A stretch of DNA of 64,000 nt from Halosolutus amylolyticus. Lineage in GTDB: Archaea > Halobacteriota > Halobacteria > Halobacteriales > Natrialbaceae. The notes under the pieces were generated by a model, which was not told the DNA's origin, made no database searches, and saw only the letters and a list, made by a program, of their open reading frames with translations. The stretch spans positions 1,116,001-1,180,000 of the forward strand of contig NZ_JALIQP010000002.1 in assembly GCF_023566055.1 (NCBI RefSeq), read 5' to 3'. This document shows, one piece after another, positions 1 through 64,000 of the stretch (position 1 is its first letter; every line of letters begins with the position of its first letter). Both the position numbers and the translations under genes were made by a program.

Positions 1-275
1 GGTTGTTCGCGAGCGCACAGACGTCGACGCCGGCGCGTTCGAGCGCCGGGACGGCCCAGTCGGGGTCCGCGCGGAAGTGAAACGGCCGGTGGGTACGTCG
101 CCACTGCTGGCCGCGGGTCGAGAGCACGCACTCGAGGTTGATCACCAGCCCGTCGAGCGCGCGTAGCCGATCGAGGACGTCTCCCCACACCGCGTCGACG
201 GCGCGCCGGCGCTGGCGATCGTCGACGAGCCGGCCGAGCATCACGTCGCCGGTGAAGCCGATCCGGGGTGTCATA
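1..275 (-). CDS. CapA-family metallophosphatase-like protein, N-terminal part (cut by window edge)
   Basis: Only the first 91 codons lie in the window; the gene runs off the left edge. The start ATG is the complement of 273-275. The N-terminus reads MTPRIGFTGDVMLGRLVDD, with the GDVMLGR motif typical of the PGA_cap/CapA calcineurin-like phosphoesterase fold, then INLECVLSTRG and an Asn-rich end (ALANN) that matches the metal-ligand region of that family. Bacterial CapA takes part in poly-gamma-glutamate capsule export; the role in haloarchaea is unproven. No signal peptide is seen, so a cytoplasmic role is likely. The family call is firm for the visible part; the C-terminus cannot be judged. 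Confidence 0.8.
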
Positions 276-500
276 CGGGCACGTACGTGAGCCGGGGAAA
301 AAGATGTGACAGGGGGGAGCCGGTGGCTCGATCGGACTCCGGACGGTCGAACCCGTCAGGGGGTTTCGCGGTGTTCCCGTCCGCATACGACGTGGATCCG
401 TGCCCGATCACGTGGCGACGCGGCCAGGAACGAGCGACGGAGCGGGCGATCCGAGCACGCGCCGACAGCTACAAAGTGTGACAACGCCGTCTAGTCGTAC

Positions 501-1322
501 ATGCACGTACTCGGCTGTCTGAACCGGGGGGCCGGCGAGGAGCGACGGGAGCAGGTCGTCGATCGGGTCGTCGATCGGCTCGCCCGCGAGGGGCGGGTCG
601 GTGTCGTCCGGTACGACGCGACGATCGCCGATGGCGCACACGAGGCGCTCACGGTCGGTGGCGACGTCACCTACGGACTCGGCGCCGACGGCGACTGGAC
701 CGCCTCGGGAACGGGGATGACCGTCGGCGACGCCATCGACGCGCTGGCACCGGACTGCGACTACGCCGTCGTCACGGGCGTCCCGGACCTCCAGTACCCC
801 GTGATCGCCGTCGGCGGCGACGCAGACGATCGGGACGACGTGCTCGCGACGGTCGATCGGGCCGGCGAACTCGACGAGGACGCGCTCGTGACCGCGCTCG
901 AGGAGCGAGACCCCCACGAGACGCTCGATTCGCTCGTCGCCCGCGTCAAACGCGCCCCGGAGGCCGAACTATCGGGCGCGATCGCGACCTTCACCGGCCG
1001 GGTGCGCGCGAAAGACGACCCGGACGACGCGCGCACGGAGTTTCTCGAGTTCGAGAAGTACGACGGTGTCGCCGACGGGCGAATGGCCACGATCGAGGCG
1101 GAACTCGAAGCCCGCGACGGAGTACTCGCGGTCGAACTCCACCACCGGACCGGCGTCGTCAGGGACGGCGAGGACATCGTCTTCGTCGTCGTCCTCGCGG
1201 GACACCGCGACGAGGCGTTCCGGGCCGTCGAGGACGGGATCAACCGGCTGAAAGACGAGGTACCCCTGTTCAAGAAGGAGGTTACGGTCGACGACGAGTA
1301 CTGGGTTCACGAGCGTTCGTGA
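501..1322 (+). CDS. moaE: Molybdopterin synthase catalytic subunit MoaE with N-terminal MobB-like domain
   Basis: 273 aa. Residues about 150-273 are MoaE: ATFTGRVR, FEKYDGVADGRM, HHRTGVVRDGED and the PLFKKEV lysine motif that forms the active site for transferring sulfur from MoaD to precursor Z. The N-terminal 140 residues (MHVLGCLNRGAG, then SGTGMTVGDAID and YAVVTGVPDLQYPVIAVGG) resemble a degenerate MobB-like GTP-binding domain, a fusion usual in haloarchaea. In Haloferax the MoaE partner is the ubiquitin-like SAMP1, which links this gene to the JAMM desampylase at 14166-14606. Acts in the cytoplasm in molybdenum cofactor synthesis. The gene stands alone, followed by 270 bp of noncoding DNA. 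Confidence 0.9.
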   Translation: MHVLGCLNRGAGEERREQVVDRVVDRLAREGRVGVVRYDATIADGAHEALTVGGDVTYGLGADGDWTASGTGMTVGDAIDALAPDCDYAVVTGVPDLQYPVIAVGGDADDRDDVLATVDRAGELDEDALVTALEERDPHETLDSLVARVKRAPEAELSGAIATFTGRVRAKDDPDDARTEFLEFEKYDGVADGRMATIEAELEARDGVLAVELHHRTGVVRDGEDIVFVVVLAGHRDEAFRAVEDGINRLKDEVPLFKKEVTVDDEYWVHERS

Positions 1323-1432
1323 TCGTTTCGCGGGTCGACCACAAGGGCTTTCTATCCGGCGAACGGTTCTAGAAACAAGTCGGGGACGTGATGTAGCGAC
1401 GGACGTTCCACCGCGATCGGGACCAGGGAGAT

Positions 1433-1469
1433 AACAGGTTAGAAGTGGTTTTAAAATTTCTAACCGGTT
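1433..1469. promoter_or_regulatory. 12-bp inverted repeat with AT-rich centre, possible operator
   Basis: Left arm AACAGGTTAGAA (1433-1444) and right arm TTCTAACCGGTT (1458-1469) are reverse complements with one mismatch, spaced by 13 nt that contain TTTTAAAA. The site sits in the 272-bp gap between moaE and the small gene at 1595, about 125 nt before that gene. A dimeric regulator or a promoter inside the loop are both possible. The symmetry is seen; the function is inference. Confidence 0.45.
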
Positions 1470-1564
1470 CTCAGGCGATCGTAAAACCCATCGTAAATCG
1501 GACTAAAAGGTCGCTTACCCACAGGATATCTGAACGCAATCGAAACGCCGCTAACCATCCGTCC

Positions 1565-1572
1565 TTTATAAC
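1565..1572 (+). promoter_or_regulatory. TATA box of the 1595 gene
   Basis: TTTATAAC centred about 27 nt before the ATG at 1595, the distance expected for a leaderless haloarchaeal transcript. This spacing is the main reason for choosing 1595 over upstream in-frame codons. Confidence 0.6.
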
Positions 1573-1594
1573 ATGTCTCTCCCACAACGGATGG

Positions 1595-1840
1595 ATGTCG
1601 ATGAGCACGACAGCCCAACCCTCCACGGAAAGCAAAGAACACCGCCTGAAGCGCTACCTGCGCGAACGCGCAGAAGACGGAGAGCTGTACTTCAAAGGGA
1701 AGTTCATCGCAGACGACGTCGGCATGTCCCCGAAAGAGATCGGCGCGCTGATGGTCAAGCTCTCGGAGTCCGCGACCGACCTCGAGATCGAGAAGTGGTC
1801 GTACACGAGCGCGACCACGTGGCGCGTCGAACCCGCCTGA
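1595..1840 (+). CDS. Small haloarchaeal wHTH-like protein (DUF7123-like)
   Basis: 81 aa, starting MSMSTTAQP; a second ATG at 1601 is possible. A basic-acidic stretch (KEHRLKRYLRERAEDGE) is followed by LYFKGKFIADDVGMSPKEIGALM, which looks like a winged-helix recognition region, and ends TTWRVEPA. This matches a small conserved haloarchaeal family that I recall as DUF7123; the number is from memory. Its role is unknown; the helix-turn-helix-like core suggests nucleic-acid binding. The strong TATA box just upstream suggests high, leaderless expression. It is a single-gene unit with long noncoding flanks. Confidence 0.75.
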   Translation: MSMSTTAQPSTESKEHRLKRYLRERAEDGELYFKGKFIADDVGMSPKEIGALMVKLSESATDLEIEKWSYTSATTWRVEPA

Positions 1841-2058
1841 TCGCCCATCGGCACATCCAACGCGTACGTCCTGACCCCACACGCACCCACGAACCGCAAC
1901 ACGCCACGCACCTCACGCACCCACCCTCTCACGCACGCAGGCGATCATCCCACGCTCCGCTCACCAGCCGCCTGCGATCACCCACCTGTTACGCCGGCGC
2001 GTCGGCCGCCGACGCCATCCGGCATCCGATCGGCCATCGCGCGTCGGTCCCGTCGGCC

Positions 2059-2084
2059 GACGTGCTGGTCCCCGTCAGCACGTC
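2059..2084. repeat. Perfect 9-bp hairpin
   Basis: GACGTGCTG (2059-2067) pairs with CAGCACGTC (2076-2084) across an 8-nt loop. It is followed at once by a 7-bp stem, TCCGTTC (2085-2091) with GAACGGA (2107-2113). Two stacked hairpins without a T-run fit a structured RNA better than a classic terminator. Confidence 0.5.
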
Positions 2085-2171
2085 TCCGTTCGTTCACGCA
2101 CGTCCTGAACGGAGACGCGCCAGCGACCCGGAACAGCGACGCCCTCACGCAGTTCCCGTCGAAAACGGGGA

Positions 2172-2199
2172 CGCCTGCCGACGACAGGCGATTTATACG
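2172..2199 (+). promoter_or_regulatory. Hairpin plus TATA box of the M50 protease gene
   Basis: CGCCTG (2172-2177) and CAGGCG (2185-2190) form a perfect 6-bp inverted repeat with a 7-nt spacer, directly abutting ATTTATACG (2191-2199). The TATA centre lies about 27 nt before the ATG at 2222, so the message is probably leaderless. The inverted repeat is placed where a regulator could affect TFB binding. Confidence 0.5.
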
Positions 2200-2221
2200 A
2201 GCCGGCGAGTAAACACGGGTA

Positions 2222-3379
2222 ATGGAGGACGTCGATTCGTCCAGATTCAATCCGTCAGCGCGAGGCGGATCGACACTCGATGCGGGCCCGCCGATCGATC
2301 GCATCGAGTCCGTGTTTGCCGTCTACGAGACGCGAACCGAGGGCGACCGACTGGTCTACTACGGCGACCCGCTTCGCCCGCCCGAACAGGTGATCCGCGA
2401 GCTGTGGCCGGCGTTTCGGGAAACGGGGTACGAACCCCAGCTGACGATCCGCCACGGCGAGTACGTCCTCGTCGCCGAACCGACGGAGATCGGTATCGAC
2501 GGGATCCCGTGGACGAACCTGGTGCTGTTCCTGGCGACGATCGTCTCGACGCTGTTTGCCGGCGCACAGTGGTACTACTTCGATCCGTTCTCGAACCCGG
2601 CGGAACTGCTCCGCGCGTGGCCGTTTACCGCCGCGGTCCTGGGCGTCTGGAGCGTCCACGAGATGGGCCACTACGTCATGAGCCGCTACCACCGCGTCGA
2701 CGCCTCGCTGCCGTACTTCATCCCCGTCCCGTCGCTCATCGGGACGATGGGCGCGGTCATCAAGATGAAGGGGCGCATGCCCGATCGGAAGGCGCTGTTC
2801 GACATCGGCGTCGCCGGGCCGCTCGCTGGGCTGATTGCGACGGTCGTCGTCACGATAATCGGGCTGCATCTGCCGCCCGTCACCGCACCCCCGGGGCTGG
2901 TCAACGATCCCGACGCGTTCCAGATCAACCTCGGCTATCCGCTGTTGCTGGAGTGGCTCGCGGCGCTGTTCGATCAGCCGCTGTACCGCGACGATCCGGC
3001 GACCGCGGTAAACCCGGTCGTCATCGGCGGCTGGGTCGGCATGTTCGTCACGTTCCTCAACCTGATCCCGGTCGGCCAGCTAGACGGCGGCCACATCCTC
3101 CGGGCGATGACCGGCGAGTTCCAGGAGACGATCGCGGCTCTCGTCCCCGGCGTGCTCTTCGCGCTCGCCGCCTACCTCTACTACATCGCGGACTACGGCC
3201 GGTACGCCGTGTTCATCTGGGTATTCTGGGGCTTCCTGACCGCCGTGATTGCGGCCGTCGGTCCCGCCCAGCCGGTCGACGACGACGGACTGGACCGCGG
3301 CCGGTTCCTGCTCGGGGTCGTCACCTTCGCCCTCGGCGCGCTCTGTTTCATGGCGGTGCCGATCGAGATGATTCCCTAG
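2222..3379 (+). CDS. Site-2-protease-like M50 membrane metalloprotease
   Basis: 385 aa. A soluble N-terminal domain of about 95 residues precedes several membrane segments. HEMGH at residues 146-150 is the zinc motif of intramembrane M50 proteases, and QLDGGHILRAM near residue 285 supplies the third ligand motif. Members cut membrane-bound substrates such as anti-sigma or regulatory proteins within the bilayer; the target here is unknown. The start follows the TATA box at 2191. The 3' end overlaps the convergent thiL stop: both stop codons fall within one CTAG tetramer at 3376-3379. One of three M50-type proteases in the window (others at 17251 and 47671). Confidence 0.88.
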   Translation: MEDVDSSRFNPSARGGSTLDAGPPIDRIESVFAVYETRTEGDRLVYYGDPLRPPEQVIRELWPAFRETGYEPQLTIRHGEYVLVAEPTEIGIDGIPWTNLVLFLATIVSTLFAGAQWYYFDPFSNPAELLRAWPFTAAVLGVWSVHEMGHYVMSRYHRVDASLPYFIPVPSLIGTMGAVIKMKGRMPDRKALFDIGVAGPLAGLIATVVVTIIGLHLPPVTAPPGLVNDPDAFQINLGYPLLLEWLAALFDQPLYRDDPATAVNPVVIGGWVGMFVTFLNLIPVGQLDGGHILRAMTGEFQETIAALVPGVLFALAAYLYYIADYGRYAVFIWVFWGFLTAVIAAVGPAQPVDDDGLDRGRFLLGVVTFALGALCFMAVPIEMIP

Positions 3380-4248
3380 CCGTGCGTGTAGCCCCGATCG
3401 GCGAGTGAGTCCCCGTCGAGGGAGACTCCGTCCGCGAGGACGGACCCGATCGGCGTCAGCGCAACCGGTGTGTCCGCGCGAGCCGCGGCCACGTCGTCTT
3501 CGGGGATCGTACAGACGAGTTCGAAGTCCTCGCCGAACGTCGTCGCCCGATCGAGCGCCTCGCGCTCGCTGTCGGTCGTCTCGAAGACGGCGTCATCGAT
3601 CGGGATGGAGTCCGACTCGATGGCGAACCCGCAGTCGCTCGCCTCGGCGAGCTGGTGGAGCGATCGGGCGAGACCGTCGCTCGAGTCCATCATGGCCGTC
3701 GCGTGGGGGGCGAGCGCCCGGCCGGCCGCGACGCGGGGCTCGAACTGGAACAGGTCGTTCCCGCGCTCGTGATCGCCTCGCTCGAACTGAGCGATCGCCG
3801 CCGCGGTGCGTCCCAGCGTGCCGGTGACGCAGACGACGTCACCGGGGCGCGCCCCGCCCCGACGGACCGGGTCGGTCGTTCGGCCGATAGCGGTCGTCGA
3901 GACGGTGAACTCGTCGTGCCCGTCGAGGTCGCCGCCGACGTACTCGGCGCCGACGGACTCGCAGACGTCGCTCGCGCCGCGAACGAACCCGAGCAGTTCC
4001 TCGCGATCGAATTCGGGAGCGGCGTAGGCGGCGACCGCGGCGATCGCCTCGGCCCCCATGGCCGCGACGTCCGACAGCGACGCCCCGACCGATCGCCAGC
4101 CGGCCGTATACCGGGTCGTCCCCGCGGGAAAGTCCGTCCGCTCGTGGAGCATGTCCGTCGTCACGACCAGCCCGTCGACGATCGCGGCGTCGTCGCCGAC
4201 GGGATCGAGTTCGTCCGCCAGTAGTGTCAGGGCGGCCCGTTCGTCCAT
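3376..4248 (-). CDS. thiL: Thiamine-monophosphate kinase
   Basis: 290 aa. ATP-dependent phosphorylation of thiamine monophosphate to thiamine diphosphate, the last step of the cofactor pathway. Visible motifs: GDDAAIVDGL near the N-terminus, LSDVAAMGA, GGDLDG, MMDSSDGLARSLHQL and FGEDFELVCTIP, all typical of the AIR-synthase/ThiL fold with its Mg-ATP aspartates. The start ATG at 4246-4248 gives MDERAALTLLADELDPVGDDAA, the usual N-terminus; longer in-frame extensions lack family similarity. Convergent with the M50 gene and divergent from S19e. Confidence 0.93.
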   Translation of the reverse strand: MDERAALTLLADELDPVGDDAAIVDGLVVTTDMLHERTDFPAGTTRYTAGWRSVGASLSDVAAMGAEAIAAVAAYAAPEFDREELLGFVRGASDVCESVGAEYVGGDLDGHDEFTVSTTAIGRTTDPVRRGGARPGDVVCVTGTLGRTAAAIAQFERGDHERGNDLFQFEPRVAAGRALAPHATAMMDSSDGLARSLHQLAEASDCGFAIESDSIPIDDAVFETTDSEREALDRATTFGEDFELVCTIPEDDVAAARADTPVALTPIGSVLADGVSLDGDSLADRGYTHG

Positions 4249-4505
4249 ACCGCCCGTTTCGCGTCCAGCGCGAAAAACGACCCGGACCTGCCGGGTGACC
4301 GAATCGAGCGGGCGATCGTCTCGAAGCGAGACCGACGGCGGGAGACGGCCGGCCGTTGCTCGGCGTCCGCGCCGACGACCGGGCATGGAGCGCGATCGGG
4401 CGGGCTGGCCCGGATGAGCGAGCGTCGGCAACGCACGGTATCGGCTGTCAACGCCGCCAGAGAACAACGATGGCCTTAAATGCCGCCGACGGGAACCACA
4501 CGCCA

Positions 4506-4961
4506 ATGGCTACGATGTACGACGTTCCGGCGGACGACCTCATCGAGGCGCTCGCCGAGGACCTCGAGGACCGACTCGACGAACCCGACTGGAGCGAGTT
4601 CGTGAAGACTGGCGTCGACCGCGAACTCCCGCCCGAACAGGAGGACTTCTGGGCGACCCGCGCCGCCAGCCTCCTGCGCAAGGTGGCCGATCGCGGCCCC
4701 GTCGGCGTCGAACGACTCTCGACCGAGTACGGCGGCTCGAAGGGCGGCTCGACCCGCTACCGCGTCGCCCCCGACAAGCGCGCCGACGGCTCGAAGAACC
4801 TGATCCGCACCATCCTCCAGCAGCTCGAAGACGAGGGGCTCGTCGACATCGCGGAGGGTGAGGGCCGCCGCGTCACCCCCGAAGGACAGAGCCTGCTCGA
4901 CGACACCGCCGGCGAGGTCCTCGAAGAACTCGATCGCCCGGAACTCGAGCGCTACGCGTAA
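4506..4961 (+). CDS. rps19e: 30S ribosomal protein S19e
   Basis: 151 aa, [20 protein letters not shown]. The sequence [49 protein letters not shown] and the C-terminal [11 protein letters not shown] winged-helix part are hallmarks of eS19, a small-subunit protein needed for late maturation of the 30S particle. ATG at 4506 is preceded by CTTAAATG about 27 nt upstream (leaderless). It heads a run with the PDCD5-like gene, an association common in archaea. Confidence 0.97.
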
Positions 4962-5068
4962 ACGATCGCAAACTGTGTCGTTTTCGGGACGCCGATCACG
5001 TCGAGAGGCCTCACTTTCCGCGGTCCGTAATCATTTTCCCGCCTGCAGGACAAGAGTGTGATATAGCT

Positions 5069-5419
5069 ATGAGCGGATCACCCGACGAGGAGAAACTCGA
5101 GGAACTCCGACAGAAGAAGATGGAGCAGCTCCAGGAGCAGGCCGAGGGCCAGCAGGGGAGCGAAGCCCAGGAGGCCGCCCAGCAACAGGCCGAGGCCCAG
5201 AAGAAGGCCCTCCTGCGCCAGCACCTGACCGACGACGCCCGCAAACGGCTCAACACCGTCAAGATGAGCAAGCCCCAGTTCGGCGAACAGGTCGAACGGC
5301 AGGTCGTCACCCTCGCCCGATCGGGACGCATCCAGGGCAAGATCGACGACGGGAAGATGAAACAGCTCCTCCAGGAGCTCAAGCCCGACTCGAAGAGCTT
5401 CGACATCAAGCGCCGGTGA
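5069..5419 (+). CDS. PDCD5-family DNA-binding protein
   Basis: 116 aa. A Gln/Glu-rich N-terminal helix ([16 protein letters not shown]) is followed by the compact three-helix core with [24 protein letters not shown] and the tail [19 protein letters not shown], as in archaeal PDCD5/TFAR19 homologues. Archaeal members bind DNA and sit next to S19e in many genomes, as here. The stop codon TGA (5417-5419) overlaps the ATG of the next gene, so the two are translationally coupled. Confidence 0.93.
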
Positions 5420-6009
5420 TGGAGCTCGGACTGCTCTACAGCGGCGGGAAGGACTCGACGCTCGCAGCGCTTCTCCTCGACGAGTTCTACGACGTCACGC
5501 TGGTGACCGGTCACTTCGGCGTCACCGACGACTGGAAACACGCCCGGAACACCGCCGAGTCGGTCGACTTCGCGTTCGAACGGCTCGATCTCGACCCCGA
5601 CGTCGCCCGCGAGGCCGTCGATCGGATCCGCGAGGACGGCTTCCCGCGCAACGGCATCCAGCGGGTTCACCGGCACGCCCTCGAACGGCTGGCCGAACAG
5701 GGGTTCGACGCGATCGCCGACGGAACCCGACGCGACGATCGGGTGCCGACGGTCTCGCGCGCACAGGCCCAGAGCCTGGAGGATCGCCACGGCGTCGACT
5801 ACATCGCCCCGCTATCGGGGTTCGGTCGGACCGCAGTCGATCGGCTGGTCGACGCCCACCTCAAGGTGACGGTCGGGCCGAGCGAGGCGATCGACCGGGC
5901 CGACTACGAGGCCGAGTTGCGGGCGCTCATCGCCGAGGCGGACGGTCCCGGGCGGGTGGCCGATCTCTTCCCCGCGCACGACCAGACGTACGTCACCGAC
6001 GTGCGCTAA
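5419..6009 (+). CDS. PP-loop ATP pyrophosphatase family protein
   Basis: 196 aa from ATG 5419, which overlaps the preceding stop in TGATG; a GTG at 5416 is an alternative. LLYSGGKDSTLAALLL is the PP-loop (SGGxDS) of adenine-nucleotide alpha hydrolases, which adenylate a substrate and release pyrophosphate, as in tRNA thiolation and NAD or GMP synthesis. The rest (GIQRVHRHALERLAEQ, IADGTRRDDRVPT) matches a short haloarchaeal family of unknown substrate. It lacks the Cys pairs of TtuA or ThiI. Association with S19e and PDCD5 hints at RNA modification, which is inference. Confidence 0.85.
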   Translation: MELGLLYSGGKDSTLAALLLDEFYDVTLVTGHFGVTDDWKHARNTAESVDFAFERLDLDPDVAREAVDRIREDGFPRNGIQRVHRHALERLAEQGFDAIADGTRRDDRVPTVSRAQAQSLEDRHGVDYIAPLSGFGRTAVDRLVDAHLKVTVGPSEAIDRADYEAELRALIAEADGPGRVADLFPAHDQTYVTDVR

Positions 6010-6152
6010 AGTCCCGTCTCCGGCACCGACCGTCGTCGGACCGTCGCGACCGATCCCGGCGACGGCGCGGACGTTAACGAGCGCGTTACTGTCTTTTCCT
6101 CGCGATAGTAGGGCCATAACCAAACCCGAGTTCGTGGGAGCCGATCCCACGC

Positions 6153-6647
6153 ATGAGCGAACGCACGCAAGTACGCGAGGTCTTCGCGGACGTCGAGCCC
6201 GACCCGGACGCGATCCTCGAGGCGACCGGTGCCGACTCCCCGGCGGAGCTAATCGCTGGCGGCGGGAGACACGACCCGATCGCGGACGAGGCGGCCGACG
6301 AGACGGCCGTCGCGGACCTGCTCGGGAACCTGAAGGACGCGGCGGACGAAACGGGCGAGCCAGCGGCCGATCGAGAGATCGACGACCCCGCATCGGGTCG
6401 AGATCCCGGGTCGGCGGATGAGTCGACGGACGACAGCGGGTCCGACGGGTCGATCGAGATGGAAATCACGTTCGGCGAACCGTCCGTGACGGTCCGCCGG
6501 GGTGACGGCGCCGCCATCGACGACCTGCTCGGCGGCGATCCGACACCGGACCGGCCGCGGGTAGCCGGCGTCGAGTCTGCCGGGATGGAACTGGTCGGTT
6601 CGCCGACGGTCACTCGCGTCTCGAGCGACGCGTTCGGGAGTCCCTGA
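6153..6647 (+). CDS. Haloarchaeal hypothetical acidic protein
   Basis: 164 aa, not recognised beyond being haloarchaeal in style. Residues 1-75 form an acidic helical part (VREVFADVEPDPDAILEATG), followed by a disordered Asp/Ser/Gly stretch and a C-terminal MEITFGEPSVTVRRGDGAAIDDLLGG. No membrane segment, signal or metal motif. The GC-rich third positions and acidic bias support real coding. Convergent with the histidine kinase gene, with a 44-bp gap. Confidence 0.65.
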   Translation: MSERTQVREVFADVEPDPDAILEATGADSPAELIAGGGRHDPIADEAADETAVADLLGNLKDAADETGEPAADREIDDPASGRDPGSADESTDDSGSDGSIEMEITFGEPSVTVRRGDGAAIDDLLGGDPTPDRPRVAGVESAGMELVGSPTVTRVSSDAFGSP

Positions 6648-6691
6648 GCAGACGCACGCGCCGATCGTACCGCAGTCACGTTGCCGGCGGA

Positions 6692-7840
6692 CTAGGTGAA
6701 CTCGAACCGGGCACCGCCGGCCTCGCTCTCGGTGATCGTCACGTCCCAGCCGTGGGCGTCGGCGATCGCCCGGACGATCGCCAGTCCGAGTCCGGAGCCG
6801 TCTTCGGCGGTCGAGTACCCGCGTTCGAGCACGTTCTCGCGTTCGTCCTCGGGGATGCCGGGTCCGTCATCCGCGACGAAGAAGCCGCCCGGGCAGGGTC
6901 CGACCCGGATGTGGACGTCCTCGCCGCCGTGGTCGATCGCGTCGTCAGCGCGGGAATCGCGCTGACTGCTTGTCGAACCGTGTTCGACACTGTTCCGGAA
7001 GCAGTTCTCGAACAGCTGCTTCGCGCGTTGTGGATCGACCTCCAGCGTGTGGTTCCCCTCCGTTTCGAGGGTCGCGTCGTGCGTTTCGGTCGCCGTCCAC
7101 GCCTCGCCCGCGAGTTCGACCAGCGGCACGTCGTAGGGGTCCTCGACCTGCGTGCCGTTGCGGGCGACCGAGAGCGACTCCTCGATCAGTTCGTCCATCC
7201 GGTCGAGCGCGCCGTCGACCGCTTTGAGGTGTTCGGCCTCGCCCGTCTCGAAGGCGGCGTCGAGTCGGCCGCGGGCTACCCCGAGCGGGTTCCGGAGGTC
7301 GTGGCTGACGACGCTCGCGAACTCCTCTAACCGTTCGCTCTGGCGGCGCGCCTCCCGGACCGCGGCCCGCTGGCGGATCTCGTAGATGCCGGCGATCGTT
7401 CCCGCCGCGACGCCGACCGTGCCGCCCATCAACATGAGATACAGCGGTTTGAGCGCGCCGGTGCCGTCGAGATACAGCACGTAGAGGTGGAGCGACGTCA
7501 CGAACGTCCCCGCGAGAAAGCCCCCGGCACCGTAGGCGAAGACGGTAAGTCGATCCCGGAGCGAGACGTCCCCCGCCACCAGTGTCCGATCGGCGAAGAC
7601 GACGGCCGAGGCGGCCAGCAGGGGGACGACACTCTCGAGAAGGGCCTGGGTGCTGAAGGCCTCGCCGGCGATGCGGGCACCGATGACGGCCGCGAGAAAG
7701 AGCCCGAGTGCCGACAGCGGCGACACGGGCACCTGTTCGCCGACATCGGTGACCCAGTCCTCGTCTCCCAGGGGTTGCACAGTGAACGTCAGCAGCCACG
7801 TTCCTATCAAGGTACGGGAGAATATCGATCGGGGGACCAT
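6692..7840 (-). CDS. Membrane sensor histidine kinase
   Basis: 382 aa. About four to five membrane segments in residues 1-150, then a short coiled-coil linker and the H-box SHDLRNPLGVARGRLDAAFE with the phospho-accepting His. The ATPase domain has the N-box LFENCFRNSVEHGS, G1 DDGPGIPEDER and G2 GSGLGLAIVRAI. Haloarchaeal kinases of this type lack a periplasmic sensor, and the membrane block may sense the bilayer or a small ligand. No response regulator gene lies nearby, so it is an orphan kinase. Start ATG at 7838-7840. Confidence 0.88.
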   Translation of the reverse strand: MVPRSIFSRTLIGTWLLTFTVQPLGDEDWVTDVGEQVPVSPLSALGLFLAAVIGARIAGEAFSTQALLESVVPLLAASAVVFADRTLVAGDVSLRDRLTVFAYGAGGFLAGTFVTSLHLYVLYLDGTGALKPLYLMLMGGTVGVAAGTIAGIYEIRQRAAVREARRQSERLEEFASVVSHDLRNPLGVARGRLDAAFETGEAEHLKAVDGALDRMDELIEESLSVARNGTQVEDPYDVPLVELAGEAWTATETHDATLETEGNHTLEVDPQRAKQLFENCFRNSVEHGSTSSQRDSRADDAIDHGGEDVHIRVGPCPGGFFVADDGPGIPEDERENVLERGYSTAEDGSGLGLAIVRAIADAHGWDVTITESEAGGARFEFT

Positions 7841-7944
7841 CGAACCAACGTGCGCGACCGACGAATCAAACGGCGGTGACGGATCGGGTGGAATCGGACC
7901 GGCGGAAGGAAGGATAGAAGTTCGCCGTCGGCGAACGCCCTGTC

Positions 7945-9243
7945 ATGTACGACCGGATCAAGGGCTTTCGAGACTTCTATCCCGGCGAGATGGGCGCGCG
8001 GCGGGCGACCATCGATACGCTGGAGGAGACCGCCAGCAGGTACGGCTTCCGCGAGATCGGGACCCCGGCGCTCGAACGGGCCGAGATGTGGACCGACAAG
8101 AGCGGCGAGGACATCGTCGACGAACTGTACGCGTTCGAGGACCAGGGCGGCCGCCACGTGACGCTGACGCCGGAACTCACGCCGACGGTGGCGCGGATGG
8201 TCGTCGCAAAACAGCAGGAACTGTCGAAGCCGATCAAGTGGTTCTCGACGCGGCCGTTCTGGCGCTACGAGCAGGTCCAGCAGGGTCGCCAGCGCGAGTT
8301 CTACCAGACGAACGTCGACATCTTCGGCTCGTCCGAACCCGAGGCCGACGCCGAAATCCTCGCGTGGGCGGCCGACGCCCTGACCAACCTCGGTCTCACC
8401 GAGGAGCACTTCGAGTTCCGCATCTCCCACCGGGACATCCTCGGGGGCGTCCTCGAGACGTACGACGCCGACGTGGACGTCACGGAGGCGATTCGGGCCG
8501 TCGACAAGTCCGAGAAGATCTCGCAGGCCGAGTACCACGACCTGCTCGTCGAGGCCGGCCTCACGTACGATCAGGCCGCCGAGTTCGACGACCTCATCGC
8601 GAGCGGCGACCTCGACGCGGTCGAGGAATTCGCCGACACCGATCGCGTCACTGCCGCCGTCGAGAACCTCCAGAACGTCCTCGCGGCCGCCGAGGACTTC
8701 GGCGCGCGCGAGCACTGCACTATCTCGCTCGAGACGGCCCGCGGACTGGACTACTACACCGGCGTCGTCTTCGAGTGTTTCGATTCGACTGGCGAGGTCT
8801 CCCGGTCGATCTTCGGCGGCGGCCGCTACGACGACCTCATCGAGGGGTTCGGCGGCCAGCCGACGCCCGCCGTCGGCGTCGCACCGGGGCTCGCACCGCT
8901 GTCACTGCTCCTGCAGCGGGCGGGCGTCTGGCCCGACGAGGAACTGGTGACCGAGTACTACGTCCTCCAGGTCGGCGACACCCGATCGGAGGCCGCCCGG
9001 ATCACCCGGGACCTGCGGGATCGCGGCCACGTCGTCGAGACCGACGTCGCGGGCCGATCGTTCGGCGCACAGCTGGACTACGCCGACTCGATCAACGCCG
9101 GGACGGTCGTCATCGTCGGCGAGCAGGACCTCGCGAACGACGAGGTGACGATCAAGGACATGGAGTCGGGCGACCAGTTCCAGGTCCCAATCGACGAGTT
9201 CCCCGGCGATCGGGATCGGCCGACCTACGAGGACTTCGCCTGA
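7945..9243 (+). CDS. hisS: Histidine-tRNA ligase
   Basis: 432 aa class II aminoacyl-tRNA synthetase. Seen: motif 2 region FSTRPFWRYEQVQQGRQREFYQ, the His-binding signature GLDYYTGVVFE, motif 3-like GGGRYDDLIEGFGG and the C-terminal anticodon-binding domain (YYVLQVGDTRSEAARITRDL). Charges tRNA-His in the cytoplasm. It is a normal length for archaeal HisS. Divergent from the histidine kinase gene across about 100 bp. Confidence 0.97.
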   Translation: MYDRIKGFRDFYPGEMGARRATIDTLEETASRYGFREIGTPALERAEMWTDKSGEDIVDELYAFEDQGGRHVTLTPELTPTVARMVVAKQQELSKPIKWFSTRPFWRYEQVQQGRQREFYQTNVDIFGSSEPEADAEILAWAADALTNLGLTEEHFEFRISHRDILGGVLETYDADVDVTEAIRAVDKSEKISQAEYHDLLVEAGLTYDQAAEFDDLIASGDLDAVEEFADTDRVTAAVENLQNVLAAAEDFGAREHCTISLETARGLDYYTGVVFECFDSTGEVSRSIFGGGRYDDLIEGFGGQPTPAVGVAPGLAPLSLLLQRAGVWPDEELVTEYYVLQVGDTRSEAARITRDLRDRGHVVETDVAGRSFGAQLDYADSINAGTVVIVGEQDLANDEVTIKDMESGDQFQVPIDEFPGDRDRPTYEDFA

Positions 9244-9351
9244 TCGCCGTCCACACCTCCCGTCTCGCCGCCTCGCGACCGCGCCTGACCCGTCGGTATT
9301 AAAGACCCTTTATCGCGTGGGAGAAACGGGCCTGTTCCTGCCGAATGGGAG

Positions 9352-9401
9352 CAATATACCGGTATTAACCCCCGAGAGAGTCAACTCTCATCTGTGAGGT
9401 G
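9352..9401 (+). promoter_or_regulatory. doxX-like gene promoter, 14-nt palindrome and Shine-Dalgarno
   Basis: TATA-like stretches AATATACC and GGTATTAAC (9353-9369) are followed by GAGAGTCAACTCTC (9376-9389), a 6-bp inverted repeat around a 2-nt centre placed at the predicted transcription start. GAGGTGA (9395-9401) lies 7 nt before the ATG at 9409. This gene therefore has a leader with a Shine-Dalgarno site, unlike most neighbours, and the palindrome may be an operator. Confidence 0.5.
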
Positions 9402-9408
9402 ACGACCA

Positions 9409-9942
9409 ATGGCAACCAATCAAGCAACCGTACAGTGGCTCGGGAGGCAGCAGGAGTTCGAATACGCCGACTCGGTCGCCGGCTACGTGATGGTCGGTAT
9501 CCGACTGATCGTCGGGTACTGGTTCCTCCACGCAGGGTGGACGAAGTTCGCGTTCGTCGCAGGTGAGCCGTTCGACGCGGCCGGCTACCTGATGCACGCG
9601 GAGACGCCGATCGCCGGCCTGTTCGAGATCGTCGCGACGACGCCCTGGCTGCTCGAGTTCACCAACGTGATGATCCCCCTCGGCGAGTTCCTAATCGGCC
9701 TGGGGCTCATCCTGGGGGCGCTCGTGCGCCTCGCCGCCTTCTTCGGCGGCGTCCTGATGACGTTGTTCTACCTGGGCAACGCCGACTGGGCGCACGGCTA
9801 CGTCAACGGGGACCTGCTGGGTCTCATGTTGTTCGTGATCATCGGCGTCTTCGCCGCGGGCCGCATCCTCGGCGTCGACGCCTACCTCGAACAACTCGAG
9901 TTCGTGCAACGGCGGCCGTGGCTCCGGTACCTCCTCGGCTGA
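9409..9942 (+). CDS. DoxX-family membrane protein
   Basis: 177 aa with four membrane helices. GYVMVGIRLIVGYWFLHAGWTKF is the conserved first DoxX helix, and MIPLGEFLIGLGLILGALVRLA the second repeat. DoxX was described as a subunit of terminal thiosulfate:quinone oxidoreductase in Acidianus, but most homologues are poorly defined and may act in redox defence or quinone contact. No DoxD partner is present. The clear promoter, palindrome and Shine-Dalgarno site point to controlled expression. Confidence 0.85.
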   Translation: MATNQATVQWLGRQQEFEYADSVAGYVMVGIRLIVGYWFLHAGWTKFAFVAGEPFDAAGYLMHAETPIAGLFEIVATTPWLLEFTNVMIPLGEFLIGLGLILGALVRLAAFFGGVLMTLFYLGNADWAHGYVNGDLLGLMLFVIIGVFAAGRILGVDAYLEQLEFVQRRPWLRYLLG

Positions 9943-10110
9943 TGCCGCGGGGGCAACGCCCGGCCGACCACTCGAACCGCCACCAGTGACGCTCTCCCGG
10001 CTGTCCGAGATTCGACCACTGTGCCCGGCGATCGGAACCCGTCCGCTCGCCGTTCGATAGCAACCGACCGTTTCTCTCGGGTGCGAACCCGATCGATTCT
10101 CGCATCTCCG

Positions 10111-10311
10111 TTACCGGCAGGACCGATCGACGGCCCCAGACCTCGAATCGAGTCGATCGCCGGTCGTGACGCGGTCGATCACGTCACGCCGCTCGATCGG
10201 CCCGTGGCCGGTCTCGACGTGGTGGTCGATCATCGCCCGTCCGAGGGCGGTGATCTCGTCCTCGCTCGCTTCTCGCTGCCAGTCACACTCGGTGCAGTAC
10301 GCGGTCGGCAC
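10111..10311 (-). CDS. Small putative zinc-binding haloarchaeal protein
   Basis: 66 aa from a GTG at 10309-10311: MPTAYCTECDWQREAS, with Cys6 and Cys9 as a CxxC knuckle and His30, His31 and His36 (DHHVETGHG) as a plausible second half of a C2H2-like zinc site. Many short haloarchaeal zinc proteins look like this; the function is unknown. The last 15 residues are less convincing, and there is no clear TATA box. Divergently placed to the sulfatase gene. Confidence 0.6.
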   Translation of the reverse strand: MPTAYCTECDWQREASEDEITALGRAMIDHHVETGHGPIERRDVIDRVTTGDRLDSRSGAVDRSCR

Positions 10312-10381
10312 GACCGAAACGTCGGGATCGGTCGGACTGAATGCCCCGGTTCACATGTCGCGCGTATTTATTCAGCGGCCC

Positions 10382-10420
10382 CGACGGCCCCAGCGTTGTC
10401 CGGGCCTCGACGGCCCCAGC
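10382..10420 (+). repeat. 13-bp direct repeat before the sulfatase gene
   Basis: CGACGGCCCCAGC occurs at 10382-10394 and again at 10408-10420, a 26-bp period, and the AT doublets after each copy also match. A TATA-like TATTTATT lies at 10365-10372 and AGGAGG at 10428-10433, so the repeats fall in the leader or just after the promoter. Possible operator half-sites or a small duplication. Confidence 0.45.
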
Positions 10421-10450
10421 ATTAACTAGGAGGCCGGTGTACGACGGCCG

Positions 10451-11908
10451 ATGGTCGACACGCCGAACGTCCTGCTCGTCCTCACCGACCAGGAGCGCTA
10501 CGACTGCAGTGCCCCCGACGGGCCGCCGGTCGAGACCCCGACGATCGATCGACTCGCGAGCGAGGGGATGCGATTCGAACGCGCGTGCACGCCGATCAGC
10601 ATCTGTACGAGCGCCCGTGCATCGTTGCTGACCGGCCAGTTCCCGCACGGGCACGGGATGCTCAACAACAGCCACGAGGCGGACGCGATCCGGGCAAATC
10701 TGCCCGACGGCGTCCCGACCTTTTCGGAGGCGCTCGCGACGGGCGACAGCGGCTACGAACTCACGTACACGGGCAAGTGGCACGTCGGCCACGATCAGAC
10801 CCCCGAGGACTTCGGCTTTGCCTACCTCGGCGGGAGCGACGTCCACCACGACGACATCGACGACGCGTTTCGCGAGTACCGCGAGGAGCGCGGGACCCCG
10901 ATGGACGAGGTGGAGTTCGAGGAGGCGGTCTACACCGGTGGCGGCGAGGGCACCTTCGTCGCCGCGAAGGCGCCGATCGACGTCGCGGACACCCGGGCGT
11001 ACTTCCTCGCCGAGCGGACGATCGACACGATCGAGGCCCACGCGACCGGCGATCGAGACGGGCCGTTCTTCCACCGGGCGGACTTCTACGGCCCGCATCA
11101 TCCCTACGTGATCCCCGAGCCCTACGCCTCGATGTACGATCCCGGCGAGATCGACCCCCCGGACAGCTATCTCGAAACGTTCGACGGGAAGCCACAGGTC
11201 CACGAGAACTTCGTCGACTACCGCGGCGTCAGGGGGTTCGACTGGGACACCTGGGCCGAGGTGCTCGCGAAGTACTGGGGGTTCGTGACGCTGATCGACG
11301 AGCAACTCGAGCGGATCCTCGACGCGCTCGAAGCGTACGGACTGGCCGACGACACAGCGGTGATCCACACCTCGGATCACGGCGACTTCGTCGGGGGCCA
11401 CCGCCAGTTCAACAAGGGGCCGCTGATGTACGACGACACCTACCGTATCCCGCTGCAGGTGCGCTGGCCGGGAGTCACCGAGCCGGGATCGGTCTGCGAG
11501 TTCCCCGTCCACCTGCACGACCTCGCGCCGACGATCCTCGAGATGGCCGGCGTCTCGATTCCGGATTCGTTCCACGCCCGGAGCCTCGTCCCGTTTCTCG
11601 AGGGCGACGATCCGGACGACTGGCCCGACTCGACGTTCGCCCAGTACCACGGCGAGGAGTTCGGTCTCTACACCCAGCGGATGGTCCGCACCGATCGATA
11701 CAAGTACGTCTACAACGGCCCGGATATCGACGAACTGTACGACCTCGATCGCGACCCCGCCGAACTGCAGAACCTGATCGACCACCCCGAGTACGCCGAC
11801 GCGCGATCGGCGATGCGAAAGCGACTGGTCGAGTGGATGTACGAGACGGACGATCCGAATCGGGAGTGGGTTCCGGACGTTCTCGCGGACGCGCCGGAGG
11901 GGACCTGA
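10451..11908 (+). CDS. Sulfatase-family hydrolase
   Basis: 485 aa, alkaline-phosphatase fold. LLVLTDQERYD gives the N-terminal metal aspartate, GKWHVG and HTSDHGDFVGGH the other metal and catalytic sites. The nucleophile region is CTSARASLLTG (Cys52-Thr-Ser54-Ala-Arg56). The canonical formylglycine motif is C-x-P/A-x-R, so the third position is Ser, an unusual variant. No signal peptide, so it is intracellular and probably acts on small sulfate esters (choline-sulfatase-like) or on a phosphonate or phosphate ester. No formylglycine-generating enzyme is nearby. It stands alone. Confidence 0.85.
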   Translation: MVDTPNVLLVLTDQERYDCSAPDGPPVETPTIDRLASEGMRFERACTPISICTSARASLLTGQFPHGHGMLNNSHEADAIRANLPDGVPTFSEALATGDSGYELTYTGKWHVGHDQTPEDFGFAYLGGSDVHHDDIDDAFREYREERGTPMDEVEFEEAVYTGGGEGTFVAAKAPIDVADTRAYFLAERTIDTIEAHATGDRDGPFFHRADFYGPHHPYVIPEPYASMYDPGEIDPPDSYLETFDGKPQVHENFVDYRGVRGFDWDTWAEVLAKYWGFVTLIDEQLERILDALEAYGLADDTAVIHTSDHGDFVGGHRQFNKGPLMYDDTYRIPLQVRWPGVTEPGSVCEFPVHLHDLAPTILEMAGVSIPDSFHARSLVPFLEGDDPDDWPDSTFAQYHGEEFGLYTQRMVRTDRYKYVYNGPDIDELYDLDRDPAELQNLIDHPEYADARSAMRKRLVEWMYETDDPNREWVPDVLADAPEGT

Positions 11909-12037
11909 TCTCGGTCGTCGGCATCCGCTGTACGAGGAGCGCGGGTCTCGAGCCGATTGATGTGAGCCCCCTTCGGATTGATATGTTAACAGTTGATGTA
12001 ATCTACTGACGTGAGGTATCAAGTGTCGTGAGAGAGA

Positions 12038-13531
12038 ATGACTGCCGATAACGGCGACGGCGTATCCGGGACGAACGTGAATCGACGGACGGTCCTCGGG
12101 GCGGCCGGCAAAGCGACCGTCGGCGCAGCGGCCCTCGGCGCCACCACCGGATCCGCGGCCGCCGACGGCTCCTACACGCGACACGAACACGGCGGCCTCG
12201 AGTACACCAAGTACGTTCCCGGCGCCGTGGACGGAAGCGACGCCGTCCCGCTGGTCGTGATGCTACACGGCTGTACCCAGGACGCCGACGACTTCGCGGC
12301 CGGGACCGGGATGAACGAGGTTGCCGACGAGAACGAGTTCGTCGTACTCTACCCCGAACAGTCGTCGGGCCGCCACTACAACGACTGCTGGCAGTGGTTC
12401 AACGACCGGAACACGACCTGGGGACGGGGCGAAGCCGCGATCATCGCGGGAATGGTCGACGAGGTGAAGTCGGAGCACAATATCGACGACGGCGAGGTCT
12501 ACGCCGCCGGACTGTCGGCAGGCGGAGCGATGGTTCCCAATCTGGTGGTCGAGTACGCCGACGTGTTCTCGGCCGCCGGCGTTCACTCGGGACTCGAGTA
12601 CGACGCCGTCGAAGACGAGAACAGCGGCCTGCTGGCGATGACCCAGTGCACCGCCAAAGATCCCCAGGAGGCGGGTACCCGGGCGTACGACAGAATGGAG
12701 GAGTTCGGGATCACGGACGCGGTCCCGACGATCGTCTTTCACGGCACCGACGACACCACGGTCTATCCGTGCAACGGCGAGCAGGCAGCCGAACAGGCGA
12801 CGCAGACCAACGATCTCGCGTACAACGACGCGGACGACGATGCGATCGACTACGACCCCGACGAGACGTACACCGACTGTTCGGCGCCGAAGTGCGCCGC
12901 GGTCTCCGAGTTCCACGATCCGGATGGCCGGAGTCTCGTCGAGTACTGGGAGGTCGACGGCCTGGGACACGCCTGGGCCGGCGGGGACTCCGCTGGCTCG
13001 TACACCGACCCCGACGGACCGGACGCCTCGCGCGAGATGTGGGCGTTCTTTTCGAACGGGGCCACGGACCCCGGCGACGACGACCCGGTTGCAGAGGCGT
13101 CGGCCGACCCGAATCCGGCTGCCCCGGGCGAATCGATCACCTTCGACGCCTCGAACTCGAGCCATCCCGACGGTGCGATCGAGAGCTACGAGTGGGACTT
13201 CGACGACGGAACGGCGGCCACCGGTGAGACCGTCACTCACAGCTACGATTCGACGGGAACGCGAACCGTCGAGTTGCGTATTACCGGCACCGATGGCGCG
13301 ACCGCCACCGATACCGTCACGCTCGACGTGATCGAGGACGGGTTCGACGGCTACTGCGGGACGGACGACAACTACTCGCACGTCGACGCTGGCCGGGCCT
13401 GGACCGACGGCTCGTACGCCTACGCGGAGGGCTCCGACGAGAACATGGGCCTCTACAACGTCTTCGAAACGTCTCGACTGAAGGAGACCTCGCCCGGCTA
13501 CTTCGAACTGGTCGAGTCCTGCGACGGATAG
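12038..13531 (+). CDS. Tat-exported PHB-depolymerase-like esterase with PKD domain
   Basis: 497 aa. Residues 14-43 are a twin-arginine signal (NRRTVLGAAG). The alpha/beta hydrolase domain has the oxyanion region VVMLHGCTQDADDF, nucleophile GLSAGG (Ser160), an Asp in HGTDDTTVYP and His in GLGHAWAGG, as in the LpqC/PHB depolymerase esterase family. A PKD domain follows (about 345-435; SYEWDFDDG), then about 55 residues (YCGTDDNYSHVDAGRAW to SPGYFELVESC) like the C-terminal module of bacterial extracellular PHA depolymerases. Likely hydrolyses polyesters outside the cell. The 5' flank (11960-12030) is AT-rich. The domain set suggests import from bacteria. Confidence 0.85.
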   Translation: MTADNGDGVSGTNVNRRTVLGAAGKATVGAAALGATTGSAAADGSYTRHEHGGLEYTKYVPGAVDGSDAVPLVVMLHGCTQDADDFAAGTGMNEVADENEFVVLYPEQSSGRHYNDCWQWFNDRNTTWGRGEAAIIAGMVDEVKSEHNIDDGEVYAAGLSAGGAMVPNLVVEYADVFSAAGVHSGLEYDAVEDENSGLLAMTQCTAKDPQEAGTRAYDRMEEFGITDAVPTIVFHGTDDTTVYPCNGEQAAEQATQTNDLAYNDADDDAIDYDPDETYTDCSAPKCAAVSEFHDPDGRSLVEYWEVDGLGHAWAGGDSAGSYTDPDGPDASREMWAFFSNGATDPGDDDPVAEASADPNPAAPGESITFDASNSSHPDGAIESYEWDFDDGTAATGETVTHSYDSTGTRTVELRITGTDGATATDTVTLDVIEDGFDGYCGTDDNYSHVDAGRAWTDGSYAYAEGSDENMGLYNVFETSRLKETSPGYFELVESCDG

Positions 13532-13626
13532 TCCCGTCGACGCCGGGCGCGGAAGCGTACGTTTACGGTTCCGAAACGGCTACCACCGGGTATGATCGTC
13601 GACGTGCGCGAAACGGAGGGGTATCG

Positions 13627-14073
13627 ATGACGGGAGCGACGGACGACGAGGCGGATCCCGACGACCTTCGGGAACGGGCGCGCGAAGACGAGGCGATCGC
13701 CGACGCGCTCGAGGAGCTCGTCGTGGAACTGCGGGACGACCCGGTCAGGGAGTCGCGACTCGAGAGGCTGTTCGACGAGGCGAGTACGAGCAACCCGAAT
13801 ATCTGGAACACCGTGACGGCGTTCATCGACGTCGAGGACGGCGAGGCGATCGTCACGGAGGAGTCGAAACTGGCACAGGGAAGCTGGGCACCCGAGATCG
13901 TCGAGGACTGCGACGCGATGCTCACGCTCGACATCGAGTACGGGATGATGCCCGACGACTTCAAATACCGCGCCGGGAAGGAACTGAGCCGGACGATCGA
14001 GGCGTTCCGCGAGGAGGCGGCCGACGCGCGAGAGACGGCCGCCGAACTCGAGAACGGAACGGACGGGGCCTGA
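13627..14073 (+). CDS. Haloarchaeal hypothetical protein
   Basis: 148 aa, unrecognised. Strongly acidic and largely helical, with a central conserved-looking block (SNPNIWNTVTAFIDVEDGEAIVT) and a C-terminal coiled-coil-like RTIEAFREEAADARETAAEL. No signal peptide or membrane segment. Convergent with the JAMM gene; the hairpin element at 14087 fills the gap between them. Confidence 0.65.
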   Translation: MTGATDDEADPDDLRERAREDEAIADALEELVVELRDDPVRESRLERLFDEASTSNPNIWNTVTAFIDVEDGEAIVTEESKLAQGSWAPEIVEDCDAMLTLDIEYGMMPDDFKYRAGKELSRTIEAFREEAADARETAAELENGTDGA

Positions 14074-14086
14074 GATCGGCCGCTCC

Positions 14087-14168
14087 TACGGACTGCTGTC
14101 CGTCAGTTCCGGCGCAACCGCAGACGGGTCGCGGTTGCGCTGGTATATCGGTACAGCAATCCGTATCA
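14087..14168 (-). repeat. Hairpin element copy A (79 bp plus terminal TGA)
   Basis: Inner stem CCGGCGCAACCGC (14109-14121) pairs with GCGGTTGCGCTGG (14131-14143) around a 9-nt loop; outer arms TACGGACTGCTGT (14087-14099) and ACAGCAATCCGTA (14153-14165) pair with one mismatch. The same architecture, with identical arm offsets, recurs at 32464, 35638 and 54773. On the minus strand the element begins TGATACGG, and that TGA is the stop codon of the JAMM gene. It lies between two convergent genes and could form a bidirectional 3'-end structure. Confidence 0.85.
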
Positions 14169-14606
14169 CTCGGTGACGACTCGTTCGCGCTCGAACCGAT
14201 CGTCGTCCCGGTCGGTCCGATCGTCGCTCCGATCCGCTCGCCAGCGCCACGACCCGATCTCGAACGGCTCCAGCGAGACGATCACGTACGATCGATCGGG
14301 CCACGTCGCCCGCGCTTCGTCGGTCGCGCTCGGCCGCGGCGGGCCGCGAGGGTGGGAGTGGTAGAAGCCGACGATTTCCTCGCCCCGATCCTCCAGGCGC
14401 TCGAAGATCACGAGTTGTTCTTCGGGGTCGATCCGGTAGCGCGTCCGCGGTTGCTCGGCGACGTTTTCGGCGGGGTACTGCGATCGAACGCGGCTCCGGC
14501 CGTCGGGATCGTACTCGCCGCCGAGAACCCCACAGATTTCCGCCGGGTGGCCCTCGCGTGCGCGCTCGACGATCGCGTCGCGAACCGACGACGGGAGGAC
14601 GAGCAC
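14166..14606 (-). CDS. JAMM/MPN+ metalloprotease, probable desampylase
   Basis: 146 aa. The JAMM signature is complete: the catalytic Glu in PAEICGVLGG, HSHPRGPP (His-x-His) and SATDEA with the metal Asp. Size and layout match Haloferax HvJAMM1, which removes ubiquitin-like SAMP proteins from lysines and releases SAMP from fusions. The C-terminal tail (WRWRADRSDDRTDRDDD) is low-complexity. It starts 5 bp downstream of the btuF stop on the same strand, so it may be co-transcribed with btuF. Its stop TGA is supplied by hairpin element A. Confidence 0.88.
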   Translation of the reverse strand: MLVLPSSVRDAIVERAREGHPAEICGVLGGEYDPDGRSRVRSQYPAENVAEQPRTRYRIDPEEQLVIFERLEDRGEEIVGFYHSHPRGPPRPSATDEARATWPDRSYVIVSLEPFEIGSWRWRADRSDDRTDRDDDRFERERVVTE

Positions 14607-14610
14607 GGGA

Positions 14611-15588
14611 TCAGTCGACCTCCGCTCGCGAGTCGCCGGCGGTGTCGGCGTCGCCCGTCTCGATCGACGCGAGGTCGTCGAACGGGACCGCGACGTTCCG
14701 GTCCGGGGCGTCGAACCGATCGGGATGGACGATCCCCGCGATCGCCTCGAGCGTGTCCACGAGCCGCGGGCCGGGCCGGTTGAGGTAGTGGTGGCCGTCG
14801 AGCGCCCAGACCCGATCGGTCTGCACAGCAGCGAGATCGTCCCAGCCCTCGCGATCGGTGAGATCGGTCCAGTTCGCGGCGATCTGGTCCAGCCCGAACC
14901 CGCAGGGTGCGACGATCACGAGTTCTGGATCGTACTCGCGGATCTCCGTCCACTCCCGCGGGCGGGAGCGCTCGCCCGCGTCGGCGAGGCCGTACTCGCC
15001 GCCGGCCCAGTCGACGAGTTCGGCCGTCCAGTGGCCCGCGATCATGACGGGGTCGGTCCAGTCGAAGATCGCCACCCGCGGGCGATCGTCGTCGTCGAGA
15101 TCGGCCGTCCGCTCCCGGACGGTGTCGATCCGGGCCTCGAGGTCCAGTCTGGCCTCCCGGGCGTGCGCTTCGCGGCCGGTCACCCGGCCGAGCCGATCGA
15201 GGTCGTCGAGGACGTCCGCGACGCTGTGCGGGTCGGTCGTGAGGACCTCTGGATCGGCGTCGAGTTCCGCTACCGCGTCGGCGACGACAGCCTCGTCGAC
15301 CGCACAGACGTCGCACATGCCCTGCGTGACGATCAGGTCCGGATCGAGGTCCTCGAGCGTCTCGACGTCGACGTCGTAGATGCCGCCCTCGGTTTCGGCG
15401 GTGTCGAGCACCTGCCGATCGATCTCGCCGCTCGAGGCGCGTCGCGCCTCGCTGATCCGCGATCGGGTAACCGAGGGGAGCGATTCGACGCCCGGCGGGT
15501 AATCACACTCGTGAGAGACGCCGACGGGTTCGATACCGAGCGCGGCAACGAGTTCGGTCGCAGAGGGGAGCGTCGTGACGATTCGCAT
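14611..15588 (-). CDS. btuF: Cobalamin/iron-type substrate-binding protein (BtuF-like)
   Basis: 325 aa, helical-backbone metal-receptor (TroA-like/BtuF) fold. MRIVTTLPSATELVAALG at the N-terminus, SHECDYPP, DLIVTQGMCDVC and VIVAPCGFGLDQ match haloarchaeal cobalamin-binding proteins. No signal peptide or lipobox is seen, unlike classic transport receptors, so it may be cytoplasmic or a divergent corrinoid-binding protein. BtuC/BtuD are not adjacent. The gene leads the pair with the JAMM protease. Confidence 0.82.
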   Translation of the reverse strand: MRIVTTLPSATELVAALGIEPVGVSHECDYPPGVESLPSVTRSRISEARRASSGEIDRQVLDTAETEGGIYDVDVETLEDLDPDLIVTQGMCDVCAVDEAVVADAVAELDADPEVLTTDPHSVADVLDDLDRLGRVTGREAHAREARLDLEARIDTVRERTADLDDDDRPRVAIFDWTDPVMIAGHWTAELVDWAGGEYGLADAGERSRPREWTEIREYDPELVIVAPCGFGLDQIAANWTDLTDREGWDDLAAVQTDRVWALDGHHYLNRPGPRLVDTLEAIAGIVHPDRFDAPDRNVAVPFDDLASIETGDADTAGDSRAEVD

Positions 15589-15650
15589 ATCGGTAGTAGG
15601 GACGGCGAGATCAAAAAGAGCGGCTTCGCGGGCGATCCACGGGGCAGGCG

Positions 15651-16262
15651 TCAGAAGTCGTCCGCCGGGCCGGAGTCGTCCTCGTCGCTCCCCTCGGCGT
15701 CCGGTTCGTCGTCGATTGCGAACTCGTCGGCGTCCGACTCCGCATCGGGCGCTCCGTCCGCGATGTCGATCTCGGTCACCGATCGTGAGCCGACACCGGC
15801 GTCGGAGCCCGGTCCGGACGCGGATTCGCCGACGTCGAACGCGTCGGTCCCGAGTTCCTCGCCGTCGGCCGTGACGCGGCCCTCGTCGATCTCGATGACG
15901 ACGCCGTCGCGGTCCGGGTCGCGGCCGACCAGTTGATTCGTCGCCGACTCGACCTCCTGGTTGACCGCCCAGACGAACCGCAGGACGGACTCGAGTTCAG
16001 ATCCGGCCTGGCGGACGGTCCGATCGGCCGACAGTTCGCCGAGACTCCGGGCCCCTTCGGGGTGGAGGTACTGGACCGGATGGTCGGTCGGTACCTCCCG
16101 CAGGTCGAGGTCGAACGACCAGAGGTACGGGAGCAACTGGACCGCGTAGCCCTGCGGTTTCGGCGCACGCCGTCCCGCAGCGGTTAGGGCGATGTTCACG
16201 GCGGGCGATTCCGCGTCGGTGTCGAAGTACAGGCCGTCGAAACCCGGTATGGAGAGTCGCAT
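15651..16262 (-). CDS. Haloarchaeal conserved hypothetical protein
   Basis: 203 aa. A folded N-terminal part of about 135 residues (MRLSIPGFDGLYFDTDAES, YAVQLLPYLWSFDLDLREVP, VLRFVWAVNQEVESATNQLVG) precedes a long acidic, probably disordered tail (Asp/Ala/Glu-rich, ending EDDSGPADDF). No signal or membrane segment. The family is not recognised by name. Single gene; the start ATG at 16260-16262 gives the natural beginning. Confidence 0.7.
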   Translation of the reverse strand: MRLSIPGFDGLYFDTDAESPAVNIALTAAGRRAPKPQGYAVQLLPYLWSFDLDLREVPTDHPVQYLHPEGARSLGELSADRTVRQAGSELESVLRFVWAVNQEVESATNQLVGRDPDRDGVVIEIDEGRVTADGEELGTDAFDVGESASGPGSDAGVGSRSVTEIDIADGAPDAESDADEFAIDDEPDAEGSDEDDSGPADDF

Positions 16263-16383
16263 ACGCGACCAGTCGCACTCCCCGCGGGTGAGTCCACAGT
16301 CGGCATGTTCAGCCTCGTTTTATACGGGCGTCGTCGGACACCGACAGGATCGAAGACGCACCGAGGGAACCGATCGGGTTCCC

Positions 16384-17130
16384 TCAGAACGTGTCGACGA
16401 ACTTGTCGCGCCGGTAGAGGTCGAGTTCGCTCACGCTCGCCCCCTCTCGCGAGGCGGCGAAGACGATCGCGTCGGCGATTTCCTCGGGTTCGGTCGCCTC
16501 GTCGGGGTCGAAGACCTCTGCGAACGTCGTCCCGTCCGTCGTCTCGAACTCCGTCCGAACCTCGGACGGATTGACGACCGTGACGCCGACGCCGTCGTCG
16601 CCGACCTGCGCGGCGACGCTCTTGGCGAAGCCCCGGACCCACCACTTCGAGGCGGCGTAGACGGGATTGAACGATCGCGGGTACTGACCGGCGAAACTCC
16701 CGACGAAGAGCAGGTGACCCCCGCGTTCGCGAACGTGAGGGATGGCCGCCCGCGTCGCGTAGAAGACGCCGTCGACGTTGGTCTCCTGCATCGTCTCGTA
16801 CTCCTCGGTCGTCAGATCGGCGACGTCGCTCCCGCGGGAGAGGCCGGCGTTGTTCACCAGCACGTCGATCCCGCCGAACGTCGCGACGGTCTCGTCGATC
16901 AGGTCGTCGACGTCGTCCTCGTCGCGGACGTTCGTCGGGACGACCAGCGTCTCCACGCCGTGGGTCGTCTCGATCTCGTCCGCGAGGTCCGCGAGTCGGT
17001 CCTCGCTGCGGGACGCGAGGACGACGCTCGCCCCCTCGGCCGCGAGCGCGCGACACGTCGCCGCACCGATACCAGCGCTCGCACCCGTGACGATCGCTAC
17101 CCGGTCGTCGAGTTGGCCTTCGGCTGTCAT
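16384..17130 (-). CDS. SDR-family NAD(P)-dependent oxidoreductase
   Basis: 248 aa. Rossmann motif VTGASAGIGAAT, NNAG (VLVNNAGLSRG), catalytic Ser in VGSFAG and YxxxK as YAASKWW define a classical short-chain dehydrogenase. The substrate is not evident; ending SELDLYRRDKFVDTF is typical of the YdfG-like group. Start chosen at ATG 17128-17130 (MTAEGQLDDRVAIVTG); upstream in-frame sequence is not family-like. Divergent from the M50-CBS gene. Confidence 0.88.
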   Translation of the reverse strand: MTAEGQLDDRVAIVTGASAGIGAATCRALAAEGASVVLASRSEDRLADLADEIETTHGVETLVVPTNVRDEDDVDDLIDETVATFGGIDVLVNNAGLSRGSDVADLTTEEYETMQETNVDGVFYATRAAIPHVRERGGHLLFVGSFAGQYPRSFNPVYAASKWWVRGFAKSVAAQVGDDGVGVTVVNPSEVRTEFETTDGTTFAEVFDPDEATEPEEIADAIVFAASREGASVSELDLYRRDKFVDTF

Positions 17131-17250
17131 GGTCACTCCACTGTGTGTGGCCCAGGAACGTCGGTGTTTCGTCGCCTCGCCGGCAGTCGCGTCGGCGAAC
17201 CCGCCGCGAACCCGACACTGAAGTAGCCGCCGTCCCTCGCTGTGATTTAT

Positions 17251-18405
17251 ATGCGAAATTTTCACCTGACGACGATCTGGGGAATTCCGATCCGGATCAA
17301 CGTCTCGCTGCTGGTGTTCCTGCCGGTACTCGTCTGGCTGATCGCCGCGAGTGGCCAAATCGGGATCTACGCCTCGATCATCGACGGGTTCTCGCCGGCG
17401 ACCCTCGATCCGGCGCCGCTGGAGGAAGGCGCGACCCCGTGGCTGATCGGCGTCACGGGCGCGGTCGGGCTGTTCGTCAGCGTCGCGGCCCACGAACTCG
17501 GCCACGCCTACGCGGCCCGCCGGTACGACATCGGGACGGAGTCGATCACACTCTGGATCTTCGGCGGCCTGGCCGCCCTCGAGTCGATCCCCAGGGAGTG
17601 GAACCGCGAGTTCTGGATCGCCGTCGCGGGGCCGATCACGAGCGTCCTGGTCGGCGTCGGCTTCGCCGGCCTCCTGCAGGTCGTCCCGGGTGGGCTGCCG
17701 ATCGTCGTCTTCGTCGTCGGCTGGCTGGCGGTGATCAACGTCATCCTCGCGATCTTCAACATGGTCCCGGCGTTCCCGATGGACGGCGGCCGCGTCCTGC
17801 GGGCGCTGCTCTCCCGGCCCCGGAACCGATCGTACGCCCGGGCGACCCAGATCGCCGCCCGCATCGGGACGATCTTCGCGCTGCTGTTCGCCGTCGTCGG
17901 CATCCTCGGCTGGAACCCCGTCCTCGTGCTCGTCGCGCTGTTCATCTACGGCGCGGCGACCACCGAGTCCCGGACGGTCGTGCTCGACGAACTCCTCGCG
18001 GACGTGACCGCGACTGACGTGATGGACGCGCCGGTCCGATCGATTCCCGCGGATGCGACGGTCGACGAGTTCGCGAGCACGATGTTCCAGGAGCGACGCA
18101 GCGAGTACGTCGTCGTCGACGACGGCGACGTCGTCGGCTTCGTGACGCTGTCGGACGTGGGCCGGGTCGACCGCGCGGCGTTCGGGACGACGACGGTCCG
18201 CGAGATCGCGACCGCTGACGTGACGACCGTCGAGCCTGACACGCCCGCCTTCGACGTCCTGGTGTCGATGGGCCGGGCGCCCCTGGTCGTGGTCGTCGAG
18301 GAAGACGAACCGATCGGCACCGTCTCGCGCCGCGACCTCGGCGACGTTATGCAGCTCCGTCGAGAACTCGGTGCGCCCGGGCCGTTCGAGCGGGTACCGA
18401 TGTGA
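17251..18405 (+). CDS. M50 membrane metalloprotease with CBS domains
   Basis: 384 aa. MRNFHLTTIWGIPIRINVSLL begins the first membrane helix; HELGH at about residues 81-85 is the zinc motif and FPMDGGRVLRALL near 177 the third-ligand motif. A CBS pair follows (about 250-385: VMDAPVRSIPADATVDEFA and DVTTVEPDTPAFDVLVSMG), which may bind an adenine nucleotide and gate activity. This is the classic archaeal S2P-CBS architecture. ATG at 17251 follows an AT-rich TGATTTAT; a GTG at 17242 is a weaker option. Convergent with the M32 gene, 4 bp apart. Confidence 0.9.
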   Translation: MRNFHLTTIWGIPIRINVSLLVFLPVLVWLIAASGQIGIYASIIDGFSPATLDPAPLEEGATPWLIGVTGAVGLFVSVAAHELGHAYAARRYDIGTESITLWIFGGLAALESIPREWNREFWIAVAGPITSVLVGVGFAGLLQVVPGGLPIVVFVVGWLAVINVILAIFNMVPAFPMDGGRVLRALLSRPRNRSYARATQIAARIGTIFALLFAVVGILGWNPVLVLVALFIYGAATTESRTVVLDELLADVTATDVMDAPVRSIPADATVDEFASTMFQERRSEYVVVDDGDVVGFVTLSDVGRVDRAAFGTTTVREIATADVTTVEPDTPAFDVLVSMGRAPLVVVVEEDEPIGTVSRRDLGDVMQLRRELGAPGPFERVPM

Positions 18406-18409
18406 CGAA

Positions 18410-19927
18410 TTAGAGGTCGTACAGCTCGCCGTACTTTTCGTCGACGTACTCGAGGAAGTGATCGGCGGTGAATTCCTCGCCGGTCGCCCGCTCGATCAGG
18501 TCGGGCGTGGTGTACTGCTTGCCGTGCTGGTGGACGTTCTCGCGGAGCCAGCCGTTGAGGTCGTCGAACTCGCCCTCGCGGATGTCGTCGTCGAGGTCAC
18601 CCAGTTCGTCTTCGGCCGCGGCGTACAGTTGTGCCGCGAGCACGGAGCCAAGCGAGTACGTCGGGAAGTACCCGAACGAGCCGTGGGACCAGTGAATGTC
18701 CTGCAGACAGCCTTCGGCGTCGGTGTCGGGGCGGACGCCGAGGTACTCCTCGTACTTGTCGTTCCAGACCTTCGGCACGTCCTCGACGTCGAGGTCGCCC
18801 GAGATGAGCGCGCGCTCGATCTCGAACCGGATCACGATGTGGAGGTGATAGGTGAGTTCGTCCGCCTCGACGCGGATGAGGTTGTCGTCGTAGACCTGGT
18901 TCGCGGCCTCGTAGGCCTCCTCGGGGGAGACGTCCTCGAGTGAGGGGAAGCGCTCGCGCGCGATCGGCAGGAAGTGCTCCCAGAAGGGGCGCGATCGGCC
19001 GACGTGGTTCTCCCAGAGTCGCGACTGGGATTCGTGGACCGAGAGGTCGCGGGCCTCGCCGAGCGGGGTGCCGTAGCCCTCGTCGGGGAGGCCGAGCGTG
19101 TAGTTGGCGTGGCCGAACTCGTGGATCGTGGAGGTGATCGACCCGAGCAGGTCGTCCTCCTCGAAGCGGGTCGTCACGCGGGCGTCGAACTGGGTGCCCG
19201 AGGAGAACGGGTGCGGCGCGGTGTCGAGGCGGCCGCGATCCCAGTCGTAGCCGAGCGAGTCGAGCACGTCGCGCGCGAGGGCTTCCTGATCGTCGTCCTC
19301 GAACGCACCGGCGAAGGCGTCGGTCGCCAGGGCCGCGTCGCTGTCGTCGATCGAGTCGATCAGCGGGACGAGTTCGTCCCGAAGGCGCTCGAGCACCCGT
19401 TCGGCCGTCTCGAGGTCGAGGTACGGCTCGTACTCGGCGAAGAGCACGGCGTAGGGGTCGGCGTCGGGATCGATGTGCTCGGCGTACTCGCGCTTGAGTT
19501 CGACCAGTTTCTCGAGGGTCGGCGCGAACGCCTCGAAGTCGTCGTTCTCCTTGGCCGCCTTCCACTTGGGGTGGGCGTTCGCGGTCGTCTCGGAGATCTC
19601 CGCGACGAGTTCGCCGGGGACGCTCGTCTCGCGATCGTACTGTCGGCGGACCTCGCGGACGACCGCGGTCTGCTCCTCGGAGAGGTCGCTCCCCTCCAGT
19701 TCGTCGAGCAGGTCCCCCGTCTCCTCGGCGGTCAGGAGGTCGTGGCTGAGCGAGGACAGCGTCGAGAGTTGCTGTGCCCGGGCGGGCGTCCCCTCGTCGG
19801 GCATCACGACCTCCTGGTCCCACTGCAGGATGCCGGCGGCGTTGCCGACGTTCGAGATGCGAGTGACTCGCTCTTCGAACTGTTCGTACGTGCCATCCGT
19901 CTCCTGTGGGGACTGATCTGTCGCCAT
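18410..19927 (-). CDS. M32-family metallocarboxypeptidase (Taq type)
   Basis: 505 aa, standard for the M32 family. HEFGH (in STIHEFGHANY) is the zinc motif, with the third-ligand Glu in DLSVHESQSRLWEN. Other conserved blocks: HPFSSGTQFDARVTTRFEE and HWSHGSFGYFPTYSLGSV near the C-terminus. It removes C-terminal residues from peptides in the cytoplasm. The start is ATG 19925-19927 (MATDQSPQETDGTYEQF). Neighbour of the small membrane protein gene, in divergent orientation. Confidence 0.95.
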   Translation of the reverse strand: MATDQSPQETDGTYEQFEERVTRISNVGNAAGILQWDQEVVMPDEGTPARAQQLSTLSSLSHDLLTAEETGDLLDELEGSDLSEEQTAVVREVRRQYDRETSVPGELVAEISETTANAHPKWKAAKENDDFEAFAPTLEKLVELKREYAEHIDPDADPYAVLFAEYEPYLDLETAERVLERLRDELVPLIDSIDDSDAALATDAFAGAFEDDDQEALARDVLDSLGYDWDRGRLDTAPHPFSSGTQFDARVTTRFEEDDLLGSITSTIHEFGHANYTLGLPDEGYGTPLGEARDLSVHESQSRLWENHVGRSRPFWEHFLPIARERFPSLEDVSPEEAYEAANQVYDDNLIRVEADELTYHLHIVIRFEIERALISGDLDVEDVPKVWNDKYEEYLGVRPDTDAEGCLQDIHWSHGSFGYFPTYSLGSVLAAQLYAAAEDELGDLDDDIREGEFDDLNGWLRENVHQHGKQYTTPDLIERATGEEFTADHFLEYVDEKYGELYDL

Positions 19928-20112
19928 CGAGACGTACTTGCCGCGGCAGCGATTTTAACGTCGTGGTCTCTCTCCCACGCTGCCGTGACGGCACAGATCG
20001 ATCGTCGAGCAGGTATCCTGTGGACCTCCTGACCGGTGGATCGAGCGATCGTGAAATGCGCATAGAACGTGCAAGCCGTGAACTGTTCGCTCGCACTGAC
20101 GAGTTCCCGTAC

Positions 20113-20469
20113 ATGGTAGTTGCATCGATCGTCGTCTTCTTCGTCAGCCTGCTCATCGGCGCGCTCGGCATCTACATCGGCGCGCGAGTGATCGTCGGCG
20201 CCGGCGACTACGATCACGCCATCGTCACCGCCCTGATCGGGGCGATCGTCTGGGCGGTCGTCGGCTTCGTCGTCGGCTGGATCCCGCTACTGGGGCCGTT
20301 GCTCGCCCTGCTCGCGTACGTCGCCGTGATCAATTTCCGGTATCCGGGCGAGTGGACCGCCGCCGCGATGATCGGCCTCGTCGCGTGGGTCACCGTCCTG
20401 ATCGTCCTCTACGCCCTCGCCGCGATCGGCGTCACCGGGTTCGAAGCGGTCGGGGTCCCCGGCGTCTGA
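20113..20469 (+). CDS. Small haloarchaeal membrane protein, four TM segments
   Basis: 118 aa from ATG 20113 (MVVASIVVFFVSLLIGALGIYIGARV). Four hydrophobic helices with Gly-rich faces: residues about 2-26, 37-55, 58-75 and 83-105. Not recognised beyond being a haloarchaeal membrane protein. An ATG at 20056 would add 19 residues, but those codons have low GC at third positions and a basic composition, unlike the rest, so the shorter form is preferred. Confidence 0.65.
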   Translation: MVVASIVVFFVSLLIGALGIYIGARVIVGAGDYDHAIVTALIGAIVWAVVGFVVGWIPLLGPLLALLAYVAVINFRYPGEWTAAAMIGLVAWVTVLIVLYALAAIGVTGFEAVGVPGV

Positions 20470-20530
20470 CCGGCTTCACCGCGATTTCCGACACGCACCG
20501 TTAACCGTCTCGACGGACAAGTCACCGGAT

Positions 20531-20806
20531 ATGGGATTCTTCGAGGACCTCGGGCGGAAGGTCGGCCAGTTCACCGAAGAAGCGAAACGGGCCGCAGCCG
20601 AGGACGCGCCGTACGCCTGCAGAGACTGCGGGGAGCGGTTCTACACGGAACAGGCGGAGTGCCCGCAGTGTGGAAGCGAGAACGTGGCGCAACGCGAATC
20701 GAGCACACGCGAGACCGGGGACAGCGAAGCTAGCGGCGACACCATCGACGACGGTGGCACAGCGCCGGACGACGCGAGTGAGGCCGACGGATCGGGCTCC
20801 GGCTGA
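20531..20806 (+). CDS. Zinc-ribbon protein
   Basis: 91 aa. A short amphipathic N-terminus (MGFFEDLGRKVGQFTEEAKRAA) is followed by a rubredoxin-like ribbon with two CxxC knuckles (ACRDCGERF and CPQCGSEN), then a disordered acidic Ser/Gly/Asp tail. Members are small haloarchaeal proteins of unknown role, perhaps binding nucleic acid or partner proteins. Convergent with the M20 peptidase gene, 6 bp apart. Confidence 0.75.
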   Translation: MGFFEDLGRKVGQFTEEAKRAAAEDAPYACRDCGERFYTEQAECPQCGSENVAQRESSTRETGDSEASGDTIDDGGTAPDDASEADGSGSG

Positions 20807-20812
20807 GAACGA

Positions 20813-21907
20813 TTACCGGAGCCAGCCCTCGGCCGCCCGCCGGTAGATCTCGGTACAGCGCTCGAGGACGTCGATCGAGACGCTCTCGTCGTCGGTGTGG
20901 GCCTCGCCGGGTTCCGACGGCCCGCAGACGACGGGCTGGGTCCCGGCCTGGGCGAGCCAGCCGGCGTCCGTCGCGTGCGGTTTCGTCACGAGTTCCGGTG
21001 TACCGGACTGGGCCGCGTCGGCCGCGTCGCGAACCGTCTCGGCGAACGCCTCGTCCTCGCACCGCATCGGCGGCAGGTCCTGGTCGACGGTCCATTCGAC
21101 GCCCGGAATCGCTTCGACCCGGTCGATCGGCGCTCGCTCGCCCGGTACCGTACGTTCGTCGACCGTGATCGCACAGCGATCGGGGACGACGTTCCAGCCG
21201 GATCCGCCTTCGATTTCGGTGACGACGACGCTTCCCGCGAGCGTCTCGCCGGCGACCTCGATCGACGGGGGTTCGAGTTCGCGAACCAGGTCCACGGCGT
21301 CCGTCGCGCGATAGATCGCGTTCTCGCCGGCCTCGGCCTCGCTCGCGTGGGCCGACTCGCCGCTCGCCGTGATCGTGCTTCCCCGACGGCCCTTGTGTGC
21401 GACCGCGACGTCGGTCACGCCCGGTGCGGAGTAGCCCGTCGACCCTTCGCCGACGATCGCGTAGTCGGGCGCGAACCCCCGTTCGATCGCGTGGCGCGCG
21501 CCGACGCCGCCGACCTCCTCGCCGACGAAACTCGCGAAGACGAGTTCGCCGGCTGGGTCGGCCGCCTCGAAGGCGATCATCGCAGCCGCAACGGCCCCCT
21601 TCATGTCCGCCGCGCCGCGGCCGTAGAGCCTGTCGTCGCGTTCCTCGACGACGTACGCGGGGTCGGTACTCTCGCCGCCGTTATCCGTCACCTGCGAGTC
21701 CCCCGGCGCGACGACGTCGTGGTGGCCGACCAGCGCCAGCGTCTCTTCGCCGCGTCCCGTGCGAGCGATCACGTTGCCGACCTCGTCGCGCCGGACCTCG
21801 GCGTCGGTTTCGCGGCGGAGCCAGTCCTCGATGTGATCGCCAGCGGCCGTCTCGTCCTCGTGGCTCGGGATCGCGACGAGGTCGCGCGTCAGATCGACGA
21901 TCGTCAT
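20813..21907 (-). CDS. M20-family metallopeptidase/deacylase
   Basis: 364 aa. Metal and catalytic sites: GHHDVVAPGDS, GRGAADMKGAVAA and FVGEEVGGVGA, followed by the dimerisation lid (GRRGSTITASGESAHASEA) and a final metal His region (THKP-like TKPHATDAGWLAQAG, GEAHTDDESV). The group includes ArgE/DapE and carboxypeptidases; substrate class cannot be fixed from sequence, but a succinyl-diaminopimelate or acetylornithine-type amide is plausible. Start ATG 21905-21907 (MTIVDLTRDLVAIPSHEDE) matches the family. Confidence 0.88.
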   Translation of the reverse strand: MTIVDLTRDLVAIPSHEDETAAGDHIEDWLRRETDAEVRRDEVGNVIARTGRGEETLALVGHHDVVAPGDSQVTDNGGESTDPAYVVEERDDRLYGRGAADMKGAVAAAMIAFEAADPAGELVFASFVGEEVGGVGARHAIERGFAPDYAIVGEGSTGYSAPGVTDVAVAHKGRRGSTITASGESAHASEAEAGENAIYRATDAVDLVRELEPPSIEVAGETLAGSVVVTEIEGGSGWNVVPDRCAITVDERTVPGERAPIDRVEAIPGVEWTVDQDLPPMRCEDEAFAETVRDAADAAQSGTPELVTKPHATDAGWLAQAGTQPVVCGPSEPGEAHTDDESVSIDVLERCTEIYRRAAEGWLR

Positions 21908-22028
21908 GCCGGCGTCTTCGGCGGCCAGGGAGTTGAGGGCACCGGCGCCACCGGGACACGCGGCCGGCGGGCGCTTCCGGCGGACGGACACCACCGGAGC
22001 ACTGTCGCACGCCCGGCCGACGATCGGC

Positions 22029-23678
22029 TCACTGTACCTGCTCGTACATCGGCGTTCGATCGGGCTCGCCGTCGCTCGTCAGCCGATCGACGCTCTCGCC
22101 GACGTCCCGCAGGCTGGCGGTCTGTTCCTGGCTGGCCGCGGCGACCGACTCGGCCGCCTCGGCGACCCGATCGGCGGCCTCCGAGAGGTCGTCGATCGAG
22201 TCGGCGATCGACTCGATACTGTGTGCCTGCTGGTCCGTCGCCGCCGCCACGTCGTCCATGCCGGCCGCGGTCGACCGGGCCGACTCGTGAATCGCCTCGA
22301 GCGAGTCGACCGTGTCGCGAATCCGCTCCGTGCCGGCGTCGACCCGCTCGACCGTCTCGTCTGTCGTCTCGATCGTTGCCGCGGCGTCGGCCCTGACGGA
22401 TTCGACGGCCGATTCGATCGCCTTGAGGTCGGACTGGGTCTGCTCGGCGAACGAGCCGACCTCGTTCGCGATGACCTCGAGCGCGCCGGTCGCCTCGGAC
22501 CCGCCCGAGCCACGGGACGCCTCGATCATCGCGTTTTTCGCCAGGAGCGTCGTTCGCCTGGCGAGGTCGTCCAGCCGATCGACGACCTCGTCGATCTCGT
22601 CGGTGCGCTCCTCGAGCGACGACACCGCCGTCGAGACGTCGTCGACGGCCGTTTCGATCGCCTCGAGTTCCGCGAGCGCCTCGTCGGCCGCGTCGACCCC
22701 GTCGGCGGCGAGGGATTCGGTACGCTGGCTCTCGTCGTGGACCTCGTCGGCGACGCTCGCGACCTCCTCGACGGCCGCGCTCACCTCGCCGACGTCGGTC
22801 GCCGCCCGATCGATCGAGTCGGCCTGACTCGCCGCGTGCGTGCTGATCGCCTCGGCGCGCCGTGCGACGACCGCGCTCGCCTCGTGCAGTTCGTCGATCG
22901 GCTTCTGGACGTCGGCCTCGACCTCGCGGGCCAGCCGTTCGCGACGCTCGATCGCGTCCTCGAGTCGCTGGGCGTAGGAGTCGACGTACGTATCGGTCGC
23001 GACCTGCAGGTCGAGGTTGATGATCCGCAACAGCGAGAGGACGTCCATCATCCCGTCGTCGATCGCCGACCGGACCGTCTCCTCGAAGGAGTCGTCGAGG
23101 CCGTCGTCCTCGCCGTCGTCGCCGCCGAGACCGAGCGCGCCGGCGAGGCGGCCGAACCCGCCGTCGTCTCGCTCGGCGTCGCGTTCCTCGGCCCACTCCT
23201 CGATGGCGTCGACGACCTGGTCCTGGACGCGCTCGTTGAGCCGCGACATGATGAGGTCGTAGTAGACGCCGTACTGCCCGACGTAGTGTTTCAGCGGCAT
23301 ATCGAGCAGTTCGTGGAGTTTGCCGATCCGGGCCCGATTTTTGAAGTACGCCCGGTCGTAGTCACCGGTCGCGAGCGAGACGAGGTAGGCCTGCTGCGTC
23401 CGTTTCAGGGCCTCGACTCCCTTCGGCGATCGATCGATGACCTCGCGGGTCCCCTCGTACGCCAGGAGGTTGTCGTAGAAGTCGTCGGCGATCTGCTCCC
23501 GGTTCGCTCGCAACAGCGGTTCGAGGTCCGACAGCCGCCGCTCGTCGGCACCGTCGAAACCGATAAAGTCCTTTCGCCAGGCGATCTCGTCCTCGTCGAG
23601 CCCGATGTCGTCGACGAGATCGTCGACGTCGAGATACGGGTTCAGTCCACCGCGACCGAACGACTCCGCAGGGTTCAT
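22029..23678 (-). CDS. HemAT-like globin-coupled methyl-accepting transducer
   Basis: 549 aa soluble chemoreceptor. Residues about 30-190 form a globin-coupled sensor domain with the likely proximal haem ligand His122 in IGKLHELLDMPLKHYVGQYG. A Ser/Ala/Glu-rich coiled-coil signalling domain follows, with a divergent tip (AKNAMIEASRGSGG, VIANEVGSFAEQTQSDL). Haem-bound oxygen sensing that drives aerotaxis through CheA/CheW is established for Halobacterium HemAT. No che genes are in the window. The lack of membrane helices fits a cytoplasmic oxygen sensor. Confidence 0.9.
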   Translation of the reverse strand: MNPAESFGRGGLNPYLDVDDLVDDIGLDEDEIAWRKDFIGFDGADERRLSDLEPLLRANREQIADDFYDNLLAYEGTREVIDRSPKGVEALKRTQQAYLVSLATGDYDRAYFKNRARIGKLHELLDMPLKHYVGQYGVYYDLIMSRLNERVQDQVVDAIEEWAEERDAERDDGGFGRLAGALGLGGDDGEDDGLDDSFEETVRSAIDDGMMDVLSLLRIINLDLQVATDTYVDSYAQRLEDAIERRERLAREVEADVQKPIDELHEASAVVARRAEAISTHAASQADSIDRAATDVGEVSAAVEEVASVADEVHDESQRTESLAADGVDAADEALAELEAIETAVDDVSTAVSSLEERTDEIDEVVDRLDDLARRTTLLAKNAMIEASRGSGGSEATGALEVIANEVGSFAEQTQSDLKAIESAVESVRADAAATIETTDETVERVDAGTERIRDTVDSLEAIHESARSTAAGMDDVAAATDQQAHSIESIADSIDDLSEAADRVAEAAESVAAASQEQTASLRDVGESVDRLTSDGEPDRTPMYEQVQ

Positions 23679-23831
23679 GCGAGAACGTGTTCGGCCCGGA
23701 CTTTAAGGGCCAGCGTGACTTCCCGCGACGCTGGAACGTCACGAAAATCGATACCGGTCGAGTCGATCGTCGATCGATCGCGCGCTGTGCCGGTGGAACA
23801 CCCTTATGGGCGTACGTGCCCGAGTTCGAGT

Positions 23832-25712
23832 ATGCACGTCGTGCCGGACACGAGCGTGGTCATCGACGGCCGCGTCTCGGCGACGATCGAAGACGGGCAG
23901 TTCGAGGGAGCGACGATTTCGGTGCCGGAAGCCGTCGTCGCGGAACTCGAAGCGCAGGCAAACGACGGGATCGAGACCGGCTGGGACGGCCTCGAAGAGC
24001 TCCAGCGGCTCGCCGACCTGGCCGACGATGGCGTCGTCGACATCGAGTACGTCGGCGAGCGACCCAGCGCGATCGAGCGCGGCCACGCCTCCGAGGGCGA
24101 GATCGACGCGCTCATCCGCGATATCGCCGAGGATCTCGAGGCCACGTTCATCACCAGCGACGTCGTCCAGGCCGAGGTCGCCCGGGCGAAGGGCCTCGAC
24201 GTCGAGCACGTCTCGCCCGAGACCCGGAAAGTGGGGACGATCGCCGTCGAAGAGTTCTTCGACGACCAGACGATGAGCGTCCACCTCAAGACGGACACCG
24301 TCCCGATGGCCAAGCGGGGCGAACTCGGCGAGATGCGGTACGAGAAAATCGCCGACGAGCCGACCGACGAGGATCAGATGGACGAGTGGGCCCGCGAGGT
24401 CGTCGACAGCGCCAAGGAAGCTGCCGGCGGCTTCATCGAACTCTCCGAACCCGGAATGAAGATCGTCCAGTTCCGGGACTACCGGATCGCGATCGGCCGC
24501 CCGCCCTTTTCAGACGGCATCGAGATCACCGCGGTGCGGCCGATCGCCCAGACCGACCTCGAGGACTACGAGCACGCCGACGAACTCAAGGAGCGACTCC
24601 TCGAGCGCCAGCGCGGCGTCCTCATCTCCGGGTCGCCCGGCGCCGGGAAGTCGACGCTCGCCCAGGCGGTGGCGCGCTACCTCAACGACCACGAGTACGC
24701 GGTCAAGACGATGGAGAAACCGCGCGACCTGCAGGTCGGCCCCGAGATCACCCAGTACACCGAACTGGGCGGCGAGATGGAGAAGACGGCCGACGCCCTG
24801 CTGATGGTCCGGCCCGACTACACGATCTACGACGAGGTCCGCAAGACCAACGACTTCGAGGTCTTCGCGGACATGCGTCTGGCGGGCGTGGGTATGATCG
24901 GCGTCGTCCACGCGACCCGGCCGATCGACGCCCTCCAGCGCCTCATCGGCCGCGTGGAACTGGGGATGATCCCCCAGATCGTCGACACCGTCGTCTACGT
25001 CGAGACCGGCGAGATCGCGAAGGTGTACGACGTCAAGACCGAGGTCAAGGTCCCCGCGGGGCTCACCGAGGAGGACCTCGCCCGGCCCGTCATCCTCGTC
25101 ACGGACTTCCAGACCGGCGAACCCGAGTACGAGATCTACACGTTCAACCGCCAGGTCGTCACCGTCCCGCTCACGGACGAGGAAGGCGGCCCCGGCACGG
25201 AGTCCGGCGTCGACCGCATCGCCAAACAGGAGATCGAACGCGAGATCCGATCGGTCGCGCGGGGCTACGTCGACGTCCAGCTCACAAGCCAGGACACGGC
25301 CGTCGTCTACGTCGAGGAGGACGACATCTCGAGCGTGATCGGCAAGGGCGGCGGTCGGATCACCGACATCGAGAACCGGCTGGGGATCGACATCGACGTC
25401 CGCACCCACGACGAGAACCCGAACTACGGCGCGGGCGCCGGCGGTGCTGGCGGCGGCGCGAGCGGCGGACGTGGTGGCGGTGGGGGCCAGGCCGGCCAGA
25501 TGGTCCAGCCCGAAATCACCTCCCGCCACATCGTCATCCCCGTCGACGGCAACCACGGCGAGACCGTCGAGGTCCAGGCCGGCGGCGACTACCTCTTCAC
25601 CGCGACGGTGAGCCGCGGCGGCGAAATTCAGGTCTCGAGAGGGAGCGCGATCGCGGACGAACTGGAGCAGGCGATCGATCGGACGGAGCCGATCACGGTC
25701 GTGCCCTCCTGA
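23832..25712 (+). CDS. PIN domain-ATPase-KH protein (PINc/VapC-PilT type)
   Basis: 626 aa. An N-terminal PIN nuclease domain (VPDTSVVIDGRVSATIE, with later acidic residues in ITSDVVQAEVA), then a PilT/VirB11-type ATPase with Walker A GSPGAGKSTLAQAV and downstream DEVRKTNDFEVFADMRLAGVG and GVVHATRPIDALQRL, then a KH-like RNA-binding segment (DDISSVIGKGGGRITDIE). A Gly-rich linker follows before a short beta domain. This archaeal family is widespread and thought to act in RNA metabolism. ATG at 23832 lies about 27 nt after CTTATGGG (leaderless). Confidence 0.9.
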   Translation: MHVVPDTSVVIDGRVSATIEDGQFEGATISVPEAVVAELEAQANDGIETGWDGLEELQRLADLADDGVVDIEYVGERPSAIERGHASEGEIDALIRDIAEDLEATFITSDVVQAEVARAKGLDVEHVSPETRKVGTIAVEEFFDDQTMSVHLKTDTVPMAKRGELGEMRYEKIADEPTDEDQMDEWAREVVDSAKEAAGGFIELSEPGMKIVQFRDYRIAIGRPPFSDGIEITAVRPIAQTDLEDYEHADELKERLLERQRGVLISGSPGAGKSTLAQAVARYLNDHEYAVKTMEKPRDLQVGPEITQYTELGGEMEKTADALLMVRPDYTIYDEVRKTNDFEVFADMRLAGVGMIGVVHATRPIDALQRLIGRVELGMIPQIVDTVVYVETGEIAKVYDVKTEVKVPAGLTEEDLARPVILVTDFQTGEPEYEIYTFNRQVVTVPLTDEEGGPGTESGVDRIAKQEIEREIRSVARGYVDVQLTSQDTAVVYVEEDDISSVIGKGGGRITDIENRLGIDIDVRTHDENPNYGAGAGGAGGGASGGRGGGGGQAGQMVQPEITSRHIVIPVDGNHGETVEVQAGGDYLFTATVSRGGEIQVSRGSAIADELEQAIDRTEPITVVPS

Positions 25713-25793
25713 GAACGGTACCGCGAGCGAGTGAGCCGATCGAGCGGCTTTTTGGTGCAGATTTTTCGAGGAGCGAGCGGTTTTTGACGTAGG

Positions 25794-26858
25794 CTACGGC
25801 GACCAGACTCGCTGTTCGCGATCGAGTACCGTGACGACGACGACGTGTGGGAGCGTCAGCACGGCGATCGTCACCAGATAGAGCGCGATGACGTCGGGGA
25901 CGGTTGCGGGTGTTCGCGGGACGGCGAGCCCGATACCGACGAGCACGAGCAACCCGCCCGCGGTCAGTGGCGCCGCATCGCGGGCGAAGCGACGAGAGGC
26001 GGCGCCGATCGCCCCCCGATCGAGCGCCGTAGCGGCGACGGGGTCGACGAGCATCGTTCGAAGGATGTGCCGCAGTGAGTGCCAGAAACAGAAGTAGAGG
26101 CCGATCGCGAGGATCGGCGGCACGATCGCGAAGTACGCGACGAGGCCGAGGGTCTCGGTCAGGTCGACCAGCCACGGCCCGCGGCCGTCCGGTCCCGACC
26201 GGACGAAGCCGAGGAGCAACGCGAGCGCGACCAGCGCACCGAAGCCGATCGCGACGGCCGCCCGCGCCGGCGGGGAGAAGACCGGTTCGAGCGCGGCCGC
26301 CGCATCCGGATCGAACAGTCCGACGAGCGTCTCGGCGACGAAGGCGTACTGGGCCGGGAACGCGATCAGCGGGACGAGCATCGGAAGTCCGCCCCGGACG
26401 ACGAGGGCGAGCAGTCGGCTGGCCCGCGTCCCGAGATGGTCGACGCGGACGAGCGCGAGCAGAGCGTAGGCGTCGCCCTGGCCCCAGTGGACGAGCGTGA
26501 CGAGGATGAACAGGACGAAGGCGGCGACGGGGGCGAGAAACCAGACGACGGCGTAGGCGGTGCCGACCAGCAGGTAGAGAAGGCCGACGAACGCGAGCGA
26601 ACGGAGGGTGACGGGGTCACCTCGAGCCCGCGGCAACACGAGGTGGTCGACGGCCCCGTGAGGAAGCCCGAGGACGACGACGCTGAGCGCCAGCGGAACG
26701 TACTGGTAGGCAAGCGGCGGCGAGCCGGCGAGAGCCGTGATCGAGATGGCGACGACGACCGAAAGCAGACCGAAGCCGAGGCTCAGGCGAGCCGCCCGTC
26801 GGCGGCCGGCGGCACCCGCTCGCAGACCACCGCTGTGAGGGACCGTATCACCGCTCAT
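25794..26858 (-). CDS. blh: Beta-carotene 15,15'-dioxygenase, Brp/Blh family
   Basis: 354 aa polytopic membrane protein. LPHGAVDHLVLPRA, LVHWGQGDAYALLALV and FCFWHSLRHILRTML carry the conserved histidines that bind the catalytic iron in Blh-type enzymes. It splits beta-carotene into two molecules of retinal, the chromophore of the two rhodopsins encoded just upstream. The 5' end overlaps the lycopene cyclase gene by 11 nt, so the two form one operon. The family call is firm. Confidence 0.93.
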   Translation of the reverse strand: MSGDTVPHSGGLRAGAAGRRRAARLSLGFGLLSVVVAISITALAGSPPLAYQYVPLALSVVVLGLPHGAVDHLVLPRARGDPVTLRSLAFVGLLYLLVGTAYAVVWFLAPVAAFVLFILVTLVHWGQGDAYALLALVRVDHLGTRASRLLALVVRGGLPMLVPLIAFPAQYAFVAETLVGLFDPDAAAALEPVFSPPARAAVAIGFGALVALALLLGFVRSGPDGRGPWLVDLTETLGLVAYFAIVPPILAIGLYFCFWHSLRHILRTMLVDPVAATALDRGAIGAASRRFARDAAPLTAGGLLVLVGIGLAVPRTPATVPDVIALYLVTIAVLTLPHVVVVTVLDREQRVWSP

Positions 26859-27630
26859 CGGAAGACGCGGCCAGTCGGTTCGTCACCCCGTCGAGGGACG
26901 GGAGTTCGTGCATCCGATCGAGCAGCCACACGTACATGACGAGTCCCTGAACGATGAACGCGTTGGTCACGAGAAAGAACAGCGCCTCCTCGATCGGAAG
27001 TCCCAGCGGCGCGTACCCGATCGTGTGCGCGTCGGAGATGACCCAGACGCCGAGTCCGATCGCGATGCGATCGACGATCCAGAGGTAGATCGTCGGGATG
27101 GCGATGGCGACCGCTAGCGGACGGCGGACGGTCCAGAGGTACGTGAGGCCGAACCCCCACTGGACGGCGAGGATCGGACCGGCCCAGAGCATCAGCCACC
27201 CGAGGTAGTACGTCGAGGTGTCACCGGTCAACAGCCAACCGACGCCGGCGATCGAGAGGCCGCCCGCGATGCCGACCAGCCGATGTGCGAGGGGGATCGC
27301 CAGCGACCGATCGGCGGTCGCCGGCACCTGAAACAGCCAGAACGCGGTCAGTATCGGCTGGAGGACGAAGAAGAGGTACTCCTCGATCGGCGTGTGCCAG
27401 ACGGTCGCGACGACGGCACCGTCGCCGTACCACCAGACGCCCTCGGGGATCAGGAGATTCGTCAACGGCGTCGTGTAGACGACGGCGAGACCAATCATGA
27501 TTCCGAGTCCGGAGAGCGGTCGAGCGCCCCACCAGGCACGGTCGCGACGGCGCGCGAGCCAGCCCAGAACCAGAAGCGGCGGAAGGACGAACACCAGGTG
27601 AACACCGAAGTACGTGAGTGAAACGGTCAT
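26848..27630 (-). CDS. crtY: Lycopene beta-cyclase, fused CrtYcd type
   Basis: 260 aa, about seven membrane helices in two repeats. The two halves each carry the family motif: TPIEEYLFFVLQPIL and LPIEEALFFLVTNAFIVQG, as in the heterodimeric CarR/CrtYcd cyclases fused in haloarchaea. It converts lycopene to beta-carotene, the substrate of Blh encoded immediately downstream with an 11-nt overlap. A Bat-like box at 27715-27728 lies 85 bp upstream of its ATG. Confidence 0.92.
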   Translation of the reverse strand: MTVSLTYFGVHLVFVLPPLLVLGWLARRRDRAWWGARPLSGLGIMIGLAVVYTTPLTNLLIPEGVWWYGDGAVVATVWHTPIEEYLFFVLQPILTAFWLFQVPATADRSLAIPLAHRLVGIAGGLSIAGVGWLLTGDTSTYYLGWLMLWAGPILAVQWGFGLTYLWTVRRPLAVAIAIPTIYLWIVDRIAIGLGVWVISDAHTIGYAPLGLPIEEALFFLVTNAFIVQGLVMYVWLLDRMHELPSLDGVTNRLAASSDER

Positions 27631-27714
27631 GAGCGTGTCGGCGTGTGACGCCGGTTCTCCGCAGGAGCGGACCTCCGTGATCTGACTAGAGCCCGCACCG
27701 GCAAAACCCCGAAT

Positions 27715-27728
27715 CCGAACTGGTTAGG
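27715..27728 (-). promoter_or_regulatory. Bat-like upstream activating box for crtY-blh
   Basis: On the minus strand the sequence is CCTAACCAGTTCGG. The UAS reported for the Halobacterium bop regulon, recalled as ACCCNACTAGTTNGG, is nearly palindromic, with core form CCNAACTAGTTNGG; this site differs from that core at one position. It lies upstream of crtY, in the gap after the halorhodopsin gene. Binding by Bat, the light/oxygen regulator, is inference, and no bat gene is in the window. Confidence 0.5.
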
Positions 27729-27796
27729 CCTGATCGGGGCGCGAGGCGACGCGTCGGTGCCGACGCGAGCGCCGGGCCGAAGCGGTCCCGGTTCGG

Positions 27797-28672
27797 TCAG
27801 TCGTCCGATGGCTCGACCCGGGGAAGGGAGGCACTGTAGTCCGCGCCGCCGGTGATCGACTCCGGTTCGTCGATGACGTAGAACATGGCGAGGAACGTCA
27901 CGATGTACTTCGTGATGATGTCGAGGACGCTGTAGCCCCACGAGGTGGTCGCGACGTCCAGGATCGCGATCCCTTCGACGCCGAGCGCCCAGAGGATCGG
28001 GTAACCGAACCAGCCGACGACGGTGAGGAGTTTGAGCGTCCGGAACAGGTCCGTCGTTCCCGTCCGCTCGGCTTCGGCAGTCCAGTCGACGAGGATGACG
28101 TACACGATCACCAGGAAGAAGGTCGACGACAGCACGAACCACCACCAGCGAAGCACCAGCGAAGACGTCGTCAGGGCGGCCGCCAGGCCGGTGACGCACA
28201 TCGCGATCGTAAACGCACAGGTCGTGAGGATCTTCGTCCAGTTCGACCCGGCGATCATCCCGAGTACGATCAGAATGAACGGCGTGGAGAAGGTCCACGT
28301 GAGGTACCGGCCCCACATCACCAGGACGCCGTCCTGGCCGGCCGTCGTCGCACCCGCCGCCGGGTGGCCCGCCGGCATCTCGACGACGCCCAGCGTCAGC
28401 CCCGACGTGAGCCCGGTGTAACTCGAGATCGAGACGACCGAGATCAGCATCAGCGCGGTCGCGATCGCCTTCGGTCGCGGATCGGAGAGGTTTCGTCCGA
28501 GATAGGCGATCCCGAGGATCGTGAGTCCGGCGAGGGCGATGTTGACGACGAACGACAGCGCGAGCAGGGTGTTGTCGCCTCCGAAGACGTACTCGAACAG
28601 TTCCTGATCCGTCACACCGGTTTGCAGGACGGCGCTGCAGGCGCGAAAACCGAGGTCGATCGGTGGCTGCAT
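27797..28672 (-). CDS. hop: Halorhodopsin, light-driven chloride pump
   Basis: 291 aa, seven helices. The helix B-C loop GLTSGLTLGVVEMPAGH and helix C RYLTWTFSTPFIL are halorhodopsin-specific: Thr125 and Ser129 replace the Asp85 and Thr89 of bacteriorhodopsin. At the position of Asp96 there is Val136, where characterised halorhodopsins have Ala. Helix G carries the retinal lysine in LDIITKY. Residues ALTTSS and TLKLLTVVGWFGYP match the Natronomonas pump closely. The ATG at 28670-28672 lies about 30 nt after TATA-like CGTTTATG. Confidence 0.95.
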   Translation of the reverse strand: MQPPIDLGFRACSAVLQTGVTDQELFEYVFGGDNTLLALSFVVNIALAGLTILGIAYLGRNLSDPRPKAIATALMLISVVSISSYTGLTSGLTLGVVEMPAGHPAAGATTAGQDGVLVMWGRYLTWTFSTPFILIVLGMIAGSNWTKILTTCAFTIAMCVTGLAAALTTSSLVLRWWWFVLSSTFFLVIVYVILVDWTAEAERTGTTDLFRTLKLLTVVGWFGYPILWALGVEGIAILDVATTSWGYSVLDIITKYIVTFLAMFYVIDEPESITGGADYSASLPRVEPSDD

Positions 28673-28700
28673 GGACGGGGATCTCTTCACTTTCGCGACA

Positions 28701-28708
28701 CATAAACG
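28701..28708 (-). promoter_or_regulatory. TATA box of halorhodopsin gene
   Basis: Minus-strand CGTTTATG centred about 32 nt before the chosen ATG, giving a near-leaderless message. It supports the start at 28672 over a longer, poorly conserved N-terminal extension. Confidence 0.5.
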
Positions 28709-28876
28709 AGTGTCCGTGGTGATCCGGATACTCACGAACGGTGACCGAAACGGCGTCCGGTGCGGACTGTTGCGCCGGTCGCGGGCGCTACCCGTCGGTC
28801 ACTCGCGTTCGACTCGCCGGACGAAATCGATCGCGGGTCGGCTCGGAACCGAGCGGCGCGACCCGGTCGTTCCGTA

Positions 28877-29602
28877 TCAGGCCGGCGCAGCCGTCGGTGT
28901 GACGGCCCGCTCCAGGACGGAGCGGCTCCGGAGCAGGACCACCCCGAAGCCGACCTTCGCCGAGAGGTCGAGCACCATGAACGCGGCCGTCTCCCAGTAC
29001 AGCGGGAGGATGCCGAACGTCCCTTCGGTGCCGAGGATCCAGACCACTGGGTACAGCAGCCACAGCACGATGACCAGGTTGCGAAGGGTACCGAACAGCG
29101 ACGCGACCTCCGGAGACTGGTCGCGCGCGTTCTTCGAGAGGGTCCCGACGAGGACGTACAGCAGGGCGAGCAGGGCGCCGGTGCTGATAGCCCACCACGC
29201 GATCCGGGTACCGGGGGTCGCCGAGAACGTCGCGATCGCGCCGGTCCCGATCATGAAGACGTCGAGGCCGATCAGCGTCGCGATCGTGTTGCGGTTCGCA
29301 CCGGCGAGCAGCGCCAGGTCGAGCAACAGCAGCGGCGTCGTGAAGAGCCAGTCGGCGTACCGCGCCCAGTAGATCGTGAGCGCCTCGTCGCCGACCATGA
29401 CTTCGGTGACGCCAAAGCCCGTCGCCATCGCGAAGTACATCGCCGCGGCGATCGTCGTGATGAAGATCGTGATGATGTAGAACTCCTGCATCTTCGGGTC
29501 GCGAACGCCGCGCCCACGACCGAGGAAGTACAGGGTTCCGAGGGTCATTCCGATCGTCCCGATCCACAGCCACAGGGATTCTGGACCGACTGTTGCGGTC
29601 AT
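28877..29602 (-). CDS. bop: Bacteriorhodopsin-type proton pump
   Basis: 241 aa, seven helices. Helix [20 protein letters not shown] has Arg81, proton acceptor Asp84, Thr88 and donor Asp95, the full proton-pump set. The retinal-binding lysine is Lys216 in [37 protein letters not shown] matches helix B. Light drives proton export that feeds ATP synthesis. Lies just upstream of halorhodopsin on the same strand with a 204-bp gap, so each probably has its own promoter. Start ATG 29600-29602. Confidence 0.96.
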
Positions 29603-29623
29603 ACCCGATCGTAGCGGCCCGCA

Positions 29624-29645
29624 AAATATACCGATAAAGCCTAAC
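29624..29645 (-). promoter_or_regulatory. bacteriorhodopsin promoter region
   Basis: Minus strand reads GTTAGG (29645-29640) followed by CTTTATCGG and TATATTTT. The TATA-like parts lie about 25-33 nt before the ATG. GTTAGG equals the right half of the Bat-type box seen before crtY, but the left half is not conserved. The half-site is therefore weak evidence of shared control. Confidence 0.45.
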
Positions 29646-29768
29646 GGAGATAACACCCAGACGGCCGTGTATGTCCGGAATTCTGACGCTGAGCCCGAAA
29701 CCGGAGTGTATATTTCCACGCCGCGTGTTCGGCCACCTGAACCGACGGCCGATCACGCTCTCGAACCG

Positions 29769-30377
29769 ATGAACTCGACTGACCCGGACGATCCGATCGC
29801 GGACGCGCTCCTCGGCGAGTCGACGTACGAACGACTTCGAGTGGAGCGGTACGCGCTGATCAAGCGCCGGATTCCCCAGAAACTCGTCTACCAGAGCGTC
29901 CTGCTCCTCTCACTCGCACTCGTCGTCCCGATCACGGCCACCTATCCGTCCGCGGTCCGGGCCGCCTTCCCGGGCGGCGATCCCCTGTGGGCGTCGCCGC
30001 TCGTCCTCTGGGTCGGCGTGTACGCCGGCGGAATCGAGCTCGGAACTGCGGCGTGTCTCGTCGCGGTAGCGATCGTGCGTCGGAGGCGTGAACCGCAGTT
30101 ATCCGAGGCAGAGGCACACACGTTACTGAACGTCGAGGACGTCGCGTCGATGTTCGGACTGGCGACCGGCGGGTTCGCCATCGTGCTCACGGTCGGATTC
30201 TTCTTGCTCGGCCACACGGGAGGCGAGACGTTTCAGGCGGTTATCGACTCCGCTCCGCGAAATCCGTACGGACAGGCTGGCGTCTCGGTCCCCGTGATCG
30301 CAGTCGGCACGGCAGCGGCGGTCAGTTCCGGCGTCGTCTACCTGTTCAGCCGGTATCTCGCGCCGGAGACGGCCTGA
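29769..30377 (+). CDS. Four-TM membrane protein divergent from bacteriorhodopsin
   Basis: 202 aa, unrecognised. A soluble N-terminal 45 residues (MNSTDPDDPIADALLGESTYERLRVERY) precede four membrane segments at about 48-68, 78-100, 130-150 and 175-195. Between them lies RRRREPQLSEAEAHTLLNVEDVASMFGL. The gene shares its 166-bp upstream region with the bop gene in opposite orientation, so co-regulation with the retinal island is possible. ATG 29769 is preferred; the upstream in-frame stretch covers the bop promoter and is not protein-like. Confidence 0.7.
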   Translation: MNSTDPDDPIADALLGESTYERLRVERYALIKRRIPQKLVYQSVLLLSLALVVPITATYPSAVRAAFPGGDPLWASPLVLWVGVYAGGIELGTAACLVAVAIVRRRREPQLSEAEAHTLLNVEDVASMFGLATGGFAIVLTVGFFLLGHTGGETFQAVIDSAPRNPYGQAGVSVPVIAVGTAAAVSSGVVYLFSRYLAPETA

Positions 30378-30502
30378 AAGCGCGGACCGGATCGGGCGAG
30401 GTCGGTCGAGCACCCGCCATCTCGCGACTCTGGAGTCTAGGCATCGATCGGCGATCGTTTCACCAGAACCAATACGGCCTATAGTTGTTTAAGGAGAACG
30501 CA

Positions 30503-30524
30503 CTTATACGAAACGTATGTTTCG
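30503..30524 (+). promoter_or_regulatory. nadE promoter with overlapping inverted repeat
   Basis: A TATA-like CTTATACG (30503-30510) overlaps CGAAACGTATGTTTCG (30509-30524), a perfect 6-bp inverted repeat with a 4-nt centre. It sits 33-48 nt before the nadE start. Overlap with the TATA box would let a dimeric repressor block TBP, which would fit control of NAD synthesis. The regulator is unknown. Confidence 0.5.
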
Positions 30525-30556
30525 ATAGAGCGTGAAATGGTTGTGATAGCGGACCT

Positions 30557-31477
30557 ATGATGGCCGACGTAGTTTCGAACGATCGCCGACGTGTCGTCGC
30601 CGGAGAGCACGCCCGACCCGGGTCCTTCATCACGAGTACGGCCGGACTGGAGGGAGTTCGCCGGTCGATCCGCTCGGCCATCCGTGAGACCGTTTCGGAC
30701 GCGAACGCGACGGGTGTCGTCGTGCCGATGAGCGGGGGCATCGACTCAACGGTCACGACGGTCCTCGCCGTCGAAGCGCTCGGTAGCGATCGGGTGCTCG
30801 GACTCGGACTCCCCTGTCACAAGGCCGACGGGACCGGCGTGAGCGACGCCCGGACGATCGCCGACGGGCTCGGGATCGAGTTCGAACTGATCCAGTTACG
30901 GCCGCTGCTCGAGTCGTTCGAGGAGATAGCCGCGAGCCACCTCGAACCGGCGGCATCGGCTGACGACGGATCGCGCGATCGGCCCAACGAGCGCAACTAC
31001 GCGATCGGGAACCTCGTCGCGCGACTGCGGATGTGCTGTGCGTACTACGCGGCGAACCGTCAGTCCCGCCTGGTGCTCGGCACCGCGAACCGATCGGAGT
31101 TGTTGCTGGGCTACTTCACCAAGTACGGCGACGGCGCTGCCGACGCCTACCCGATCGGCGACCTGTACAAGACGGAGGTCCGTGCGCTCGCGAAGCGGCT
31201 CGGCGTGCCGCGACGGATCGTCAGCAAGGAACCGTCCGCCGGCTTCTGGGCCGACCAGACCGACGCGTCGGAACTCGGGGCGAGCTACGACGTCATCGAC
31301 CCCCTGTTGCGACGGCTCGTCGACGAGGGGACGTCGATCGACGAGGCCGCGGATGCGGTCGGGATCGATCGCGAAACCGCCCGCGACGTCGTGGCGCTGT
31401 CCGCCGCGACCGAACACAAGCGGGCGGTGCCGCCGACGCCTGGGATTACCAACCGAGACGACGGCTCGATCGAGTAG
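30557..31477 (+). CDS. nadE: NAD+ synthetase
   Basis: 306 aa. PP-loop MSGGIDSTVTTVLAVEAL, the substrate-contact region ARLRMCCAYYAANRQSRLVLGTANRSELLLGYFTKYGDGAADAYPIGDLYKT and KEPSAGFWADQTDASELG are diagnostic of the ammonia-dependent NadE family. It adenylates nicotinic acid adenine dinucleotide and amidates it to NAD+. No glutaminase domain, so it uses ammonia. Two consecutive ATGs open the gene. An inverted repeat overlaps the promoter. Confidence 0.95.
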   Translation: MMADVVSNDRRRVVAGEHARPGSFITSTAGLEGVRRSIRSAIRETVSDANATGVVVPMSGGIDSTVTTVLAVEALGSDRVLGLGLPCHKADGTGVSDARTIADGLGIEFELIQLRPLLESFEEIAASHLEPAASADDGSRDRPNERNYAIGNLVARLRMCCAYYAANRQSRLVLGTANRSELLLGYFTKYGDGAADAYPIGDLYKTEVRALAKRLGVPRRIVSKEPSAGFWADQTDASELGASYDVIDPLLRRLVDEGTSIDEAADAVGIDRETARDVVALSAATEHKRAVPPTPGITNRDDGSIE

Positions 31478-31553
31478 GCGCTTACCATCCCGATCGCGTA
31501 CGAGCGACGGGTCCGGATCTGATCGATGCCGAGCCGAGCGACGGAGTCGGGCG

Positions 31554-31958
31554 CTACCGATCGGCTTCCGTCCGATAGACCTCCGGGTTGCGCCACCAGA
31601 ACAGCCCCCACGAGAGCAAGAACCCGGCCGCCATCCCGATGATGTCCTGTACGAAACGCCCGACTCCGAGGTCGACGATCACGACGAGAGCGATAGCCGA
31701 CCCGATCGCCGCACCGCTGACCACGAAGAGCACGTCGCCAGCGATGTGTTCCCGCGAGTTCTCCCAGTAGTGGCTGCGGTCCTCGTCGTACCAGACGCCG
31801 ACGTAGATCAGGACCGGCGACATGGCGGCGATGATCGTGATCGTCTGGTAGTCCTCCGGAAGTGAGAGCACGAACACGTTGATCAACTGGGCGACCATCG
31901 ACGCGGCGAACAGCCCGAGTAACAGCCATCCCCACTGTGGGACCGACTCCTTGTCCAT
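31554..31958 (-). CDS. Haloarchaeal membrane protein, four TM segments
   Basis: 134 aa, unrecognised. Starts MDKESVPQWGWLLLGLFAASM; hydrophobic segments at about 9-28, 38-54, 71-90 and 100-120. A polar loop carries VWYDEDRSHYWENSREHIAGD. Ends WWRNPEVYRTEADR. No catalytic motif. Lies 48 bp downstream of nothing co-oriented except the wHTH gene at 32300, which is upstream on the same strand, so the two may be transcribed together. Confidence 0.65.
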   Translation of the reverse strand: MDKESVPQWGWLLLGLFAASMVAQLINVFVLSLPEDYQTITIIAAMSPVLIYVGVWYDEDRSHYWENSREHIAGDVLFVVSGAAIGSAIALVVIVDLGVGRFVQDIIGMAAGFLLSWGLFWWRNPEVYRTEADR

Positions 31959-32006
31959 GCAGGGGGACGGTAACCGCGGGAAAATAATCCTGCCGTTTGG
32001 GCGATG

Positions 32007-32300
32007 TTATTCGGCGCAGCAGGCGTCTTTCTTCGGGGACTCCTCGACGCCGTTGCCGTCGGCCGCGACCTGTTCCTCGATCCGGTAGAGGCTCTGGCGG
32101 GCGTCCGCAAAGTAGATATCCTCGTCGACGATTCCGATCTCCTCCAGGCGCTCGAGGGCGTATCGGACCGTCCGTGCCGAGAGCATCGATTCTTGAACGA
32201 TCTGTTTCTGCGTCAGCGGCCCGTCGTACTCGAGAACCTTGAAGACCAGTTTCGCGCTCGGTGGCAAGTCTTCGATCTCCTCCCCGTCGGTCTCTGCCAT
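32007..32300 (-). CDS. Winged-helix transcription regulator
   Basis: 97 aa. LPPSAKLVFKVLEYDGPLTQKQIVQ and MLSARTVRYALERLEEIGIVDEDIYFADARQSLYRI form a compact winged helix-turn-helix of the MarR/TrmB-like kind. The C-terminal tail ESPKKDACCAE has vicinal cysteines that could sense redox or metal. ATG at 32298-32300 lies 27 nt after a TATA box (TTTTATAC on the minus strand, 32324-32331), so leaderless. It may control itself or the membrane protein downstream. Confidence 0.8.
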   Translation of the reverse strand: MAETDGEEIEDLPPSAKLVFKVLEYDGPLTQKQIVQESMLSARTVRYALERLEEIGIVDEDIYFADARQSLYRIEEQVAADGNGVEESPKKDACCAE

Positions 32301-32460
32301 ATTACGATTCGAAAGCACCCAGCAGTATAAAAGTTGAGCCTTACAGGGTGGGTGATCGGAAATAGAATTCTGCATAAATAACTTCGAAAAATGTGCTTTC
32401 AGAGCCTTGTACACCAGTCTCCGACATAGTTGACTACTCAGTCAGTCCGGGCAGGAGACG

Positions 32461-32542
32461 TGATACGGATTGCTGTGCCGAGCTACCGGCGCACCCGCAG
32501 TCGGGTCGCGGGCGTGCCGGCACTAACGGACAGTAGCCCGTA
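32461..32542 (+). repeat. Hairpin element copy B (TGA plus 79 bp)
   Basis: Begins TGATACGGATTGCTGT; inner arms CCGGCGCACCCGC (32486-32498) and GCGGGCGTGCCGG (32508-32520) flank a 9-nt loop, and the far end is ACGGACAGTAGCCCGTA. Arm offsets are identical to copy A. Here the TGA does not end a gene; the element lies about 23 bp after the stop of the acyl-CoA synthetase gene. The loop orientation is the inverse of copy A when both are read from the TGA end. Confidence 0.85.
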
Positions 32543-32565
32543 TGAATCCACCTCGGCGGAGCCGG

Positions 32566-34176
32566 TCACCCCTCGCCGATCATCCGGTCCTCGTCGGCCC
32601 ACTCCTGCTGGCGCAGTTCGTACTTCTGAGTCTTGCCGGTCGCCGTCTTCGGCAGTTCCTCGACGTACTCGATCCGGCGGACGACCTTGTAGCTCGCGAG
32701 TCGATCGCGCGTGAACGCCGTCAGTTCGTCGGCCGACACCGGCGGATCGTCGGGATCGCCGTTCGACGGCACGACGAACGCCTTCGGCGTCTCGCCCCAC
32801 TCCTCGCTCGGGGCCGGGATCACCGCCGCGTCCGCGACCGCGTCGTGGTCGAACAGCGTGTCCTCGAGTTCGATGCTCGAGATGTTCTCCCCGCCGGAGA
32901 TGATGATGTCCTTCTTGCGATCGCGCAGCGCGATCATCCCGTTCTCGTCGACGGTCGCGAGGTCGCCCATGTGGTAGTAGCCCTCGAGCCGATCGGAGAA
33001 CGCTTCCTCGGTCTCCTCGGGCTTGTTCCAGTAGCGGTCCATCACCTGGTTGCCGCGGACGACGACCTCGCCGAGGGTCTGGTCGTCCTGCGGGACGTCG
33101 TTGCCGTCCTCGTCGACGACGCGGACGTCGGTCCCGAGCACGCCCATCCCCTGGCGCTTCTTGATCTCGAAGCGGTTCTCGTCGTCGATGAGCCGTTTCG
33201 CGTCCGAGATGGTGATGAGCGGTCCGGTTTCGGTCGCCCCGTAGAGGTGCTTGAGGTACCAGCCGAACTCGTCCTCGACGGCCCGGATGGTCGCCTCCGG
33301 CGGCGCGCTCCCCGCGGTCGTCGCCCGAACCTGGTTGTCGCCGCTCATCGCGGGTTCGCCCTCGTTCTCGTAGTAGTCGATCAACTGGTTGAGCACCGCC
33401 GGTGCGGCACAGAGGAAGGAGACGTCCTCCTCGCGGATCGTCGAGACCACGTCGTCGGCGTTGACCCCGCGCGTACAGACGTGGGTCGCACCCATCCCGG
33501 TCACCGCGTAGATGTGCCCCCACCCGTTGACGTGGAACATCGGCAGCGTCCACAGGTAGACGTCGTCGTCGGTGATCTCGTGGTAGATCGACATCAGGTA
33601 GGCGTGGAGCGTCTCCGTCCGGTGGGTGCGACAGACCCCCTTCGGATCGCCCGTCGTCCCCGAGGTGTAGTTGATCGTGATGATCTCGTCCTCGGCCATC
33701 TCGGGCCGATCGAATTCGGTCCCAGCGTCCGCGAGCACGTCGTCGAACGCCTCCCACTCGCCGTCCACGGCGTCGGCGTCGTTCGTGACGAACGTCTCCG
33801 TCGGTGCGTCGTCGCGGATCGCCTCGATCTTCTCGGCGTACTCGTAATCGGCGTAGATCGCGTCCACGCCGGCGTCCGCGAGGATGTACTCGTAGTCGTC
33901 GGGCGTGAGCCGGTAGTTCAGCGGCGTGAAGATCGCTCCGATCTGCATCGCGCCGTAGGCCGCCTCGAGGTGGTAGTGCGTGTTCGGATCGAGCACCGCG
34001 ACCCGATCACCCTTCTCGATCCCGCGCTCCTGGAGAGCCGCGGCGAACCGATCAGCTCGTTCGGCGAACTCGGCGTAGGTGAACCGGTCGCCGCCGGCGC
34101 CGACGATCGCGGTCTCGTCGGCGTAGTGGGTCCGTGCCTGGTCGAGGAAGTCGGTAACTACGAGTGGCGTTTCCAT
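32566..34176 (-). CDS. AMP-forming acyl-CoA synthetase
   Basis: 536 aa ANL-superfamily ligase. P-loop INYTSGTTGDPKGVCRTH, LPMFHVNGWGHIY, the GATETGP motif (LYGATETGPLIT), YHMGDLATVDENGMI and the C-terminal hinge and catalytic lysine region TATGKTQKYELRQQEW are all present. It activates a carboxylic acid with ATP and CoA; closeness to AlkK-type medium-chain ligases is likely but the chain length is not defined by sequence. Single-gene unit with hairpin element B beyond its stop. Confidence 0.92.
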   Translation of the reverse strand: METPLVVTDFLDQARTHYADETAIVGAGGDRFTYAEFAERADRFAAALQERGIEKGDRVAVLDPNTHYHLEAAYGAMQIGAIFTPLNYRLTPDDYEYILADAGVDAIYADYEYAEKIEAIRDDAPTETFVTNDADAVDGEWEAFDDVLADAGTEFDRPEMAEDEIITINYTSGTTGDPKGVCRTHRTETLHAYLMSIYHEITDDDVYLWTLPMFHVNGWGHIYAVTGMGATHVCTRGVNADDVVSTIREEDVSFLCAAPAVLNQLIDYYENEGEPAMSGDNQVRATTAGSAPPEATIRAVEDEFGWYLKHLYGATETGPLITISDAKRLIDDENRFEIKKRQGMGVLGTDVRVVDEDGNDVPQDDQTLGEVVVRGNQVMDRYWNKPEETEEAFSDRLEGYYHMGDLATVDENGMIALRDRKKDIIISGGENISSIELEDTLFDHDAVADAAVIPAPSEEWGETPKAFVVPSNGDPDDPPVSADELTAFTRDRLASYKVVRRIEYVEELPKTATGKTQKYELRQQEWADEDRMIGEG

Positions 34177-34330
34177 ACGAATCCTTCAGAAACTACAATG
34201 ATACACATTTCGGTTTCTCGCTCTCGTCACGCGGTTTCGGATTCAGCACCGGCTGCCAGGATCGATCGTGCGGAATCGAGGCAAGAAGGACCCGCTAGCG
34301 AAGAGCCTGGGAAGAACCGTAGCGAAGGAA

Positions 34331-35491
34331 CTAGATCCGTTCCCACGCGTCGTCGTCGTCCGGGTCCGGCAGATCGTCGTCGGGCGGCCCGATCGGATCC
34401 GATCCCCCGTCGATAGACGGCGGGACGGGAGTGGCCCCGGAATCGCCGGTGACCGGCGACGACTGGTCGCCGAACTCCATCTTCGGCCAGGCGGTTCCCT
34501 CCCACTGGCCGCGATCGGAGTAATAGTAGACCACGTTCCCGTTGACGACCGCGAACAGATCGCGTTGCCGATCGTTGACGACGCGTTCGTTCGTATCGAT
34601 CGCGACGTCGACGACGTCCTCGAGCGTGTCGAGTTCGACGTGGTAGTCACCGACCCACATCGGGATCGATCCCCGCGAGATCCACTCCGCGTAGCGCTGT
34701 TCGTAGACGGCGCGTCGGGCGGCGTCGACGTCGATCGGACCGCGAGTGTAGACGAACGCGGCGCCGCCGAACGAGAGGACCGCGACCAGCAACAGGACGC
34801 CGATCGCCGGCGCGTTCGGCGACTCCTGGACCTCGATCGTGGCCGTTTCGGAGTGGTCGGTCGAGTCCTCCAGGGGCTCCTCGAGCCAGTAGGCGTCCTC
34901 GGTCATTCGGACCGGACTCGACAGGACCTGTTCGTCGGCGTACGTTCCCGTATCGTACTCGACGACGACCTCGATGGAGGTCGTGATCGATCCGACGTCG
35001 ACGAGGTCGTCCTCGAGAGCCGCGCGCTGATCGCGGACGTCGTCGACTGTGATCGTCGTCTCGGAGGTCGCGACGCCGTCGACGACGGACGCCTCGGTCC
35101 GGGACTGGGGGACGGTCTCTTCCCAGAAGACCGATCCGTCACGTGCCGCCTCGTGTCTGATCCGCACCTCGTGGATCACCGACGCCTCGCTGGACGCGAC
35201 TGCGGTCCGTGGCGTAATCGTCAGGTTCGGCGTCGCGGCGAACGTGTAGACCGAACTGTCCACGAGCCTCGTCCCCGACTCCCAGAGGCCGTCTTCGACG
35301 ACGACGGCGCTCGTGGTCGTCTCCGTCGAAACGGTCTCCTGGTTCACCTGCTGGGTCGTCGTCGACGTCGAGGGTGTCGCGACGACCCAGCCTGTCGCGA
35401 CGACCGCGAGCACGCCCACGACGGCGAGCGCGATCGCGAGCGATCGTCCGTACGTCGCGATCAGCAGGTTCAGCCGCGGGTTCCCGATCAC
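34331..35491 (-). CDS. DUF5305-like exported membrane protein
   Basis: 386 aa from a GTG at 35489-35491 (V/MIGNPRLNLLIATYGRSLAIALAVVGVLAVVATGW). A first membrane helix (about 13-35) is followed by a beta-rich extracellular domain of about 200 residues, a second helix near 225-245 and a cytoplasmic tail with an acidic Pro/Asp end (DDDLPDPDDDDAWERI). I recognise this as DUF5305, a family often found beside archaeal signal peptidases. The fixed position after the SipW-like gene suggests a role in processing or assembly of exported subunits. The start is uncertain. Confidence 0.75.
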   Translation of the reverse strand: MIGNPRLNLLIATYGRSLAIALAVVGVLAVVATGWVVATPSTSTTTQQVNQETVSTETTTSAVVVEDGLWESGTRLVDSSVYTFAATPNLTITPRTAVASSEASVIHEVRIRHEAARDGSVFWEETVPQSRTEASVVDGVATSETTITVDDVRDQRAALEDDLVDVGSITTSIEVVVEYDTGTYADEQVLSSPVRMTEDAYWLEEPLEDSTDHSETATIEVQESPNAPAIGVLLLVAVLSFGGAAFVYTRGPIDVDAARRAVYEQRYAEWISRGSIPMWVGDYHVELDTLEDVVDVAIDTNERVVNDRQRDLFAVVNGNVVYYYSDRGQWEGTAWPKMEFGDQSSPVTGDSGATPVPPSIDGGSDPIGPPDDDLPDPDDDDAWERI

Positions 35492-35637
35492 GGCGGTACC
35501 CCCCCACGGAGCGGCCCCCACCGCTCTCTCGTTCCCCGGACTCGAACCGTGCCCGAACCGATCGGTCGGACGACGGAACAGTTCATATCTACGACCAAGG
35601 AATCGATCGTCATAACGATAGTGGCCCGAAGCCTCCA

Positions 35638-35719
35638 CACGGGCGACTGCGAGTCAGTTCCGGGACGACCGCGGGACGGGTGCGGTGGGACCGGAAACGA
35701 CTTACAGTAAACCGTATCA
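35638..35719 (-). repeat. Hairpin element copy D (79 bp plus terminal TGA)
   Basis: Read on the minus strand it begins TGATACGGTTTACTGT; inner arms correspond to 35682-35694 and 35660-35672 with a 9-nt loop. This is the most divergent copy, with degraded pairing, but ends and offsets fit. Its TGA (35717-35719) is the stop codon of the signal peptidase gene, and it lies inside the 225-bp gap before the DUF5305 gene. Confidence 0.75.
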
Positions 35720-36895
35720 GTCGTCGCGGCGCAACCGCCGGAGCTTTCGCTGGAGTCGGGTCCAGAGCGGAACGTGCCCGCCGGGCCGGCGGATCCGGAA
35801 GTCGCCGCTGCCGAACAGGACGAGCACCGCCACGACGGTGACGCCGACGATCACCGCGTTGACGGCGGTGATCGCAGCCAGCGGGTGGACCCCGTGGAGC
35901 CACACGAGCACCGACGGCGGGAGGACGGCGAGGTACCGGTGTTCCCCCACGTGGCGCGCGTACTCGCCGGTCGTCTCGGGAGCCGTCAGCGAGATGGTCG
36001 TCTCGCCGGAATCCCGTGGACCGACGACCTGCCGATCGGGTTCCGCGTCGACGCCGCTGCTCTCGGCCTCGTGGACGACGACGATCGGAACGTAGCCCGC
36101 GTTGTCCACGGTGCGGGGCAGGTCGGTCGACGCACCCGGGGCGAGAACCTGTGGATCGTCGGTGGGATCGTCCGTACTCACGAGTCCGTACTCGTAGGTG
36201 CCGGACGGGATCACCATCGCGGCCGTCGCGAGCGTCACGAGGACGAGCAACACGAGTCCGATCGTGGTCCAGAACGCGTAGACGTTCTCCCGGGCGGTCG
36301 ATCGCGTCGTGTCGCGTCGATGCGGACCGACGCGCTCCACGAGGAGCCCGAAGCCGAGCATCGCGATGCCGAGCGCGATCATGATCGCCCCGGCGTTCTC
36401 GGCTTCGAACGCCGTCGTCACGCCGAGCGGAGCGGTGAGGAGATCGTACCCCGACTCCATCACACCCTGGACGCCCATGATTGCCGTCCCGAGGTGGGGG
36501 ATCGACACGACCTCGCCGTTTACTTGCCAGGCGACGGCGACGATCTGGCCCTCGGTGACCGGCGGTTCACCGCCGTCCTGGTCGGTGAAGGGGTTCGAAT
36601 CCCCTTTCGTGACGTACCCTTCGTCCGTCTCGTCGACGATCCGGTGGGTCGTCAGCCCGCCGTCGTGTAGCTCGCGGGCGTTGAACACCACGACATCGCC
36701 CTCGCTCGGCGAGCCGGCGACGGCGCTGGGAATCGCGACGAAGCCGTCGCCGGCGTCCATCGTCGGTTCCATGCTCCCGGTCGCGACGTAGCCGAGCAGG
36801 ATCGGCTGGCCCAGGAGTTGGCCCAGAACGAGCAGGAGGACGACGAACGCGACGGCTACGGTCAGCGCTCGTTTGACCAGCGAACCCGTCGTCAT
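35717..36895 (-). CDS. SipW/Sec11-type signal peptidase with long C-terminal extension
   Basis: 392 aa. N-terminal membrane helix (9-30), then the catalytic domain: ATGSMEPTMDAGD with nucleophile Ser41, LTTHRIVDE with His84 (His in place of the bacterial Lys, as in Sec11/SipW), and TKGDSNPF with Asp99. After about residue 165 comes a second half with three or more membrane helices enclosing an extracellular domain (180-370), absent from minimal enzymes. It sits next to TasA-like and CARDB exported proteins, so a dedicated substrate range is likely. Stop codon provided by hairpin element D. Confidence 0.88.
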   Translation of the reverse strand: MTTGSLVKRALTVAVAFVVLLLVLGQLLGQPILLGYVATGSMEPTMDAGDGFVAIPSAVAGSPSEGDVVVFNARELHDGGLTTHRIVDETDEGYVTKGDSNPFTDQDGGEPPVTEGQIVAVAWQVNGEVVSIPHLGTAIMGVQGVMESGYDLLTAPLGVTTAFEAENAGAIMIALGIAMLGFGLLVERVGPHRRDTTRSTARENVYAFWTTIGLVLLVLVTLATAAMVIPSGTYEYGLVSTDDPTDDPQVLAPGASTDLPRTVDNAGYVPIVVVHEAESSGVDAEPDRQVVGPRDSGETTISLTAPETTGEYARHVGEHRYLAVLPPSVLVWLHGVHPLAAITAVNAVIVGVTVVAVLVLFGSGDFRIRRPGGHVPLWTRLQRKLRRLRRDD

Positions 36896-36958
36896 CCGTG
36901 CTCACGAGAGACGATCATGGTCGAGTGACTGTTCGATCGGCCTCTGGGATCGGACGCG

Positions 36959-38092
36959 TCATAAATTCACTCGTCGACGGACGCCGGTCGCGGCGAACAG
37001 GAACCCGAGCACCCCCGCCGGCACGACGGCCGCCGCCGATGAGGAGGTGAACTCGCGGTTCAGCACCACGATCAGCTCCCGCTCGGTGACGGTGAGGGTT
37101 CCCGCGTCGACGCCGCTGACCGCGATCGCGTACTCGCCCGGGTCGTCGAACTGGCGCTCGAACGTCACCGTCGTCACCTCGCCGGGGTCGAGTTCGACGA
37201 GTTGCGTGTCGACGACGGCGCCGCCGACGGCGAGTTCGATGGTCGTTTCTCCGGTCACGTTCCCGGTATTTTCGATCGTGGCCGTGACCGCGGCCGACTC
37301 GCCACGGGGTATGGTGTCGGCCTCGAGTGTGGCTTCGATCACGGCGAAATCCGGCGCCGGTTCGCCGGGCGGCCAGACCGTGATCGATCTGGGTTTCCGA
37401 TCGTCGACGCCAACCTCGAACGTGCCGGACCGATCCATCGATCGCTCGAACGCGACCGTCTCGGTCTCGCCCGCCCCGACGTGGACGACCTGCCGATCGA
37501 CCACGATCCCGTCGACGACGAGTGTGGCGATCGTCGAGCCGCGATCGTCGCCGTAATTTCGGTAGGTCGCGTTCACCGTGAGCGTCTCGCCGGCCCCGAG
37601 TTCGGCGTCCGAGTAGGCGACGTCGACGAGTTCGATATCGGCGTTCTCGTCGTCTTCGTCTGCGTACTCTACGTGAACGGTGAACGATTTGGTCCCGGAC
37701 GCTGCGACGTGGGTATCGATCGCGACGCCGACGCTGGTCGTGTCACCGGCCGCCGGAACGATCGGGTTCGACTCGTCGAGTTCGTCGTTGCGATCGCCAT
37801 CCCGGTAGAAGGTTACGCCGTCGACCTCGTGAGAGAGCCAGATCCGCTCGATCGAGTCGTCGGCGACGCTGATCGAGAAGACGTCGTCGAACTCGGACCG
37901 CGATCGATCGTTCAGCGCCGCGAAGTCGAGCGTGAGTTCGCCGTCGTCGATCGTGGCGTAGGGAGAGGTAGATTCGAGGGCGACGTCGTCGGCTGCCCCA
38001 TCCTCACCGATCGTGATCGCCGCAGTTGGGACTGCGATCGCGACGAGAAAGCAGATCGCGGCGGCGGTGAACAGGATTTTGCTGGATGGCAT
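36959..38092 (-). CDS. Exported two-CARDB protein with C-terminal membrane anchor
   Basis: 377 aa from ATG 38090-38092 (MPSSKILFTAAAICFLVAIAVPTAAIT), a cleavable Sec signal. Residues 30-150 form a beta domain (ISVADDSIERIWLSHEVDG) resembling TasA-like subunits. Two CARDB-type domains follow (VDVAYSDAELGAGETLTVNATY and FAVIEATLEADTIPRGES), then a C-terminal helix FTSSSAAAVVPAGVLGFLFAATG and a basic tail. An upstream TTG would add 10 residues and is less likely. Likely a wall-anchored scaffold or fibre base; 63 bp before the signal peptidase gene. Confidence 0.78.
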   Translation of the reverse strand: MPSSKILFTAAAICFLVAIAVPTAAITIGEDGAADDVALESTSPYATIDDGELTLDFAALNDRSRSEFDDVFSISVADDSIERIWLSHEVDGVTFYRDGDRNDELDESNPIVPAAGDTTSVGVAIDTHVAASGTKSFTVHVEYADEDDENADIELVDVAYSDAELGAGETLTVNATYRNYGDDRGSTIATLVVDGIVVDRQVVHVGAGETETVAFERSMDRSGTFEVGVDDRKPRSITVWPPGEPAPDFAVIEATLEADTIPRGESAAVTATIENTGNVTGETTIELAVGGAVVDTQLVELDPGEVTTVTFERQFDDPGEYAIAVSGVDAGTLTVTERELIVVLNREFTSSSAAAVVPAGVLGFLFAATGVRRRVNL

Positions 38093-38262
38093 CCGAGGAA
38101 CTCGTTGTAATATTCGGTTCAAATCAGGCGTGCAAACACGTTCTCACGCAGCGAGTCGTCTCTAAATAAGGAGTTAGATTCCTCACCCGTGATTTCTATC
38201 GTACCAGTCGTTCAAATATACAGTCAATCTTATTTAGATATATTCGATCGTCTCAAGAGTGA

Positions 38263-38811
38263 CTACTCTACGTCGTAGTCCTGTTCATCAGCAACGATCT
38301 GGATCACATTCGCATCCGCTGGAGCGCCAGTATCACTGTCAATACTCATGTTTACTGTCACACTTTCGCTAGGATCATTCGACGCCAAGTTACCATCTTC
38401 ACCTGTTCCTGGAGCACTAGTCAGATCGTGCCCATTTGCTGCTGATGTGAAACTAAATGCACCAACTACAGAATCGCCATCATCTGTATTTATTGCTTGA
38501 ACCTTCACACCGACATCCTGTCCCCCGTTATTTGTGATTGTAAACGCCGGTTCAACTTTTGTCGTCGCATTGTCATTGAGGTTATCAAGATTGAATTTGA
38601 GGTCGCTTCCACTACCTCCATCATTGGTTACCAAATCGGAACTACCGTCCGCATCAAGAGCAAGAAGTGCACTATCGTTGTCATCTGCAATACTAATATT
38701 GACAGTTCGATCGGCTTCCACACTACTAAACGCACCCGTTCCGAGTGCGGCTCCGCCGCCCGCGACGATCGTACCCAATCCAGCTAACACATTACGTCGA
38801 TTCAGTCTCAT
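38263..38811 (-). CDS. TasA/camelysin-like exported protein (DUF1102-like)
   Basis: 182 aa. MRLNRRNVLAGLGTIVAGGGAALGTGAFSSVEADR is a signal with an RR-like n-region, and the GTGAFSSVEADRTVNISIADD start of the mature part matches haloarchaeal DUF1102 proteins and parallels the AAFSD/TWAAF start of bacterial TasA and CalY. The rest is beta-rich with many Asp, Ser, Gly and Asn and no Cys. The gene has far lower GC than its neighbours, with A/T-ending codons. Divergent from the 39085 regulator and upstream of the CARDB-signal peptidase genes, it is a candidate fibre subunit. Confidence 0.78.
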   Translation of the reverse strand: MRLNRRNVLAGLGTIVAGGGAALGTGAFSSVEADRTVNISIADDNDSALLALDADGSSDLVTNDGGSGSDLKFNLDNLNDNATTKVEPAFTITNNGGQDVGVKVQAINTDDGDSVVGAFSFTSAANGHDLTSAPGTGEDGNLASNDPSESVTVNMSIDSDTGAPADANVIQIVADEQDYDVE

Positions 38812-39084
38812 TGTTGGATTCTCCGTTATGATCCGCGCCGCGATCGTAGGCGTCGATTACGATCGGCGGCCGGTTCTTACTCACACCCTGTAACCCCACC
38901 CCCTTTGTATTGAGTCGCCAGAACGGCTGAACGGTGACCGATACCCGGCTTCAAGCCGACCGTGAACGAATCGACTGCCGGATAGCAGTGCCTGAAATCG
39001 CGATCGTGAGAGAGTTTCCCAGCCACGTTGGCAATAAGGGTTATGTATCGGAGATCCGTAAACTCGGACATCCCTAACAGTCGC

Positions 39085-39672
39085 ATGGCGACGACACAAC
39101 ACAGTAGCGATGGGTCTACCGATGGCGTCGCGGCCGACGCCCAGAGCGACGCTACCGGCATCGATCGCGGCGAAGTCTTCACCCTTCTCAGCAACCAGCG
39201 CCGCCGGTACGCGATCCACTACTGCAAGCGCGAGGACGAACCCGTCGAACTCGGGGACCTCGCGGAACACGTCGCCGCCTGGGAACTCGACAAAGAGGTC
39301 GACGGGCTGACGTCGGCCGAACGAAAGCGGGTCTACACGTCCCTCCAGCAGACGCACCTGCCGACGCTCGATCGCGCGGATATGGTGGAGTTCAATGATC
39401 GGACGATCGAACTCACCGAGAACGTCTCCGACCTGGAGATCTACCTCGACGTGGTCCCCGAGGATTCGATCCCGTGGAGCACGTACTACCTCGGGCTCGC
39501 GGCCGTCGCGACGGTCGTGATGACCGGGTTGTGGCTCGAGTGGATCCCCACGGAGACGGTGCCGGAACTCGGCTGGGCGACGATCGTGATTGCGTTGTTT
39601 GCTGTTTCGGCGATCGTGCACGTGGTACAGAACCGTCGAATGCGACTCGGGGAAACGGAGAGGCCACCGTAA
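39085..39672 (+). CDS. Membrane-tethered wHTH regulator (DUF7344-like)
   Basis: 195 aa. Residues 30-110 (FTLLSNQRRRYAIHYCKRE to TLDRADMVEFNDRTIELTE) are the DUF7344-type winged helix common in haloarchaea. Two C-terminal membrane helices follow (WSTYYLGLAAVATVVMTGLWLEWI and GWATIVIALFAVSAIVHVVQ). ATG 39085. It ends 3 bp before the next gene, so both are in one operon. Tethering of a DNA-binding domain to the membrane suggests that it responds to envelope state, perhaps controlling this surface island; inference only. Confidence 0.82.
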   Translation: MATTQHSSDGSTDGVAADAQSDATGIDRGEVFTLLSNQRRRYAIHYCKREDEPVELGDLAEHVAAWELDKEVDGLTSAERKRVYTSLQQTHLPTLDRADMVEFNDRTIELTENVSDLEIYLDVVPEDSIPWSTYYLGLAAVATVVMTGLWLEWIPTETVPELGWATIVIALFAVSAIVHVVQNRRMRLGETERPP

Positions 39673-39675
39673 CGG

Positions 39676-40539
39676 ATGACACGCTCACTCACGGTCGTTG
39701 CGATCGGGTTGATCGTCCTCGGAGCGGTGGCTATGGCCGGACCGACGTTCGGATTTAGTACGATCGCGGGTGACCGCGTGACCTCCATCGAGACGGCGGA
39801 GGGTTCAAGTGCGTTAGTCGGGCTGGAAGCCGCCGAAGAGCCGTCGATCGACGGTCGGCAAGACGAGGAGACCGTCGGCTGGGTCACGAACAATATGGCG
39901 AACGAGGCAGCCATCACTGCCGATATCGTCCTTCCGGAAGGCGTGGCCATTAGCGATGGGTCCGATGTCGGTCCCAGCTTCGTTCTCGGCCCGGACGAGG
40001 AACCGGCAGCCCTCGTATTCGAATGTGACGGCGGCGGTTCAAGTGGGACAGATGCGACCGTCACTGTCACAATCGAAGAAGCAGACACTGGTTCCGTTCG
40101 CGTGGAGGGAGCGTCGTTTTCGACACAACTAGACTACACGTGTACTGGATCGGGAGGCTCTGAACCAGTATCCGGTGAGTTGGAACAGACGTCGGACCCG
40201 CAAGTCGACAACGAAAATGTGACGTTCGACGTCGAAAACAACGGCACAGACAGATTCCGTGTTACACAGTTTGCGGTCGACCACGGTGCATCCACCGAAA
40301 TCACCGAAATCACGATCGACGGTGATACTGAAACGCCGGATGGCGGCCAGTGGCTAACTGATGGAACGGATATCGACGTCAGTTCTGGACAGAGTGGGCT
40401 AACGAGTATCGATCCGGGCGAGACGGTAACAGTGGCGCTCAAATTCGACGTGGAGATGAACGGGGAAACGTTTGAGATCACCTTTACGGATACCCAATCG
40501 AACCCGGACAAGACGGCTACGATATCTGTTACCGCCTGA
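39676..40539 (+). CDS. Exported beta-rich protein, TasA-like
   Basis: 287 aa. A Sec signal (MTRSLTVVAIGLIVLGAVAMAG) is followed by GFSTIAGDRVTSIETAEGSSALVGL, similar in layout to the TasA-like start of the 38263 protein. Two beta-sandwich-like halves, about 40-150 and 165-287, the second with a CARDB-like DNENVTFDVENNGTDRFRVTQ. Two Cys (ECDGGG, YTCTGS) could form a disulfide. No C-terminal anchor. It directly follows the regulator and precedes the large pilin-leader adhesin. Confidence in export is high; the TasA-like label is moderate. Confidence 0.72.
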   Translation: MTRSLTVVAIGLIVLGAVAMAGPTFGFSTIAGDRVTSIETAEGSSALVGLEAAEEPSIDGRQDEETVGWVTNNMANEAAITADIVLPEGVAISDGSDVGPSFVLGPDEEPAALVFECDGGGSSGTDATVTVTIEEADTGSVRVEGASFSTQLDYTCTGSGGSEPVSGELEQTSDPQVDNENVTFDVENNGTDRFRVTQFAVDHGASTEITEITIDGDTETPDGGQWLTDGTDIDVSSGQSGLTSIDPGETVTVALKFDVEMNGETFEITFTDTQSNPDKTATISVTA

Positions 40540-40940
40540 CAACTATGGCGTAGGGTTCGTACCGGTTTCGCCTATCCACAATAGTATCGTCGACGGCCTT
40601 GGAGAGAGAGGTGACGTATCGTTAGCCACGACGCTTTCAGAATCCAGTTTTACGCTGCCAGGTAACGATCGACACGCCTTGTGGTATTGTTCTCGTCGAG
40701 TCTAAGCATTGAAAGACCGAACGCTGGTAAGACCTGACCCGAACAGGTCAACGACCCACGCGAACACGTCACTCGATCGGCGTAACGGCATCCGCCGTAC
40801 TGATTGATATCGATAGGAGCCTCGTCCGGTCATAAATTCGGTGACCGAAACTCAAATGCTGCTTGAAGCCACCACTGTGGCTACAATTATTCCCATAACC
40901 ATTGTATTTTTATGATATTAGCACAGTATCACGAGGAAGG
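40540..40940. other. 401-bp noncoding gap before the adhesin gene
   Basis: No gene is supported. The stretch is less GC-rich than the average. It holds an inverted repeat (40867-40882) and an AT-rich promoter (GTATTTTTATGATATTAG, 40902-40919) before the adhesin ATG, which is preceded by GAGGAAGG. Such length suggests a regulated, separately transcribed adhesin. Confidence 0.6.
40867..40882. promoter_or_regulatory. Inverted repeat upstream of the adhesin promoter
   Basis: AGCCACCACTGTGGCT: 6-bp arms around a 4-nt spacer, about 30 bp upstream of the TATA-like region at 40902. Placement fits an activator or repressor site; the arms are short, so chance is possible. Confidence 0.35.
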
Positions 40941-43900
40941 ATGTGGCAGAACTGGCGGGGAAGCGGTGACGACACCGATCGGGGTGTGAGCCCGATCGTC
41001 GGTATCACCTTGCTGTTCGGGATGGTGTTCGTCGGAGCAATTCTCGTGTTTGTCATGGGGTCGGCGATGTTCGACACGGTCGGGTCGGAAGTCGATCGCG
41101 AGAAAGTCCATTTGTGTATGGGCGAAGCGGACCACCGGCTCGGCACCGTTGTGGCGACGCGAACCGAGCAACCGATGGCGTTCGACGATCCGGACTGTCA
41201 ACCCGAGGTGGTCGAGGAGGGAGCACTCGAGATCACGTGGTTCAACAGTTCAGATGAGGACCCGGACTGGGACAACGAGAGCCGAACCGTCTCCGAAGAC
41301 CTCGGCGCACTCAAGTTCGAACTCGACGATCGAACGATCGCCCACCAGGGCGGCGGCATCTGGGAACGTACCGACTCTGGAGCCAGGGTCGTGAAAGCCC
41401 CGAATGTTGGGTTCGACGGCAACGAGACGCTGCAGTTGGATTTCATGCAACTCGATTCGGTGGAGGCCGCTGGATCGCAGTCGAAAGCCCAACACGACTA
41501 CGAGAGCGGCTCAAGCGCGGTCGAAAACCTCACGTCTGCTGTCGAAACGAGTGACGGGGAGGATTTCGCACTGCGGATCGAAAGCAGGTATGCCGAGGCG
41601 TGGGAACGACACTTAGAACGTGAAGCCGAGGGTGTCGACAAGTGGAACGTCAGCGTGACCCGCAAAGACGACGAAGTCGTGATGAAGGTCGAGGACATCG
41701 GTGACGTCCCGGCCGATCCGCACTTCCTGATTGACCGGGATTACGGACTAACCACTCATGACGAAGGGTACCCACACGCGATCGAAAACAATCGCGTCGA
41801 ACAGGGAGACAGGTTCCGTATCAACGCGTCGCTGACGAATTACGGAGATACGGAGAGTGACGTCGAGGCGACGATCTCGATCTGGAACGAGTCCGAACTC
41901 GTCGAAGAGCGAACGATCGAGTCCAAAAACGAGTACGATACCGGTGAGAGCGTATTCACCGGCGAACACGAAAAGTGGGACAATAATCACTTCTTCCACG
42001 TGGGATCCGAGGGAGAACACGGCATCGATCTCACGCCGGGAGAGGAGTACACGTACGACGTTGAAACCGGCCCCGGCGGCGACTCGCTCGTCGAGCGAGG
42101 GACGTTTCTCGTCGTCGACGAACCCCCCGAGTTTGCGATCCAAAACGTCGACATCGACGGACCAGTCACGCCGAGAGAGTCGCTAACGGTCGACGCCAGG
42201 ATCAAAAACCAAGGTGAACAACACAAGCAGTTCGTCTGGCTAGAAGGATTCGACGGCAACGTCGTCGACATCGGCGAACTCGAACTCGATCGGAACGAGC
42301 AGAAGACGGTAACACTCGAGTGGGGAAGCGTCGACGTCCCTGCAGAGCCCGACGAAGCCGAGATCACGGTCGGAACGGAAACCGACAGCGAGACCGTAGA
42401 CGTGGACATCGATCCGCTGCTGGAAGTGAGCGACATCGAGGTGCTCGACGATCCGGTCGAAGAAGGCGACCCGGTGACGGTTCGGGCCGACATCGAGGCG
42501 ATCGGCGGTGAGACAGAGCAGGACGTCGTTCTGGAAGGATTCGACGGAACCGAAGTCGATCGACGGAGCGTGACCGTGTCGGGAAGCGAAACCGTGACGC
42601 TCCAGTACGACGACGTCGGAGAGCCGACCGGCCGGGTCACGGTCAGGACGGACGATGACGAGATGGAGGAAGTGGTCGTCGTCGATCGAGACGGTCCCGT
42701 CTGTGGCGCAGTCAGTTACGACGGGAGCGGAACGGGATCCGATCCGTATCAGGTGAGCACCGTCGACGAACTCCAGTGTATCGACGACCAGGGACTCGAC
42801 GCTCATTACGAACTCGTCGACGACATCGACGCCCACGGGACGGAATACTGGAACGACGGGGCCGGGTTCGAGCCGATCGGCGATCAGTGGTTCTGGGGCA
42901 ACGAGTTCGCCGGTGATTTCGACGGCAATGGACACGCGATCAAGGGGCTCCACATCCACCGCCCCGACGAAAATTTCGTCGGGTTGTTCGCCATCAACGA
43001 GTACTTCGACGACAGCGGCCCGGGCGTGGGTGAGGGATCGAAGATCCACGACCTTCGACTCGAGAACGTCTCGGTCCACGGGCAGCAGGTTACCGGCGGG
43101 CTGATCGGCGCAGCCGGTGGCGTCATCGAGAACGTTCGCGTGAGCGGTGAGGTCACGGCCGAATATCAAGAAGTCGGTGGGATCGCCGGCTCCGCCCACA
43201 ACGCCGACCTCGACAATCGGTTGGTTTCTGAGGCGACGGTCAAGGGAGGCGTTCCGGCCGCGGCGACTCACGAGGTGTACCATCCGTGGGGAGCCGACAA
43301 CATGGGTATCGGCGGGATCGTCGGCTCGACCGGCTACAACACGGAAGTGTCGACCGCGTACTCGCTGGCGGACGTCGAGGGACCGTTCGCGGTCGGTGGG
43401 ATCGTCGGCTGGACCTCCGACTTCGCCAGCGACAACGAGCAAATGTACTGGGCCGAAGGCGACATCGAGTTGACGGCGGATCCGTGGGAAATCGAAGACT
43501 ACCTGAATTGGATGGGGAGACCCGTGCATTCAGCCGACAACACGGGCGGCGCGATCTTCGGGCGCGGTGACGACGCGAACGATGGATTCGATGACAGCGT
43601 CTACTACAACGTCGACGATCACGAGTCGGCGTTCGGCGAGCACGTCATCGGAGAGCAGATCGATGTAACCGGACGGCACACCCACGAGATGCAGGGGCTC
43701 AACGCGACGGACCCCGGAAAACTCGGCAACCTCCATTATGAGGAGGACGGCGGCCCCTGGGTCGCGATTCCGGATACCTATCCACGGTTTGCGTGGGAAC
43801 TCGAGGCCGAAGGCGTCTTCGAGGTCGAAATTGACGACATCGAAGAAGACGTGACCGCCGGCGAAACCGCTACGATCGATGTTACGGTCACGAGTCGATA

Positions 43901-44222
43901 TCAAGACCGGGACGAAGAGAGCGTCACGCAGACGATCACGCTCACAAATCCCGACGGCCAGATCGTCGACACGGAGCAGGTGACGTTAGAAAGTAGTCTC
44001 GACGAAGACGATGAGAAAGAGATTTCACTCGTCTGGCAGACCGATTTCGGAGACGACGGCGTCGGCAACGTCACCGTCCGAAGCGACGATCGGGAAGATT
44101 CCGCACAGATCGAAATCGACAGTATCGACGATAGAACCGGCGAGTCAGACAGTTCTGTGGACGACATCGTCGGAGGCGATTCCGAGATTGACATCGATGT
44201 CGACGCGGTTGAGGTTAGCTGA
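40941..44222 (+). CDS. Giant pilin-leader adhesin with CARDB and GLUG repeats
   Basis: 1093 aa from ATG 40941. The N-terminus MWQNWRGSGDDTDRGVSP then a hydrophobic helix (IVGITLLFGMVFVGAILVFVMG) is a class III (type IV pilin) signal, expected to be cut by PibD after RG. CARDB-like domains lie near 395-480 and 492-570; from about 586 to 880 there are GLUG-like repeats (GGLIGAAGG, GGIAGSAHN, GGIVGSTGYN, GGIVGWTS); another CARDB-like domain is near 958-1040. The end is a flexible acidic tail. GLUG repeats are found in surface proteins and M26 peptidases. Likely a surface adhesin or pilus-tip protein. GC is lower than in housekeeping genes. Confidence 0.85.
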   Translation: MWQNWRGSGDDTDRGVSPIVGITLLFGMVFVGAILVFVMGSAMFDTVGSEVDREKVHLCMGEADHRLGTVVATRTEQPMAFDDPDCQPEVVEEGALEITWFNSSDEDPDWDNESRTVSEDLGALKFELDDRTIAHQGGGIWERTDSGARVVKAPNVGFDGNETLQLDFMQLDSVEAAGSQSKAQHDYESGSSAVENLTSAVETSDGEDFALRIESRYAEAWERHLEREAEGVDKWNVSVTRKDDEVVMKVEDIGDVPADPHFLIDRDYGLTTHDEGYPHAIENNRVEQGDRFRINASLTNYGDTESDVEATISIWNESELVEERTIESKNEYDTGESVFTGEHEKWDNNHFFHVGSEGEHGIDLTPGEEYTYDVETGPGGDSLVERGTFLVVDEPPEFAIQNVDIDGPVTPRESLTVDARIKNQGEQHKQFVWLEGFDGNVVDIGELELDRNEQKTVTLEWGSVDVPAEPDEAEITVGTETDSETVDVDIDPLLEVSDIEVLDDPVEEGDPVTVRADIEAIGGETEQDVVLEGFDGTEVDRRSVTVSGSETVTLQYDDVGEPTGRVTVRTDDDEMEEVVVVDRDGPVCGAVSYDGSGTGSDPYQVSTVDELQCIDDQGLDAHYELVDDIDAHGTEYWNDGAGFEPIGDQWFWGNEFAGDFDGNGHAIKGLHIHRPDENFVGLFAINEYFDDSGPGVGEGSKIHDLRLENVSVHGQQVTGGLIGAAGGVIENVRVSGEVTAEYQEVGGIAGSAHNADLDNRLVSEATVKGGVPAAATHEVYHPWGADNMGIGGIVGSTGYNTEVSTAYSLADVEGPFAVGGIVGWTSDFASDNEQMYWAEGDIELTADPWEIEDYLNWMGRPVHSADNTGGAIFGRGDDANDGFDDSVYYNVDDHESAFGEHVIGEQIDVTGRHTHEMQGLNATDPGKLGNLHYEEDGGPWVAIPDTYPRFAWELEAEGVFEVEIDDIEEDVTAGETATIDVTVTSRYQDRDEESVTQTITLTNPDGQIVDTEQVTLESSLDEDDEKEISLVWQTDFGDDGVGNVTVRSDDREDSAQIEIDSIDDRTGESDSSVDDIVGGDSEIDIDVDAVEVS

Positions 44223-44339
44223 TCCACGGTCTGCAGTCGTGCGGTTTGCTTTCGGGATCGGTCAAACCATGCATCGAAACGAACGACCCTTCACCACCAA
44301 CCCGAACCCCTTTTCACCCCCGAAAACAGAGTCTCTCCC

Positions 44340-44657
44340 ATGTCGACCGAATCGATCAGCGACCGACGCGAGCACATTCGCTCGATCAGCGTGACGGCAC
44401 TCGCCGCGCTGATCGGCGTCGGCGCAGCCCTCGTCTCCGCGACCTGGATCGGGGTCTCCAGCGACGCGGCGACGGACACGCGGGCGCTACTGCTCGTCGC
44501 GGGTGCGATCCTGGCACAGTTCCCGCTGCTCAACGCGTCGGGGATCTACGACGAAGACGAAGTCGGGCCGAAACACTACCTCTTCGTCACGTTCATGACG
44601 TTCTCCATGTGGTTCGTGACGTGGGGCATTCTGCTTAGCGCGGAGGCCGGGGGCTGA
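44340..44657 (+). CDS. EMC6-like small membrane protein
   Basis: 105 aa with three membrane helices (about 16-38, 46-66, 80-102). The pattern, including LLLVAGAILAQFPLL and HYLFVTFMTFSMWFVTWGILL, matches haloarchaeal EMC6-like (Rab5IP/PF07019) proteins. EMC6 is a core subunit of the eukaryotic insertase, and a role in membrane-protein insertion is suspected in archaea. It ends one nucleotide before the ATG of the ABCE1 gene, so it is co-transcribed and perhaps coupled. Confidence 0.8.
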   Translation: MSTESISDRREHIRSISVTALAALIGVGAALVSATWIGVSSDAATDTRALLLVAGAILAQFPLLNASGIYDEDEVGPKHYLFVTFMTFSMWFVTWGILLSAEAGG

Positions 44658-44658
44658 C

Positions 44659-46473
44659 ATGGCCGACGACAGCATCGCCGTCGTCGACCTCGATCGGTGC
44701 CAGCCCGATCGGTGTAGCTACGAGTGCAAGAACTACTGCCCACCGAACCGGACGGGCAAGGAGTGTATCACGCTCCGGGGCGAGGAGGCCGCCCAGGGCC
44801 AGCCAGACCAGGTCCACATCTCCGAAGAGATCTGTCTGGGCGAGAGCTGTGGCATCTGCGTCGAGAAGTGTCCCTTCGACGCGATCGAGATCATCAACCT
44901 GCCCCAGGAACTGCAGGACGACCCCGCCCACCGCTACGGCGAGAACGCGTTCTCGCTGTACGGCCTCCCCGCACCCCAGGAAGGACAGGTCACGGGGATC
45001 CTCGGGCCGAACGGGATCGGGAAGACGACCGCCGTCCGCATCCTCGCGGGCGAACTCGAGCCCAACCTCGGTCGCCACGAGGAGTCGCCCGGGTGGGACG
45101 AGGTGCTGGAAGCCTACCGCGGCACCGAGCTCCAGGACTACATCGCGGACGTCCGGGACGGCGAGGTTACCGTCGCCCGGAAACCCCAGTACGTCGACCA
45201 GATCCCCGAGCAGTTCGACGGCAACACCCGCGAGTTGCTCGAGCGGACCAACGAGCGCGACGCGCTGGACGACCTGGTCGAACGGCTCTCGATCGGTCCC
45301 GTCATGGAGCAGTCGATCGACGACCTCTCCGGCGGGGAACTCCAGCGCGTCGCGCTGGCGGCGACGCTCGCGCGGGACACGGACTTCTACTTCCTCGACG
45401 AGATTACGCCCTACCTCGACATCGGCCAGCGGGTCACCGCGGCGCGGCTGATCCGCGAACTCGCCGAGGAGGAGAACCGATCGATGCTCGTCGTCGAGCA
45501 CGACCTCGCGATCCTCGACCTGCTCGCGGACACGCTCCACGTCGCCTACGGTGAACCCGGCGCGTACGGTGTCATCACGGCCCCCAAGTCGGTCCGCAAC
45601 GGGATCAACGAGTACCTCTCGGGCTACCTCGAGAACGAGAACATGCGGATCCGGCCGGACCCGATCGAGTTCGAGGAACACGCGCCCCGGACCGCGACCC
45701 ACGGCGACGTTCTCGTCGAATACCCCGACCTCAGGAAGAGCTACGGCGACGGCGAGTTTACCCTCGACGTCGAGGGCGGCGAGATCCGCGAGAACGAAGT
45801 GCTCGGCATCGTCGGCCCGAACGGGATCGGGAAGTCGACGTTCGCGAAACTGCTGACCGGCGATCTGGAGCCGACGACGGGTGACGCCGATCTCGACCTC
45901 GAGATTTCCTACAAGCCCCAGTACGTCACCATCGACCAGCACATGCGGGTCGACGCCTTTCTCTCCTCGATCACCGACCAGTTCGGCTCCTCGTACTGGA
46001 ACACGGAGATCGCCCAGCCCCTCCAGCTCGAGCGGATCATGGAGCAGAACCTCTCGGATCTCTCCGGCGGGGAGCGCCAGCGGGTCGCGATCGCGGCCTG
46101 TCTCTCCGATTCGGCGGACCTCTACCTGCTCGACGAACCCTCCGCGCACCTCGACGTCGAACAGCGGGTCCAGGCGACCAGCGCGATCCGCCGGTACGCC
46201 GAACAGCAGGACGCGACCGTCATGGTCATCGACCACGACATCTACACGATCGACCTGCTGGCCGATCGGCTGATGGTCTTCGACGGCGAACCCGCCGTCA
46301 ACGGCCGCGCCAGCGCCCCACAGCCGATGCGCGACGGCATGAACGAGTTCCTCGCGAACCTCGAGGTCACGTTCCGCCGGGACGAGCGCACCTCCCGGCC
46401 GCGGATCAACAAGCCCGAGTCACAGCTCGATCGGGAGCAAAAACGCGAAGGCGAGTACTACTACGCGCCCTGA
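44659..46473 (+). CDS. ABCE1/RLI ribosome-recycling ATPase
   Basis: 604 aa. N-terminal two [4Fe-4S] cluster domain (CQPDRCSYECKNYCP and CLGESCGICVEKCPFDAI). Two ABC domains: Walker A GPNGIGKTTAVRI and GPNGIGKSTFAKL, signatures DDLSGGELQRVA and SDLSGGERQRVA, with hinge motifs. It splits 70S post-termination ribosomes with aRF1/Pelota and takes part in initiation. Length and architecture are standard. Convergent with the archaemetzincin gene. Confidence 0.97.
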   Translation: MADDSIAVVDLDRCQPDRCSYECKNYCPPNRTGKECITLRGEEAAQGQPDQVHISEEICLGESCGICVEKCPFDAIEIINLPQELQDDPAHRYGENAFSLYGLPAPQEGQVTGILGPNGIGKTTAVRILAGELEPNLGRHEESPGWDEVLEAYRGTELQDYIADVRDGEVTVARKPQYVDQIPEQFDGNTRELLERTNERDALDDLVERLSIGPVMEQSIDDLSGGELQRVALAATLARDTDFYFLDEITPYLDIGQRVTAARLIRELAEEENRSMLVVEHDLAILDLLADTLHVAYGEPGAYGVITAPKSVRNGINEYLSGYLENENMRIRPDPIEFEEHAPRTATHGDVLVEYPDLRKSYGDGEFTLDVEGGEIRENEVLGIVGPNGIGKSTFAKLLTGDLEPTTGDADLDLEISYKPQYVTIDQHMRVDAFLSSITDQFGSSYWNTEIAQPLQLERIMEQNLSDLSGGERQRVAIAACLSDSADLYLLDEPSAHLDVEQRVQATSAIRRYAEQQDATVMVIDHDIYTIDLLADRLMVFDGEPAVNGRASAPQPMRDGMNEFLANLEVTFRRDERTSRPRINKPESQLDREQKREGEYYYAP

Positions 46474-46484
46474 CCGGGTTCGGA

Positions 46485-46505
46485 CGAGACGGGCAGGACG
46501 TCTCG
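46485..46505. terminator. Hairpin between convergent RLI and archaemetzincin genes
   Basis: CGAGACG (46485-46491) pairs with CGTCTCG (46499-46505) across a 7-nt loop, 12 bp after the RLI stop. No T-run follows, so it may be a processing or 3'-end structure and not an intrinsic terminator. Confidence 0.35.
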
Positions 46506-46612
46506 CCGGTCGATCCCGAGCGACCGGCCGATTCCGATCGATCACCGACGCGGAGTGACAACTCGCGATCGATCGAGAACGGCAGTGCAGAACCGTCGAG
46601 AGCCGGCCGGCG

Positions 46613-47134
46613 TCAGCTGATCAGCCGCTGACAGCTGCCACACAGCGACTGTTCTTTGATGTCGACCTCGCGGACGGTCGGGGAGAAGTTCATCACGCAG
46701 CGGTTGTTGTCGCAGTGTTCGAGGCCGTAGGTGTGGCCGATCTCGTGGACGATCTCCTTCTGGACCCGATCCTCGAAGATGTCGCTCGCGCTCTTGTTCG
46801 AGAACCCGCCGTCGCTGGAGGTCTGGAGGCGGTAGGTCGAGACGACGCTGCCGCTGCCGTCGAGGTAGGCGAGGCCGAAGACGTAGTTGCGCCGCCGGTA
46901 GAAGAGGTCGTGGGGCGTGATCGCGATGTTCTTCTCGCCGCGGCCGACGCGCTCGGCGAGCTGGATGAACGTCTCCGCACAGTACTGGTTCCGGCCGGAG
47001 TCGTACGCACCGTTTGGGACCGACTGCGACTCGTTGATCGTCACGTCGCAGTCGTAGACCGATCGCAGCGCCGAGGAGGCGACCCGCTTGACTCGCGCGG
47101 GGACGCTGCCGACCGGCACGATATCGACGAGCAT
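46613..47134 (-). CDS. amzA: Archaemetzincin zinc protease
   Basis: 173 aa. The extended zinc motif HEIGHTYGLEHC (HExxHxxGxxH with the following Cys) and the four-Cys second zinc site (CDNNRCVM, CGSCQRL) identify the archaemetzincin family of metzincins. MLVDIVPVGSVPARV is the conserved N-terminus. Acts as an aminopeptidase-like protease in the cytoplasm; substrates are unknown. Divergent from UPF0146. Confidence 0.94.
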   Translation of the reverse strand: MLVDIVPVGSVPARVKRVASSALRSVYDCDVTINESQSVPNGAYDSGRNQYCAETFIQLAERVGRGEKNIAITPHDLFYRRRNYVFGLAYLDGSGSVVSTYRLQTSSDGGFSNKSASDIFEDRVQKEIVHEIGHTYGLEHCDNNRCVMNFSPTVREVDIKEQSLCGSCQRLIS

Positions 47135-47203
47135 AGCAAGGGCTTAGGCCGCGGACAGCATAAACGTCCCGCCGTGTCCCACTCTCGCCGCAATCTCCGG
47201 CCA

Positions 47204-47593
47204 ATGCGCGATTACCTGTGCGACTACGAGCGGGTCGTCGAAGTCGGGATCGGCCGCCGGACCGACCTCGCGGCGGCGCTCGCCCAACAGGGGATTGCCG
47301 TCACCGCAACGGACGTCTACGATCGCGACACCCCCGACGGCGTGCGGTTCGTCCGCGACAACGTGGTCGACCCCGATCGATCGGTCTACGCCGACGCGGA
47401 CGCCATTTACGCGCGGAACCTGCCGCCGGAACTCCACCGGCCCGCGCTCGCGGTCGCCCGCGCGGTCGACGCCGACTTCCTGTTCACGACGCTGGGCGGC
47501 GACCAGCCCGCCGTCCCGGTCGAGCGAAAGACGATTCGAGAGGGGACGCTGTACGTCGCGCGAGCGATCGACGACGGGTATAGCAGCCACTGA
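47204..47593 (+). CDS. UPF0146-family Rossmann-like protein
   Basis: 129 aa. VVEVGIGRRTDLAAALAQQGI and VTATDVYD form a short Rossmann-like start as in SAM-dependent methyltransferases, but the protein is too short for a full enzyme. YARNLPPELHRPALAVARAVDADFLFTTLGGDQP is the UPF0146 signature. Function unknown. ATG 47204; a much longer in-frame extension is antisense to amzA and not credible. Confidence 0.88.
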   Translation: MRDYLCDYERVVEVGIGRRTDLAAALAQQGIAVTATDVYDRDTPDGVRFVRDNVVDPDRSVYADADAIYARNLPPELHRPALAVARAVDADFLFTTLGGDQPAVPVERKTIREGTLYVARAIDDGYSSH

Positions 47594-47670
47594 CCGTCAG
47601 TGCTCACCCGATCACGTCCTCGAATCGTCCGCGGAGAAACACTTTTCAACTATCGGACGAGTCAGGGCGC

Positions 47671-48231
47671 ATGCTCGCACTCGCGTTCATCGGATTCTTC
47701 GTCCAGTTGCTCACGTTCCCCGGCGTCGTCGTCCACGAGTTCGCCCACAAGAAGGCGTGTGACTACGTCGGCGTTCCCGTCCTCGACGTGGCGTACTTTC
47801 GGCTGGGGTCGCCGGCGGGCTACGTCCAGCACCTCGAACCCGAGCGGTACCGGGAGACGTTCGCGATCAGCGTCGCTCCGTTTCTCGTCAACACGCTCGT
47901 CGCGTTCGCCCTGTTTCTCGGGCTGGCGACGGCGATCGCCGCGAACGGTGGCGACGGAGTCGAGCCGTCGGCGGCCGGGACGACAGGGCTCGTGCTGTTC
48001 TGGCTGGGAATCAGCGTCGGAATGCACTCGTTCCCGAGTACGGGCGACGCGAACACTCTCTGGAGCCGATCGCGGGCGGAGTGGCGCGGGTCGCCGGTCG
48101 TCCTGCTCGGGATTCCGGTCGTCGTCGTGATCTACGTCGTGAACCTGCTCTCGCGGCTGTGGGCCGATCTCATCTACGCAGTGGGACTGCTGTTGCTGGC
48201 CTCGTGGGTCGTCGGGATCGGCGCGTTCTGA
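47671..48231 (+). CDS. DUF3267/M50-like membrane metalloprotease
   Basis: 186 aa with four to five membrane segments. HEFAH (in VVVHEFAHKKACDYVGVPV) is an HExxH zinc motif near residue 21, followed by FRLGSPAGYVQH. A later motif MHSFPSTGDANTLW may supply further ligands. Smaller than S2P enzymes and without a PDZ or CBS part. The family is widespread; its substrates are undefined. Convergent with the multicopper oxidase. Confidence 0.8.
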   Translation: MLALAFIGFFVQLLTFPGVVVHEFAHKKACDYVGVPVLDVAYFRLGSPAGYVQHLEPERYRETFAISVAPFLVNTLVAFALFLGLATAIAANGGDGVEPSAAGTTGLVLFWLGISVGMHSFPSTGDANTLWSRSRAEWRGSPVVLLGIPVVVVIYVVNLLSRLWADLIYAVGLLLLASWVVGIGAF

Positions 48232-48245
48232 CGCGCCGGTGCGTC

Positions 48246-49889
48246 TCACACGTATTCGAATACCCGGGCCATCCCCCGTTCCAGGTGGTAGACGTTGTGA
48301 CAGTGGAACAGCCAGTCGCCGGGGTTGTCCGCCAGGAAGTCGAACGTTACCTGATCGCCGTGTGGCGCGACGAGAACGGTGTCCTTGACCGCGTCGCCCA
48401 CCTGGAAGAAGTGGCCGTGGAGATGCATCGGGTGGATCGCTGGGCTTCGATTTATCATCCGGACTCGAACGTGCTCGCCCTCGCTGATCTCGAGCGGATC
48501 GGCGTCCGGATACGTCTCGCCGTCGATGGTCCACGCGTCGGAGTCAGCGCCCCCCATCATCCTGCCCGATAGCGTGAGGTCGAACGTCCGATCCGGATCC
48601 CCGTCGAGATCCAGCGACTCGAGCGCCTGGAGGTCGCCGTACTCGAGTTCCGGGCCGTCGAACTGCGGCCGTTCGGCGGCCCCGTCCTCGGACGCACCCT
48701 CGTACCGAAGTCTCGCCTCCGCGGGGTCCTCGGTTCCGACGACGGGGTCCGCGACGATCGCCCACTCGCCCGGGGCGTCGGCCTCGACGATCGCGTCGTA
48801 GCGTTCGCCCATACTCATGACGAACGAGTTCACCTCGACGGGTTCGACCGGTCGCCCGTCGGCGTGCGTGACGGTCAGCGGGTGGCCGCCGATGCCGACG
48901 CGATAGGTCGTCGCGCTGCTGGGGTTGATAAACCGGAGACGAACGCGATCGCCCTCCTCAACGTCGAACACCGGCGGATCAGAGGGGAGACGTCCGTTGA
49001 CGAGCAGTCCCTCGTACGGCGGGCGCTGGCTCTGCATCTGACTACCGGGCCCCATGCCGTCGCCGGGCCCCATGCCGTCGCCGGGCCCCATGCCATCGCC
49101 GTTACCGCCAGGGTCCATACCGTCGCTGTTACCGCCAGGGCCCATTCCATCGCCGTTACCGCCAGGGCCCATTCCATCGCCGTTACCGCCAGGGCCCATA
49201 CCGTCGCCATTACCGCCAGGGCCACCGTTTCCGCCGGGGCCCATACCATCACCGTCTCCGCCCGGTCCGCCGTCGGGACCCATCCCGTCACCACCGCCCG
49301 GTGGCGCTTCGATCGAGTCGAGCGCCGGCTCCTCCGGGAGGTAATCGTCGATCTGCAGGGTGTACTCGCGATCGTACTCGACGTGTGGCGATTCTGCTTC
49401 GATAATCAGCGGTCCGTAGAGGCCCCTGTCGAGTTGCAACCCGACGTGGCTGTGGTAGACGTACGTACCCGCCGGCGACGCCTCGTACTCGTACTCGAAC
49501 GTCTCGTCCGACGAGACGGGCTCTTGCGTGACGTCCGGAACGCCGTCCATCGGATTCGGGACGGGAACGCCGTGCCAGTGAATCGTCGTCTCCTCGGGCA
49601 ACCCATTCTCGAGCGAGACGCGGAGCGTCTCCCCCTCGCTCACGCGGAGTTCCGGACCGGGGATCTGCTCGTCGTACAGCCACGTCTCGAGGCTGTCGTC
49701 AGATCCGACGTCGACCTGCCCGCTCGACGCGACCAGCGTTTCGGCTCGTGGCCCCTCGTCGTCTTCCTGTGCGGCCCGCTTACGATTCGCCGATCCGATT
49801 CCGTTCGCGAGTCCAGCGATTCCGACCAGCGTCGCGCCGCCGACGCGCAACACCCGCCGTCGCGGGACGGTTCGATCAGTATCGTCCAT
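48246..49889 (-). CDS. Tat-exported multicopper oxidase with Met/Gly/Asp repeat insert
   Basis: 547 aa. The Tat signal is RRRVLRVGGATLVG. Type 2/3 copper histidines are in IHWHGVPV (104, 106), YHSHVG (146, 148), HPMHLHGHFF and the type 1 block HCHNVYHLERGM. The middle (residues 198-283) holds nine DGM units within GDGMGPGGN-like nonapeptides. Met-rich loops in CueO and some copper proteins bind Cu(I), so this insert may bind or shuttle copper. Likely a periplasmic-side laccase or cuprous oxidase. ATG 49887-49889. Short intergenic gap to DUF3267. Confidence 0.92.
   Translation of the reverse strand: MDDTDRTVPRRRVLRVGGATLVGIAGLANGIGSANRKRAAQEDDEGPRAETLVASSGQVDVGSDDSLETWLYDEQIPGPELRVSEGETLRVSLENGLPEETTIHWHGVPVPNPMDGVPDVTQEPVSSDETFEYEYEASPAGTYVYHSHVGLQLDRGLYGPLIIEAESPHVEYDREYTLQIDDYLPEEPALDSIEAPPGGGDGMGPDGGPGGDGDGMGPGGNGGPGGNGDGMGPGGNGDGMGPGGNGDGMGPGGNSDGMDPGGNGDGMGPGDGMGPGDGMGPGSQMQSQRPPYEGLLVNGRLPSDPPVFDVEEGDRVRLRFINPSSATTYRVGIGGHPLTVTHADGRPVEPVEVNSFVMSMGERYDAIVEADAPGEWAIVADPVVGTEDPAEARLRYEGASEDGAAERPQFDGPELEYGDLQALESLDLDGDPDRTFDLTLSGRMMGGADSDAWTIDGETYPDADPLEISEGEHVRVRMINRSPAIHPMHLHGHFFQVGDAVKDTVLVAPHGDQVTFDFLADNPGDWLFHCHNVYHLERGMARVFEYV
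49041..49298 (-). repeat. 27-bp tandem repeats encoding GDGMGPGGN-like units
   Basis: Nine units, several nearly identical at DNA level (GTTACCGCCAGGGCCC-like blocks at 27-bp period), encode the Met/Gly/Asp insert of the multicopper oxidase. The high DNA identity implies recent expansion, and copy number may vary between strains. Confidence 0.9.
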
Positions 49890-50123
49890 CACAGAATCGC
49901 CCACGACTGCCGACAAAAATGAGGGGCATGCCAGGGCACGTGCTCCTCGAATCACGTCCGAGGACCGCGACCACGAGGTCGGAGAACCCATCGTGAATGC
50001 GATGCGTCGAGTAATCGGTTTCCGATCGGCCGAGACGGTTCAGCCGATGACCGTGGTTCGGCGTCCCGGCCCTCGCGAACCGAATCCGACCGCCTTTATC
50101 TTCGGCGAGCCGTTGGGACGGGT

Positions 50124-50999
50124 ATGAACGCAGACGCCGTCGTGCTAGACGTCGACGGCGTGCTCGTCGACGTCGCCGACTCCTACCGGCAGGCGATCGT
50201 CGACTCGATCGAGCACGTCTACGATCGGACGATCCGCAAGCCCGACATCCAGCAGTTCAAGGACGCGGGCGGATTCAACAACGACTGGGAACTCACCTAC
50301 GCCGCCGCACTGTACGTTCTCGCGACGAACGAGGGGTACCGCGACTCGATCGACGACTTCACCGATCGGATCGCCGCGGAGGGCGGCGGCCTCGAGGCGG
50401 CCGAGACTGTTATCCGGGACGCGATCGGTGCGCGGGCCACCCAGCGCGTCACGGAGCGCTGGGACACTGATCGGCTCCGCGACGTCTTCCAGCAACTCTA
50501 CCTCGGGGCGGACCTGTACCGCGGAATCGAGGGCGGCGACCCCGACCTCGAAACGCGCGGGTTCATCCACGACGAACCGGTCCTCCTCGAGGATGAGGCG
50601 CGCGAAACCCTGCTCGCGAACTACGACGTCGGGATCCTGACCGGCCGCCCCGAACCCGAGGCAGAGATCGCCCTCGATCGGGTCGGCCTGGACGACGAGA
50701 TTCCCGTCGAGCACCGCTTTACGATGGACGACTGGGAGGAAGGCAAACCACACCCGCGGGCTCTGGTCACCCTCGCGGAGCGGTTCGAGGCCGACAGCGT
50801 GGCGTTCGTCGGGGACACCCTGGACGACGTTCGGACCGCCGTGAACGCGAACGAGGCGGACGCCGATCGAGAGTACCACGGGATCGGCGTCCTCACCGGC
50901 GGGCTGACCGGCGAGGAGGGTCGCCGGAAGTACGAGGCCGAAGGTGCGGCGGCGGTGCTCGACTCCGTCAACGAGGTCCCCGACCTGCTCGAGGAGTGA
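50124..50999 (+). CDS. HAD-superfamily phosphatase-like hydrolase (TIGR01548 type)
   Basis: 291 aa. Motif [21 protein letters not shown], motif II ILTGRP, motif III KPHPR and motif [15 protein letters not shown] mark a subfamily-IA HAD hydrolase. The long cap domain (50-160) is typical of TIGR01548 proteins seen in haloarchaea and cyanobacteria. Substrate unknown, perhaps a small phosphate ester. ATG 50124 follows a TATA box (CTTTATCTT, about 27 nt upstream), so leaderless. Confidence 0.85.
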
Positions 51000-51128
51000 G
51001 CGACGGGGCGGGAGCGACGCGCCTACTGCGGTGGTGACGAGAGACGGCGGAGTGATCGACACGCACCGGTCCGGAGGATTCGTCACCCGATCGAAATCTA
51101 CACGACGAAGCCGACCGTCACTCCGCGT

Positions 51129-51407
51129 ATGACACGAACCGTCGACGACCTCCGGAACGAGATTCGGCAGGCCGTGGGGCGATACGAACGCCGGGAATCG
51201 ACGGCGTTCACCAAAGAAGCCCTCGCCGCGATCTGTGAGGCCGTGCACGCCGACGTCGAGACCGATCCGATACCGCCCAAATCGCGGATGCGATCGGGGA
51301 TTCGCCGGTCGATCGGCATGCCGGACGCGGACGACCCGGACCGAGCCGATCGGCCGTTCCGGAAGGACGAACTCGAATCGATCGCGGCGGCGCTGGACGG
51401 CGAGTAG
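51129..51407 (+). CDS. Haloarchaeal hypothetical protein
   Basis: 92 aa, unrecognised. It starts MTRTVDDLRNEIRQAVGRYERRESTAFTKEALAAI, largely helical with a Lys/Arg-rich middle (PPKSRMRSGIRRSIG) and acidic flanks. No signal peptide or membrane segment. The even charge pattern and third-position GC support coding. It follows the HAD gene at 130 bp. Confidence 0.65.
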   Translation: MTRTVDDLRNEIRQAVGRYERRESTAFTKEALAAICEAVHADVETDPIPPKSRMRSGIRRSIGMPDADDPDRADRPFRKDELESIAAALDGE

Positions 51408-51535
51408 CGATCGACACCAGGGTCGCCCGCACTCGTCGGCCACTCGAGGGGCGGGCGGTCGCGACGGACTGGACGAGCACCCATCAGTAGCCGCCCCTCG
51501 TTTTTTCGCCGTCGGCGGTGTAGCGGGGTGGACCG

Positions 51536-53104
51536 ATGCACGAGGAGTTCTCCCGCCGCGACGACCTGCCAGGCGAACCGATCTCGGTCTGGCTCGCGAC
51601 CACGCGCGACGACGACCCACCGGCCGAACCGCTCGCGGACGATCGGACCGTCGACGTCTGCGTGATCGGGGCCGGGATCGCCGGCCTCTCGACAGCGATC
51701 GAACTGCGCGATCGCGGCCAGTCGGTCGCCGTCGTCGAGCGCGATCGGGTCGCGACGGGCGTGACGGGCAAGTCGACGGCGAAACTGACGAGCCAGCACG
51801 GGCTGATCTACGACCACCTGCGCCGGGAGTTCGGCCGCCGGCAGACCAGCCGGTACGCGACCGCCCAGGAGGAGTCGATCGACGCGGTCGAGCGCCGGAT
51901 CGACGACCTCGGGATCGACTGCGGGTTCGAGCGTCAGCCATCGTATCTCTACAGCAACAGTCCCGACGAGATCGAACGCGAGGCCGACGCCGCCCGCGGT
52001 GCGGGGATCGACGCCAGTTACGTCACCTCGGTGCCGCCGTTCGAGCGCGCGGCCGCGGCCGTCAGGTTCGACGACCAGGCGTGGTTCGACCCCCGGAGCT
52101 ACCTGCTCGCGATCGCGGACGACCTCCGATCGGACGACGACGCGGACGTGTTTGAGGAGACCGAGGTCACGGACGTCGAGCCAGGCACCCCCTGTCGCGT
52201 CCGGACGGCGGGCGGGACGGTGACGGCGCGGCGGGTCGTCGTCGCGACCGGGTTCCCGATCCTCGATCGGGCGGGCTACTTCGCGCGGATGTACCCGAAG
52301 CGCTCCTACGTGCTCGGCGTCCGCCTCGACGGGGAGCCACCAGAGGGGATGTACTACCGGCCCGGCGACCCCTACCGGTCGGTCCGGACCCACCGGGGCG
52401 ACGAGACACTCCTGCTCGTCGGCGGCGAGAACCACAAGACCGGACAGGGCGGGTCGACCGCCGATCGGTACCGCAGACTCGCCCGCTGGGCACGCGACCG
52501 GTTCCCGGTCGACGAGATCGCCTACCGGTGGTCGACCCAGGACTACCGGCCGGCGGACAAGGTGCCATTCGTCGGTCGCGCCGGCGCGGGCACCGAGAAC
52601 GTCTTCGTCGCGACCGGCTTTCGCGGCTGGGGGATGACCAACGGCGTCACCGCCGGTCGACTGCTCGCCGCCGAAATCGCGGGGGAGAGCCCGCCGGCGC
52701 TGGACCTGTTCGATCCGCTCCGGTTCACGCCGAAGCCCTCGTTCGGCGAGACCGTCACCGAGAACGCCGACGCCGCGAGCGAGTTCCTCACCGACTGGGC
52801 GCAGGCGCTACTGACCCCCGATCGATCGACGCTCGACCCCGGCGAGGGCCGCGTGTTTCGCGAGAGCGGGACGCCGATCGCCTGTGCACGCGACGACGAC
52901 GGCGACCTGCACGCCGTCTCGGCCGTCTGTCCCCACCTGTACTGTCTGGTCGAGTGGAACGACGGCGAGTGTAGCTGGGACTGTCCCTGCCACGGCTCCC
53001 GGTTCGCGCCCGACGGCGAGGTGCTGGAGGGGCCGGCGAACGAAGATCTGGCCCGGAAGCCATCGCGAGCGGACCTGCCGCCCCATCACGGGCGAGAGGA
53101 CTGA
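51536..53104 (+). CDS. FAD-dependent oxidoreductase fused to Rieske domain
   Basis: 522 aa. The N-terminal dinucleotide fold (VCVIGAGIAGLSTAIELRDRG) and DAAO-like body (VVVATGFP, GFRGWGMTNGVTAG) resemble glycine or amino-acid oxidases. Residues about 430-510 are a Rieske domain with CPHLYC and CPCHGSRF, the two Cys-His pairs binding a [2Fe-2S] cluster. The fusion is known in bacteria and haloarchaea, but its substrate is not. It is predicted to be cytoplasmic. ATG 51536. Confidence 0.88.
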   Translation: MHEEFSRRDDLPGEPISVWLATTRDDDPPAEPLADDRTVDVCVIGAGIAGLSTAIELRDRGQSVAVVERDRVATGVTGKSTAKLTSQHGLIYDHLRREFGRRQTSRYATAQEESIDAVERRIDDLGIDCGFERQPSYLYSNSPDEIEREADAARGAGIDASYVTSVPPFERAAAAVRFDDQAWFDPRSYLLAIADDLRSDDDADVFEETEVTDVEPGTPCRVRTAGGTVTARRVVVATGFPILDRAGYFARMYPKRSYVLGVRLDGEPPEGMYYRPGDPYRSVRTHRGDETLLLVGGENHKTGQGGSTADRYRRLARWARDRFPVDEIAYRWSTQDYRPADKVPFVGRAGAGTENVFVATGFRGWGMTNGVTAGRLLAAEIAGESPPALDLFDPLRFTPKPSFGETVTENADAASEFLTDWAQALLTPDRSTLDPGEGRVFRESGTPIACARDDDGDLHAVSAVCPHLYCLVEWNDGECSWDCPCHGSRFAPDGEVLEGPANEDLARKPSRADLPPHHGRED

Positions 53105-53162
53105 GACCGCCGACCGCGAGGTGACAGAACGCTAATATCACTCCCCGGTGTACGGCTCGTTC

Positions 53163-53423
53163 ATGGACGAATCGACAGACGAGGACAAACCGGTTCTCGT
53201 CCGGCTGGGGGAACTCGCGGTCTCGATCGTCGTCCTGACCGGCGTCACGGTAGTGGTCGGTTACGGCGGCTGGGCGCTCCTGACACTGAGTGCCAGACTC
53301 GGCGGCCCCGACCCGAGAACCGAAGACGGCGACCTGCTCCGGGAGCGACTATTCGTCTGGCCCGACCGAAATCGGGAGTTCATGCGAAACGACGGGCGGG
53401 GCGAACTCCCGCTGAGACCGTAG
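53163..53423 (+). CDS. Small membrane protein
   Basis: 86 aa. MDESTDEDKPVLVRLGELA then one hydrophobic segment (VSIVVLTGVTVVVGYGGWALLTL), a possible Sec or membrane anchor, and a soluble tail ending RGELPLRP. Not recognised. ATG 53163 fits a TATA (CTAATATC) about 27 nt upstream; an in-frame GTG at 53148 is unlikely. Probably a small haloarchaeal membrane protein. Confidence 0.6.
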   Translation: MDESTDEDKPVLVRLGELAVSIVVLTGVTVVVGYGGWALLTLSARLGGPDPRTEDGDLLRERLFVWPDRNREFMRNDGRGELPLRP

Positions 53424-53457
53424 CACCCGGAGGGACGATCGAGCACCGCACCCGGCG

Positions 53458-54297
53458 TCAGCGGCCGCGATCGGTCGATCGATCGCCCAGGCCCGGGTAG
53501 TCGACGACGATCCCGTCGACCCCGGCCCGCGCGAGCTGGTCGAACTGCGTCCAGGTCTCGATCGTCCAGACGTTGACGGCGCGACCCTCGTCGTGGGCGC
53601 GCTCGATCACATCGATATCGCGGTCGCCAGCGTCGAACCCCGCGTACCCGGTCGACGTGAGCCCCGTTCCGGCGATCGCGTTCCGCGGCGGGTGGATCGC
53701 CTCGCAGTCGTAGCGGTCGGCGATCTCGAACCCGGCCTCGAGGTCGTCCCAGACGAGCGGCGCGGCGGCGTAGTCGGGCCCGACCTCGCGGAGGGCGGCG
53801 ATCGCACCCTCATAGAACGACGAGAAGAGGATCTCCCCGGCGAAGTCGTCGCAGATCTCGACGACTCGATCGACGAACGGCGCCCAGACCGCGCGGCGAT
53901 CGTCGCGGTCGTCGGGAGCGAGCGCATCGGCGAACCGGAGGTCGGCCGTGCCGGGATTCTTCAGTTCGACGTTGACCCCGACGGTCTCGGGAACCGCCTC
54001 GAGAAGCGCCGCGAGCGTCGGGACCGTCTCGTCCGTGCCGAGCACCCGCGCCGCCCGGACGGTCTCGAGGTCGGTCTCCCACACGCGTCCCGCGGCGTCG
54101 GTGAGCGGCCGGCCGTCGCGAGTCCCCTCGAGGCGCTCGTCGTGGATCACGACCGGGGTGTCGCAGGCCGCGGGCTGGACGTCGATCTCGAGCATGGCGG
54201 TCTCGGCCCGATCGGCCGCGCGGACGGCCGCCCCGATCGTGTTCTCCGGAGCAATACCCGCGTAGCCGCGGTGGGCGATGACGGCAGGACTGGCCAT
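53458..54297 (-). CDS. Glycerophosphodiester phosphodiesterase
   Basis: 279 aa. HRGYAGIAPENT, EIDVQPAACD and VVIHDERLEGTRDG give the metal and catalytic sites of the GDPD TIM barrel, with ELKNPG and the C-terminal VNVWTIETW. It hydrolyses glycerophosphodiesters released from lipids. No signal peptide, so cytoplasmic. ATG 54295-54297. Confidence 0.93.
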   Translation of the reverse strand: MASPAVIAHRGYAGIAPENTIGAAVRAADRAETAMLEIDVQPAACDTPVVIHDERLEGTRDGRPLTDAAGRVWETDLETVRAARVLGTDETVPTLAALLEAVPETVGVNVELKNPGTADLRFADALAPDDRDDRRAVWAPFVDRVVEICDDFAGEILFSSFYEGAIAALREVGPDYAAAPLVWDDLEAGFEIADRYDCEAIHPPRNAIAGTGLTSTGYAGFDAGDRDIDVIERAHDEGRAVNVWTIETWTQFDQLARAGVDGIVVDYPGLGDRSTDRGR

Positions 54298-54514
54298 ACC
54301 CCGACGACGGCGGTCAGGATAATGGGTGCTGTGTCTCTCGGCGGTGCGACCCCTGGAGGGGTCCGGCGCGCGCCGCTCGGCGCGAGGTCGACGAGCGAGC
54401 GTTCCGTGTCGGTGTTGGGGACTCGAAACGTGGGGGTGATGCGCGTTCGATCTGCCGCCGGACCCGACGAGTGACGGGCCAGGGTTCACGCCGATCGGTC
54501 CCGAAGCCGCGTCC

Positions 54515-54772
54515 GTGACCAGGACCACGCTCGAGGACGTCGAACGGAGCCTCGATCGCGCGACCGATCTCGAAACGACGGAGGCGGTGTCGGTGTTGCG
54601 GACCGCTCGCGAGGACCTGCAGGCCCTCGGGAACGATCCCGACGTCGACGAGGAGCGCCGGCAGGCCTTAGAAGAGCGACTCGACCAGCGCATCCGCGAG
54701 GTCGAGAATCGCGACGCCTACGACGGCGGACTGGGCGCGGCGATGAATCCGGAGGACGACGACGCCCCCTGA
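54515..54772 (+). CDS. Small acidic haloarchaeal protein
   Basis: 85 aa from a GTG (54515). MTRTTLEDVERSLDRATDLETTEAVSVLRTAREDLQAL is a helical, charged start, with RRQALEERLDQRIREVENRD and an acidic end. Unrecognised, a typical haloarchaeal small helical protein. Its stop TGA is the first codon-like triplet of hairpin element C, so the ORF runs right up to the repeat. Confidence 0.65.
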   Translation: MTRTTLEDVERSLDRATDLETTEAVSVLRTAREDLQALGNDPDVDEERRQALEERLDQRIREVENRDAYDGGLGAAMNPEDDDAP

Positions 54773-54850
54773 GACGGTCTGCTGTGACGATGTACCGGTG
54801 CAACCGCAGGCGGTCGCAGTTGCACCGGAAACGACGTACGGTAATCCGTA
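54770..54850 (+). repeat. Hairpin element copy C (TGA plus 78 bp)
   Basis: TGAGACGGTCTGCTGT start; inner arms CCGGTGCAACCGC (54795-54807) and GCAGTTGCACCGG (54816-54828) around an 8-nt loop, end GTACGGTAATCCGTA. The TGA ends the preceding 85-aa gene. Loop orientation matches copy B. Confidence 0.82.
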
Positions 54851-55118
54851 CGAGACCACCCCTGGTCCGATCACCCGCGAGCGCGAGCACCGGGTTCGAC
54901 CGGCGGGAACCGCGGGTGACAGTTCCGTTCGATCGGCGGGGGCGGCGAGAGCGGTCAGTTCCACGCAGTGAAACCGTCCCAGGGAGCACCTACTGGACGC
55001 ATCCAGGAAACACCTACTGACGCACACGAATACGGGGACGAGAGCCCGATCGAAACGGCGGCTTTCGGCCGCAACGGTAGCGCGCATTTATATCATCGAC
55101 GCGGGGTAGATGGCCGCG
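54851..55118. other. Noncoding gap with a 24-25 bp tandem duplication
   Basis: Together with hairpin element C (to 54850) this leaves about 345 bp without a gene. An imperfect tandem duplication with shared CACCTACTG and ACGCA blocks spans 54977-55025, and ATTTATATC (55086-55094) is the TATA box of the next gene. Nothing else is recognised. Confidence 0.5.
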
Positions 55119-56192
55119 ATGAGCGGACCAACGCGACGCCGGATGCTGACCGGCGTATCGACCGGCGCTGTATTTCTCTCGACAGGAACCGGCATCCGCG
55201 CAACTGCCGAACGGGACGACGACACCAGGACCGACGCGGGAACCGGCGAGGACGTCGCACTCGAGGTGACCATCGTCGAGACGAACGCACCCGTCGGCGC
55301 GGGGGATCTCCTCGAGGTGACTGCCGCCGTCGAGAACGTCGGGGCGAGCGACGTCCGGACCGACGTCGACCTGCTCGTCGGGGACGATTTCGAACGCGTC
55401 GGTCGAGTGCGGACGACGATCGACGCCGGCGAGACGACGACACTCACACAGGAGTTCTACACGTATCCGGTCCCGATGGATACCGAGGTCCCGGTTCGAG
55501 TCGACGTCGCGGGTGACGGGGCCGAACGCACCGTGAACGTGATCGGCGCGACGCCGCTCTCCGACGGGCGACCCGATCGCGACCTCGCCGTCCAGCCGGG
55601 GACCGAGGTGCTGTTCGAGGCCCGTCTCGACCAGGTGGACGCCGCGCGGACGACCGTCTGGTGGGTCGACGGCGACCGCGTGGGAAGCCCGATCGGCGGC
55701 CCCTGGCAGACGGCCTACGACGCCGAGACCGGGTTCCACTACTGGCGGGAGGCGTTCGAGTCGCCCGGCACGCACGACGTGGCCGCGGCCGTCGTCCCCG
55801 AGGACGGCGAGGAGACGTACGCGGCCCACTGGACGGTCGAGGTAGCCGACGACGGGAACGCGTCCCCGACGATCGACGCGTACAGCCCGGAACCGGGGGA
55901 GCGATCGTACGCGAGCGGCGAGACCGCCACGTTCGAACTCGAGGTGACCGATCCCGACGGGGAACTCGATCGGGTCGTCTGGTGGCTGACCCAGGCCGAC
56001 GTGCTCCTCGACGTGACCGACCTCGCGGGCGCGTCGGACACCGCGCGACTCTCCGTCCCCGCCGATCGGCTCTGCCAGACCTGTCGCGTCGTCCCGTGGG
56101 TGATCTGTGCGGACGGGACCGTCGCTTCGCCGGACGAGACCTGGCGGATCGGGACGGTCGCCGACGACGCGGGCGACGAGAGGAGCGACTGA
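55119..56192 (+). CDS. Exported CARDB-type surface protein
   Basis: 357 aa from ATG 55119, with ATG 55110 as alternative. The signal has an RR motif (TRRRMLTGVSTGAVFLSTG). A CARDB domain follows (about 50-150; VTIVETNAPVGAGDLLEVTAAVENVG), then two further beta domains (WWVDGDRVGSPIGGPW and SPTIDAYSPEPGE, Ig-like). No C-terminal anchor. It is probably a Tat-exported extracellular protein, perhaps a lipoprotein-free scaffold. TATA centre is about 27 nt before 55119. Confidence 0.75.
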   Translation: MSGPTRRRMLTGVSTGAVFLSTGTGIRATAERDDDTRTDAGTGEDVALEVTIVETNAPVGAGDLLEVTAAVENVGASDVRTDVDLLVGDDFERVGRVRTTIDAGETTTLTQEFYTYPVPMDTEVPVRVDVAGDGAERTVNVIGATPLSDGRPDRDLAVQPGTEVLFEARLDQVDAARTTVWWVDGDRVGSPIGGPWQTAYDAETGFHYWREAFESPGTHDVAAAVVPEDGEETYAAHWTVEVADDGNASPTIDAYSPEPGERSYASGETATFELEVTDPDGELDRVVWWLTQADVLLDVTDLAGASDTARLSVPADRLCQTCRVVPWVICADGTVASPDETWRIGTVADDAGDERSD

Positions 56193-56289
56193 CCGGGCCG
56201 ATCGCGAACCCGCCACGTGCGACCCGCGATTCCGGCGAGATCGACCGAACCCCCACCATTTTATTCGGATGCCGTGCCCAGAGAGGGGT

Positions 56290-56958
56290 ATGCGAATCGC
56301 ACTACTCGGCGGAACCGGCGACATCGGCGAAGGACTCGCGCTACGCTTTGCGCGCGATACGGACCACGAGATCCTCATCGGGTCGCGCGATCCCGAGAAG
56401 GCTCGCGACGCGGTCGCGTCCTACGAGGACGAACTCGCGGAGCGGGGTGCCGACGCGTCCGTCAAGGGCTTTGCGAACGAGATGGCCGCGGATCGAGCAG
56501 ACGTCGTCGTCCTCTCGGTGCCGCCGTATTACGCCGGCGACACGGTCGAGGCGGTCGCGGATAGCCTCGACGAGGACACGATCCTCGTCACGCCCGCGGT
56601 CGGGATGCAGGGCGACGAGGACGGCCTCCACTACCACCCGCCCGGGGCCGGGAGCGTCACCGAACTCGTCGCCCAGCGCGCGCCCGACGCGGTGCCGGTC
56701 GTCGGAGCCTTCCACAACCTCGCGGCCGACGCGCTGTCGGATCTCGACAACGACCTCGACCTGGACACGCTCGTCGTCGCCGACGACGGCGACGCGAAAA
56801 AGCGCGTGCTCGACCTCGCGAACGAGATCGAGGGGCTGCGCGCCCTTGACGTCGGCCCGCTGGCCAACGCCGCCGAGGTCGAGAGCGTCACCCCGCTGGT
56901 CATCAACATCGCGAAGTACAACGAGGACATGCACGACGTCGGCGTGAAGTGGGTGTAG
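56290..56958 (+). CDS. npdG: NADPH-dependent F420 reductase
   Basis: 222 aa. N-terminal Rossmann motif LLGGTGDIGEGLALRFARD and IGSRDPEKARD (NADP ribose-phosphate contact), then GFANEMAADRADVVVLSVPPYYAGDT and VGAFHNLAADALSDL match Npd/Fno. It couples NADPH and coenzyme F420 hydride exchange. F420 is used in haloarchaea for redox and photolyase chemistry. ATG 56290 follows GGGGT with short leader. Confidence 0.92.
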   Translation: MRIALLGGTGDIGEGLALRFARDTDHEILIGSRDPEKARDAVASYEDELAERGADASVKGFANEMAADRADVVVLSVPPYYAGDTVEAVADSLDEDTILVTPAVGMQGDEDGLHYHPPGAGSVTELVAQRAPDAVPVVGAFHNLAADALSDLDNDLDLDTLVVADDGDAKKRVLDLANEIEGLRALDVGPLANAAEVESVTPLVINIAKYNEDMHDVGVKWV

Positions 56959-57162
56959 CGATCGATCGCTGACGCGCCGGCAATCGACGCGCCGCGCCAC
57001 TCGCTACTGGCTACCACTGCCGACCTGTCAGTCGAATCCGCCGGGACCCACACCCGGGACGATCGATCGAGTCGAACCCGGAGCGATGGAAGCGGGTCGG
57101 TCCGGACCGGAGCAAAACGAACCGCGATCGAGAGTCCCCGAACCCGCGGGAGAGCCGTGGCG

Positions 57163-57330
57163 TTATCGCCACTCGTCGGCCGAGAGCGCCTCGGCTTCCG
57201 GTACCGTCATCCAGACGTCGTCTCGCGTGATGTCTGCGATGACGAGGTGCTGGCGACCGTCGATCTCGTCGATCGCCGCGACGACGTCCGGATCGTCCTC
57301 CTCCCCGAACGACTCCAGGTCGGGCTTCAT
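57163..57330 (-). CDS. Small haloarchaeal protein (DUF7556-like)
   Basis: 55 aa: MKPDLESFGEEDDPDVVAAIDEIDGRQHLVIADITRDDVWMTVPEAEALSADEWR. The IDGRQHLVIADITRDDVWMTVPEAEA pattern is a conserved haloarchaeal small protein I recall as DUF7556. No motif for catalysis. Too short to be judged by length alone; the acidic composition and the family-like pattern support it. Oriented toward NpdG (convergent). Confidence 0.75.
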   Translation of the reverse strand: MKPDLESFGEEDDPDVVAAIDEIDGRQHLVIADITRDDVWMTVPEAEALSADEWR

Positions 57331-57420
57331 ACGCGAGTGAACGGAGAGCCGCACTATGAATGTTCTGGAATGTCCGCAATTACTGGTTGAAGGTGCAAGG
57401 AAATACCCGCCAGTACTATA

Positions 57421-57440
57421 GATATCGGTAGATATCGGTA
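57421..57440. repeat. 10-bp tandem direct repeat
   Basis: GATATCGGTA occurs twice without a gap at 57421-57430 and 57431-57440, inside an AT-rich gap between the 55-aa gene and trxA. It could be an operator pair or a slippage product. Confidence 0.4.
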
Positions 57441-57545
57441 GTCAGTTGGACACGCCGTAGCCGGGCGCGTGGCGACCGCCGCGCGATCGCGACAGGAGCG
57501 GCTACGACGCGAGTTCGATCGCAAAACGAGCGAGACGGGTCGTCC

Positions 57546-57815
57546 TTACGCGCCGGCCGATTCGAGCGCGTCCTCGATGTCCTCGCGCTGGGTGACGCCG
57601 ACGAAGCGCTCGACGATCCCGTCGTCGTTCTCGATGATGAGCGTCGGGAGCGAGCGTACCTGGTACTCGTTGGCCACGTCCTGCTGTTCGTCGACGTTGA
57701 TCTTCTCGACCTCGAATCGCCCCTCCCAGTCGTCCTCGAGTTCCTCGAGGATCGGATCCTGGGTTTTGCAGGGGCCACACCAGTCCGCGTAGAAATCCTT
57801 GAGTGTGACAGTCAT
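57546..57815 (-). CDS. trxA: Thioredoxin
   Basis: 89 aa. ADWCGPCKTQDPILEEL carries the CGPC redox motif, and SLPTLIIENDDGIVERF contains the cis-proline (LPT). Short, as usual in haloarchaea. It reduces cytoplasmic disulfides. Start ATG 57813-57815 is followed by MTVTLKDFYADW, and a TATA CTTATGC (minus strand) lies 27 nt upstream, so the start is well supported. Confidence 0.94.
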   Translation of the reverse strand: MTVTLKDFYADWCGPCKTQDPILEELEDDWEGRFEVEKINVDEQQDVANEYQVRSLPTLIIENDDGIVERFVGVTQREDIEDALESAGA

Positions 57816-58023
57816 CGGTTCACCGCTAGTTCCGAGGCAGCGCGCATAAGGGTTTCCCAGTCGGCCGAAGGTGACACACACCCGATCGTCCGAGCGCACC
57901 ACGACAGCGGTCCTCGACCCTGGTACCCGCGAATCGGCTCCGGAACTGGCGGTCCGGACCGTTCGTTCTCGGGATCCGGTCATTAGCCCCACGAATTTAT
58001 GGGAGTCAGTCGAAGTCTAGACC

Positions 58024-58668
58024 ATGTATCGAAACGTACTGGTTCCTACCGACGGGAGCGAACCCGCATCGCGAGCGGTCGAACAGGCCATCGAGATCGC
58101 CGACCAGTTCGACGCGACGCTGCACGTCCTGTTCGCCGTCGACGTCGACGAGAAGACGCCGTGGAGCCTCTCGGACAGCCAGGTCTCCGAATCGATGCGC
58201 GAACACGGCCGCGAACTGACCGACGCCGTCGCCGAACGCGCCCCCGACGACCTCGAGGTCGTCACGACCATCGAGGAGGGCGATCCCCGCGAACGGATCC
58301 TCACGTACGCCGACGTCAACGCGATCGACGTCGTCGTGATGGGAACCCACGGCCGCAAGGGAATCGATCGGCTCCTGCTGGGGAGCGTCACCGAACACGT
58401 GGTGCGCAACGCGGAGTGTTCCGTCCTGGTCACGCGCGCCGAGGAGGACGAAGAACCCGTCGGGAGCGCCGACGCGGCGATCGACGCCGCCCGGACGGCA
58501 CTCGAGTCGGACGAGGGAATCGACGCCGCCGGGCTCGAGATCGGCGACGACCCCCACGAGATGGGCGGCTACTGGATCGTCCACGCCGAAACCGACGACC
58601 GGGCGTTCAACGTCCACATCTCGCGACCGACCGGGCGGACGCGGATCGCCGACGTCACCGAGTCCTGA
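58024..58668 (+). CDS. Universal stress protein
   Basis: 214 aa. MYRNVLVPTDGSEPASRAVEQAIEIA starts the UspA fold; the ATP-binding GTHGRKGIDRLLLGSVTEHVVRNAECSVLV (G2xG9xGS) is complete. The extra C-terminal 65 residues are acidic and not part of the core. ATG 58024 lies 27 nt after TTTATGGG (leaderless). Divergent from trxA. Confidence 0.93.
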   Translation: MYRNVLVPTDGSEPASRAVEQAIEIADQFDATLHVLFAVDVDEKTPWSLSDSQVSESMREHGRELTDAVAERAPDDLEVVTTIEEGDPRERILTYADVNAIDVVVMGTHGRKGIDRLLLGSVTEHVVRNAECSVLVTRAEEDEEPVGSADAAIDAARTALESDEGIDAAGLEIGDDPHEMGGYWIVHAETDDRAFNVHISRPTGRTRIADVTES

Positions 58669-58811
58669 CGGGGCCCAATCGAGCCTCGTCGACGGCGAGT
58701 ACCGGGTCGATCACGGCTCGTCGATGATCGTTCGACGGACTCGATACGGAAGGAGACGACGGCTCTCGTCTCGCCGATCGATCCCGGTCGCGGTCGAGCG
58801 CTGGAGACCGT

Positions 58812-59885
58812 TCAGCGCCGGCTGAGCGCGATGACAGCCACGAGCAGGCCGGCCACGACTACAGCGACGGTGCCGAAACCGGCCGCCGGTTCGCCGCCCT
58901 CGACGGTCACGTCGGTCTCCGCGTCGGCGATGCCGACGGTATGCGTTCCCGTCTCGTCGAATTCGACGGCCGTCTCTACGGTGGTGGACTCGCCGGGTGC
59001 CAGCGACACGTCGATCTGGTCGATCGGCTCACCGTCGACAGTCACCGGCACGGTCGACGTCGTTTCCTGGACGCCCTCGTTCGTGACCGTCGCCTCGATA
59101 GTCGTCGACTCGCCGGGTGACACCGTCCCGGAGGTGTCGAGTTCCATCACCGTCAGCGAGCCACAGCCGCCGGCGTGGATCGTGATCGGTCGGTCCAGAT
59201 CCAGCGACGTCGCTTCGCTGTCGTGATCGGGGCCGGAGAGGACCTGCCAGTCGGTGATCTCTCCGTCGTAGACCTGTAGCTCCGCCTCGTCGTTGAAGGC
59301 GGGATCGATTTCGATCTCGAAAGCGTCGTCGAGGCCGCCGGTGAAAGCGGCACCGTCGGTTCGGCCTTCGGACCAGGCCCAGGAGAGGCGACTCGTCGAT
59401 CCGCGACGATCGAACGTATCCTCCGTCCCGTCGTAGCTATCGTCCTCGACGACCCACTCGCCGTCTTCCGGCAGGCCCTCGACGTGCATCGTCGCCGAAC
59501 CGCCGGACGTGTTTCCGTCGAGCCGGTCGTGAACTAGTACGAGGCTGAGCCCGTCGCGTCCCTCGTACAGGAAGAGGATACTCGTGTCGTCCTCCTGAAG
59601 GTCCCCCGTTCCGTAGGAGCTGTACGTGGGTGCGCTCGGAGACGTGTTCGGCGTCCGGTAGTCGTACAACTCTGCTGCCGACTGGTGGCCCTGTCCGAAT
59701 GGTTCGATGGGAATGCACTCGTCCCCCTGTACGACAGCGTACTCGTCCGACCGATCGTTCTGTTGGGCGGCGGCCACGCCGACTATCCCGACCCCGGCTG
59801 TTGCGCCGATTAGGAGTACAGCGATTATTCCAACGGCGACAGCCGTCAACGGGACGGCTGGAGGAGTAAGAAGGGAATCCGTCAT
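58812..59885 (-). CDS. Exported CARDB protein with PGF-CTERM-like tail
   Basis: 357 aa. An N-terminal hydrophobic segment (VPLTAVAVGIIAVLLIGATAGVGIVGVAA) is a signal or anchor. A central unknown beta domain is followed by a CARDB domain (about 250-325; TSGTVSPGESTTIEATVTNEG). The end EPAAGFGTVAVVVAGLLVAVIALSRR resembles the archaeosortase PGF-CTERM signal, but Pro is replaced by Ala (AGF). Cleavage by archaeosortase A and lipidation is thus uncertain. Start ATG 59883-59885 follows a TATA-like TTGTTATATC region. Confidence 0.78.
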   Translation of the reverse strand: MTDSLLTPPAVPLTAVAVGIIAVLLIGATAGVGIVGVAAAQQNDRSDEYAVVQGDECIPIEPFGQGHQSAAELYDYRTPNTSPSAPTYSSYGTGDLQEDDTSILFLYEGRDGLSLVLVHDRLDGNTSGGSATMHVEGLPEDGEWVVEDDSYDGTEDTFDRRGSTSRLSWAWSEGRTDGAAFTGGLDDAFEIEIDPAFNDEAELQVYDGEITDWQVLSGPDHDSEATSLDLDRPITIHAGGCGSLTVMELDTSGTVSPGESTTIEATVTNEGVQETTSTVPVTVDGEPIDQIDVSLAPGESTTVETAVEFDETGTHTVGIADAETDVTVEGGEPAAGFGTVAVVVAGLLVAVIALSRR

Positions 59886-60152
59886 TGTTCGTCGTGACCG
59901 GTAGATTCAGCGCCCGTACATTGTTATATCCCGGTTTCAGCCAGCAGAGTTCCCCTACACGCCAACTCACGTTGTGATCGATTGCGGCGTCGTGGTCGTG
60001 CAGATCGCAGGTGCGGTGAGACGCGACTTCGGTGCTGGACGGTCGATCGAGAGCGGACACACGGCCGATCGTATGGCTCCTCGGTCGCTCCGGTGAGAAC
60101 CGGCCGAAAACGTAGCGTCACTCTATCAGCGTTCCGTCCGGGACCGCCTGTT

Positions 60153-61022
60153 TCACCTTCTGAATCGGCGGCGAGCCCGGCCGGAGAGGTTCTTCAGCAG
60201 AATTTTTCCCGAGAAATCCAGATCGCGTCGTCGACTCAACGGATGATACTCGCCTAACTCCTCGTCGGGGACGGTTTTGGGTTCCTTCGTCGAATCGCGG
60301 AGCGTTTCGATTCCGTCGGTCAAGAGGCGAATCTGGAGCCGCACGATCCGATCGAAGACGTCCCACAACGTGTAACAATCACCGATATGCACCTCGTCGT
60401 ACGCGACGATCCGTCCGCCGTCGATCGTCTCGTTCAACCGCTGTAACGTCGACCCGATCGTGGTTTGATCGTCGTAAAACGCGGGCGGCGGACCCATCCC
60501 GCGGTACGTTCGGATGTCGCTGGGGTGGAAGCTCAGAACGCCGTACTCCGGTGCGGTCAAGATACTGCCTCGGATGAGGCCGAAGCCGAAGCGGACGGCG
60601 ACGTCGCAACTCTTCGCGACGTGCGTCACGATGTCGTCGGAGAATTCAGTCCAACCGTTCTCAGTTCGCGGGTCGCAGCGGACGTGCTCGGCGTCGTCGA
60701 AGCAGTCTACGTCCTCGACGCGGACCCGACGCCAGAGCCGCCGTTCGTCGCCGAGCATCTTGGCGATGGTTCGCTCTGCCATAACGAGCGCCCACGCGCT
60801 CTCGCGGCTCAAGGTGTCGTACCCCTTTTTCACCGCGTCCAGTCCGACGAGGTCCGTCGGATTCGTGAATTCGTTGACGGGACCGGTGTTACAGGAATCG
60901 CTCACGACGATCGAGATGTCGATATCGAGTTCGCGCCGTAATCGCTCGACAGCGCGCGCTTGCCAGTAGTAGAGGTGAGAATCAGTGAGAAATCCGACTC
61001 TCGTCGGTCCGGTATTCCGCAT
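60153..61022 (-). CDS. Formyltransferase-family protein
   Basis: 289 aa. VGFLTDSHLYYWQARAVERL start; FGLIRGSILTAPEYGVLSFHPSDIRTYRGMGPP contains the His-rich hinge of Fmt/ArnA-type formyltransferases, though the usual Asn before His is Ser. A later DGGRIVAYDEVHIGD provides the Asp. The substrate, perhaps an amino sugar, is unknown; the neighbouring genes do not help. Basic C-terminus (GRARRRFRR). GC is lower than in neighbours, a sign of possible transfer. ATG 61020-61022. Confidence 0.75.
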   Translation of the reverse strand: MRNTGPTRVGFLTDSHLYYWQARAVERLRRELDIDISIVVSDSCNTGPVNEFTNPTDLVGLDAVKKGYDTLSRESAWALVMAERTIAKMLGDERRLWRRVRVEDVDCFDDAEHVRCDPRTENGWTEFSDDIVTHVAKSCDVAVRFGFGLIRGSILTAPEYGVLSFHPSDIRTYRGMGPPPAFYDDQTTIGSTLQRLNETIDGGRIVAYDEVHIGDCYTLWDVFDRIVRLQIRLLTDGIETLRDSTKEPKTVPDEELGEYHPLSRRRDLDFSGKILLKNLSGRARRRFRR

Positions 61023-61238
61023 GAATGCTTCGTCTCGTACGTCCTTTCTTAGTTACTGCCACAATGTGACTCGTCTCGCTTCTTGTAGCACGGCGCTAAA
61101 AATGCACACCCCCTTCGATTTCGTGATAATGACGGGCGAATAACGGCGGTACACGCCCCGGTACTATTCGCTCGGCGCCGCGGACGAATGCCAGGGACAC
61201 GACGAAAGACTTAGTTTCGGGGGGGCATACGAATGCGT

Positions 61239-61400
61239 ATGGACAGAGGACAGAACACCGGTGGGCTGATGTCCAGTGCCGGACTCGTCCGGTACTTCGA
61301 CTCCGAGGACTCGAACGCCATCCGTATCGATCCGAAGACGGTCATCGCGTTCGGCGTGATGCTGGGCGTACTGATCCAGCTGTTGACTTTCGTCTCGTAA
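61239..61400 (+). CDS. Sec61-beta/SecG preprotein translocase subunit
   Basis: 53 aa. [34 protein letters not shown] and a single C-terminal membrane helix ([15 protein letters not shown]) match archaeal Sec61-beta. It is a small non-essential partner of SecYE at the translocon. An ATG at 61233 would add two residues; 61239 fits the GACTTA element about 27 nt upstream. The gene is very short. Confidence 0.92.
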
Positions 61401-61474
61401 CGTCGACAGCCCCCCTTCTCACCGATCGATCGCGACGCACGACAGCGGAGCGTCCGCCGCGTTCCGTAACTCGA

Positions 61475-62056
61475 CTACCCGCGAACGCCAGAGGCGTCCG
61501 CCGTCCCCGGACCGGCCCGGAGGTGACCGCGAAGGTACCGCTCGCCGCGCCTCGTCAACCGATACTTCCCCCGCTCGACTTTCTCGAGGAGGTCGTGCGT
61601 CTCCAGTTCGATCAGGCGGCGATTCACCTCTTTTCGGCTGAATCCGGTATTGAAGGCCACGATCGACGGCGTCAGTGCGAGATCGGTGCCGTAAAACGCG
61701 CCGAGGATTTCGTCGTCCATCGGCGTCATCCAGTCGGCCGGCCGACGGATACTGGACGGTTCGGTCAGTAACGCTCGGTCCCACTCCGTCGTCCGCACCT
61801 CGTTCGCGACGGGATCGTAGAGGCCGAAGACGACCAGCAACGCGGCGGTCCCGTGGACCCAGTGGACCAGCGACGGCGCTACCAGTTCGGCGACCGGCCC
61901 GCCGATCACGGCCAGCACCAGCCCAGCGGCGGTGACGAGCACGAACCGGCGATACGCCGTCGTCGACGCCTCCAGCGAGAGGAAGTACAGGAGTTCGAGC
62001 GCGACGACGATCCCGATCGCCAGGTTGTAGCCGGCGAAGGGGGTCAGTCCGTCCAC
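61475..62056 (-). CDS. Membrane-anchored wHTH protein
   Basis: 193 aa. Three to four membrane helices in residues 10-95 (YNLAIGIVVALELLYFLSLE, FVLVTAAGLVLAVIGGPVAEL, LVHWVHGTAALLVVFGLY), then a C-terminal winged helix (EILGAFYGTDLALTPSIVAFNTGFSRKEVNRRLIELETHDLLEKVERGKYRLTRRG). The membrane part comes first, opposite to the 39085 regulator. Function unknown. Its ATG overlaps the 3' end of the next upstream gene by 13 nt. Confidence 0.75.
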   Translation of the reverse strand: MDGLTPFAGYNLAIGIVVALELLYFLSLEASTTAYRRFVLVTAAGLVLAVIGGPVAELVAPSLVHWVHGTAALLVVFGLYDPVANEVRTTEWDRALLTEPSSIRRPADWMTPMDDEILGAFYGTDLALTPSIVAFNTGFSRKEVNRRLIELETHDLLEKVERGKYRLTRRGERYLRGHLRAGPGTADASGVRG

Positions 62057-62364
62057 GTCGGTTCACCTCTCGATTGAGCCCGGTGGAGTTGACGATGTCG
62101 GAGGATCAGCAGGCCGAGGAAGACGGCGATAACCGTATTCACCGCACTCCGGATCACGTGGAGAGCCAGCGACTCCGGGCCCGCGACGAGCAACATGGTG
62201 TGATAGAGCGTCAGGGCGACCATCCCGATCGAGAGGAGCGCGATCGCAGTCCCGAACGGCGAGTTCCGGAAGATTCCCCAGGAGAGGAGCGCGAACACTC
62301 CGGCCCCGGTACTGGCGACGATCGCGAAGGACACGCCAATGAGGTGACCGACGGAGTTGGTCAT
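62044..62364 (-). CDS. Small polytopic membrane protein
   Basis: 106 aa, three membrane helices (about 5-28, 38-62, 68-92). MTNSVGHLIGVSFAIVAS starts it, and ILRHRQLHRAQSRGE ends it in a basic tail. Unrecognised. It overlaps the wHTH gene at 62056 by 13 nt (62044-62056), so the two are co-translated and probably work as a pair. Confidence 0.68.
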   Translation of the reverse strand: MTNSVGHLIGVSFAIVASTGAGVFALLSWGIFRNSPFGTAIALLSIGMVALTLYHTMLLVAGPESLALHVIRSAVNTVIAVFLGLLILRHRQLHRAQSRGEPTWTD

Positions 62365-62658
62365 AACGCGGGCTACAGGTCCGGGAGCCGTTAACCTGGG
62401 GCCTGTGATTGCACCGGTGCGTTGGCGAAGGGCGACTCTGTTGCGGGATTCTGGGGATCGACCGCGTCGAGTCGGTCGCGGCCCAGCCGATCGCTCGCCG
62501 GCGAACCGGACGCGTCGACCGGCGGTAATCCGTCGTAACTCCGTCCTCACCGATCGGCCGCGCCGCCGCGCCCGCCACGAGTATCGCCCCTCACCGATCG
62601 GTCGGCGCGTCGTGGGGAGCGGCTAACAAAACGGATCGGGGCCCACCGTTCGACCGCA

Positions 62659-63012
62659 ATGGCACTGACCCAGATCGACCACGTCAGCGGAGACGAGGAG
62701 ATGCAGGAGTGCATCGACAGCTGTTTCGAGTGTGTACAGGCCTGCGAGTGGTGTGCCGACGAGTGCGCCGACGAGGGCGAGGAGATGGCCGAGTGTCTGC
62801 GCCTCTGTCGCGACGTCGCCGACCTGGCCGAGATGCACGCGCGATTCATGGCCCGCAATTCCGGCTACAGTTCCGACCTGGCCGGGATCACCGCCGACGC
62901 CTGCGAGGAGTGCGCCGACGAGTGCGAGCAACACGATCACGAGCACTGTCAGGTCTGTGCGGACGTCCTCCGGGACTGTGCGGCGACCTGTCGCAACATG
63001 GCGTCGGCCTGA
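62659..63012 (+). CDS. Cys-rich four-helix-bundle copper-binding protein
   Basis: 117 aa with 15 Cys spaced along predicted helices (CIDSCFECVQACEWCADEC, CLRLCRDV, CEECADECEQ, CQVCADVLRDCAATC). This matches the DUF326/Csp-type copper-storage four-helix bundle, where Cys face the core and hold many Cu(I) ions. It would buffer cytoplasmic copper. It has no export signal. A good functional companion to the multicopper oxidase at 48246. Confidence 0.9.
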   Translation: MALTQIDHVSGDEEMQECIDSCFECVQACEWCADECADEGEEMAECLRLCRDVADLAEMHARFMARNSGYSSDLAGITADACEECADECEQHDHEHCQVCADVLRDCAATCRNMASA

Positions 63013-63084
63013 AACCATCAGGATCGCGATTCGTGATTCCGAGCGTCACCCGCTCGCGATCGGTGCGCGTGAAACCTCGATACC

Positions 63085-63468
63085 ATGGATGCGATCACGA
63101 GAGCGGCCGCCGCCGGCAACGTCGCGATCGGTTGCTGGCTGGTCGTCGCACCGATCGTCGTCGACGCACCGGCGATCGGCTGGTGGAACGACGCGGTCGT
63201 CGGTACTGTAGTCGTCCTCGCGGCCGGCACCAACTACGCCAGAGCGGTCAGGCGGCGGCCCGCAAGCGCGATCGGGTCGGGGCTCGCCGCGATCCTGGGG
63301 CTCTGGCTCGTCGTCGCACCGTTCGCGCTCGGCATCAAGGGGGTGGCGCTGTGGAACGACGTCGTCGCGGGGACCCTCGTCGCGAGCTTCGCCGGCTACA
63401 ACGCTTACGTGGCGACGCTCGCCGCCACCGATCCAGCCCTTCGTACGACTGCCGAAGAGAGACCGTGA
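63085..63468 (+). CDS. SPW-repeat membrane protein
   Basis: 127 aa. Two copies of an SPW-type repeat: GCWLVVAPIVVDAPAIGWWNDAVVGTVVVLAA and GLWLVVAPFALGIKGVALWNDVVAGTLVAS. Each gives two membrane helices. Members are small integral membrane proteins of unknown role. It ends TTAEERP. ATG 63085. Confidence 0.85.
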   Translation: MDAITRAAAAGNVAIGCWLVVAPIVVDAPAIGWWNDAVVGTVVVLAAGTNYARAVRRRPASAIGSGLAAILGLWLVVAPFALGIKGVALWNDVVAGTLVASFAGYNAYVATLAATDPALRTTAEERP

Positions 63469-63544
63469 TGGAGCATGTTGGGGGGACTCGTCCGACGATG
63501 GGAAAGCGAGCGGCGGCCGAACCGATCCGGGACCAACCGTGACC

Positions 63545-64000
63545 ATGGACTACACCAGACTCGAGGAGTACGGCGCAATCGGCGACGGAAACACGGTCGC
63601 GCTCGTCAGCCGGGACGGGTCGATCGACTGGTGTCCGCTCCCGCACGTCGAATCGCCGAGCGTCTTCGCCTCCGTGCTGGACGCCGATCGCGGCGGCCGG
63701 TTCGCCGTTCGGCCGACTCAGTCGTTCGAGGGCGTCCAGCGGTACCGCGACCGCACCAACGTCCTCGAGACGACATTCCAGACCGCGAGCGGCAGTGCGA
63801 CGCTGACCGACTTCGTGCCCGTCGCCGAGGCAATCGGGGCGGACGATCCGCCCGCAATTTACCGGAAAGTGGACTGCAGGGCGGGGCCGATCGATCTCGA
63901 CGTCCAGTTCGAGCCGCGATTCGACTATGCGCGGGACGTCCCCACCGTCGAACCGGCGGGCGACGACATCGTCGCGATCGGCGACGACGATCGGGTCGTC
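63545..64000 (+). CDS. GH15-type glucoamylase/trehalase-like enzyme, N-terminal part (cut by window edge)
   Basis: Only about 152 codons are present, with no stop. MDYTRLEEYGAIGDGNTVALVSRDGSIDWCPLP and FDSPSVF-like ESPSVFASVLDADRGGRF match the trehalase-like N-terminal beta domain of GH15 enzymes (trehalose or glucan glucohydrolases). The catalytic barrel lies beyond the window. Conserved YRDRTNVLETTF also fits. ATG 63545. Confidence 0.85.
   Translation, partial: MDYTRLEEYGAIGDGNTVALVSRDGSIDWCPLPHVESPSVFASVLDADRGGRFAVRPTQSFEGVQRYRDRTNVLETTFQTASGSATLTDFVPVAEAIGADDPPAIYRKVDCRAGPIDLDVQFEPRFDYARDVPTVEPAGDDIVAIGDDDRVV

Follow-up and report, generated by a model that had tools for sequence, protein, structure and literature searches.

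Seven adjacent genes at positions 34331-44222 of a 64,000-nucleotide stretch of the Halosolutus amylolyticus genome (the whole stretch analysed, referred to here as the window) raise the question of which kind of surface fibre, if any, they encode. The genes had been taken in an initial annotation for a combination not described before, in which a SipW-like signal peptidase and two TasA-like subunits were joined with a second, PibD-type export route. Searches with Pfam and NCBIfam models confirmed the seven genes in place and with the domains given to them.

Gene layout and the candidate main subunit

The gene for a DUF5305 membrane protein of 386 aa (34331..35491, reverse strand; PF17231, E 3.8e-44) is the conserved last gene of the module. 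Also on the reverse strand are the genes for a SipW-like (S26B) signal peptidase of 392 aa, which has an extracellular domain at its C-terminus as well as additional membrane segments (35717..36895), for a CARDB protein (36959..38092) and for a protein of 182 aa, the candidate main fibre subunit (38263..38811). A divergent intergenic region, probably a shared control region (38812..39084), separates the latter from the forward-strand gene for a DUF7344 protein (39085..39672), and the same divergent layout was found in relatives. The DUF7344 protein (PF24035, E 4e-29) consists of a winged-helix-like domain and C-terminal membrane segments, and both the DUF5305 membrane protein and the DUF7344-like protein, a candidate membrane-bound regulator, had been recognized correctly in the annotation. 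A secreted protein of 287 aa (39676..40539) and a DUF7289/CARDB/GLUG protein of 1093 aa (40941..44222) complete the forward strand. Better start positions were taken from relatives for the DUF5305 gene (35491, picked by the relatives' MI[DG]NPRL), the CARDB gene (38092), the DUF7344 gene (39085) and the GLUG gene (40941). The G+C content dips to about 56% over the 182-aa gene, the divergent region and the gene of the 287-aa protein (window positions 38001-42000), with about 66% around it.

The 182-aa protein matched the NCBIfam model TafE with an E-value of 8e-30, reaching 103.9 bits of a 155-bit cut-off. The NCBIfam tafi models comprise the three families TafA, TafC and TafE, and their cut-offs are set at equivalog level. 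Scores in the window for the other two families were likewise below the curated cut-offs (TafA 55 of 190 bits, TafC 33 of 410), and no protein of the window's genome was above the cut-off of any of the three, in which it differs from described tafi. Compared with the pilin in PDB entry 9P0A ("Structure of Natrinema sp. J7-2 Tafi pilus", released 2025-07-23), the window pilin gave an E-value of 2.5e-19, mainly through the signal and the early mature part, which are nearly identical in the two proteins; its body is strongly diverged and the whole protein is shorter (182 vs 215 aa). A profile built from its relatives matched 9P0A chain C over the full length, with an E-value of 5e-51. The protein in the same slot of Natrinema gari (L045:7965-8612) is identical to 9P0A chain C in 215 of 215 residues, and the cluster around it agrees with that of the window in gene content and in flanks (EMC6-Rli1 at one end, the acyl-CoA ligase and HTH genes at the other). 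A literature search found no mention of 9P0A in papers. Tat-fimbriae (tafi) in haloarchaea are credited to Galeva et al. (2025, iScience 28:111793) in a citing article (PMC12687288). Because of the identity of the N. gari protein to the solved subunit, the TafE match and the published Tat-fimbriae, the system can not be called undescribed, as the annotation had done; the cluster is of the known tafi kind and is new only as a further member.

Likeness to tafi extends to the Tat-type signal, the TafE-like pilin, a TafC slot after DUF7344 and homologues of SipW and DUF5305. The twin-arginine motif of the pilin, MRLNRRNVLAG (R5 and R6), had been overlooked in the annotation. R5 was invariant and R6 was kept in at least 90% across 37 relatives of the pilin, and the Tat model TIGR01409 scored just under its cut-off (15.8 vs 16.7). 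From this signal we infer that the main subunit is exported by the Tat pathway. Pairwise identity among the Natrialbaceae relatives was 87% in the signal, 69% in the first 17 mature residues and 25% in the remainder. The body of the window pilin beyond residue 45 shares just about 23% identity with its relatives. Such conservation of the signal and of the mature N-terminus would fit a recognition site for a dedicated peptidase, together with a conserved N-terminal strand.

The probable processing peptidase and the other candidate subunits

The annotation had described a Ser-His-Asp signal peptidase, and this was confirmed. The archaeal S26B signal peptidase model TIGR02228 scored 54 bits against a cut-off of 51.9, and Ser41, His84, Asp99 and Asp105 were invariant in 37 relatives. 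The peptidase tree consisted of two clades, each with a support of 100/100. One of them (A) holds the window's peptidase together with loci carrying a curated TafA, and the other is that of the second cluster of the same genome, described below. The pattern GAF[ST][ST]xxADR was found four times in a DNA pattern search of the 4.59-Mb genome, every time in an exported protein of the two clusters, and the reversed pattern had no match in the same genome. In the window pilin the codons of GAFSSVEADR (38708..38736, reverse strand) mark the position at which the protein is probably cleaved and its mature form begins. Among 145 haloarchaeal genomes, 110 had both the peptidase and a TafE-like protein, one the peptidase alone, five a TafE-like protein alone and 29 neither (Fisher 3e-24, a test that ignores the shared ancestry of the genomes). 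The SipW-like peptidase thus probably trims the pilus subunits. That such a dedicated peptidase lies beside a fibre subunit, as the annotation had proposed, is borne out, the relatives of the subunit presumably forming donor-strand-type pili.

The CARDB protein was found to be more than the protein with a C-terminal anchor noticed in the annotation. Its CARDB domain gave an E-value of 3e-15, and a DUF1102 match was borderline. The anchor stands, and what had been missed is that CARDB is preceded by a fused pilin-like domain: residues 9-153 align over the full pilin profile (hhalign probability 97.6, E 3e-12). The N-terminal 145 residues are accordingly pilin-like; after them come CARDB domains and, at the C-terminus, a membrane segment, and the protein is a candidate for an anchored base subunit. 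This additional anchor protein is a difference from described tafi.

The gene of the 287-aa protein starts 3 bp after the DUF7344 gene, the position that TafC has in curated loci. Its TafC match was weak (3.8e-5), its signal is of the Sec type without a twin arginine, and it has no LamG domain, and it differs from described tafi in the last two respects. A motif in the signal and N-terminus is common to this protein and the pilin (hhalign probability 96). The core was modelled by AF2 at a pLDDT of about 90, and Foldseek placed the Ig-like first domain among Ig/MSP-like folds; the second half was not resolved in the model, and the profile of the protein had no match to PDB sequences. The TafC slot is variable across loci: TafC of one curated locus (L123) carries a LamG lectin domain at its end, and others, judged by eye, end in repeats. 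The LamG-type domain of the former (L123:9543-10682) hints that the slot bears a binding end. The protein is a candidate tip or adaptor.

Conservation of the module and the variable site

Eighty loci were retrieved by way of the peptidase, 69 of them with enough flank; the peptidase is present in these by construction and was not counted. DUF5305 was found in 68 of the 69, a TafE or pilin-like protein and DUF7344 in 67 each, and the CARDB protein in 58. Six of the seven genes thus make up a module conserved across haloarchaea. The gene order that the annotation had proposed to compare is widely kept for these six; the seventh, GLUG, gene stands outside the module. In Natrialbaceae the clusters sit between the EMC6-Rli1 genes and the HTH/acyl-CoA ligase genes. 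In Halorubrum, among others, the same partners occur at other chromosomal places, so the grouping goes beyond plain local synteny.

A second, paralogous cluster of the same plan was found in the same genome, about 107 kb away (L012, G000:C2:1028000-1046000, positions 6654-14896). Its peptidase is 46% and its DUF7344 protein 45% identical to those of the window, and it carries two Tat pilin-like proteins and a PGF-pre-PGF/CARDB anchor protein. Since the gene set recurs in other genomes at other places, and a second time in this one, it is not a product of chance. Loci with TafA, TafC and TafE above cut-off also hold the DUF7344-TafC pair, the SipW-like peptidase and DUF5305. Two of the loci (L123 and L124) carry these partners, which are those of the window, around TafA and TafE, and in the relative G143 TafA itself lies inside a cluster syntenic with the window's genes. 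One genome (L128, G129:C1:2526000-2545000) has 13 TafE-like matches, many lying near one another, and thus an unusually expanded pilin set.

The cluster lies in a variable island of 10,063 bp (34240..44302). Alignment by blastn with a genome of the same genus (G145, L136) gave 93% identity in the flanks, as far as 34239 and from 44303 onwards, with the island replaced by about 190 bp. Neither the window nor the empty site contained a tRNA that could have served as an integration site. Because the site is common to Natrialbaceae, loss in that genome appears likelier than a recent gain.

The 1093-aa protein was above the cut-off of PF23960 (DUF7289) and has CARDB and GLUG parts. Its type IV pilin-like leader, DRGVSPIVG, was recognized by eye, and the class III signal peptide model TIGR02537 gave 12.5 against a cut-off of 20. 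The annotation had seen in it a second, PibD-type route combined with the fibre. Such a hybrid, with the leader protein a working part of the fibre, for example a PibD-exported adhesin on it, gains from the presence of a DUF7289-type gene in 15 related Natrialbaceae clusters, though the window's genome has only seven such genes in total. The CARDB and GLUG parts are shared by just two of the 15 loci (L026 and L035), the rest sharing the N-terminus only, and neither the second cluster nor the clusters outside Natrialbaceae contain the gene. Another genome of the same genus (G146, L137) keeps a DUF7289-type gene at this site and has neither SipW nor TafE; most of the acyl-CoA ligase gene is also missing there. 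We consider a hybrid fibre improbable. As the gene is missing from the second cluster and was kept where the pilus genes are gone, it appears to be a frequent surface-protein neighbour, linked to the site and separable from the pilus.

Relation to other fibres and proposed assembly

The AF2 model of the pilin was weak (pLDDT 66). Its first hit by Foldseek was the Pyrobaculum bundling pilus 7UEG and its fourth the Tafi pilus 9P0A, with marginal E-values. The annotation had suggested a search for a jellyroll with a donor strand in both presumed subunits; the pilin model marginally resembles pili of the donor-strand type, and the core of the 287-aa protein was modelled as Ig-like, not as a jellyroll. 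The modest confidence of the pilin model, and the fact that the window cluster is known from genes alone, would leave room for the pilin-like proteins being separate secreted or surface proteins that are cut by the peptidase and build no fibre. Set against this is the N. gari protein, which occupies the same slot and has the very sequence of the subunit in a solved pilus, and we regard a role outside a fibre as very unlikely.

The Pyrobaculum bundling pili (7UEG) and the Sulfolobus threads (7PNB) resemble the window's system in their beta-sandwich subunit, in which the signal peptide is followed by an N-terminal strand. They differ in having a Sec signal in place of the Tat-type signal, and neither was matched in the PDB sequence search. 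The Pyrobaculum pilus has been tied to TasA by mechanism in the discussion of the thread paper (PMC9715654). With the Bacillus TasA/TapA/SipW system the cluster shares a peptidase beside a fibre subunit and the general assembly logic; the protein families are different, and the cluster has no M73 match, a Tat-type signal and the additional DUF7344 and DUF5305 proteins. A Bacillus-type biofilm-fibre operon, in which SipW would process two TasA/camelysin (M73) proteins, is the least probable of the readings, for although a SipW-like peptidase lies beside exported beta-rich proteins and Foldseek ranks the Pyrobaculum pilus first, no protein of the cluster matches M73 (PF12389), for which reason it was rejected, the SipW-Bacillus model gave the peptidase just 35 bits against a cut-off of 190, the specific matches go to the Taf families and the Tafi pilin, and the truly M73/SipW-type set sits elsewhere in the genome. 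The two TasA-like subunits of the annotation fall with it, and the 287-aa protein was ruled out as a second TasA-like jellyroll by its Ig/MSP-like fold. A scan of the whole genome with PF12389 at E 0.001 returned no match; by direct hmmscan, one protein was just over the M73 cut-off. This protein belongs to a third, divergent set (L138, G000:C8:97000-112000, positions 6474-10309), consisting of a SipW-like peptidase, DUF7344, a small exported protein and a 542-aa Tat protein. The 542-aa protein has a SipW-dependent-type signal (TIGR04088) and an M73 match above cut-off. It is this set rather than the window cluster that resembles TasA/camelysin.

The cluster, then, very probably encodes a thin tafi-type surface pilus, and the GLUG/DUF7289 gene, which occupies the same variable site, is a neighbour coding for a surface protein. 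The folded 182-aa pilin would be exported through Tat, as its twin-arginine signal indicates, and cut by the neighbouring SipW-like peptidase at G(S/T)GAF(S/T)(S/T)xxADR, to judge from the motif and the co-occurrence of the two. The 9P0A pilus is presumably built by donor-strand exchange, and by homology to its pilin the freed N-terminal strand would enter the next subunit. With its pilin-like domain tethered by a membrane anchor, the CARDB protein probably secures the base of the fibre, the TafC-slot protein is probably its tip or adaptor, and DUF7344 probably a membrane-bound regulator. It is conceivable, if somewhat doubtful, that the extra extracellular domain of the peptidase, at about residues 226-340, and the anchored pilin-CARDB fusion form a minimal assembly platform, at which cleavage frees the donor strand at the base and so couples processing to polymerisation without a chaperone or usher.

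An apparently undescribed gene cluster is hereby placed among the tafi pili, and the pairing of pilus and peptidase is found to be widespread in haloarchaea (the 110 of 145 genomes). Roles are suggested for its parts: the CARDB protein would serve as a pilin-like base held by its anchor, the protein in the TafC slot as a tip that varies, and DUF7344 as the regulator usually present. Within one genus the cluster is cleanly present or absent, which offers a natural basis for comparing adhesion and virus sensitivity.

Follow-up and report, generated by a model that had tools for sequence, protein, structure and literature searches.

A methionine- and glycine-rich repeat linker in a haloarchaeal multicopper oxidase as a putative Cu(I)-binding segment

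The multicopper oxidase CutO of Rhodobacter capsulatus, for which a role in copper tolerance was established by deletion, carries a Tat signal and, joining domains 1 and 2, a Met-rich segment of 41 residues (PMC8456105). CutO lacking the Met-rich segment showed an approximately twofold increase in activity, which was ascribed to more protein, and copper tolerance was comparable at 250 µM copper and reduced at 400 µM. The authors propose sequestration alongside oxidation. In CueO, a Met-rich helix in domain 3 lies over the T1 center, and its removal lowers cuprous oxidase activity (PMC6155172). Among haloarchaea, LccA of Haloferax volcanii (HVO_B0205) is a secreted multicopper oxidase and the characterized laccase of the group (PMC6985049). 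The purpose of Met-rich segments in copper oxidases is still argued, with binding, a filter, or sequestration being considered.

We analyzed a 64,000-nucleotide stretch of Halosolutus amylolyticus DNA (the window; 66% GC). Pfam domains and orthology identified the gene at 48246..49889 (minus strand) as encoding a three-domain multicopper oxidase of 547 aa. Cu-oxidase_3, Cu-oxidase, and Cu-oxidase_2 scored 140.5, 82.1, and 120.1 bits, respectively (cut-offs 21, 21, and 20.4). The reading frame is open, orthologs are 84–86% identical, and the ATG start at 49889 is common to the oxidase and its orthologs (MDDTDRT / MDDNDRT). The T1, T2, and T3 copper ligands were all present and invariant among 11 homologs; on the minus strand they lie in HWHG (residues 104–107, 49569..49580), HSH (residues 146–148), HPMHLHGH (residues 486–493, 48411..48434; H486, H489, and H491 invariant), and HCHNVYHLERGM (48270..48305), in which homolog alignment placed the T1/T3 ligands C530 and H535 and the axial M540. 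Of 91 haloarchaeal rows, 90 have Met as the T1 axial ligand, and in the other row the motif was not found. The N-terminal region (49785..49889, minus strand) contains VPRRRVLR followed by a hydrophobic stretch, and was called a Tat-type signal by eye. No lipobox Cys was found in the clade of the H. amylolyticus oxidase; a simple lipobox pattern was matched in 57 of 91 relatives.

The fold of an AlphaFold2 model of the oxidase, in which the domains were confident, resembled those of solved laccases (best 6vow, Z 45.6 with an rmsd of 2.5 across 374 residues; Z 44–45 for fungal laccases). An NCBIfam search returned no exact family. The best match was TIGR01480, the CopA/PcoA copper-resistance oxidases, at 264.3 bits, which is below the curated cut-off of 478.95, and we noticed no CopBCD operon in the regions that were read. 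An antisense ORF of 352 aa (48864–49922, plus strand) overlaps the oxidase gene and reads the same repeats; it was rejected because the minus-strand frame carries the domains and the orthology. A foreign-DNA origin of the oxidase region was also rejected, the GC content nearby being unremarkable.

The linker between domains 1 and 2, as delimited by HMM boundaries, comprises residues 186–291 (106 aa; 49017..49334, minus strand). It contains a Met/Gly/Asp/Pro/Asn repeat block (49026..49298, minus strand) with nine DGM units and a conserved Met before domain 2 (GSQMQSQ). A first-pass annotation of this DNA had reported nine DGM units at 49041–49298 in a multicopper oxidase and had described them as near-identical 27-bp nonapeptide repeats. 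The domains and orthologs confirm the gene, and the nine units do fall within that interval. A nine-residue step fits five consecutive Mets, whereas the final three units are six residues long (18 bp) and the opening two irregular; the Met spacings are 13, 15, 9, 9, 9, 9, 6, 6, and 6, the tenth Met being that of GSQMQSQ. Tandem Repeats Finder detected a 27-bp repeat of 5.4 copies (49079..49223, 88%), an 18-bp repeat of 3.2 copies (49045..49101, 97% matches), and a 45-bp repeat of 2.1 copies at 79%. The coding pattern GAYGGNATGGGNCCNGGN (DGMGPG) occurred seven times in the 4.6-Mb genome, all within the oxidase gene, and the reversed control occurred 0 times, indicating that the array is not due to chance. 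The chain was predicted to be disordered, with pLDDT <50 for residues 195–285. The linker has no His. The description "acidic" suits the H. amylolyticus copy, in which the block has 12 Asp and no Glu in 91 residues, and does not extend to the family, in which Asp makes up 7.9% of linkers versus 8.2% of domains.

To compare linkers, 392 genomes of the order were searched, and 94 matched the last two oxidase domains at E 1e-40 or better. Linkers from 91 different haloarchaeal rows made up the set, after removal of identical rows, of L172, whose domain-1 match is weak, and of fragments that did not have both domains. The match to the oxidase is confined to C-terminal parts in G018:C1:1408760-1409134 (L011) and in G359:C34:86795-87178, each of which contains an internal TAG; both are probably decayed copies. 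The same oxidase region was present at the same coordinates on two contigs of another genome (G049:C2:10299-11588 and G049:C4:10299-11588).

All 91 rows have a segment between domains 1 and 2; the Met/Gly/Asp insert noted at first is therefore present at this site without being a lone insert. The linkers were 16–129 aa long (median 41) and mostly Gly-rich, with short forms resembling LPSDGGMGGGGMGGMMGDVRPP. Met accounted for 8.2% of linker residues versus 1.7% in the folded domains, and His for 0.2%. In 90 of 91 rows at least one Met falls within the last 12 linker residues, whereas 2000 permutations of the linkers gave 65 such rows on average and never more than 77; MM occurred in 56 linkers, as against a permuted average of 26 and a maximum of 42. 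Linker Met did not co-vary with Met in the domain-3 loop (Spearman 0.12, p 0.28; loop readable in 83 of 91 rows). Of 73 rows from outside haloarchaea, 54 carried four or more Met in this linker. Gly-rich segments elsewhere, sought in 1.26 Mb of haloarchaeal DNA drawn mostly from two genomes, contained 1.9% Met (40 segments), while linkers selected by the same rule contained 7.6% (66). Three of the 40 control segments reached or exceeded the Met density of the H. amylolyticus linker, one being the tail of a protein that looks thermosome-like by eye.

In a tree of the oxidases, DGMGPG-type arrays fell into one 16-row clade (SH-aLRT 99; quick method, no bootstrap). The branches around it have long Gly/Pro linkers with few Met (L119, 125 aa and 1 Met; L124, 119 aa and none; also L120–L123 and L005), so that linker length can be separated from Met content. 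In ten relatives, linkers of at least 58 aa contain 0–2 Met, and such linkers in sister lineages indicate that many Mets are not obligatory. The first-pass annotation had inferred a recent expansion. Neighboring units are indeed nearly identical, and the quite different unit order in L004, of the same genus, shows turnover to be fast; however, DGMGPG-type units occur throughout the clade, which spans several genera. The recent element is therefore the turnover alone, in an array type that is itself old.

The codons of the repeats were then compared. Across the 45 perfect DGMGPG units, each of the four codons for Gly, and likewise each of those for Pro, was in use. When X was left free in the 123 GXGP-type units of the clade, it was Met in 80 and encoded by a one-base neighbor of ATG in 8, while third positions of neighboring Gly and Pro codons showed all four bases with a diversity of 0.57–0.73. 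Among 89 units with at most one mismatch, a limit that inflates amino acid conservation, Met was kept in 78, the two Gly in 86 and 85, Pro in 87, and Asp in 75. Retention of most ATG codons amid scrambled synonymous sites argues for selection on the peptide rather than slippage alone, and judging from these sequences the units appear to be held by such selection. This constraint is not proof of a copper role.

These data bear on the possibility that the linker is a neutral spacer of variable length, in which slippage of GC-rich Gly/Pro codons carried Met along from a GGMGG seed containing ATG. The range of linker lengths across the family and among close relatives (69–129 aa in rows 86–90% identical to the H. 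amylolyticus oxidase in the last two domains), the long Met-poor linkers of L119–L124 and L005, the rise of Met count with length (Spearman 0.38), and the predicted disorder would all suit a neutral spacer. We nevertheless consider it doubtful, given that ATG is kept against its one-step variants (80 versus 8) where synonymous sites vary, that Met adjoins domain 2 in 90 of 91 rows, and that Gly-rich segments elsewhere are Met-poor.

The genomic neighborhood was examined for copper-related genes. A gene at 62659..63012 (plus strand), approximately 13 kb from the oxidase, encodes a DUF326/Csp-type four-helix-bundle copper-binding protein of 117 aa (DUF326, 30.8 bits, cut-off 20.4; Csp1 proper, TIGR04401, 36.5 bits, below the NCBIfam cut-off of 100). 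This is the Cys-rich gene on which a copper theme had been proposed, and its identity is borne out by the domain match. Alone, it is weak copper context, and no copper ATPase was found among the few annotated genes beside the H. amylolyticus oxidase. A second DUF326/Csp-type gene lies approximately 30 kb from the oxidase, past the end of the window (G000:C2:1194991-1195335).

Across genomes, the copper theme was stronger than first stated. Of the 94 genomes with the oxidase, 34 have a DUF326/Csp-type gene no more than 30 kb from it, against 2.3 expected, a significance inflated by relatedness, and 13 genomes, also related, have one within 5 kb, against 0.39 expected. The 94-genome count excludes matches below 90 bits; a count over the first 28 genomes was made without this cut and includes a 41-bit fragment in G072. 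Distances between the two genes varied from 0.5 to 28 kb, arguing that the link is not one inherited block. On plasmid pHTUR01 of Haloterrigena turkmenica, the oxidase is followed after approximately 0.7 kb by a four-helix-bundle copper protein. The order on a plasmid of Haloterrigena alkaliphila is copper P-type ATPase, DUF302, methyltransferase, oxidase, DsbA, SCO, and four-helix-bundle copper protein, and that on a plasmid of Halorussus salilacus is four-helix-bundle copper protein, MBL-fold protein, oxidase, and plastocyanin-type protein. On comparing linkers in 89 of the 91 rows (L010 and L013 lie outside the sampled genomes), those with more than 2 Met were near DUF326 in 31 of 70 rows versus 1 of 19 with at most 2 Met (p 0.001, at a cut-off chosen after looking; p 0.55 at 1 Met and 0.0005 at 3 Met). 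For linkers of at least 58 aa, the counts were 0 of 10 with at most 2 Met and 9 of 18 with at least 4 Met. A tree-corrected test, with 6 pairs only, was not significant (median p 0.5). The greater frequency of Met-rich linkers near DUF326 is a lead only.

Other Met-rich proteins were sought in the same loci. With the oxidase family excluded, 40-residue windows containing at least 8 Met occurred in six ORFs of 408 kb of oxidase loci (L195 and L209 being the same gene), and in two ORFs of control DNA totaling 800 kb, namely a different type of oxidase and a likely antisense artifact (L224). In Saliphagus infecundisoli, an ORF approximately 2.5 kb before the oxidase (L028:1800-2534) has a secreted-looking, extremely Met-rich C-terminal part (GGMMGMMNGGMMDGMMGGGMDNMM); it had no Pfam or NCBIfam match and is possibly an extracellular copper sponge. 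Small ORFs resembling membrane proteins, with MPMMG/GGMM segments and SHOCT-like C-termini, recurred in oxidase loci (L195:15287-15688, L196:9487-9936, L197:7794-8249, and L198:5550-5924); SHOCT scored above the cut-off for the L198 ORF and below it for the L196 ORF. The copper island that holds the oxidase in Halorussus salilacus also encodes a protein of the plastocyanin/azurin type (L210:11492-12232), in which a GGGMMGPGMMNG linker precedes a hydrophobic segment.

Considering these observations together, we favor, as somewhat the likelier case, that the linker serves an exported copper oxidase as a flexible chain, rich in Met and free of His, by which Cu(I) is captured or buffered, with putative binding by its repeats. 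The family-wide Met enrichment at this site, its excess over other Gly-rich segments, the apparent selection in the clade, and the placement of the gene family in copper islands lend partial support to this idea, which had been raised from the first reading of the DNA. The Gly/Pro chain of the linker would be disordered and would present thioether side chains every 6, 9, or 13–15 residues. After Tat export, the Met side chains may take up Cu(I) extracellularly at weak, exchangeable sites; Met-bound Cu(I) would raise the local supply to the T1 center in domain 3 and buffer excess Cu(I), and the oxidase, with Cu(I) as its presumed substrate, would turn it into Cu(II) with O2. Turnover of 18/27-bp repeats in frame could shift the number of Met sites quickly with the frame intact, and more units may be beneficial. 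The oxidase probably helps the cell cope with toxic copper.

The main doubts about this Cu(I)-collecting linker concern the long linkers poor in Met, the mild phenotype of CutO, and competition by chloride. Cu(I) is bound strongly by the molar chloride of haloarchaeal surroundings, so weak thioether sites may be out-competed. Also counted against a Cu(I) role is the thermosome-like protein of the same genome (by eye), which has a Met-Gly tail, GGAPGGMGGGMGGGMGGMM, a caution that GGM chains need not bind copper. This protein is encoded in frame 2 of L226 with a GGMGGGMGGGMGGMM tail and is not known to have a copper role. The GGM tails of chaperonins offer a comparison for a structural Met-Gly chain, a weakly sticky, flexible segment that would, without copper, dock on the enzyme, gate the substrate pocket, or keep the domains in register at high salt. 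Besides the thermosome-like tail, the increased activity measured for CutO after deletion of its segment is what a gate might produce. Such a chain is nonetheless improbable in our view, as Met-rich segments with His recur at this site outside haloarchaea (at least 4 Met and 2 His in 26 of 73 rows) and Met-rich segments are also present in unrelated proteins of copper islands. Still less credible is that the surface Met are sacrificial antioxidants that scavenge oxidants near the copper centers and are recycled or spent in protecting the enzyme. Many exposed Met in an O2-reducing copper enzyme would accord with this, as would a constraint on Met that tolerates changes in number; copper handling better explains the copper-gene neighborhood.

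An extension of the Cu(I)-binding proposal, which we put forward tentatively, is that the linker acts as an evolvable copper "dial": a disordered, His-free Met array in which the number of Cu(I) sites is tuned, within short spans of evolution, by in-frame gain and loss of repeats, each DGMGPG unit being selected, with Met-rich forms in copper islands and Met-poor forms outside. Recurrence of the Gly-Met style in unrelated neighbors, namely the SHOCT-type membrane proteins, the plastocyanin-type protein, and the secreted Met-rich protein, might then reflect a shared extracellular Cu(I) chemistry suited to brine. The haloarchaeal oxidases form a natural series in which fold and site stay constant and the linkers range over 16–129 residues and 0–10 Met, long ones occurring both with and without Met; this series separates length from Met content, which a single deletion cannot. 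The family would be a case in which tandem repeats tune a metal site through their copy number, and it raises the question of how weak thioether sites work in molar chloride.

Of the known systems, LccA is likewise, by its published description, a haloarchaeal multicopper oxidase. Escherichia coli CueO is an exported multicopper oxidase that binds extra Cu(I) by Met residues, and had been named as the model at first. As regards position this does not hold, as the Met-rich region of CueO lies in domain 3 over T1, whereas the segment described here joins domains 1 and 2. At the CueO position in domain 3, placed by eye, the H. amylolyticus oxidase has only SGRMMGGADSDA, and its score against the CueO model NF008205 was 99.9, below the cut-off of 525. 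A second multicopper oxidase of the same genome (G000:C2:732690-734615, minus strand; L223:12690-14615), PhsA/CueO-like and below cut-offs, has a Met-rich PGMDDGDMGGMNMDGGMDMDEPM immediately ahead of domain 3, roughly where CueO has its own. Between these two oxidases, the genome thus has a Met-rich segment at each of the two known sites.

CutO is the nearest precedent, as it combines a Met-rich segment at the same site between domains 1 and 2 with a Cu(I)-oxidase-type multicopper oxidase and a Tat signal. The H. amylolyticus linker shares the position and the Met enrichment and lacks the mixing of His with Met. The CutO segment contains Met with His and Ala and no tandem array, whereas the haloarchaeal segment is His-free, rich in Gly/Pro/Asp/Asn, and built of repeats; it is about twice as long as that of CutO in H. 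amylolyticus and up to three times as long in relatives. We read the repeat block as the haloarchaeal version of the Met-rich segment that copper-tolerance multicopper oxidases carry between domains 1 and 2. A Met-rich segment at this position is already known, whereas the open-access literature searched yielded no account of the His-free, tandem-repeat form with selected units, or of any Gly/Met repeat linker in a haloarchaeal oxidase.
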